Assembly (NCBI GenBank): GCA_012839815.1
Contig: DUMQ01000086.1
Span: 1-33,398, forward strand
Direction: 5' to 3'
Length of the DNA stretch: 33,398 nucleotides
From: Bacillota bacterium
GTDB taxonomy: Bacteria; Bacillota; SHA-98; Ch115; JABLXJ01
The notes beneath the pieces were generated by a model that made no database searches, was not told the origin of the DNA, and saw only the letters and a list, made by a program, of their open reading frames with translations. Position numbers and translations under genes: made by a program. Below, in pieces: positions 1 through 33,398 of the stretch; position 1 is the stretch's first letter, and each line of letters starts with the position of its first letter.

Positions 1-88
1 AGGCGCGCCCGCCCAAGTAGCGTACCGGTGTAGATCGGCCCGGGTCACTTGAGGGAGTACTTGCTAACCTCCCCTTGTAGGAACCCTG

Positions 89-1432
89 CTACCTCAGCAT
101 TATGAACCTGATGACGAAGAGTATCGCCAGGATATACATCGTCAGGCTTATATCCTTCGTCTTGCCCGCGAGTAGCTTAATTATCACGTAACCGAGCACC
201 CCGAACACCAGGCCCTCAGCTATGCTGTAGGCCAGTGGCATCATGATTATGGTGAGAAATGCCGGTATGGCCTCGGTGAAATCCTCAAACTTGATCTTTA
301 CAACGGGCTCCATCATGAAAAGCCCGACCATGATGAGCGCAGGCGCCGTCGCGGCAGTAGGGATCAGTTTTACGAGAGGCGAGAAGAAGAGCGCAAGTAG
401 GAAGAGGACTGCAACGACCGCTGCAGTGAGCCCGGTCCGTCCGCCTTCAGCCACGCCCGACGCGCTCTCGATGTAAGTCGTAACCGTACTCGTCCCAAAT
501 ATGGCGCCGCCCACCGTACCGATTGCGTCCGCCATTAGCGCCTGGCCGGACCTGGGGAGTTCCCCGTTCTTATCGAGAAAGCCGGCCTTGGTCGAAACGC
601 CGATGAGGGTTCCCACGGTATCAAACATATCTACGAACGTGAAGGTGAATATGACCGTCAGGAGGCCGATATTCAACGCACCCAGGACATCCATCTGCAT
701 AAATGTAGGAGCCAGGCTCGGAGGCATGCTGATGATATCCTTGATGCCGTGCGGGTAGGGCGCCAGGCCGGTGATCATTCCGACAACGCTTGTGATCAGG
801 ATGCCCAGCAGGAGGGAGCCCTTGACCCTCCTGGCCAGGAGCAGGCCCATGACGGCGAGGCCGAACAGGGCAAGGAGCACATTAGGTGATGTGATTTTGC
901 CCAGAGATACCATTGTGGCATCGTTTTTTACAATAATCCCCGCCTCTTGAAGTCCGATAAAGGCTATGAAGAGCCCGATCCCGACGCCCGTCGCGAGCTT
1001 CAGAGTCATGGGTACGCTGTTAATGATGGCCTGTCGCACTCTTGTAAGAGTCAGGAGGAGGAATATCACGCCATCGATGAATACGGCCCCCAGGGCAACC
1101 TTCCAGCTGATCCCCATCCCGAGGACCACTGTAAACGCAAAAAAGGCGTTTAGACCCATCCCAGGGGCCATGGCAAAGGGATAATTCGCATAAAGGGCCA
1201 TAACGAATGTACCGAGCGCGGTGCCCAGGCACGTAGCCACCATGACCGCCCCAACGTCCATCCCCGCCTTGCCCAGGATGGAGGGGTTTACAATAATGAT
1301 GTAGGCCATGGTCATGAATGTTGTAATACCTGCGAGTACTTCGGTGCGGACAGTTGTATTATTTGCCGACAGCTTGAAAAGATTCTCGAGAAAGCCGGCA
1401 TTCTTGCTGGCCGCACTCCTGGCTTGCGCCAT
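89..1432 (-). CDS. NCS2-family purine (hypoxanthine/guanine/adenine) permease, AzgA/PbuG type
   Basis: Polytopic inner-membrane protein of 447 residues, a normal length for the AzgA/PbuG branch of nucleobase:cation symporters, which import purine bases by proton symport. Visible family marks are the N-terminal stretch with RTEVLAGITTFMTMAYI, the segment PGMGLNAFFAF near residue 95, the FVDMFDTVGTL motif in the middle and many hydrophobic helices throughout. The start is taken as the ATG at 1432: a purine-rich GAGGGGGG lies about eight bases upstream, although an in-frame TTG at 1438 is possible. It lies 3' of the aminotransferase on the same strand with a gap of about 110 bp, so it may be cotranscribed or have its own promoter. 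No purine riboswitch core is seen in that gap. The exact base transported is not resolvable from sequence alone. Confidence 0.9.
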   Translation of the reverse strand: MAQARSAASKNAGFLENLFKLSANNTTVRTEVLAGITTFMTMAYIIIVNPSILGKAGMDVGAVMVATCLGTALGTFVMALYANYPFAMAPGMGLNAFFAFTVVLGMGISWKVALGAVFIDGVIFLLLTLTRVRQAIINSVPMTLKLATGVGIGLFIAFIGLQEAGIIVKNDATMVSLGKITSPNVLLALFGLAVMGLLLARRVKGSLLLGILITSVVGMITGLAPYPHGIKDIISMPPSLAPTFMQMDVLGALNIGLLTVIFTFTFVDMFDTVGTLIGVSTKAGFLDKNGELPRSGQALMADAIGTVGGAIFGTSTVTTYIESASGVAEGGRTGLTAAVVAVLFLLALFFSPLVKLIPTAATAPALIMVGLFMMEPVVKIKFEDFTEAIPAFLTIIMMPLAYSIAEGLVFGVLGYVIIKLLAGKTKDISLTMYILAILFVIRFIMLR

Positions 1433-1546
1433 TCTCAAACCCCCCTCATAGTGAGTTAGTAGTCTTATAAGGCTTGACCTCAGTTTCGCCGTCCACTTAT
1501 ATTCGACACAAGACGGCGCGGCACCTTCTATCGTTAAGACAAAAAA

Positions 1547-2707
1547 TCAAGCCATCACATTATGAAGGACCTCCACCATGTAGTCCATATCCTCATCGCT
1601 CAGGGCGGGGTGCACCGGCAGGGAGAGGATTCTGGAGCAAACCCTTTCGGTTATTGGATACCCCTGAGCCGGGGTCAGGCTACGGCCGAACCTCTCCCTA
1701 AAATATGGCTGCGCATAAACCGGCACGGGATAGTGGACGGCAGTCTCGATGCCATGTCGGCTGAGCCGGCGAGCTAGCTCGTCACGGTTGAAGCCGAGTT
1801 TTGTCTCATCGACGAGGATTGCGTACTGGTGGTAAGCATGCCTTACGTAACTAGCCTCATACGGTGTCGTGATGCCGTCAATGGCTCGGAGCGCCTCGTT
1901 GAGCCGCCGGGCATTGTTGCGCCGGTTGCGCGTGAATTCCTCTATCAATGGGACCTGCTCCCTCCCGATGGCTGCCTGGATTTCGGTCATACGGTAATTG
2001 TACCCCAGCATGACGTGGTTATATTTGCCATCTTGTCCTATATTTCGCATCATTCGGAGCTTTTCTGCCATTGAATCCTCATGACACGCGATGAATCCGC
2101 CTTCGCCGCTATGGAGGTTCTTGGTGCAGTATGTGCTGAAGCAGGTGAGGTTGCCCGCGCTCCCGACCTTCCTGCCGCGGTACTCAGCCCCTATCCCCTG
2201 AGCGGCATCCTCAACTACCCATAATCCATGCCGTTGCGCGATTTCGTTGATGGCATCCATCTCCGCCGGGTGGCCGTAGAGGTGGACCGCCTCGATTCCG
2301 ACAGTGCGGGGGGTTATCCTCTCCTCTATTCTGTCAGGGTCGATGTTGTAGGTCTCCGGGTCTATGTCTGCGAATACGGGGATTCCACCGCAATAGATGA
2401 TGGCATTCACGCTGGATGCGAAGGTAAACGGGGTTGTGATAACCTCGTCGCCGGGCTGGATGCCATTGGCTAGCAAAGCGAGGTGCAGGGCGGCCGTCCC
2501 GCTGCTGACCGCCACCACGTGCCTGGCCCCGATGTAGTCTGCAAGCAGCCTCTCGAATTCGGCCACTACCGGGCCGCAGACCAGGCGTCCCGAGCGCAGG
2601 ACGTTTACGACGGCTTCTTCGATCCTCTCATTGTAAAATGGCTTTGCAATAGGGATTTTCCTCATTGTTTGCTGATCTGCTTGCTGATATGCGGAATTCG
2701 CTTGCAA
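1547..2707 (-). CDS. DegT/DnrJ/EryC1/StrS family PLP-dependent aminotransferase
   Basis: Protein of 386 residues of the sugar aminotransferase family, which transfers an amino group (usually from glutamate) to a keto-sugar nucleotide for surface polysaccharide or glycan synthesis. Family signatures: SSGTAALHLAL near residue 68 for phosphate binding, the VVEDAAQ motif with Asp167 that contacts the PLP pyridine nitrogen, and the PLP-forming Lys196 in STYCTKNLHSGEGG. The start is uncertain. A TTG at 2707 follows a GAAAGGGG ribosome binding site; an ATG 14 codons inside (MRKIPIAKPF) fits the usual family N-terminus but has no clear ribosome binding site. No sugar-nucleotide genes flank it, so the substrate cannot be named. 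It is divergent from pcrA. Confidence 0.9.
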   Translation of the reverse strand: MQANSAYQQADQQTMRKIPIAKPFYNERIEEAVVNVLRSGRLVCGPVVAEFERLLADYIGARHVVAVSSGTAALHLALLANGIQPGDEVITTPFTFASSVNAIIYCGGIPVFADIDPETYNIDPDRIEERITPRTVGIEAVHLYGHPAEMDAINEIAQRHGLWVVEDAAQGIGAEYRGRKVGSAGNLTCFSTYCTKNLHSGEGGFIACHEDSMAEKLRMMRNIGQDGKYNHVMLGYNYRMTEIQAAIGREQVPLIEEFTRNRRNNARRLNEALRAIDGITTPYEASYVRHAYHQYAILVDETKLGFNRDELARRLSRHGIETAVHYPVPVYAQPYFRERFGRSLTPAQGYPITERVCSRILSLPVHPALSDEDMDYMVEVLHNVMA

Positions 2708-3048
2708 TTTATATAAACCCCTTTCTCAATCGCCGGCTTTGTAGGCGTTTTGCCACCTTTAGACTCGTCCCGGGCGGCGCATCTCCCCTCTCCCGGCATA
2801 TATGTTTACCTGCTATATGGTAGCATGATGCCTGTGTCGCGGGCAGCCACGTAATTTAGCACAAAACATGATTTATTTCGCCATAAAACTCGCTTTACCT
2901 GCAGAGTCTCTGAAATCCACGCGCATAACACGCGCATAATACAAATAAGTTATACGCATGAGCAAATGAACTATGCGAGGGTGGTTATGTTATGGTTAGG
3001 CTGGCAAACCCCTCAGAAAAATTCAACCCTAATTGTTGAATATACACC
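2708..3048. other. Divergent intergenic region between the aminotransferase and pcrA
   Basis: About 340 bp upstream of the pcrA promoter with no convincing gene. It is AT-richer than its flanks and holds a tight direct repeat of CACGCGCATAA near 2919-2938. The minus-strand leader of the aminotransferase gene must lie here, but I could not place a good sigma-A promoter for it. No riboswitch or RNA gene was recognised. Confidence 0.5.
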
Positions 3049-3078
3049 TTGGCGTCGCGGCTGTGAAGGGGGTATAAT
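3049..3078 (+). promoter_or_regulatory. Sigma-A type promoter for pcrA-ligA-gatC
   Basis: A -35 TTGGCG (3049-3054), an 18-bp spacer and a perfect -10 TATAAT (3073-3078) lie about 118 bp before the pcrA start. The transcript would begin near 3085. No other good promoter was seen before pcrA, so this is the likely driver of the operon. Confidence 0.6.
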
Positions 3079-3195
3079 TAAACTTGTCCACCCGGTGCTC
3101 GCGGGCCGCACGTTATGCCGGCTGAATTGCTCGGGGACGGGGATAGAATCGGCGCGACGAGGCTGAAGAATCTCCAAGAAGCTTGAGGGATAGAG

Positions 3196-7543
<4,348 letters not shown>

Positions 7544-7592
7544 TAGCGCGGCATCGGTTTTAGTGCAGCGTGAGCGAGGAGGTTTTGATGGT

Positions 7593-7886
7593 ATGCCCAT
7601 AACGAAGCAGGATGTCGAACATGTGGCAGCCCTTGCAAGGCTCGAGCTGGGCGAGGAGGAGAAGGAATCCCTCACCGAACAGCTCGGCAAGATACTGGAG
7701 TATGCAGATAAATTGAAGGAACTCGATACCGAGGGGGTCCCTCCGACGGCGCATCCCCTGCCGATCAAGAACGTCTTCAGGGAGGACAGGGTGCGCCCGT
7801 CGTTGCCTGTTGAGGATGCGCTGGCCAATGCGCCTGAGCGCGAGGGCAGCTTCTTCAAGGTTCCCAGGATTATGGAGACAGATTAA
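7593..7886 (+). CDS. gatC: Asp-tRNA(Asn)/Glu-tRNA(Gln) amidotransferase subunit C
   Basis: Small 97-residue subunit that clamps GatA to GatB in the GatCAB complex, which amidates mischarged Glu-tRNA(Gln) or Asp-tRNA(Asn). Family features are the N-terminal ITKQDVEHVAALARLEL helix, the middle helix with LGKILEYADKL, the segment DTEGVPPTAHPLP and the C-terminal motif REDRVRPSLPVEDALANAPER followed by FFKVPRI. The start ATG at 7593 follows AGGAGG. It is separated from gatA and gatB by about 4.2 kb of glycerol-3-phosphate genes, which is unusual for the gatCAB operon. The last codons (METD) form the first copy of a degenerate DNA repeat running on past the stop codon. Confidence 0.95.
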   Translation: MPITKQDVEHVAALARLELGEEEKESLTEQLGKILEYADKLKELDTEGVPPTAHPLPIKNVFREDRVRPSLPVEDALANAPEREGSFFKVPRIMETD

Positions 7887-7994
7887 CCGGATCAACCAGG
7901 ATCATGGAGACAACAGATTAACCAAGATGTATTAAACAAGATCATGGAGAAAGAAAGATTAATGGAAACAACAGATTAAATGGAAACGGATTAA
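7872..7994 (+). repeat. Degenerate direct repeats spanning the gatC stop codon
   Basis: Five variants of a 15-19 bp unit close to ATGGARACAACAGATTAA occur at 7872-7886, 7904-7921, 7944-7961, 7962-7979 and 7980-7994. The first copy supplies the end of gatC and its stop codon; the others are noncoding and AT-rich. Short spacers such as AGATC precede some units. No protein or known repeat family explains them. Confidence 0.7.
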
Positions 7995-8048
7995 AAGGAT
8001 TTTGCCCGTGGCTCGCGAATATTGTTATTACTGGTTGAGCGTCTGGTT

Positions 8049-8142
8049 ACGGAACCGGAGACGCATGGAGAGTTCCGTCCGGCGCGGGTCGACCGGCTTA
8101 GTGTTTTGCCGGTCTTGCCCCGCTGGCGGGACTCTAATTTTT
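8049..8142 (+). promoter_or_regulatory. Structured leader with terminator-like hairpin upstream of the glp module
   Basis: Two perfect 7-bp stem-loops, ACGGAAC/GTTCCGT (8049-8055 with 8072-8078) and GACCGGC/GCCGGTC (8091-8097 with 8108-8114), are followed by a short stem CCCG/CGGG (8119-8130) and a run of six Ts ending at 8142. The 3' arm of the second stem can also pair partly with bases of the third, so exclusive structures are possible. In Bacillus, GlpP acts on a leader terminator of glpD; a GlpP gene lies two genes downstream here. The last stem is short, so the terminator call is tentative. Confidence 0.45.
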
Positions 8143-8168
8143 TGGTATTGAAAAGAGGTTGAGGAACG

Positions 8169-9674
8169 ATGGGATGCGCGGATATCGCTATAATAGGCGG
8201 CGGCGTGGTCGGGTGCGCCATAGCGCGCGAGCTGTCCCGGTATGAGCTGGATGTGGTCCTACTCGAAAAGGAAGCCGAGGTGGGCTTCGGGACGAGCAAG
8301 GCCAATAGCGGCATCGTGCATGCGGGGTTCCACTCTGATCGGGGCACCCAGGAGGCCAGACTCTGCGTCGAAGGAAACAAGATGTTTGACGCGCTCTGCG
8401 GGGAGCTGGCGGTGCCCTTCAGGCGCAATGGCTCCCTCCTTGTGACAAAGACCAGGAGCGACATGAGTGAGCTTGAGCGCCTCCTCTCGCAGGGGATCCA
8501 TAACGGTGTTCCGGGCCTGAAGATCCTCAGCGGCCAGCAGGTGCTCGACCTGGAACCCAATCTCTCGCGCGACATCGTGGGAGGCCTTTATGCCCCGACC
8601 GCCGGGGTGGTATCCCCCTACGAGCTGACGATGGCCCTGGCGGAGAACGCGCAGGCCAACGGGGTACGGGTCATAACCAGCTGCGAGGTGACGGGAATGA
8701 CTTTCGCGGATGGCGGTCGCTTGAAGCGGTTGAAGACCTCCCGTGGGGACATAATAGTACGTTATGTAATCAATGCGGCGGGCCTTTTCGGTGACGATAT
8801 AGCGGCTCTCGCCGGAGGGGGGCGCCCGTTCCGGATCATCCCCCGGAAGGGAGAGGAGTACATCCTCGACCGGAGGGTTGGTTCACTGGTCACCCGGACG
8901 ATATTCCCGATGCCAACACCCAATTCCAAGGGGATACTGGTGATCCCCACCGCGGACGGGAATATTATGATCGGGCCCACCGCCGTTGAAGTGGAATCCA
9001 AATATGATCTCGGGACGACGCGCGGAGGGTTTGAGGAGATATTCAGGGCCACACGCGACCTGGTGCCCTCGCTCGATGCCCGGGATATCATAGCTTCTTT
9101 TGCCGGGCTCAGGGCGGCCTCGGATCGTCATTCCTTTATCATAGAGCGCTCGCCGGGCGTGAGAGGTTTCATAAACGTCTGCGGGATAGAGTCGCCCGGC
9201 CTCACGGCGTCGCCAGCCATAGCCAGGATGGTCGCCGGGATGATCGGGGAGGAGATGGCCTTGAAGCCCAAGCGCTCCTTCAACCCGGAGCGGCGCCTGG
9301 CACCCAGGTTCCGGGAGATGAGCACTGCGGAAAGGAGAAGGGCTATAGCGCGGGATCCTGCCTTCGGCCGGGTCGTGTGCCGGTGCGAGCTCGTGGCCGA
9401 GGCTGAGGTTGTAGACGCCATAAGACGTGGGGCGCGCACCCTGGATGGCGTGAAATTCAGGACGAGAGCGGGTATGGGCCGCTGCCAGGGCGGATTTTGC
9501 ACACCAAGGGTTATGAGGATCCTCGCGAGAGAGCTCGGGGTTTCCATGGAGGATCTCACGAAACGCGGGGGTGCGTCTTTTCTCGTCGTGAGCAAGCATG
9601 CGGATGCGGGCACGGCGGGCATATATGGACGTGATGAGGGTGATGAGTGTGGGGCGGGCATGGGTGCGAGGTGA
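8169..9674 (+). CDS. GlpA-like FAD-dependent glycerol-3-phosphate dehydrogenase with C-terminal [2Fe-2S] (BFD-like) domain
   Basis: FAD-dependent oxidoreductase of 501 residues in the DAO/GlpA family. It has an N-terminal dinucleotide-binding motif ([18 protein letters not shown], residues 6-23), the substrate and FAD region with [15 protein letters not shown], and a C-terminal BFD-like cluster domain with cysteines in VVCRCE (near 402-404) and [11 protein letters not shown] (near 440-445). Anaerobic glycerol-3-phosphate dehydrogenases of this type oxidise glycerol 3-phosphate to dihydroxyacetone phosphate and pass electrons to partner subunits. The ATG follows AGAGGTTGAGG. The stop overlaps the ribosome binding site of the next gene, so expression is coupled. 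Related 2-hydroxyglutarate oxidases share the fold; the GlpP neighbour favours glycerol 3-phosphate as substrate. The last 20 residues are a low-complexity tail. Confidence 0.85.
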
Positions 9675-9681
9675 GCATACG

Positions 9682-11208
9682 ATGGATACAAAAAAGGGCG
9701 TTGTTGACGGGCCGGATGTGGCGATAATTGGAGGCGGTCCAGCGGGGCTGGCCGCAGCAATCGGGGCGTGCAATGCAGGCGTGGATCCCGACCGCGTGTT
9801 CATCCTGGAGCGCGGCGAGCGCCTGGGAGGGATACTGCCGCAATGCATTCACCATGGCTTCGGACTACACAGGTTCAAGGAGGAATTGACGGGGCCGGAG
9901 TATGCCGACCGCTTCATCAGAGAGGTCGAACGCCTTGGGGTCAAGGTGCTGCTCAACACGATGGTCATCGAGTTGGGCGCCGACCGGCGCATTACGGCCG
10001 TGAATGATAGCCAGGGCCTGATCAGTTTCAGGCCCAGGGCGGTCGTTTTAGCCATGGGCTGCCGGGAGCGCACCAGGGCCCAGATTCGCATACCCGGGAC
10101 CAGGCCTGCCGGCGTGTTTACGGCGGGAACCGCTCAGAGGCTGGTGAATATCGAGGGCTACCTGCCGGGCCGGCGGGCTGTTATCATTGGATCAGGCGAT
10201 ATCGGCCTCATCATGGCGAGGCGGCTCACCATCGAGGGTGTTGAGGTGGCGGGCGTGTTTGAGATATTACCCTATCCCGGCGGCCTCGCGCGAAATGTCG
10301 TCCAATGCCTGGAGGATTTCGGTATCCCGCTCTACCTCAGCCATACTGTGGTGGAAATCCACGGGCGGGACCGTGTGACCGGCGTGACCGTGGCCAGGGT
10401 GGATAGTAGTGGAGATGCTGTCCCGGGGAGCGAGTCGCACGTCGAATGCGATACGGTGCTTCTTTCGGTTGGATTGATCCCTGAGAATGAACTCTCCCGG
10501 ATGGCCGGCGTGGAGATTGACCCTTTGACGGGCGGCCCCGTTGTAACGGAGAGCTTTGAGACAAGTGTGAGCGGGATATTCGCATGCGGCAATGTATTAC
10601 ACGTTAACGATCTGGTTGATAATGTGAGCGATGAAGGCGAGCGCGCCGGGCGACAGGCGGGGCTTTATGCCACAGGAACCATAGGGACGACCGCAGGGAC
10701 GCCGCGCCCGCGCCCAGCGGTCCGGCCCGGGCCGGTGCCAGGCGAACTGGCGGCCAAGCACGAGGCGGCCCTTTTAGTTGCCCGCGGGCAAGGCGGCCTC
10801 TCAGGATCGAACTTCATGCGGGTTGTATGCACGATCTGTCCCGTTGGATGCATCATAGAGGTCAGGAGGGCACCTGCGGGTGAAGTGGCGACCGCTCCGG
10901 CGGGCGACGGGGGAGGCGCGTTGGAGATAAGAGGGAACAAGTGCAAGCGGGGCGCGACCTACGCGATAGAGGAATTCACGTCCCCGAAGCGAACACTAAC
11001 TACGACGGTGCGAGCGAGGGTGGCTACCTGCGCCGATGTGCTCGTCCCTGTGCGCACGAGTTCCCCTATCGCCAAAGACCTTATCCTTCCGGCGGCGCGG
11101 GAGCTGGCGAGCGTCGAGGTGAGGCCGCCGGTTCGAATCGGCGATGTGATCGTCAGGGACATCCTCGGGTCGGGCGCTGATGTGATTGCAACCGCCAGTC
11201 TTCCTTGA
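9682..11208 (+). CDS. FAD/NAD(P)-dependent oxidoreductase fused to a DUF1667 domain (glycerol-3-phosphate dehydrogenase partner)
   Basis: Protein of 508 residues. Residues 1 to about 370 form a pyridine nucleotide-disulfide type flavoprotein: FAD motif [17 protein letters not shown] near the N-terminus, a second nucleotide motif [17 protein letters not shown], and the closing FAD motif [24 protein letters not shown]. From about residue 395 a DUF1667 domain follows, with Cys-rich [14 protein letters not shown] and a later GNKCKRG, the spacing expected for an iron-sulfur site. In many Firmicutes and Thermotogales DUF1667 is a separate small gene beside this oxidoreductase; here the two are one chain joined by an Ala/Pro/Gly-rich linker. 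Start ATG at 9682 is six bases after GAGGTGAG. It probably forms an electron-transfer complex with the upstream GlpA-like subunit. Confidence 0.85.
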
Positions 11209-11278
11209 GTCGAGTTGGTTTGACTTGTGGAGGAGTGCCTCGTAAGAGCAGGAGCAAAAGAGTTAGGAGCGCTGCGAG

Positions 11279-11860
11279 ATGACACGTTCTGTAGATGAAT
11301 TCATGGCTAAGCTGCGGGCGAACCCCGTTATCGCCGGCGTCAAGCGTCTGGAGGATGTCGATGATGCTATTCGCGCCGGGTTGGATGTCATATTCCTCCT
11401 AGCTGGCACGATATTTGACCTCCGGGAGGCCGTGGCCCGGGCTAAAGCCGGAAACAGGCTCATCTTCGGTCATGTGGACTTAATAGATGGTATAGGCAAG
11501 GACAAGGCCGGGATGAGGTTCCTTGCAGAGGAGATAGGCGTTGACGGCATCTTAACCACGCGGAACGCCCTGGTGAGGGCGGCCATGGCCGAGGGACTCA
11601 TAGCCGTGCAACGATTATTCCTTCTTGATTCGGAATCTCTCAAGACAGGTATCGGTGCGGTGCAGTCGACAAACCCTCACGCTATCGAGATATTGCCTGG
11701 CCTCGTCTTGCCAGCCGTGGTTCACAGGCTCCCCGTTCCCTCGCTCCCCCCGTTTATAGGGGGTGGCCTGATCGAGACAAGGGCGGAACTGGATGCTGTG
11801 CTCGCGGCCGGCGCGCTGGGGGTGTCTACAAGTAAGAAGGACCTCTGGGCGCGGGGATAA
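11279..11860 (+). CDS. glpP: Glycerol-3-phosphate responsive antiterminator GlpP
   Basis: RNA-binding regulator of 193 residues, the usual size of GlpP, with a TIM-barrel-like fold related to glycerophosphodiester phosphodiesterases. Typical segments are NPVIAGVKRLEDVDDAI at the start, VIFLLAGTIFDL, FGHVDLIDGIGKDKAGMRFLAEE, GILTTRNALVRAA, LFLLDSESL, AIEILPGLVLP and the C-terminal GGLIETRAELDAVLAAGALGVSTS. In Bacillus, GlpP with glycerol 3-phosphate stabilises glp leader mRNA and prevents early termination. The stem-loop leader at 8049-8142 is the obvious candidate target. The ATG follows AGGAG by nine bases. No glpK or glpF is present in this window. Confidence 0.93.
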   Translation: MTRSVDEFMAKLRANPVIAGVKRLEDVDDAIRAGLDVIFLLAGTIFDLREAVARAKAGNRLIFGHVDLIDGIGKDKAGMRFLAEEIGVDGILTTRNALVRAAMAEGLIAVQRLFLLDSESLKTGIGAVQSTNPHAIEILPGLVLPAVVHRLPVPSLPPFIGGGLIETRAELDAVLAAGALGVSTSKKDLWARG

Positions 11861-11924
11861 ACCTTATCCCCCGTAGTGCTGAGGTGGGTTACCGCCCTAT
11901 CTCCCGGGGCGAGGTCATAAAAGC

Positions 11925-11953
11925 TTGACAAGCTTGGGTTTGAGCCGTATCTT
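11925..11953 (+). promoter_or_regulatory. Candidate sigma-A promoter for gatA-gatB
   Basis: A perfect -35 TTGACA (11925-11930), a 17-bp spacer and a weaker -10 TATCTT (11948-11953) lie about 110 bp before gatA. The -35 sits between two AAGCTT sequences. It would let gatAB be expressed independently of the glp genes now separating them from gatC. Confidence 0.45.
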
Positions 11954-12063
11954 GGATATAGTAGACATTTATGCGCCTCAATTACCGTCCAAGAAATCCG
12001 GTAGACTTTTTTACGCTAACTTTAGGGTGTACGCTGACTTTATGGAAGGAGGCGGGGTTACTT

Positions 12064-13623
12064 TTGACGTCAACATTGTTGAATGAATTCACCGCTCATG
12101 CCCTGCACGACATGCTTATTAAGGGGGAGATCAGCTCCCTGGATATAGTGCAGGCGGTTTACCGCAGGATAGATGAGGTCGAGCCAGAGATTAGAGCCTT
12201 TGTGACGTTGACGCGTGATGAGGCGCTCAGGCAGGCGATGGATGCTGACGAGAGGATCCGCAGGGGCGAGGATGTCGGACCCCTTACCGGGATCCCCGTT
12301 GCCCTCAAGGACAACCTGTGCACGCGCGGCATCCGCACGACATGCTCCTCGAAGATACTGGAAAATTTTATCCCGCCCTACAGTGCTACCGTGGTTGAGC
12401 GCCTGGAGAGGTGCGGAGCCGTTATTATAGGGAAGACAAATCTGGATGAATTTGCAATGGGATCCTCGACGGAAAACTCAGGATTTTTCACCACGCGAAA
12501 TCCCTGGGACCTGTCGAGGGTTCCGGGTGGCTCAAGCGGGGGGAGCGCGGCCGCCGTAGCGGCCGACGAGACCATTGTGGCGCTGGGCTCGGACACAGGG
12601 GGCTCCATTCGCCAGCCCGCATCCTACTGCGGCGTAGTTGGCCTTAAACCCACGTATGGCACCGTATCCCGCTACGGCCTCGTGGCTTTTGCATCGTCCC
12701 TCGACCAGATCGGGCCGCTGACCAAAGATGTGAGGGACTGCGCCATTGTCATGAACGCCATCGCCGGCTACGATCCTTGCGATTCCACCTCGGTGGACAG
12801 GCAGTACCCTGATTACACGACTTTTTTGGTGCCCGAGGTTAAGGGCTTGCGTTTCGGCATCCCCAGGGAGTATTTCGGCAAGGGATTGGACGCAGACGTG
12901 AGGTCTGCTATCGATAATGCCATAAAGACCTTTGAGGAGATGGGCGCCATACCCGTCGAGGTGTCGCTCCCGCATTCGGAATATGCCCTTGCCACGTATT
13001 ACCTGGTAGCGCCCGCCGAGGCGAGCTCAAACCTCGCCCGCTATGACGGCGTCAAGTATGGTTACAGGGCGCAGGGCCAGCCGGATTCGGTCACCATGAC
13101 TAGGCGCACGCGTCGCGAGGGGTTTGGGGCAGAGGTAAAGCGGCGCATAATGTTGGGGACTTACGCGTTGAGCTCGGGCTATTATGATGCATACTATCTG
13201 AAGGCACTTAAGGTCCGGACGCTACTGGTGAGGGATTTTGAGGCGGCCTTCGAGAAGTGCGATTTCATCCTCTCGCCGACCTCGCCCACGGTGGCATTCA
13301 AAATCGGTGAGAAAATAGACGACCCGCTGTCCATGTACCTGACCGATATCTATACTATTACGGCTAACCTTGTGGCTGTGCCGGGCATTTCAATACCGTG
13401 TGGTTTTGGCCGTGATGAAATGCCCGTGGGCCTGCAGCTTCTCGGTAAGCATTTCGATGAGGGGACCATCATCAGGGCCGCCTACGCCTTCGAGCAGGCA
13501 ACCGGGGGAGCCGGTATCCGGCCCGGGCTCAAGGGGAGACGGCCGGAGTCAAAATGCGGGGATAGAGGCAACGACGGAAACGGGGGCAGGGGGAGCGTTG
13601 GAGGTGGAACCTGTTATGAGTAG
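12064..13623 (+). CDS. gatA: Asp-tRNA(Asn)/Glu-tRNA(Gln) amidotransferase subunit A
   Basis: Amidase-signature glutaminase subunit that releases ammonia from glutamine for the GatB kinase. The Ser-cisSer-Lys triad is visible: Lys82 in GIPVALKDN, the serine pair 157-158 in GGSSGGS and Ser181 in [11 protein letters not shown]. The start is taken as TTG at 12064, eleven bases after AAGGAGG, giving 519 residues. An in-frame ATG at 11971 would add an unconserved hydrophobic leader before that ribosome binding site. After the usual end (AYAFEQAT) there is an extra Gly/Arg/Asn-rich tail of about 35 residues. The stop overlaps the gatB start by eight bases, so translation is coupled. Confidence 0.95.
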
Positions 13624-15277
13624 CAACCTGAGTGGGAGCAGCGACCTGATCGGGAGTGGCAACTTGAGTGGGAGTGGTAACCTGCGTAGCAGCATCAATA
13701 CTAGCGCGAGAGAATCTGAGGGACATAGAGAATATGAAGAATATGAGGTGATAATCGGGCTTGAGGTCCACGCTGAGCTCCTGACCGACTCGAAGATATT
13801 CTGCGGGTGTAGCACTAAATTCGGCGCAGCTCCCAATTCCCACGTGTGCCCCATCTGCCTTGGTATGCCAGGCGTCCTCCCCGTGGTGAACAGGAAGGCT
13901 GTGGAGTTTGCCATTCGGACGGGGCTTGCCCTCAACTGTGAGATTGCTGAGTTTAGCAAGTTTGATAGAAAGAACTATTTCTATCCAGATTTACCAAAGA
14001 ACTACCAGATATCCCAGTATGACCTTCCTCTGTGCAGGAACGGCTATATCGATATTCCCGCTGATACCAGTGTCCTGTCAGGCGGGCCGGACGATAGCCC
14101 TGGTGGACGCCCCGGCGAAAAGGGCAGCTGCACAGGCGCCGGAATACAGGCAGGTCGCGGCCCGGTGAGGAGGATCAGGATAAAACGCGTGCATCTTGAA
14201 GAGGAGGCGGGAAAATCCATTCATGAGGGGCAGAATATAGTCGAGTCCAGCTTTTCGCTGGAGGACTATAACCGCGCAGGCATCCCGTTGATGGAGATAG
14301 TGAGCGAACCGGATATCCGCTCCCCAAGGGAGGCATATGTATATCTCAGCACGTTGAGGGCCATCCTCCAGTATATCGGGGTATCAGACTGTAAGATGGA
14401 GGAAGGTTCGCTGCGTTGTGACGCAAACATTTCGGTGAGGCCTCGCGGCAGCACCCGTTATGGAGCACAGACCGAGCTCAAGAACCTTAACTCGTTTCGT
14501 GCCGTGGAGAAGGGGCTTGCATTTGAGGCAGCACGACAGATAGATGCCCTGAGACGGGGGGAGCGGGTCGTTCGCGAGACCCGGCACTGGGATGAGGCAA
14601 GGGGCATTACCGTCCCGATGCGGAGCAAAGAGGAAGCGCATGATTATCGCTACTTCCCTGAGCCAGATCTGGTGCCGATGGTTATTGAACGCGAGTGGGT
14701 TGAGCGGATCCGCGAGGAACTGCCTGAGCTGCCAGGCGCGCGCAAAGAGCGGCTTATGAAAGAATACGGCCTCCCCGAGTATGATGCCGGCCTCATAACG
14801 GAATCCAGGGCCATGGCTGACTTTTTCGAGGCATGTGCCAGGAATTATAGAGATCCGAAGATCGTGAGCAACTGGGTGATGGGCGAGTTGTCGCGCCTCC
14901 TGAATGAGTCTGGCAAGGACATCAGCGAGGTGCCCGTGACTCCCGGCGGCCTTGCTGATATGTTGAAGCTTATTGATGAAGGGGTTATCAGTGGGAAGAT
15001 CGCCAAGGCCGTGTTTGAGGAGATGTTCAGCACGGGGAAGGCGGCGCGGGAGATCGTGAAGGAGAAGGGCCTCGTCCAGATAGCCGATGAAGGGCAGCTC
15101 CTGAACATTATAGACCAGGTTATAGCCGAAAACCCGGGGCCTGTAGCGGATGTGGCGGCAGGCAAGGATAAGGCCATCACCTTCTTGGTCGGCCAGGTCA
15201 TGCGCAAGACCCAGGGGCGGGCAAATCCCCAGCTTGCGACGAGGCTGCTGCGGGAGAGGCTCCAGGAGGGCAGGTAA
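13616..15277 (+). CDS. gatB: Asp-tRNA(Asn)/Glu-tRNA(Gln) amidotransferase subunit B
   Basis: ATP-dependent kinase/transamidase subunit of GatCAB that phosphorylates the misacylated tRNA and amidates it. Signatures: [94 protein letters not shown] and the C-terminal YqeY-like tRNA-binding domain. The ATG at 13616 follows GGAGGTG. Two features are unusual: an N-terminal Ser/Gly/Asn-rich extension of about 44 residues built from 18-bp DNA repeats, and an inserted Gly/Pro-rich loop of about 30 residues between [10 protein letters not shown] and [17 protein letters not shown]. Both lie outside conserved motifs, so the enzyme is probably functional. Confidence 0.95.
13625..13693 (+). repeat. 18-bp tandem repeat at the 5' end of gatB
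   Basis: Three full copies and a partial fourth of an 18-bp unit close to AACCTGAGTGGGAGTGGC (13625-13642, 13643-13660, 13661-13678, 13679-13693). They encode six-residue repeats of the type NLSGSG. The unit keeps frame, so copy-number change would alter only the length of the N-terminal tail. Confidence 0.8.
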
Positions 15278-15283
15278 TATAGA

Positions 15284-16237
15284 ATGAAAAAGGCCAGGGC
15301 ATGGGCTGACGCCTCATTACTTATCGTGACTTTAATATGGGGTTCGGCTTTTGTCCTGGTTAAGGATGTTGTCCAAACTGTACCGCCTATAGTACTGGTC
15401 GCGACGAGGTTTCTTGCCGCGACCGTTTTATTTGGCATCGTCATGGCGCGGCGCCTCCGGTTTATCAACCGGCGCCTCCTCGCCGCAGGCAGCCTCATAG
15501 GGGTGATCCTGTTCAGCGGGTTCATCCTGCAAACCGTCGGCATTGAATACACGTCGGCCTCAAAGGCTGCGTTCATAACGGCCCTTTCAGTCGTTATGGT
15601 CCCGCTCTTTGCAGCCCTTATACTCAAACGAAAGCCTACAACATTATCCCTCATAGGGGTTGGTCTGGCAACGCTCGGGCTCGCACTCTTGACCCTCCAC
15701 CCTGGTCCGGAGGCCGGCGACCATGCCATTGCCGGGATTCCAGTAAATGTCGGGGATATCATAACCTTTATGGGGGCTATTGCATTTGCTTTGCATATTG
15801 TCTTTGTGGGTAAATATGCCCCTTTTCTGGACGTGCCTTTGCTTGTTTTCATTCAGATGGCCACTGTAACGGCGATAAGCTGGGGCGAGATAGGGATCGG
15901 GGCGGTTATGGAGGGGGTCATAGCCGGCCTGCGAGGCAACCCGGGGATGTTGGGGCCCTCAGGGATTAGCCAGCTGACCTTTGAGACCTGGGCTGCTGTA
16001 TTGTTTTTGGGGGTTTTTGGCACGGCCTTAGCATTCTTTATACAAAATGCTGCCCAGAGATTTACGACCCCGACGCGCGTGGCAATTATCTTCTCCACCG
16101 AGCCCGTTTTTGCCGCGATCTTCGCCCGGGTCTTTCTTGGGGAGACGCTCGGGATGAGGGGGGTGCTCGGGTCAATCCTCATCCTGGCCGGGACCATCGT
16201 AGCAGAGATGCCAGCAAGATTTCTTGAGAGATATTAG
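15284..16237 (+). CDS. EamA/DMT-superfamily transporter
   Basis: Membrane protein of 317 residues with about ten hydrophobic helices in two repeated EamA halves. The first opens with LLIVTLIWGSAFVLVKDVV and RFLAATVLFGIVMARRL; the second opens around VGDIITFMGAIAFALHIVFVGKYA and ends with FSTEPVFAAIFARVFLGETL, the usual family ending before the last helix. Such proteins export or exchange amino acids, metabolites or nucleotides; the substrate cannot be told from sequence. The ATG is seven bases after the gatB stop, with AGGAGG lying 15 bases upstream inside gatB, so it may be read from the gatAB transcript. Confidence 0.88.
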   Translation: MKKARAWADASLLIVTLIWGSAFVLVKDVVQTVPPIVLVATRFLAATVLFGIVMARRLRFINRRLLAAGSLIGVILFSGFILQTVGIEYTSASKAAFITALSVVMVPLFAALILKRKPTTLSLIGVGLATLGLALLTLHPGPEAGDHAIAGIPVNVGDIITFMGAIAFALHIVFVGKYAPFLDVPLLVFIQMATVTAISWGEIGIGAVMEGVIAGLRGNPGMLGPSGISQLTFETWAAVLFLGVFGTALAFFIQNAAQRFTTPTRVAIIFSTEPVFAAIFARVFLGETLGMRGVLGSILILAGTIVAEMPARFLERY

Positions 16238-16247
16238 ATTTAGATGA

Positions 16248-16275
16248 TTTAGATATTGAAATTTAGATATTGAAA
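16248..16275 (+). repeat. Perfect 14-bp tandem duplication after the DMT transporter gene
   Basis: TTTAGATATTGAAA is present at 16248-16261 and again at 16262-16275, with a partial ATTTAGAT copy just before. The region is AT-rich and noncoding. Confidence 0.75.
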
Positions 16276-16292
16276 ATAGAGGGCCGGGGTGC

Positions 16293-16320
16293 TTGGAAAT
16301 AATTCAGCTTATGCTATAAT
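16293..16320 (+). promoter_or_regulatory. Extended -10 sigma-A promoter for the methyltransferase gene
   Basis: A -35 TTGGAA (16293-16298), a 16-bp spacer and -10 TATAAT (16315-16320) with a TGC extended -10 element. Transcription would start near 16327, leaving a leader of about 195 bases if the gene starts at 16522. The leader contains three near-copies of TTATACAAGGG (16356-16366, 16367-16377, 16383-16393). Confidence 0.6.
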
Positions 16321-16521
16321 CTCGTGTACAAGGAAGTCGTACTTAAAGAAGCGCATTATACAAGGGTTATACAAGGGAATGATTACACAAGGGAACGCAT
16401 GCACCGCGACAGTTCCAGGACGGCTGCATCGCGGATGCCACAGTTATTGTCAGCTGCTGCTATTATCGGCAGCTGCGCGTTCCTCGAATCTTACAACACT
16501 GGTGGGAGGGGCGTTTTTGAG

Positions 16522-17523
16522 GTGCGGTTGATAGACATAGTAAAGCAATCCCCGAGGCGTCTTGTGATTCCTTTGATGGGCTATCCCGGTGCTCGTCTTA
16601 CAAACTCAACCATAAGGCAAAACGAGTTCAACAGCGACCTTCACTATAGGTCCATCTATAAACTGGTTGAGAGGTTTGATCCTGATGCCGTCTTCTTTAT
16701 GATGGACTTATCCGTTGAAGCAGGGGCCCTGGGCCTCCAGGTCCGTTATCCGTTGAGCGAGTCCGCCACCGTAGAGCATCATCCAGTCAAGAGCGTTGCT
16801 GATCTCGAGCAGTACCAGGTCCTTGACCCGTTATTTGACGCGCGAGTGAAATCATATATAGAGACGATGAAGTTAATGGCAAGGAGCCTTAACATCCCCA
16901 AGGGTGGCTATGTGATCGGCCCCTTTACGCTGGCGGGCCTCTTGATGGGGGCAGTCGAGATAGCGACTGCAACGATCACCGAGCCCGACCTGGTGCTCTC
17001 CGTGGTGAACTTCGCGGAGAACATCATCATCCGCTACGCCAAGGAGCTGATCCGGGCCGGGGCGGATATTATCGCGATACTCGAGCCAACGGCCACCTTC
17101 CTCTCCCCCAAGGCGTTTGCCAGGTTCTCGGGTGCATCGGTGAGCAGGATCGTGAGGTTCCTCGATGCCATGACCATATTGCACATCTGCGGTAACACCA
17201 CCCACCTGATCGAGGCCATGTGCGATACGGGGGTTCAAGGCTTGAGCCTGGATTCAGTGGTTGATTTCCCCGCAGTGGCTTCAAGGGTGAGGAGCGACGT
17301 GGTGTTGATAGGCAATATAGACCCTGTCCGGGTGATGGTGAATGAGACGCCGGATGGGGTCAAGCGGGCAGTGAATAACCTGCTTGAGGCGATGGAGCCC
17401 TATCCGAATTTCATCCTGAGCACCGGGTGCGACCTGCCGCTCGAGACCCCTCTTGAGAATATCCAGGCCTTTATGGAGGCGGGCAAGGCATGGCGGCGGC
17501 AAAGAGCGGACAGCGCAGCATAG
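16522..17523 (+). CDS. Uroporphyrinogen decarboxylase superfamily protein, MtaA/CmuA-type methyltransferase
   Basis: Protein of 333 residues in the URO-D/MtaA superfamily. In anaerobes the MtaA-like members move methyl groups between a corrinoid protein and coenzyme M or another acceptor. The zinc ligand pattern of that branch is visible: His-x-Cys in TILHICGNTTHLI near residue 220 and a later Cys in STGCDLPLETPLENI near 302. GPFTLAGLLMG and GADIIAILEPTATFLSPKAF are family segments. Heme-pathway uroporphyrinogen decarboxylase is unlikely given the HxC...C motif. The start is chosen as GTG 16522, about ten bases after GGGAGGGG. The frame stays open upstream to 16324 and an ATG at 16399 follows AAGGGA, but that extension is unlike the family. 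No corrinoid protein gene is adjacent. Confidence 0.8.
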   Translation: MRLIDIVKQSPRRLVIPLMGYPGARLTNSTIRQNEFNSDLHYRSIYKLVERFDPDAVFFMMDLSVEAGALGLQVRYPLSESATVEHHPVKSVADLEQYQVLDPLFDARVKSYIETMKLMARSLNIPKGGYVIGPFTLAGLLMGAVEIATATITEPDLVLSVVNFAENIIIRYAKELIRAGADIIAILEPTATFLSPKAFARFSGASVSRIVRFLDAMTILHICGNTTHLIEAMCDTGVQGLSLDSVVDFPAVASRVRSDVVLIGNIDPVRVMVNETPDGVKRAVNNLLEAMEPYPNFILSTGCDLPLETPLENIQAFMEAGKAWRRQRADSAA

Positions 17524-17623
17524 GGAATCCTTGAGCAGCGCACGGATCTGTACGGATCTCACTGTAGAAGATGCGTTTGAGCAGTCCAGGGGATTCTTGC
17601 GCCGCGCGGGGAGCGGGACGTAG

Positions 17624-17650
17624 CCGCGGCGGGCTAATCACCCGCCGCGG
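17624..17650. other. Perfect GC-rich stem-loop at the 3' end of the P-loop ATPase gene
   Basis: Ten-bp arms CCGCGGCGGG (17624-17633) and CCCGCCGCGG (17641-17650) enclose a 7-base loop that contains the ATPase stop codon. It lies between two convergent genes. Neither strand has a following T-run, so it is not a standard intrinsic terminator, though it could protect 3' ends. Confidence 0.55.
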
Positions 17651-18512
17651 ACGAAGCCGGTGATACCTCGGCTGCGTACCTCAATATGCGAGCAAGGGTC
17701 TGCTCTCGCAGCTCTGTGATGCCATCGAAATCCATTGCCGGCGTATAGAAGGATTCCATCCGGTCGTGCTCGGTCTTTGCTTCGCCGATGAAGCGGATTG
17801 CACGGTTGAAGAGCCGCTCGAATATCTCGCGATCTTCGGCCATTATCGATAAAAACTTGCTGGTTATTGAAGGGGAGAGACACTCATTCATGTCGATTAT
17901 GGTGTCCTCCGGCGCAGGGGTGTAGGTGTGCGGCTCGATTGACTTTGTCAAGGCGATCCCGAGGTCTATGATAACAACGTGCTCGACCTTCTCAGGATTG
18001 AGCGGGCAGTGGTAGAATTCCACATCGTGCCCGCGCTCGATAGCTGCGGTTGCCACCTTGTAGAGGAGTGTCGATTTACCCGTACCCGGGTCGCCCTCGA
18101 TAATGTATTTCGTCTGGCAGGGGCCGACGATCGTGTCCAGGTAATTCATCAGGCCGTCCGGGGTTATGGCGCTGGCGAATAAATGCCTCGACCGGCCAAC
18201 TATGAACGACGCCGGACGGGTACCGAAGATCTCCCTGATTATCTGCTCGGCCTTTTTATTTGCCTTTCCGAAATCCATCCCCTTGAGGTTGCATGCCTCC
18301 CAGTCGTCGTAAACCGCCTTGGCCGCCCTCAGGAACCGGTAGGCATGTTCAAAAAGCCTCGCTATATTCCCATTTGCTTCGAGAATCTCCTCCTTATGCT
18401 TGCGGAGCTGGGCCTCATCCCAGTAGTCGCCCAGGTGAATGATCTCGTCGACGGCACCGGGCGTACGGGGGTCGTAGATGTGAAGGGCAGTAACCAGATT
18501 TAAATCGGGCAT
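17634..18512 (-). pseudogene. P-loop ATPase (PRK06851-like tandem-duplicated family), truncated at its 5' end
   Basis: The remaining 292 residues show an internal duplication. Residues 3 to about 95 (ALHIYDPRTPGAVDEIIHLG...LFEHAYRF...NLKGMDF) align with the C-terminal part beginning IDLGIALTKSIEPHTYTP (...LFNRAIRF...TPAMDF). Between them is one complete nucleotide-binding half with RHLFASAITPDGLMNYLD and Walker A EGDPGTGKST near residue 144. The first copy therefore lacks its own P-loop half of about 85-90 residues. I recall the family as a Firmicute protein of about 360-380 residues with two such halves. The break falls at a duplicated 13-bp sequence where the mobile island starts. A leftover ATG at 18512 could still start a product, without a clear ribosome binding site. 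Function of the family is unknown to me. Confidence 0.75.
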
Positions 18513-18526
18513 CCCAGATTTAAATC
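18494..18526. repeat. 13-bp direct repeat at the host/island junction (candidate attachment-site region)
   Basis: CCAGATTTAAATC occurs at 18494-18506 and 18514-18526, a 20-bp period. The first copy lies in the truncated ATPase frame and the second just upstream of its remaining ATG, where the frame meets stop codons. Left of it is host sequence; 28 bp to the right the toxin-antitoxin pair begins. This is the best candidate for the left end of the island, but a serine-recombinase core cannot be proved without the other end. Confidence 0.4.
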
Positions 18527-18554
18527 AAAAACATCATTGGAAAGGTATTAAGGA

Positions 18555-18836
18555 TTAAGGGTGTAGGCCTCGACCACGAAGCCTTTCAAGGTAACGGTGC
18601 AAGACCATTCGGATCAGAGTGGTCTGGCCGATACCGGCTTTCTCGGCGACGCGCTTGAATGTTTCCAGGTCTTCACGCGGCAGTCGTAGAGAGAGGTGCA
18701 CCAGTTCCTTTTCCGGAGCTCTCTTCGTTTCAATTTTTACTTCTTCCAGACCCATCAGGTCCATGCTGTCGGTCTCGTCAAAGAATTTTGCAAGTTCATC
18801 GATATTATCGGTATCGGGAGGATATTTTCCGGCCAT
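18555..18836 (-). CDS. brnA: BrnA/CopG-like ribbon-helix-helix antitoxin
   Basis: Protein of 93 residues with an acidic N-terminal half and a C-terminal ribbon-helix-helix: beta strand ELVHLSLRLP, then helices EDLETFKRVAEKAG and TTLIRMVLHRYLERL. It follows the toxin gene by four bases on the same strand, with GGGGG at the toxin stop serving as ribosome binding site. In BrnTA modules the antitoxin binds the toxin and, as the RHH DNA-binding partner, represses the shared promoter. A palindrome that fits such an operator lies upstream at 19146-19168. The toxin-first gene order is the normal one for brnTA. Confidence 0.82.
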   Translation of the reverse strand: MAGKYPPDTDNIDELAKFFDETDSMDLMGLEEVKIETKRAPEKELVHLSLRLPREDLETFKRVAEKAGIGQTTLIRMVLHRYLERLRGRGLHP

Positions 18837-18840
18837 AAAG

Positions 18841-19131
18841 CTACCCCCTTTCGTAATATCGTCGTTCGCGGTCGGTCATGTCCCGGGCGGTTATCGGGAG
18901 CGCGACTCCCTGTCCTTCGTCTAGAAGCACCACGTATATATACCGTCCACCGCTAGTCCTACCGTAGAAATAGTAAATATAATGTTCCGGGTCCCTTTCA
19001 GACCTTGGCCCACGGCGGATAATATGTTTTTCATCATCGAATACAACCTCTTCCACCTCATCAGTGTCGATTCCATGGCGGGCTATATGTGCAATGCGAT
19101 CGAGCCTCCAGTTAAGCTTTTCGATCCGCAT
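18841..19131 (-). CDS. brnT: BrnT-family ribonuclease toxin
   Basis: Protein of 96 residues with BrnT family features: RLDRIAHIARHGIDTDEVEEVVFDD near the N-terminus and the C-terminal PITARDMTDRERRYYERG, which matches the conserved ARDMT..ERR.Y ending. BrnT is a RelE-fold RNase that slows translation when BrnA is lost. The start is the ATG at 19131, seven bases after a perfect AGGAGG. A start 12 codons upstream would overlap the promoter and operator. The pair sits at the extreme left end of the island, consistent with stabilising it. Confidence 0.85.
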   Translation of the reverse strand: MRIEKLNWRLDRIAHIARHGIDTDEVEEVVFDDEKHIIRRGPRSERDPEHYIYYFYGRTSGGRYIYVVLLDEGQGVALPITARDMTDRERRYYERG

Positions 19132-19145
19132 TTGATAACCTCCTA

Positions 19146-19168
19146 ATTGTACTACATTGTAGCACAAT
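19146..19168. promoter_or_regulatory. Palindromic operator of the brnTA operon
   Basis: A 23-bp near-perfect palindrome with outer arms ATTGT/ACAAT and inner arms CTACA/TGTAG around a single central base; only two further symmetric positions mismatch. It covers the minus-strand -10 element and ends two bases before the ribosome binding site, as expected for an antitoxin autorepression site. Confidence 0.65.
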
Positions 19169-19184
19169 AATTAGGTAATGTCGA
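19156..19184 (-). promoter_or_regulatory. Sigma-A promoter of brnTA
   Basis: Read on the minus strand: -35 TCGACA (19184-19179), 17-bp spacer, -10 TACAAT (19161-19156). Each hexamer matches consensus at five of six positions. The -10 lies in the middle of the palindrome at 19146-19168. Confidence 0.65.
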
Positions 19185-19199
19185 TAAAGGAGTTTCGGA

Positions 19200-20720
19200 T
19201 CACTCTAGAAATTTGATAGGAACCCGGGCACGAATAGTTATCTCTCCAGGTGTCACCACGATTTGATCCACTAGCATGCGAACAAGGTGCTTACGGCCTT
19301 CGAAGTCTAGGTTGTCCAGGGAGGCCCTTACTTCACGCAAAGCATCCCGGATATCCTGAGGAGTAGGTGCTTGGCGGATGACTGCTAGCCGAGAATTAAT
19401 CTGCGATTTACGCTCCAATAATCGGTTTTCCCGGGTTTTGAGTGCCTCAAGACGCTCCTCTATCTCCGATATAGGTACAAGGCCCCGTTGAAAAATATCA
19501 ACCAATCGGCTGCGTTCCTTGGTTACAGAATTTAGCTCACTTTCGATCATGACAAGCTCACTCTGATCAATTGATTCGGAGTCCTTCCGGAGTTGCTCTT
19601 CCAGGGCAGCGCAGAGCTCGTCGGGATTCTGGACCCAGAGTACAACACGGGACCACACCTGGCGTTCTAAGAAGTCACGAAGCACGTAGGGTTGCACACA
19701 TTTAGGACGCCCTGGGATGCCTGGATTACGGGCGGTACAGACATAGTAGATACGATGCTTTTGCCGAATCGTCCCTCTGAAGCCGTGCATCGTGGCGCCA
19801 CATATTCCGCAACGAAGGAGCCCGGATAAAAGATAGTTTTCTATAGCCCGCCCCGGCTTAAGTTGCCGCGCTCTTTCCATGCGTTCCTGCACAGCGTTCC
19901 ATAGGTCTTTGCTGATTATAGCAGGGACTTGGACCGTTACCCAATGCTCTTTGGGGTAAAACTTTATCTTAACTCGTTCTTCCGGTGGGCGAAACTTATT
20001 AGCTTTGCCCCCGCGATGGTCCCATCTCTGGAGGATTAGTTCTCCTATATAAGTGCGATTATGCAATATTCTCTTGACGGTCGCCTTCTGCCATATGCTG
20101 CCCTTGGGCGATGGAATACCGAAATCATTTAACCGGGCTGCTATGGATTTAGGCCCCATGTCTTCGGTAGCACACCAGGTATATATTTGACGTACTATGG
20201 CGGCTTCCTCGGGGATAATTTCGAGGCTTGAATCCTTATACCGGTAGCCATATACTCCAGGCATATGTGTGACCTTGCCCTCCAGGGCCTTACGTCGTTT
20301 ACCTCTCATAGAACGCTCACGGATTTTCTCCTTCTCATATTCGGCGATGGCGCCCCTGAGAGAGTAAAAGAGTTTCCCCTCGGGGGTGTCTTTCCAATCG
20401 AAGTTGATGAACTCAAGGCGAACTCCGGCACGTTCAATCTCCTCGGTTACTATTAGCTGGTGAGAGAGGTTACGCGCTAGGCGGTCGGGATCATAGCAAA
20501 CGAAAAGGTCGATATGCCCCTGACGGATAAGGTCACGCGCCCGGGTAAGCCCAGGACGTTCAAGAATGCTGCCGGATATACCCTCATCCACGCACTCGAT
20601 GATATCTGTTGCACCGAGAGACTGGGCTTTCCTTTTGCAAACATCGAGTTGGTCTATCAGGCTGTATCCATGACGAGCTTGGTCTTCTGTAGATACGCGG
20701 CAATAGACAATCGCAATCAA
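19200..20720 (-). CDS. Large serine recombinase (site-specific integrase)
   Basis: Protein of 506 residues with the three-part layout of large serine integrases: N-terminal resolvase domain with nucleophile Ser10 in VYCRVSTEDQARHG and the conserved DRLARNLSHQLIV region, the recombinase domain (GVYGYRYKD onward), and a zinc-ribbon domain with cysteine pairs in LLRCGICGATMHG and YVCTARNP...CVQ, followed by a coiled-coil-like stretch (LVMIESELNSVTKERSRLVDI...). It cuts and joins attP and attB through a Ser-DNA link and normally needs a directionality factor to excise. The start is TTG at 20720, after GGAAAGGG; a stop codon six codons upstream excludes a longer start. It reads toward the broken ATPase gene. 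Skin-type and phage elements use the same enzyme class. Confidence 0.95.
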   Translation of the reverse strand: MIAIVYCRVSTEDQARHGYSLIDQLDVCKRKAQSLGATDIIECVDEGISGSILERPGLTRARDLIRQGHIDLFVCYDPDRLARNLSHQLIVTEEIERAGVRLEFINFDWKDTPEGKLFYSLRGAIAEYEKEKIRERSMRGKRRKALEGKVTHMPGVYGYRYKDSSLEIIPEEAAIVRQIYTWCATEDMGPKSIAARLNDFGIPSPKGSIWQKATVKRILHNRTYIGELILQRWDHRGGKANKFRPPEERVKIKFYPKEHWVTVQVPAIISKDLWNAVQERMERARQLKPGRAIENYLLSGLLRCGICGATMHGFRGTIRQKHRIYYVCTARNPGIPGRPKCVQPYVLRDFLERQVWSRVVLWVQNPDELCAALEEQLRKDSESIDQSELVMIESELNSVTKERSRLVDIFQRGLVPISEIEERLEALKTRENRLLERKSQINSRLAVIRQAPTPQDIRDALREVRASLDNLDFEGRKHLVRMLVDQIVVTPGEITIRARVPIKFLE

Positions 20721-20759
20721 TTTGGATTCCCTTTCCTATTACTACGATTTAATAGCCAA

Positions 20760-20765
20760 ATTATA
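20760..20765 (-). promoter_or_regulatory. Candidate -10 element of the serine recombinase promoter
   Basis: TATAAT on the minus strand, about 40 bp before the TTG start of the recombinase. No good -35 hexamer is found at 17-18 bp, so the promoter may be weak or activator-dependent. Confidence 0.35.
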
Positions 20766-21510
20766 GCCTCATGAAGTTTCGATTCGCCAGTAGGGATTAC
20801 CTTTACTATCGAAGGTTGACCCCTTGGTTTTGGGGAAGCAAGCTTGGACACTGGTTCCTCCCTCTTCTACAACTTATGCCGAAGAAGGAAGTCCTAATGC
20901 CCAAGTCCCCGCCCCGTCAGTGTTATGGGGAGGGCCATAACAGGTGAGCTTTTGAGAAGGCGGGGCGGGGAAAGGTTAGCCTGTTCTTGGAGTAGTATCG
21001 CCGTAAATATTATATTGGCTTGACTTTATACCAGGATGCTTTCTTATAAGGTAGTATCTATATGCACGCGATTCCAGATAGCATTTCAACTCTTTCCCCA
21101 TTCTGAAGTTCCTGTAAGGAACTGTTGCAATGCTGACAATAGACGACTAGTTTAGGAAGCTTTTGTTCCACCACTTCTTTATAGGCCGCCTCGGAGCCTA
21201 TATCTTAATGCCAGGTATCCTCAAATGCCTTGACCTTGAGCCGCAGAGGTCGTGCCGTTCTTCTCCACAAAAACGACGGTACACATGGCCTTACTGTTGA
21301 TAAGGTTATCGACATATTAGAGTGTTCTTTCTTGAATGCACTCCCTGCTACCCACATTGCGCCCTGGCTAATGGGAGGTTTAGCCTGAACCTCATAATCT
21401 CCTCGTTCACGTCGAAGTAGCCCATAAGCTCCCATATCTGAGTAATGCCACATCTGAGAGTGGCCCATAGCTTGTCTCTTTTATGGAGACGCTTTCCCTT
21501 GCAGAAACAT
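20766..21510. other. Noncoding/eroded region between the recombinase and the ImmA-like gene
   Basis: About 745 bp without a convincing intact gene. It contains the nested inverted repeat at 20907-20970. On the minus strand, 21205-21468 is open for 87 codons with no ribosome binding site and, after one TAA, continues in the same frame for about 48 codons including a CxxC motif (VVYCQHCNSSLQEL). A different minus frame near 21350-21430 also reads protein-like (MGYFDVNEEIMRFRL) and then stops. This mix of frames suggests one or two decayed genes. Confidence 0.45.
20907..20970. repeat. Nested inverted repeats (GC-rich outer, AT-rich inner)
   Basis: Outer perfect 10-bp arms CCCCGCCCCG (20907-20916) and CGGGGCGGGG (20961-20970) enclose a perfect 8-bp hairpin TGTTATGG/CCATAACA (20921-20928 with 20935-20942, 6-base loop). 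It stands out in an AT-rich stretch about 190 bp upstream of the recombinase start. No T-run follows on either strand, so it is not an obvious terminator. Confidence 0.7.
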
Positions 21511-21855
21511 TTAGACTTCTGACAGCATAGCAGCTATCTCCTGTGCAAATTCTTCTGCCCGTTTCTCTGTGCTAGAATAATGAGAATCTATGCTTAAGAT
21601 AGAGGGTTTATTAGGCAAGTCCGAAACCAAGTGATCGACTTCATGGAAAAAGGTCTTGACCTGATCCTCCTTGCTCAGGTTCTTGTTAATAAGTATATGC
21701 TTCCGCCCCCTTCGTGACACATAGATTATACCTTTATCTGTAAATCCAAGATCTTCTATCCGTAGATGCACGTCATACCGTGCCAGTACTTCATCCTGTG
21801 ATAACTCGCAATCAGAAAACAGTTTAAAAAGGTGCTGGAATTTATCTGGACTCAA
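21511..21855 (-). CDS. ImmA/IrrE-family metallopeptidase
   Basis: Protein of 114 residues with the zinc peptidase motif HEVDH (His71-Glu72...His75) and a downstream glutamate in KRAEEFAQEIA that fits the third metal ligand. ImmA-type proteases cleave the repressor of ICEBs1-like elements and phages so that the element can induce. Its start overlaps the end of the repressor gene by four bases, so the two are translated together, exactly the pairing known for ImmR/ImmA. It is short for the family but holds the whole catalytic core. Confidence 0.88.
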   Translation of the reverse strand: MSPDKFQHLFKLFSDCELSQDEVLARYDVHLRIEDLGFTDKGIIYVSRRGRKHILINKNLSKEDQVKTFFHEVDHLVSDLPNKPSILSIDSHYSSTEKRAEEFAQEIAAMLSEV

Positions 21856-22256
21856 CCATCTTCCCGCTCCTCTTCGTCTTCTATAGCCTTTATCACGCGG
21901 ATGATTTTTCGTATATCCTCAGGGGCGATGTCTTTAACTTGACGAGCTAACAGCTGTAAATCCTCACGCTTCTTAAGCTGATTCCAGAATTCCAAGAGCT
22001 CAGGGTCAGCTTCTAGAGCCCCGTCGATCTTAGATGTATCGGGTAAGTGGGGGTAGTCGCTTCGACCAATTAAATAATCAACTGTAACATTGAAATACCC
22101 GGCTAAGGTATCGAGAGTGGTTACATCTGGCATACGCTTACCCGTTTCATATTGAGCGATAGTGGCTGGAGCCACACCTAGATCGCGGGCTAAATCGCGT
22201 TGGGTTATGCCACGGATATGCCTTAGTTCTTTGAGTCTTTCTCCGAGATTACTCAA
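21852..22256 (-). CDS. XRE-family lysogeny repressor (ImmR/CI-like)
   Basis: DNA-binding repressor of 134 residues: N-terminal helix-turn-helix (LGERLKELRHIRGITQRDLARDLGVAP...) with recognition helix APATIAQYETGKR, a connecting region ending in LDTLAGYFNVTVDYLIGR, and an acidic C-terminal part. The start is taken as TTG at 22256, just after GAGGAGGAGGTG. A longer frame to an ATG at 22343 exists, but a perfect TATAAT and the operator palindrome lie inside it, so that segment is the promoter. It is divergent from the Cro-like gene and overlaps the ImmA-like gene. It probably holds the element silent by binding 22293-22317. Confidence 0.88.
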   Translation of the reverse strand: MSNLGERLKELRHIRGITQRDLARDLGVAPATIAQYETGKRMPDVTTLDTLAGYFNVTVDYLIGRSDYPHLPDTSKIDGALEADPELLEFWNQLKKREDLQLLARQVKDIAPEDIRKIIRVIKAIEDEEEREDG

Positions 22257-22278
22257 GGGCACCTCCTCCTCAGAGTCT

Positions 22279-22284
22279 ATTATA
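22279..22284 (-). promoter_or_regulatory. -10 element of the repressor promoter
   Basis: TATAAT on the minus strand, 23 bp before the TTG start of the repressor gene. The -35 region falls inside the palindrome at 22293-22317 and matches consensus weakly (CTTCCA at 17-bp spacing), as expected for an autoregulated promoter. Confidence 0.5.
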
Positions 22285-22292
22285 TCACTAAA

Positions 22293-22317
22293 TGTGAGCG
22301 CTGGAAGCTCGCTCACA
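22293..22317. promoter_or_regulatory. Operator palindrome of the lysogeny switch
   Basis: Perfect 8-bp arms TGTGAGCG (22293-22300) and CGCTCACA (22310-22317) with a 9-bp centre. It lies between the divergent repressor and Cro-like genes and covers the repressor -35 region. A half-site-like TGTGAC recurs at 22362-22367, abutting the -10 of the rightward promoter. Confidence 0.65.
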
Positions 22318-22344
22318 AAAAGACAAATTTTCTTCAAAAACATA

Positions 22345-22373
22345 TTGACAAACTAACGGAATGTGACTATATT
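22345..22373 (+). promoter_or_regulatory. Strong rightward early promoter (sigma-A)
   Basis: Perfect -35 TTGACA (22345-22350), 17-bp spacer and -10 TATATT (22368-22373), about 40 bp before the Cro-like gene. It is the likely main promoter of the whole early operon to the right. Confidence 0.75.
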
Positions 22374-22414
22374 GGAATTGTAGGGTAACACTATGAGAGC
22401 AAGAAGGTGGTAAC

Positions 22415-22678
22415 GTGAAATATAGCCTGACAGAATTAAGAGCACGTAATAAATTGAGTCAAGCAAAATTAGCCAAGTCTCTTGGCGTAGCCCCTTCCAC
22501 AATTGCCCAATATGAAACCGGCAAAAGGGTTCCGAGGCTGGCGAGGGCAAGACAGATAGCGGAGTTTTTTGGTGTTAAGATTGATGATATTATTTTTTGC
22601 CCCTGTGCTCACATAGGGGGAGCAGAATCTTTATCTGCAGCTCACGACTGGATGGGGACTGAGCATCACTACTCATAG
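22415..22678 (+). CDS. Cro-like XRE-family regulator
   Basis: Protein of 87 residues that starts with GTG five bases after AAGGTGG. It is little more than a helix-turn-helix: LTELRARNKLSQAKLAKSLGVAPSTIAQYETGKRVPRL. The recognition helix (APSTIAQYETGKR) differs by only one residue from that of the divergent repressor (APATIAQYETGKR), so both should read the same operator. Position and size fit a Cro-type antirepressor in the rightward early operon. The C-terminal 25 residues have no recognised motif. Confidence 0.82.
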   Translation: MKYSLTELRARNKLSQAKLAKSLGVAPSTIAQYETGKRVPRLARARQIAEFFGVKIDDIIFCPCAHIGGAESLSAAHDWMGTEHHYS

Positions 22679-22733
22679 GTTATCCCAAATGGATCTATTG
22701 ATAAACAATTCATCACACGAAGGGAGGGATAAG

Positions 22734-23276
22734 ATGATGCGATACCGCAAGACCGAGATGGCGAGGGCGATAGACCTTCGTGAAAGGCGCAAACAAGCAG
22801 GTATTTCGACCGAGGAGATGGCAGACATCCTGGGTTGTGCCGACTCTAAGCACGTGTCAGCCATCGAGATCGGAAAATGCGCCATTACCATTACGAAGGC
22901 CGCAAGAGCCGCATACCGGCTCCAGGCTATTACCGTGGAAATCGAGGGTGTTGGCCGTGTGGCGGTGGTCCCCGTCAAGGAAAAAGCCAAGCCCATCGTG
23001 ACAGACCTCCGGCCCGGGGAGGCCGCCTGGATAGCTCTCGAGGAGTATAAAGAGGCAGTTGAAAGCCTGGAACAATTACAAAGGACACTAATAGCTCACG
23101 ATCGTGATCGGCTCATCAAATTATATGAGCAGATCGTGTGTGATCCACAACATGCTGCAGCCCTACTGGCAACGAGCATCGACAAAATCGACCCGACAGT
23201 TGGGGTCGAATCGCGTTTGAACCATGCGCGGAAACTTGCGGCTAAGGGTATTGACATAGACACGGTTGCGGCATGA
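22734..23276 (+). CDS. Phage-type HTH-containing protein of unknown function
   Basis: Protein of 180 residues. The start ATG at 22734 follows GAAGGGAGGGATAAG; an ATG directly after it at 22737 is also possible. The N-terminus has an XRE-like helix-turn-helix (IDLRERRKQAGISTEEMADILGCADSKHVSAIEIGK), followed by a short beta-rich stretch (ITVEIEGVGRVAVVPV) and a helical C-terminal half. I do not recognise a named family. Its place directly after the Cro-like gene suggests a second early regulator. Confidence 0.7.
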   Translation: MMRYRKTEMARAIDLRERRKQAGISTEEMADILGCADSKHVSAIEIGKCAITITKAARAAYRLQAITVEIEGVGRVAVVPVKEKAKPIVTDLRPGEAAWIALEEYKEAVESLEQLQRTLIAHDRDRLIKLYEQIVCDPQHAAALLATSIDKIDPTVGVESRLNHARKLAAKGIDIDTVAA

Positions 23277-23292
23277 GGGGAGCGAGATAAAC

Positions 23293-23487
23293 GTGGACGT
23301 AAATAATGTCAAAGTCATAGTCAAATCAGTTGCGAATGATCCCTCAGCACTGCGTCGAGCCCAAATATGGCTGTTGAAGCGAATTTGGGAAAGGAAGGGG
23401 GGAGAGCAGAGTGGAAGCGGTGAGCATATCGCTAAGACTTCGGAGGCGCGGGATATCGAGCCCACGGTCACAGCGGTTCTACGTTGA
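23293..23487 (+). CDS. Small conserved-looking phage protein, unknown function
   Basis: Frame of 64 residues starting with GTG at 23293 after GGGGAGCGAG, 16 bases after the previous stop. The product (VNNVKVIVKSVANDPSALRRAQIWLLKRIW in part) has a beta strand then a helix. No domain recognised. The next small frame overlaps its end. Confidence 0.5.
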   Translation: MDVNNVKVIVKSVANDPSALRRAQIWLLKRIWERKGGEQSGSGEHIAKTSEARDIEPTVTAVLR

Positions 23488-23620
23488 TCTGAAGTGCTTT
23501 GGGCGGTGGCAAAAGGCGGTCGGCTACGCAGGCCCGGTCTGGGAGTTTCGGCGGGTGCTCAGACTGGCAACTGGCGACACAAGACCGCTGCGGGTGGTAG
23601 GTCCTGATGAAGCGGCGTAA
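23411..23620 (+). CDS. Small basic hypothetical protein
   Basis: Frame of 69 residues starting with GTG at 23411, with GGGGGGAGAG upstream, overlapping the preceding small gene by 77 bases. It is rich in Arg and aromatic residues (RRGISSPRSQRFYVDLKCFGRWQ). No family recognised. The long overlap makes one of the two frames doubtful. Confidence 0.4.
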   Translation: MEAVSISLRLRRRGISSPRSQRFYVDLKCFGRWQKAVGYAGPVWEFRRVLRLATGDTRPLRVVGPDEAA

Positions 23621-23628
23621 ATGGGAAA

Positions 23629-23658
23629 GGGCTGAGGCAAACGCCATTACCTCAGCCC
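23629..23658. other. Perfect 9-bp stem-loop between early genes
   Basis: GGGCTGAGG (23629-23637) and CCTCAGCCC (23650-23658) pair around a 12-base loop. It lies just after the stop at 23620 and about 70 bp before the zinc-ribbon gene. No T-run follows on either strand. It may be an mRNA-processing or attenuating structure. Confidence 0.5.
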
Positions 23659-23728
23659 CTAAAGGAAATCAGCAGAACGAGATCTTCACTTTTAATCTAT
23701 CACGTCAGGCTGAAAGGGTCAAGAGGGG

Positions 23729-24025
23729 GTGAATGACGTGACGGAAGATTTGTTCGAAATCATCCAGGATAACCTCAACGAAAAGGATCCTTTCGAAAGG
23801 CTCCAATACCTGATCGATATCAGAAACTATCTCCGTAACGGCGGAGGCAAGAAGCTCGCTGAGCGAATCACCGACTACATCGAAGATCACGCCCTCGAAG
23901 AAGGCCTCTGCCCGTCATGTGGAGCGGAACTCGAAATCGAGACATGGCATGAGCCACGGCCGTACGGCTCCACGGTGGCCTATGAGGAACTGGCAGAGGC
24001 CCACTGCCCGAATGGGTGCATGTAG
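23729..24025 (+). CDS. Small zinc-ribbon protein
   Basis: Protein of 98 residues with start GTG at 23729 after AGAGGGGG. An N-terminal helical part (VTEDLFEIIQDNLNEKDPFERL) is followed by a zinc-ribbon: CPSCGAEL near residue 62 and a closing CPNGC at the C-terminus. This could bind nucleic acid or a protein partner. It directly precedes a Cas4-like nuclease gene, with which it may be coexpressed. Confidence 0.65.
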   Translation: MNDVTEDLFEIIQDNLNEKDPFERLQYLIDIRNYLRNGGGKKLAERITDYIEDHALEEGLCPSCGAELEIETWHEPRPYGSTVAYEELAEAHCPNGCM

Positions 24026-24050
24026 CAACGACTCCCGGGGAGGAATAGCA

Positions 24051-25079
24051 GTGGCTGTTGAGCAGGCGGTGGCCATCACACAGGGGTTAATAGAGCGCAA
24101 GATGCAGGAAGTCCTTCAGAGCGATTTCGATCCCAGGGAGTTCCGGCTTTCGGAATCCGGGGCCTGCCCGCGAAAGCGGGTGGCCCGGGTTCTTGGGTAT
24201 CCTGCGGAGGAGCCCGACGAAGAAGACGCAGCATACTTCGAGCGCGGGAACATTGTGGAGGCTTGGGTTGTGAGTTTGTATCGTGAGGCGTTCCCACGCA
24301 GGTGCCGGACGCAGGTGGAGGTCAGGACTCCTACGGGAGAAGTCGGACATATAGACCTGTGGTTTCCGGCCGAAAAACGGATAGTGGAAGTAAAGAGTGT
24401 CAGCATCGGCGCGCGGGAGCTTCCCAGGCCGGAGCATGTCGCCCAGGTGCAGGCGTACTTGCATTTCTTCAGAAACAGCAGGGGAGAGCGAAAGGCTGAA
24501 AATGCTGAGATAGTCTACATAAAATGGGGAGCCGGGTTGCAGTCGGAAGTCTTCCCGATCATGTACGATCCCGTGCAGGGTGAGAAAATAGAGCAGGAAC
24601 TCAGAAGGCTGCACGAATACCGTGACCGTGGCGAACTTCCGCCACTGCCCCGTGATGCAAAGCCGGAGGCGTACCCTTGCTCCTGGCGTAACAGAGCAGG
24701 TCAAGTGAAATGCCCGTACTGGTCGATGTGCTGGACCGATGCCAAGAACCTTCCGCCTTTAGATGGTGAGGCGATGGCTGACAAGGTCACAAGGTATGCT
24801 GAGATATGCGAAAAGCTTCGCGCAGCCAAGGCCGTTGTAGATGACCTGGAGGGCGCGAAGAGGCTCCTTGAGCAGTATTTCTCACCCGTGATGGACGCAT
24901 CCGGAGCCGACGCGCTCCGGGCATCGGGCTATCTCTTGAAACGCACGAAGATAGCCGGGCATATCTCATACGACGTCAAGGCTGCGATCGCAGCCGGTGT
25001 CGTTAGCGAGCAGGCCCTGGAGCCGTTCAAGAAAGAGTCCGCAGGCTCATTCCGGTGGAGCCTTAGAAAGGAGAAGTAG
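24051..25079 (+). CDS. PD-(D/E)XK exonuclease with Cas4-like cysteines
   Basis: Protein of 342 residues, start GTG at 24051 seven bases after GGGGAGGA; the frame stays open upstream but without a ribosome binding site. The nuclease core is visible: Asp in EVGHIDLWF and E-x-K in RIVEVKSVS. A cysteine early in the core (GACPRKRVAR) and a C-terminal cluster (YPCSWRN...VKCPYWSMCW) match the arrangement that holds a [4Fe-4S] cluster in Cas4/AddB-type nucleases. Next to the directionality factor and replication genes it is probably a phage recombination exonuclease, not a CRISPR adaptation protein; no Cas1, Cas2 or repeat array is present. The C-terminus is helical and may bind DNA. Confidence 0.8.
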   Translation: MAVEQAVAITQGLIERKMQEVLQSDFDPREFRLSESGACPRKRVARVLGYPAEEPDEEDAAYFERGNIVEAWVVSLYREAFPRRCRTQVEVRTPTGEVGHIDLWFPAEKRIVEVKSVSIGARELPRPEHVAQVQAYLHFFRNSRGERKAENAEIVYIKWGAGLQSEVFPIMYDPVQGEKIEQELRRLHEYRDRGELPPLPRDAKPEAYPCSWRNRAGQVKCPYWSMCWTDAKNLPPLDGEAMADKVTRYAEICEKLRAAKAVVDDLEGAKRLLEQYFSPVMDASGADALRASGYLLKRTKIAGHISYDVKAAIAAGVVSEQALEPFKKESAGSFRWSLRKEK

Positions 25080-25081
25080 CG

Positions 25082-26188
25082 ATGCCTATCAAGGGACTGA
25101 GCGAAGTCAGGAGACTACCACGCATAGGAAAGGTCCGGCTTGGGATCAAAGAGACAAGCCAAAAATCAGGCAACGAATTCCCAAGGCCGGTGGATTACTT
25201 CGTTGTGAACGCTGATCAGACAACATCCGAAGCTGCCGCTGAGGCGTTCCACAGGGTCTATGGCGATAAGCCCCGGGAGCTTGACATCATGTTCCCGGTT
25301 GAGGACCGTGACAAATTCTTTGCGCAGTTCTACCGCAGATACGGAAGTGGGACAGGCCTCCTCTGCAAAGGTGACGGTGAGACTGCGATGGAACTCAACA
25401 GGGAGACCGGGGAAATCCAAGAAATAGAGTGCAATCCGACGGAATGCGAGTGGGTCCAGAAGGGTCATTGCAGGCCCGTCGGCACCTTGCAGTTCCTGCT
25501 GTACAAAGTCCCAGGGCTTGGGGTGTGGCAGATAGACACCTCGAGCTATAACTCCATCATCAACCTCAATTCTGCCATCGATTTCGTTCGCGCGCTCACC
25601 GGTGGCCGTATCGCCATGATCCCCCTCAAGCTTGTGATCCGGCCCAAAGAGGTCCAGGTGGAGGGCAAGAAGAAGACCGTGTACGTCCTTGACCTTGCCC
25701 AGGAAGGGATCAGGCTCCAGGACATCCTGACCGCCTCGAAGGCGCCGCTTTCTCAATTTTTGATCCCGGGTGCGGACTTCAATGAGGTGCCTGACGACCT
25801 GTATCCGGCAAGTTTGATCGATTCGGAGCCGGAGGGCGTAACGCCAAAGCCGGTAGACGAGTGTGAGACTTCAGACCACCCGGCCAAGATTGAGCCCAAG
25901 AGCAAGCCGGAAGTCAAGCCCAAGGCTTCCGCTAGGACAACAAACGGCAGGGCCAAGGCTGGCGGTGACTGGGAGGAACAACCGATCTCCAAAGGCCAAC
26001 GAAATTACATCCTCAAACTCGCCGGGCAATTCTATGGGGACATCCCTGAAAAAGAGAAGATTCAAAAGCTCCTCGAGGAATGGGAGTTCGACCTTGATAC
26101 CGCCACATACAAAGAGGCTGTGGAGCAAATCAACATCATGCAGAACAGCATCAACGCCGACAAAACCAGACAAGAAGCCGCCCAGTAA
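25082..26188 (+). CDS. phiC31 gp3-like recombination directionality factor family protein
   Basis: Protein of 368 residues, ATG two bases after the previous stop, with GAAAGGAGAAG upstream. From memory it resembles the gp3-like family that switches large serine integrases from integration to excision. Shared-looking segments are ELDIMFPVEDRDKFF, the central cysteines CNPTECEWVQKGHC, and VPGLGVWQIDTSSYNSIINL followed by ALTGGRIAMIPLKLVI. A Lys/Pro-rich linker (about 265-295) leads to a helical C-terminal domain starting near ISKGQRNYILKLA. A large serine recombinase lies in the same element, which supports the call. The alternative is a phage ssDNA-metabolism protein of the same fold; many homologues are annotated only as hydrolase or metal-binding protein. 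Confidence 0.65.
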   Translation: MPIKGLSEVRRLPRIGKVRLGIKETSQKSGNEFPRPVDYFVVNADQTTSEAAAEAFHRVYGDKPRELDIMFPVEDRDKFFAQFYRRYGSGTGLLCKGDGETAMELNRETGEIQEIECNPTECEWVQKGHCRPVGTLQFLLYKVPGLGVWQIDTSSYNSIINLNSAIDFVRALTGGRIAMIPLKLVIRPKEVQVEGKKKTVYVLDLAQEGIRLQDILTASKAPLSQFLIPGADFNEVPDDLYPASLIDSEPEGVTPKPVDECETSDHPAKIEPKSKPEVKPKASARTTNGRAKAGGDWEEQPISKGQRNYILKLAGQFYGDIPEKEKIQKLLEEWEFDLDTATYKEAVEQINIMQNSINADKTRQEAAQ

Positions 26189-26350
26189 TCCGGAAAAGAG
26201 GAGTCGCGCATGTCCAAGTCTCTCATTTGACCTGTGTGAGATGTTGAAGGTAGGCTAGACCTGTGGGTCCCGGACCTTAGAATATATGCACGGCATGAAA
26301 CGCAGCTAGTGGTGGAATTGGCGAATCGGGCGCATTGAGGGAGATTAGCG
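26189..26350 (+). other. Gap before the O-like gene with an isolated ribosome binding site
   Basis: 162 bp without a real gene. AAGAGGAG at 26196 precedes an ATG at 26210 that opens only six codons before a stop, which looks like the stump of a lost gene or a leader peptide. A short stretch at 26311-26322 resembles the D-arm start of tRNA-Leu but nothing else of a tRNA follows. Confidence 0.35.
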
Positions 26351-27187
26351 ATGAACTACTTCGAAGAGTTGAACCTGTTTTGGCGATCAGGAATAACCAA
26401 CTACCTCACTCCCAGTGCCAGTTTGCTATACCTGGCCATTTTGGATATAGCGAACGAGCGCTACTGGCCCGAGGTAGTGGTAATTCCATCGACGCTATTA
26501 CAAGGTCGAACCGGGATTGAAGACCCTCAGACCTTCTGGAAAGCGAGAAATAGACTCAAACAAGCAGGGCTTATTGAGTTTATTTCACGTCAAGGAAGCA
26601 GCAGGTGTGGCTATAAAGTGCTTGGGACACAAAACGGGCTCCTCCAGATGGCCAAAAGTACTATAAAAAATCCATGTGGTTTAGATAGTAGTCAGGATAG
26701 TTTTGAAGGTGATTTTGGAGATAGTTTTGAGGATGGTTTTCAAGATAGTACTGGAGGAGAAACTCAAGTAGAAACTCAAGGTGAAACTGGAGGAGAAACT
26801 CAAGTCTTCAATCCCTTGAGCGCCAACGATCTCAGGCCTCCTAAAACAAAACGAAACAAAACAAATAATAGTACTTCTTTACTTCGTAAAGAAGACGCTT
26901 CGCGTGATTCGCCACCTACAAACAAGGACTTGATTATAGAGCTCGTGCAGAGGTACCGGGAGATCCCTGGAGTTACCCCTAGAAAAGGCGATTACGCCTT
27001 CATGGGGCGCATGTATAACAAGCACGGCTATGATGAAGTCGTCATCGCCTTGGACTCTCTGCGCTCAATCATGCAGAGGCAGCATGTGGAGGACCCCATG
27101 GTCTATCTCAACAGCATCCTGCAGCGCCGGCAAAAGGGCAGAATAGAGCTCCCTGAAGCGAGCGAGATATTCGGAGGGGACGCGTGA
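26351..27187 (+). CDS. Phage replication initiator, O/DnaD-like winged-helix protein
   Basis: Protein of 278 residues with an N-terminal winged-helix-like domain (residues 1-95: TNYLTPSASLLYLAILDIAN, then ARNRLKQAGLIEFI), a long acidic low-complexity linker (about 112-160) and a C-terminal helical domain (DLIIELVQRYREIPGV...YLNSILQRRQKG) like the DnaD/O helicase-loading region. The domain layout is that of phage initiators, whose gene often contains the origin. The linker is coded by iteron-like repeats (26684-26803) and followed by an AT-rich tract. ATG at 26351 follows GAGGGAGATTAGCG. The stop TGA overlaps the ATG of the primase-helicase by one base, so initiator and helicase are coupled. 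Confidence 0.7.
   Translation: MNYFEELNLFWRSGITNYLTPSASLLYLAILDIANERYWPEVVVIPSTLLQGRTGIEDPQTFWKARNRLKQAGLIEFISRQGSSRCGYKVLGTQNGLLQMAKSTIKNPCGLDSSQDSFEGDFGDSFEDGFQDSTGGETQVETQGETGGETQVFNPLSANDLRPPKTKRNKTNNSTSLLRKEDASRDSPPTNKDLIIELVQRYREIPGVTPRKGDYAFMGRMYNKHGYDEVVIALDSLRSIMQRQHVEDPMVYLNSILQRRQKGRIELPEASEIFGGDA
26684..26803 (+). repeat. Iteron-like 24-bp repeats inside the O-like gene
   Basis: Two close 24-bp copies beginning GATAGTTTTGA (26696-26719 and 26720-26743) lead into a third, diverged copy (26744-26767). GAAACTCAAG then recurs on a near-24-bp rhythm up to 26803. A short GATAGTAGTCAG copy at 26684 opens the series. The protein encoded is acidic low-complexity linker. Confidence 0.65.
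26841..26894. other. AT-rich tract with 9-bp hairpin, candidate duplex-unwinding part of a phage origin
   Basis: After the iteron-like repeats comes an A-rich tract (26841-26873, repeated AAACAAAACG-like runs) and then a perfect 9-bp stem CTTCTTTAC/GTAAAGAAG (26874-26882 with 26886-26894, 3-base loop). In lambda, iterons inside gene O are followed by such an AT-rich region. Confidence 0.45.
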
Positions 27188-29067
27188 TGAAGTATCCCGA
27201 CTACAAGTGGATCGACGTGGCTGTAGGAGGCCCCCACAAGCGCAACAACGTGGTGGACGGCACCAAGTGGAAAGTGCCGGCCAATATACCCGATTGCTTC
27301 AAGACGGTATACCGATACCCTGATGCGTTCCTAGAGCATTTCAGGAAGACCGGCAGTGTGTCGGGCTACAACGGGCCGGTTTACGCGGATTACTTCCCGA
27401 TAGATATCGACGATACCTCGCTCGAGGCGGCCCTGGATAAGGCCCGGAATGTCTTGAACCAGCTTCTCGTGAATTACGAGGTCAACCTGGAGGAGCTGTG
27501 GATCTTCTTCTCCGGGAAGAAGGGGTTTCACATACTCATCCCTGCGGACATGTTTGGATTCGAGCCCTCACCTCTGCTGCCCCGGGTGTTCAAGGCTATG
27601 GCGTCCAGGATAGTCCAGGGCGTCCAGATCGATCCGACGATCTATGATACCGTGCGCTTGTTCCGCCTTGCAAACACAAAGCATGGGGAATCGGGGCTGT
27701 ACAAAGTGCCGCTTGAGGCTCGTGAAATCCTGCACCTTGGCGTTGAGGAAATAAGGGAGCTTGCCAAGGCCCCCCGTAAACTCGAGAGTACCAGCGAGAG
27801 GTCGGAGAACCCATCCTTGGCTGCGCTCTACCGAGAATGCCTTGCCCTGGTCAACAGCCCCCAACAGCCAGCTGTGGAGGAGAAGAGAGAGCGCATCCTC
27901 CCCAAGGATGCGAAGCTGTGTTATTACTCGATCCTCGAAGGCGTTCATGAAGGCGAGAGGGACAACGCGGCCTTGCGCCTTGCAGTGCACTTCAAGAAGC
28001 AGGGGTTCCCGGGCAACGTTGTCCTGGGGCTGCTTCAGGGCTGGAATCGTCATAACAGCCCTCCCCTGGAAGAATCGGAGTTGGAGAAGGCTGTAAATCA
28101 GGCGTTCAGCCATGAGTATGACTTCGGCTGCAATGACGAAACCCTAAAGGCCCACTGCAGCGAGAAGTGCTATCTGAAGCGCAGGAAGGATCTCGAGAGC
28201 CGTATCACGGCCCAGAAAATATATTCAATGCAAGAGGCTCGAGACAAGTACCATGAATACGTCAAAGAGCTCGGGCTCCGCAAGATTTACCTCGGATACC
28301 ACTACCTCGACAAGGCCATGCGGGGCATAGCGCCGGGTGAAGTGTGCGAGATCATGGCGAGGGCTGGAGTCGGTAAGACTGCGTTCTTGCTCAACATTAT
28401 CCGGCATGTGGCGCTTGACCAAAAGGTGCCGGTACTCTTCTTCTCCTTGGAGCAGCCGGTGGTGCAGATCTTTGAGAGGGCCATGCAGATATCGACGGGG
28501 TGCGAAGGCGCGGAGCTCGAGAAGAGGGTCAGGAAACAGGATCCCGAGATGTCCGACCTGTACGAGCTCACCCTTCAGAACTACAAGGACGTGTACGTGG
28601 TTGATGAGGACTTCCTCACTTACGAAGAGCTCCGGGACTTTATCATCCTCGCGGAGCGGGAGAAGATACAGCGCAAGGTCAGGCTCGTGTGCGTGGATTA
28701 TCTCGGCCGTATGTCCGGCGAGTATGGGACGGCCTACGAAGTCACCTCTGCATTGGCTAAGCTGTTGAAGCGCCTGGCGAAGGAGCTCGATGTCGCCCTG
28801 ATCTATTTGCACCAGACGAGCAGAGCTGGGCGCACAGGGGCTGAGCCTGTAACGCTGGATATGGCAAGGGACTCCGGGGTGGTCGAGGAGGCCTGCGATT
28901 TTGTTCTAGGTTTATGGCGGCCGGATATTGAAAAGCAGGAGGCTCACAAGAGCCCGGAAGAAGAGCTGAAGGTCGCGCTCTTGAAGAATCGCAAGGGGCC
29001 GCTGTGTCAAGTAAGCCTCAAATTCAAGAAGAGCTACCTGACTATTACTCAGTGGGAGGCGGTATAG
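27187..29067 (+). CDS. Primase-helicase fusion: AEP-type primase plus DnaB-like replicative helicase
   Basis: Protein of 626 residues joining two replication enzymes. The N-terminal half is an archaeo-eukaryotic type primase: metal-binding Asp73/Asp75 in YFPIDIDD, SGKKGFH (about 110-116) and the LFRLANTKHG motif, then a PriCT-like helical region and a cysteine cluster (FGCNDETLKAHCSEKCYLKRR). The C-terminal half is a RecA-fold DnaB-type helicase: Walker A ARAGVGKTAF near 390, FFSLEQP, Walker B RLVCVDYLGRM near 500, and a later YLHQTSR sensor. The ATG at 27187 overlaps the previous TGA, seven bases after GGAGGGG; a GTG at 27184 is also possible. It likely lays primers and drives the fork at the element's own origin. 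Confidence 0.85.
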   Translation: MKYPDYKWIDVAVGGPHKRNNVVDGTKWKVPANIPDCFKTVYRYPDAFLEHFRKTGSVSGYNGPVYADYFPIDIDDTSLEAALDKARNVLNQLLVNYEVNLEELWIFFSGKKGFHILIPADMFGFEPSPLLPRVFKAMASRIVQGVQIDPTIYDTVRLFRLANTKHGESGLYKVPLEAREILHLGVEEIRELAKAPRKLESTSERSENPSLAALYRECLALVNSPQQPAVEEKRERILPKDAKLCYYSILEGVHEGERDNAALRLAVHFKKQGFPGNVVLGLLQGWNRHNSPPLEESELEKAVNQAFSHEYDFGCNDETLKAHCSEKCYLKRRKDLESRITAQKIYSMQEARDKYHEYVKELGLRKIYLGYHYLDKAMRGIAPGEVCEIMARAGVGKTAFLLNIIRHVALDQKVPVLFFSLEQPVVQIFERAMQISTGCEGAELEKRVRKQDPEMSDLYELTLQNYKDVYVVDEDFLTYEELRDFIILAEREKIQRKVRLVCVDYLGRMSGEYGTAYEVTSALAKLLKRLAKELDVALIYLHQTSRAGRTGAEPVTLDMARDSGVVEEACDFVLGLWRPDIEKQEAHKSPEEELKVALLKNRKGPLCQVSLKFKKSYLTITQWEAV

Positions 29068-29684
29068 TGGCGGTCGATAAGTTCATCCGGGTTTACAGGG
29101 GACAGCCTCCGATAGCCAGGGTTAAGGTCGAGCCTCCCGAGGAGTACAGAGAAGAGGACGAGGCTGAATTCAGATTCAGAGTGGCTAACGTCCTCCGCTC
29201 ATACGACCATGAGGTCTACTTTCATGACCCGGGATTCGGGCCTCAGTTCCATATGCACAAGGCTAAAGGTTATGTTGATCTGTATATCAAGACTTCGCCC
29301 GAATGGGTTCATCACGATAAGTTCCCGGTCATCGGGGTGGAGACAAAGCTGTCGAAGAGCCTGGGGTGGCTGATCGATGCGTTCTATCAGGTGGATAAAT
29401 ACCGCAAGGATTTACGAAATGCGCTGTATGAGATCGACGGTGAACTCGTTCCCGTTCCGACGATTTTCCTTGTCTGCACAAGCGACAGCTTCTATGAGGG
29501 ACAAGTCTACAGGTGGCCTCACCCGAAATTCACCCCGGAACAGTTGGGTCCGGCCTGGGAAGTGATAACTGACATGTATGACCGCTTTCTCTACAAATCA
29601 GGGGCTGCGTTAATGCGGAGAAACGTATTTTACACCAACATGTTTGGGAATCACGGAGCTGTGACCAGGTATGAGCTATGGTGA
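29067..29684 (+). CDS. Predicted PD-(D/E)XK nuclease-fold protein
   Basis: Protein of 205 residues. The start GTG at 29067 shares its G with the stop codon of the primase-helicase (TAGTG) and follows GGGAGGCGG; an upstream GTG at 29004 has no ribosome binding site. A possible nuclease core is Asp in KGYVDLYIK and E-x-K in VIGVETKLSKSLGW, preceded by a helix EAEFRFRVANVLRS. The family is not one I can name. In replication blocks of phages such proteins are often repair or resolvase-like nucleases, but that role is inferred from the fold and position only. Confidence 0.55.
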   Translation: MAVDKFIRVYRGQPPIARVKVEPPEEYREEDEAEFRFRVANVLRSYDHEVYFHDPGFGPQFHMHKAKGYVDLYIKTSPEWVHHDKFPVIGVETKLSKSLGWLIDAFYQVDKYRKDLRNALYEIDGELVPVPTIFLVCTSDSFYEGQVYRWPHPKFTPEQLGPAWEVITDMYDRFLYKSGAALMRRNVFYTNMFGNHGAVTRYELW

Positions 29685-29696
29685 GGGGGCGTGAGT

Positions 29697-29975
29697 ATGG
29701 ACCGGGATGAGCTCTTGGAGCGAATCAAGAAGGGGCTGCTCGACTGCGGGGTCTACCACGATGATCTTGAGTGGATGGCAGAGCGCATAGCGCGAAGGAT
29801 ACTGGATGAGGATGGAGGACGGACCGACAGCGCCTTCGGGAGGCCTGGGGATAGAAGGCCTTGCGAGAACAATTGGCATAAGCCGGATAAGTGGGTGATG
29901 ACTCCGGATGAAAGCCAAGATAGTGTTGCCGGGGCGGCCGATAACGAAGAAAAACAACCAGAAGATAATCAATAA
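29697..29975 (+). CDS. Small phage protein of unknown function
   Basis: Protein of 92 residues, ATG at 29697 seven bases after GAGGGGG (a GTG at 29691 is also in frame). The N-terminal half is a helix pair (DELLERIKKGLLDCGVYHDDLEWMAERIARRILDE); the C-terminal half is hydrophilic and probably disordered. Its end overlaps the RusA-like gene by 68 bases. Confidence 0.55.
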   Translation: MDRDELLERIKKGLLDCGVYHDDLEWMAERIARRILDEDGGRTDSAFGRPGDRRPCENNWHKPDKWVMTPDESQDSVAGAADNEEKQPEDNQ

Positions 29976-30453
29976 CCGGCATACCGCTAGGCCACAGATA
30001 ATCCAGTCGGACCGGTATCGGGCATATGAGGAAGATTGCCTCAAACACCTGCTTACATATCGCGGGCCACGGTTTACAGGACCAATCAAGCTGACGGCGC
30101 GGTATTGGATGCCGAACAAAAGAAGCTGGCCGGACCTGGTGGGCCTTATCCAGGCTACCCAGGACATCTTGCAGAAGGCCAAAATTATCAGCGATGACAA
30201 GTATGTCGTGTCCTTGGATGGATCGCACATAGCAGGCATAGATAACGGGAATCCCAGGACCGAGATTGAAATAGAGGATGTGTCCTACAGCTGTCGGGAG
30301 AACCTGGAGTCGTCTATATCAATGCAAAAACGAAACAGGAAACGATGTTTGGTCTGGAGGAGGCATGGTAACTGTGAGGATCGGCATATGCGGCGCGGAG
30401 TCGACGGGGAAATCGACATTGGCCCGGGCTCTATCAACACGGTTGGGTCTTGA
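29908..30453 (+). CDS. RusA-family Holliday junction resolvase
   Basis: Protein of 181 residues. RusA features are the N-terminal GRPITKKNNQKII, the acidic motif WPDLVGLIQATQDILQ and the following ISDDKYVVSLDGSHI. RusA dimers cut four-way junctions at replication and recombination intermediates in phages. The usual second Asp of the PDxDNL motif is Val here; the PDLxGL variant may be a normal subgroup. After the fold ends (TEIEIED, near residue 125) an unconserved, Arg-rich tail of about 55 residues runs on and overlaps the next gene by 89 bases, which could mark a frameshift past the original stop. The ATG lacks a strong ribosome binding site and relies on the preceding gene. Confidence 0.8.
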   Translation: MKAKIVLPGRPITKKNNQKIINNRHTARPQIIQSDRYRAYEEDCLKHLLTYRGPRFTGPIKLTARYWMPNKRSWPDLVGLIQATQDILQKAKIISDDKYVVSLDGSHIAGIDNGNPRTEIEIEDVSYSCRENLESSISMQKRNRKRCLVWRRHGNCEDRHMRRGVDGEIDIGPGSINTVGS

Positions 30454-30964
30454 GCTGATATCGGAGCAGGCCCGGTATGTGGCTAAGGAGCTGGGGATCA
30501 CTGACCTGAATGAGGGATACCCAAGAGAGCTTTTGGAGGAGTTCCAATGGCGGTGTCTTGAGGCTCAAATAGGCGTAGAGTCCCGGCATGAAGATTTCAT
30601 CAGCGATAGGACGGTCATAGATAACCTCTCGTACTGGCTTGTGGATCACGGCACGGCAAGGTATACGGACACCATAAATTACTGGGAGCGGGTGAGGAAT
30701 TATCTCAGCCGGCGTCCGTATGACCTGATCATCTATGCCCGTCCGGACGGGGTCCCCTTCGAGGTCGATGGGTTCAGGCATAACGACCCTGATCACAGGG
30801 GAGCCATAGATTGCATGCTGCAGGCCCTGCTTGCCTGGGCTCAACAGGTCAGTCCTTCGATCTACGTGATGAAGGTGCATGGGTGCACGCCCAAGCGAAT
30901 TGAGCAGGTGAGTGAAGTGGTGGAATATTTGATGGATAGCAGTAAGCTCACGGCTACAGTATAA
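30365..30964 (+). CDS. NadR-like P-loop ATPase/kinase (AAA_28-type)
   Basis: Protein of 199 residues with Walker A GICGAESTGKSTLARAL at the N-terminus, ISEQARYVAKELG (a conserved Glu/Arg element in NadR-type kinases) and a mid-chain DRTVIDNLSYWLVDHG. The fold is that of nucleotide or nicotinamide-riboside type kinases; phages carry many such proteins and their substrates are mostly unknown. The ATG at 30365 follows GGAGGAGG directly and overlaps the RusA tail. The frame is open upstream to 30278 but that region belongs to the RusA gene. A role in nucleotide or NAD metabolism during replication is only a guess. Confidence 0.7.
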   Translation: MVTVRIGICGAESTGKSTLARALSTRLGLELISEQARYVAKELGITDLNEGYPRELLEEFQWRCLEAQIGVESRHEDFISDRTVIDNLSYWLVDHGTARYTDTINYWERVRNYLSRRPYDLIIYARPDGVPFEVDGFRHNDPDHRGAIDCMLQALLAWAQQVSPSIYVMKVHGCTPKRIEQVSEVVEYLMDSSKLTATV

Positions 30965-30984
30965 TTTGGATTGGGGGTGCCTGG

Positions 30985-31152
30985 ATGGACAAGAAGGAGC
31001 AAAAGGCACAAAAGATAGAACTGTCGAAACAGGAAGTTATTAGGAGGATTTTGAAGGCACTTGACGAAATTACCAATGGAGAAATTACCATCAAGGTCCA
31101 AGGCGGGAAGCCTATCTGGGTGGACAAGTTTGAGAGGGAGCGGGTGGGGTGA
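30985..31152 (+). CDS. YezD-like (DUF2292) small protein
   Basis: Frame of 55 residues with ATG at 30985 after GGGGGTG. The product (SKQEVIRRILKALDEITNGEITIKVQGGKPIWVDKFE in two pieces) matches the YezD/DUF2292 pattern: a helix ending in ALxxIxxGxI, then a strand and QxGKxxxVDxxE. The function is unknown. Its TGA overlaps the ATG of the next gene. Confidence 0.65.
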   Translation: MDKKEQKAQKIELSKQEVIRRILKALDEITNGEITIKVQGGKPIWVDKFERERVG

Positions 31153-31778
31153 TGATGAATGCGGCTAACTGGGTACCTATACTAATCTCTTCTTTTGCAT
31201 TAGCTTTATCCATATATGAGATATGGAATCAGTACGCAAAGCCTGCTCGATTGCGGTGGGAACGACCGCTTATGTATTCATTAGGCGAGATAGGTTCGCA
31301 AGATGGCTCTGCTCGTGAGGCTATGGTAGTCCCACTTACCATTTACAATGCAGGTGCATGTTTGGGGACAGTAAATGATGTGGGGTTACGTGTTGCTAGA
31401 AAAGGAGACGTCCCTGGGGAAGCATATTTCCAGGCGAGTATGATTGGGCAGAACCCAAGCCATTTGCGGGTCTGTGACGTTGAACGTAATTCTACTCCGA
31501 TGAGGCCCATATTAATCCAGGGGCATCAGGCTGAATTAGCTGTAGTACTTTTCGAGAGAAGATCTAGAAAACCGCTTTCTTGGTGTTCAGGCGAATATCT
31601 GGTGGAGATATATTCCTTGAATTCTAGTGGTGGTTGGTGTTGTCAGACATCGTTTGAGTTCACGCTCAAAGGGCAGGAGGGGTCTCATACAGCTAATATT
31701 CCTCGTTGGACGAAAGAAGCCATCTTAAATCGCGATGCATTTTGCGACTCAGCCCCAACTTCGACACCTACAGGGTAA
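31152..31778 (+). CDS. Membrane-anchored protein of unknown function
   Basis: Protein of 208 residues. An N-terminal membrane helix (WVPILISSFALALSIYEIW, about residues 6-24) is followed by a soluble beta-rich domain (AMVVPLTIYNAGACLGTVNDVGLRV, ILIQGHQAELAVVLFE, YLVEIYSLNSSGG), which recalls the small periplasmic or immunoglobulin-like domains of single-pass proteins. I do not recognise the family. The ATG at 31152 overlaps the stop of the YezD-like gene. The DNA is AT-richer and uses different codons from the replication genes before it, so it may be a separately acquired cargo gene. It ends 28 bp before the IS. Confidence 0.55.
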   Translation: MMNAANWVPILISSFALALSIYEIWNQYAKPARLRWERPLMYSLGEIGSQDGSAREAMVVPLTIYNAGACLGTVNDVGLRVARKGDVPGEAYFQASMIGQNPSHLRVCDVERNSTPMRPILIQGHQAELAVVLFERRSRKPLSWCSGEYLVEIYSLNSSGGWCCQTSFEFTLKGQEGSHTANIPRWTKEAILNRDAFCDSAPTSTPTG

Positions 31779-31806
31779 CGCCGCAGCTAGACGGCATATT
31801 GATTTT

Positions 31807-33327
31807 TCATTTTGCCACTATGACTTCGGACGCTCTGATGCGTTCGGGTGCCGGTACCCCTAGCGCGTTCAAGATGGCTCGTTGCCGGTCGGTAAGGGTG
31901 GTGGTTGTGATCCAGCGCCCCTGACCGATGGCAAGCTCGCAAACTCGAATCTGGCTAAGTTCCTCTATGGCCGTCTGTGCAGTGATGCCCAGGTCCGCTT
32001 TCTCAAACGCTACGTCAATGACACGCTCAAGAAGGTATGCCAGGACGCACAGGCTCAAGTGCGCCAGCACACGCTCGTCTTTCCAGTGGTAGATCGGCCT
32101 TGCCTCCAGGGGATTCTTGATGGTACGAAACGCATCCTCTACTTTCCATAGCCCCTTGTAAGACAGCGCAAGCTCCGCAGGCGGAAGGGCGGTGTTCGTC
32201 GTAAGCACCCACTTGCCGTCATAGCAGGCGTCTTCGCGAATCCGCGACTCGTTAAGCTCCACCTTCGGAAGCTGAGCCCTGAGGTATGCCACCATCGCCT
32301 CGCGCTCTTCTCTATCACGAAGCTCTTCCTCGGGGTTGTAGCATACCACATACCGCTCGTCCCCTCCCATGTGAACCTCTTTTACCTGAAGGTTACGATC
32401 CACCACATGATAACGGCCGGGCCGTGACAGGACCTCTCTCGTGGTAAGGTGGCGCATCCGTATCCCCGCGATGTACCCGATACCAGCACTACGTAACGCG
32501 GCAAGGTTTGCCTCGCTCACCATCCCCCGGTCCACCACCACGATGATCTCGCCAACCGGAAGCCTCGAGCAAAGCTCATCCATAGCTTGCCTGAAGACCC
32601 TGATATCACTCGTGTTACCGGGGAGGACCACGTGAAACAGGGGGTACCCCTCCGGCGTCACGAACAGCCCCAGGACTACCTGGGGACGGTCAGATCGCTT
32701 GTCTCGCGAGTACCCAAACCGAGCAAGGCCCGAAGGCCCGTCACCTTCGAAGTACACGCTCGTCGTGTCAAAGAGCACAAGCCGGAGGTCACTTACAAGG
32801 CGTGCGGTCACCCGCTCAAGAAGCCCAACCTGCACATCTTTTAGCACTTCATACACAAAGTCCAAGGTGCGATAGAGTTGATGAAGTTGTAGCGCCTCAA
32901 GGTCCGGTGCATAAACCCTGTCGAGCCACCGGATGGTGGCCCGTTCAGAACAGGGGTCCACTATCCTGCTGAAGACGATGGCGCGAACACCGGCCTCTAC
33001 ATCGAATCCCAGACGACGCCTGGCGGCAAGGTCGCGGAACAGTACGTCCAAGCCCAGGCGAGACCAGAGGTGAGAGAGCACGTAAACCGTCCCGTATTCT
33101 TTTGCTCCGAGGATCTCCACATCCTCGGCCCTTGCCACCTGTGCCCGGCCGTAAGGGGCAAGCGACGCTATGAGCCGGTCTACCTTCTGAGGGTCAAGGA
33201 GATCCTCCCGGCCGAGGTTTGCCACTACCCGATGCGTGGGCCGGCCGTCGCGCCAGACGCTCTCCACGAGCTGGATATAGGTGTAGGTTTTGTCTCCAGA
33301 CTTAGCTTTTGTCCTCTTGATGAACAT
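31807..33327 (-). CDS. IS1634-family transposase (IS4 superfamily, DDE)
   Basis: Protein of 506 residues, a usual size for the family. N-terminus MFIKRTKAKS...YTYIQLVESVW and the following HRVVANLGR are typical. Catalytic residues: Asp in LVLFDTTSVYFEG, Asp in IIVVVDRGMVSEANL and Glu in the LWKVEDAFRTIK motif, which is the YREK-like block. The start is taken as ATG at 33327; an in-frame start eight codons upstream at 33351 lies inside a promoter-like sequence. The reading frame is intact, so the element may be active. It follows the replication block of the island and might have disrupted late genes. Confidence 0.92.
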   Translation of the reverse strand: MFIKRTKAKSGDKTYTYIQLVESVWRDGRPTHRVVANLGREDLLDPQKVDRLIASLAPYGRAQVARAEDVEILGAKEYGTVYVLSHLWSRLGLDVLFRDLAARRRLGFDVEAGVRAIVFSRIVDPCSERATIRWLDRVYAPDLEALQLHQLYRTLDFVYEVLKDVQVGLLERVTARLVSDLRLVLFDTTSVYFEGDGPSGLARFGYSRDKRSDRPQVVLGLFVTPEGYPLFHVVLPGNTSDIRVFRQAMDELCSRLPVGEIIVVVDRGMVSEANLAALRSAGIGYIAGIRMRHLTTREVLSRPGRYHVVDRNLQVKEVHMGGDERYVVCYNPEEELRDREEREAMVAYLRAQLPKVELNESRIREDACYDGKWVLTTNTALPPAELALSYKGLWKVEDAFRTIKNPLEARPIYHWKDERVLAHLSLCVLAYLLERVIDVAFEKADLGITAQTAIEELSQIRVCELAIGQGRWITTTTLTDRQRAILNALGVPAPERIRASEVIVAK

Positions 33328-33336
33328 CCTGCCACT

Positions 33337-33365
33337 ATCATAGCGAACCACATGACAGTTGTCAA
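33337..33365 (-). promoter_or_regulatory. Promoter of the IS transposase
   Basis: On the minus strand: perfect -35 TTGACA (33365-33360), 17-bp spacer, -10 TATGAT (33342-33337). The -10 lies only ten bases before the chosen ATG at 33327, so a transcript would be leaderless or nearly so. Confidence 0.5.
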
Positions 33366-33398
33366 GTTGATGTGCCCATTATATTTGCCACTATGTCG

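Follow-up and report, generated by a model that had tools for sequence, protein, structure and literature searches.

We find that a prophage sits in the codon for His95 of the host's only gene for a dual-wield NTPase (dwNTPase, NCBI family PRK06851), and that the two half-genes on either side of it are both intact and in register. The integration is site-specific and exact to the base, at a dinucleotide CA, and both half-genes are conserved. Serine-recombinase elements of other, partly unrelated kinds have inserted at this codon of the gene in further families of the phylum. That unrelated elements in other bacteria occupy this one codon suggests that the gene is rejoined by excision when a spore is made. 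We therefore consider it rather likely that the prophage is a skin-like intervening element at a new, recurrent target, integrated as described below and presumably excised during sporulation.

The split gene, its missing half and the empty site

The DNA analysed here (the window, 33,398 nucleotides) is the entire contig C70 of a genome (G000) in 163 contigs, which is 99.7% complete. An open reading frame on its minus strand (17634-18512, 292 aa) encodes a P-loop protein without the N-terminal P-loop half. Homologues were found in 51 of 61 related genomes; the full-length ones, mostly open frames of 361-455 aa, have the additional P-loop part and do not begin at the residue where the window frame starts. 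The initial annotation had read the surviving protein as a tandem duplication whose first copy lacks its nucleotide-binding half, and we see the same: the extra N-terminal part of the relatives aligns at 25-40% identity with residues ~106-196 of the window protein, that is, with its second P-loop half. The dwNTPase is thus an internal duplication. The features around the cut are:

16324-17523, plus strand: gene of the URO-D family (PF01208) in the host flank, syntenic in the empty-site genome G001 (blastn)
17634-18480, minus strand: 3' part of the dwNTPase gene (PRK06851), from the third base of the His95 codon to the stop; 95% amino acid identity to the full-length G001 protein; NCBIfam NF005320
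18481-18482, minus strand: core dinucleotide CA, the first two bases of the His95 codon and the crossover common to attL and attR; sole in-frame join, and centre of the attP dyad (best of 41 offsets)
18483-18512, minus strand: attP arm, which gives the ATG and the first 10 codons (MPDLNLVTAL) of the window frame and is not host DNA; the G001 alignment ends at 18473, and the arm complements that on C40

The missing 5' half had been expected beyond the far edge of the island, and it is indeed found there, on another contig of the same genome (C40:9259-9540, plus strand) at the far end of the element. Genome-wide there is one other match to the gene, C40:9271-9546 (plus strand), in a 105-aa frame that opens with an ATG at 9259 and stops shortly past the junction. 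A second, intact copy of the dwNTPase gene was not found in G000. Upstream of the split gene C40 carries a gerA germination operon; this host flank also holds a 96-base inverted repeat, 98% identical (L023:3-98 and 8728-8823), with partial copies on contig C130.

A related genome that lacks the island is G001, from the same genus. Its contig C42 has the empty site, an intact 376-aa gene with both flanks syntenic. Positions 1-9544 of C40 and 8171-18473 of the window match one continuous stretch of G001, with ends that lie ~5-7 bases apart (the gap between the two alignments, positions 10766 and 10772 of L024, is five bases), and gene order is conserved for ~9 kb on either side. Joining the host 5' part through the CA of codon 95 to the host 3' part from the third base gives a protein of 376 aa, which holds both P-loops (GGPGVGKS and GDPGTGKS) and matches the G001 protein at 357 of 376 residues (95%) without a gap. 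A precise in-frame reconstitution, as known from skin-type elements, is therefore possible.

Since MPDLNLVTAL is encoded by element DNA, what is absent from the window frame amounts to 94 codons and two bases of codon 95, and the cut lies at 18481-18482. The initial annotation was thus right that the 5' end is lost and that the cut coincides with the island border; its estimate of about 85-90 codons was too low, and the cut is neither at the start of the frame (18512) nor at 18540. It also held that part of the host gene is gone, which is too strong for a gene that is split with both halves intact. That the gene is the integration site, as it had proposed, is supported by the empty site, the restored frame and the CA-centred attP described below. 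For the split gene against G001 omega is 0.047, compared with 0.065-0.18 for intact neighbours, a value that mostly reflects divergence before the insertion.

The prophage and its attachment sites

The initial annotation had placed a large serine recombinase in the element at the border, and this is what we find. The window side of the element contains:

18555-18836, minus strand: CopG-type antitoxin, BrnA-like (PF12441, PF01402)
18841-19140, minus strand: BrnT toxin (PF04365)
19200-20720, minus strand, as the split gene: large serine recombinase (integrase) of 506 aa, Pfam Resolvase PF00239, Recombinase PF07508 and Zn_ribbon_recom PF13408; phrog_95 integrase
21511-21855, minus strand: IrrE/ImmA-like metallopeptidase (PF06114)
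21852-22343, minus strand: cI-type HTH repressor (Pfam HTH_3; phrog_8)
23919-25079, plus strand: RecE-like/Cas4-domain phage exonuclease (phrog_434, phrog_1706, phrog_1990)
25082-26188, plus strand: Gp3-like recombination directionality factor (RDF) of 368 aa, likely excision partner of the integrase (PF18897 Gp3-like, 3.3e-63)
27184-29067, plus strand: phage primase/DnaB-like helicase (PF03796, PF08708; phrog_19, phrog_16345)
29908-30453, plus strand: RusA Holliday-junction resolvase (PF05866)
31807-33351, minus strand: DDE transposase of an insertion sequence at the contig end (PF01609), which is an assembly break and not the element end; the last 127 bases of the contig recur exactly at the ends of C52 and C130

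The combination of Resolvase, Recombinase and zinc-ribbon domains in ~500 aa places the integrase among the large serine recombinases. Together with the Gp3-like protein it resembles the phiC31-type pair of integrase and gp3, the pairing being presumed here; unlike that system, the RDF of this element has only weak phage relatives.

Exact overlaps of 127 bases link the right end of C70 to C52, the other end of C52 to C54, and the other end of C54 to the tail of C40. Along this path the element measures ~78.6 kb, with a consistent phage gene order; C130 is the alternative at one fork. Among the genes of C54, which is linked to both ends, are those for terminase, portal, sheath, tape measure, baseplate and endolysin (PHROGs), the gene set of a contractile-tailed temperate phage. 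After the tail and lysis genes follows a sugar block (L122) with a LacI regulator, GH42, GH2, an ABC transporter, an FGGY kinase and a dehydrogenase, and the C40 end of the element (L023:9850-12392) adds a dehydrogenase and a GH4 enzyme. Judged by its genes, the element is a prophage with metabolic cargo, perhaps a defective one because insertion sequences and sugar genes lie inside it.

Another contig of G000, C15 (L076-L077), ends within a terminase gene. We considered this terminase as the missing late region and rejected it, since nothing links C15 to the element and since it has, by the look of its sequence, integrase-like and repressor genes of its own; it is a second, unlinked prophage contig.

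When the ends of the element are joined at CA, the attP site reads cgatttaaatctggttactgccctt-CA-tggcgcagtaacatgatttaaatcc. Across the CA 18 of 24 positions pair (mean of shuffles: 6.8), and offset 0 is the best centre of the 41 offsets within 20 bases. Such a dyad around a central dinucleotide that is common to attB is characteristic of large serine recombinases; excerpts of PMC5595907 describe the att site of gin in the same way. The first junction alignment had given CACAT as the core, which was dropped because joining there shifts the frame, and was replaced by the in-register CA. The split is scarless and therefore reversible.

Could the two junctions be an artefact of assembly or binning, with C40 and the window contig coming from different strains, or with chimeric junctions? 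The assembly is in 163 pieces, and at the right end of the window C52 and C130 compete with the same 127 bases. Against this, two separately assembled junctions yield a palindromic attP centred on the same base, the contigs of the path are joined by exact overlaps in a consistent phage gene order, and the same type of junction is found inside single contigs elsewhere, e.g. in the one-contig genome G084. We regard an artefact as extremely improbable.

Both fragments might also be translated as they stand, the 3' frame from the ATG supplied by the element and the short 5' frame from its own, and assemble into a split protein. The ATG in the attachment arm is in frame, the window frame lies downstream of the recombinase and the toxin-antitoxin genes on the same strand, and the 5' frame also ends shortly after the junction. 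On the other hand, no convincing ribosome-binding site precedes the ATG as far as we can read the sequence, the 3' fragments of two other split genes (G017 and G050, see below) gain unrelated added sequence, and proteins of the dual-wield fold have their C-terminal helix packed against the N-terminal domain (PMC10949312, excerpts). A functional split protein is very unlikely.

Recurrence at one codon and relatives of the recombinase

Next, we looked at 399 genomes of the phylum, of which 283 carry the gene. A dwNTPase gene split at codon 95, with both junctions found, is present in ten of the 399, the window's genome included; the nine others (G017, G043, G050, G065, G084, G090, G185, G198 and G233) belong mostly to other families, and two of them, G065 and G084, are near-complete genomes. 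For each of the ten, this CA is again the best centre of the restored attP (offset 0), and joining the halves gives an open reading frame. Outside the window's genome the inserts measure 5 to 28 kb, and their contents are mostly quite different. There are only five types of attP, so that the ten cases have an independent weight of about five: type A (agggtcgtgt) in G017, G043, G065, G084, G185 and G198, type B in the window, type C in G050, type D in G233 and type E in G090. The type-A recombinases are 92-97% identical, G065 excepted, and the type-A 5' junction also occurs in two named records (L055, L056: Symbiobacterium sp. Tomsk_54_12, Clostridia AS04akNAM_48).

An ordinary prophage insertion would be a simpler reading: a conserved codon in a conserved gene is hit, the gene is inactivated, and the element leaves only when the phage is induced, independently of sporulation. 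According to excerpts of PMC10083194, serine recombinases often pick conserved sites in conserved genes without any regulatory purpose, and many site-specific ones converge on one conserved gene (Mg-chelatase/protease, prolyl isomerase); convergence on one conserved site is already known. It also suits an ordinary insertion that the window element is a full prophage with structural genes, and that one split gene decays after loss of its recombinase. In this case (G065:C1, L057-L058) the type-A recombinase is reduced to a 31-aa C-terminal remnant and the first P-loop is altered to GGPGVDKS, so some insertions do become permanent; this is as expected if lost excision makes the break permanent, and it is one case only. 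It speaks against an ordinary insertion that all ten joined frames are open, that an intact second copy was not found in G000, G017, G050, G090 or G198, and that the group of related recombinases is dominated by sigK and dwNTPase targets.

For this last point we read the DNA next to the 30 best matches of the window recombinase in genomes of the phylum and identified representative target fragments by NCBIfam and Pfam. The window's own locus was set aside, as was G002, where the recombinase is cut by the contig end after 237 aa. Among the remaining 28 best relatives, 12 adjoin N- or C-terminal fragments of sigK, and 7 lie at the 3' half of a dwNTPase gene or, in G233, inside that island. One (G011) lies where its contig stops, and of the dwNTPase gene that genome has only a 5' fragment. 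The others are next to fragments of ligD (2) or feoB (2), next to a yhbH gene (1), or without an assigned target (3). The loci beside ligD, yhbH and feoB fragments, possibly further interrupted genes, are L092 (G261:C54), L097 (G222:C6), L095 (G348:C50), L094 (G174) and L098 (G284). Relatives beside ligD and feoB mean that the group is not confined to mother-cell genes.

In a maximum-likelihood tree, the recombinases of types A, B, C and D fall into one group (98/92) with two feoB-adjacent sequences, near those that target sigK; the recombinases of G090 and G363 are far off, and the supported branches require the dwNTPase label to have changed three times or more. The closest integrase among sequenced phages is that of Alicyclobacillus phage MMB025 (38% over 97%). 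According to excerpts of PMC13141910, this phage is integrated in sigK. It has three integrases, any of which may be the one that acts there. A scan of IMG/VR with the window recombinase returned no relatives. Several of the sigK insertions (L099 in G209, L100 in G279, L101 in G343, L103 in G364, L105 in G323) are ~1.8 kb long and contain little but a serine recombinase antiparallel to sigK; lying between the N- and C-terminal halves of sigK, they amount to minimal 'skin' elements.

Several further observations concern the same codon. Three genomes (G021, G113 and G302) have an intact gene and one or more extra 5' fragments that end in element sequence, and in G363 the gene is divided between two contigs, the first with a 5' fragment and element sequence, the second with the remainder; all of these look like remnants. 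At L027 (G021:C5:176000-195000), L067 (G113) and L068 (G302), one to three 5' fragments precede the intact dwNTPase gene, each ending at or near the His95 codon. Perhaps the elements bring a 5' half of their own, or the fragments are scars of repeated integration. On G233:C20 (L064, ~3896-5494 on the gene-sense strand) the recombinase frame continues across an intact attP-like site (SGTAPHVAVPP), and the C-terminal end of the recombinase is present a second time at the 3' junction; two elements appear to lie there in tandem. Contig C11 of G040 (L030) stops within the dwNTPase gene at a distance of about five bases from the His95 cut, as expected for a hidden insertion or for a mixed population of integrated and excised forms. 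Finally, type-A elements (e.g. L063, G198) have a conserved frame of 60-63 aa directly upstream of the recombinase, overlapping it in some; it has no Pfam match and is a candidate directionality factor.

The role of the gene in sporulation and the likely fate of the insertion

By NCBIfam profile and by its twin P-loops, two tandem halves in one chain of ~370 aa, the split gene belongs to PRK06851 and so to the dual-wield NTPases, as these proteins were named in 2024 (PMC10949312, excerpts). The best-scoring family is PRK06851.1-6, with 357 bits over the full length; this is below the narrow curated cut-off of 556, and we therefore take the protein as a family-level relative and not as that equivalog. 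A sequence search of the PDB with the NTPase matched no solved structure. The passages of the sole paper that we found under PRK06851 (PMC10949312) report no interruption of the gene.

The C. difficile family member, CD3298, is in the sigma-E regulon (PMC3789822, excerpts). The mother cell expresses it, and after its deletion less than 1% of spore dipicolinate remains (DPA; PMC5509370, excerpts); the mutant spores are heat sensitive (PMC10449524, excerpts). By analogy, although the family has paralogs, the split gene probably acts in the mother cell to load Ca-dipicolinate into the spore. In the 399 genomes, spoIVA is present in 274 of 283 carriers of the gene and in 62 of 116 non-carriers (odds ratio 26.5, not corrected for relatedness); the window's genome itself has spo0A, spoIVA and an uninterrupted sigK. 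The tie to spore formers and the DPA-less, heat-sensitive spores of C. difficile mean that a permanent loss should be costly, which again argues against an ordinary insertion. In favour of it, our scan for sigma-E-type promoters, which covered 47 upstream regions together with the integrase and the RDF, gave overall no more than shuffles do. Taking the evidence on both sides, we find an ordinary insertion rather unlikely.

The reading that we prefer is an excision timed to sporulation, on the grounds of gene function, relatedness to sigK elements, lack of decay (omega as given above) and the precedent of skin. The large serine recombinase would have integrated the prophage of ~78.6 kb at the CA of the His95 codon. 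In vegetative cells the gene would be split and not needed. During sporulation the Gp3-like directionality factor (25082-26188) would turn the recombinase round, and recombination of attL with attR would release the prophage and rejoin the gene without a scar. The element would then do at a new target what skin, SP-beta (in spsM), vfbin, gin and yin do at theirs. In the skin element of C. difficile the recombinase is constitutive, and only the mother cell expresses the RDF.

Known elements resemble this one to different degrees. The skin elements in sigK (B. subtilis; C. difficile with CD1231/CD1234) share a serine recombinase with a directionality factor and the scarless in-frame split of a mother-cell spore gene, and, among the best 28, the window recombinase has its closest kin in split sigK genes. 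They differ in that the target here is the dwNTPase gene and sigK is intact, in that sporulation control is here only presumed, and in the candidate RDF, a 368-aa Gp3-like protein compared with the 53 aa of CD1234 (PMC10747680, excerpts). The vfbin element of B. weihenstephanensis likewise interrupts a gene of the dipicolinate pathway, spoVFB (cited in excerpts of PMC10747680), which encodes DPA synthase, whereas the gene here would serve Ca-DPA packaging. Phage MMB025, too, is large, has structural genes and is integrated in a sporulation gene, in its case sigK, and infectious virions have been shown for it (PMC13141910, excerpts), whereas our element is known from its genes. The elements gin in gerE and yin in yabG split late spore genes, and gin has ImmR/ImmA-like genes (PMC5595907, excerpts), as we find at 21511-22343; their targets are different and their excision has been shown experimentally. 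The sporulation genes with known intervening elements listed in excerpts of PMC10747680 are sigK, spsM, spoVFB, gerE and yabG. What appears to be new is the target gene, the repeated use of a single codon in several families, and the association of the recombinase group with spore genes.

A broader picture is plausible, if still tentative. A recombinase lineage may have become specialised for genes of sporulation (sigK, the Ca-DPA NTPase and, less often, yhbH and ligD) across spore-forming Firmicutes, with His95 as a general docking site that was reached at least twice independently and with excision in the mother cell; programmed rearrangement would then be common in spore formers.

For genome annotation, the finding is a warning that PRK06851 genes which look truncated can be two intact halves, and it yields a set of recombinases with matched attB and attP sites. 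If the gene is rejoined in sporulation, it would join the few sporulation genes known to be assembled by excision, as the second one of the dipicolinate pathway. The repeated hits on one codon in several families and the kinship with the recombinases that split sigK turn scattered cases (skin, SP-beta, vfbin, gin, yin) into a testable pattern, in which elements occupy genes that stay off before commitment to sporulation and where an insertion would be free of cost if excision is timed.
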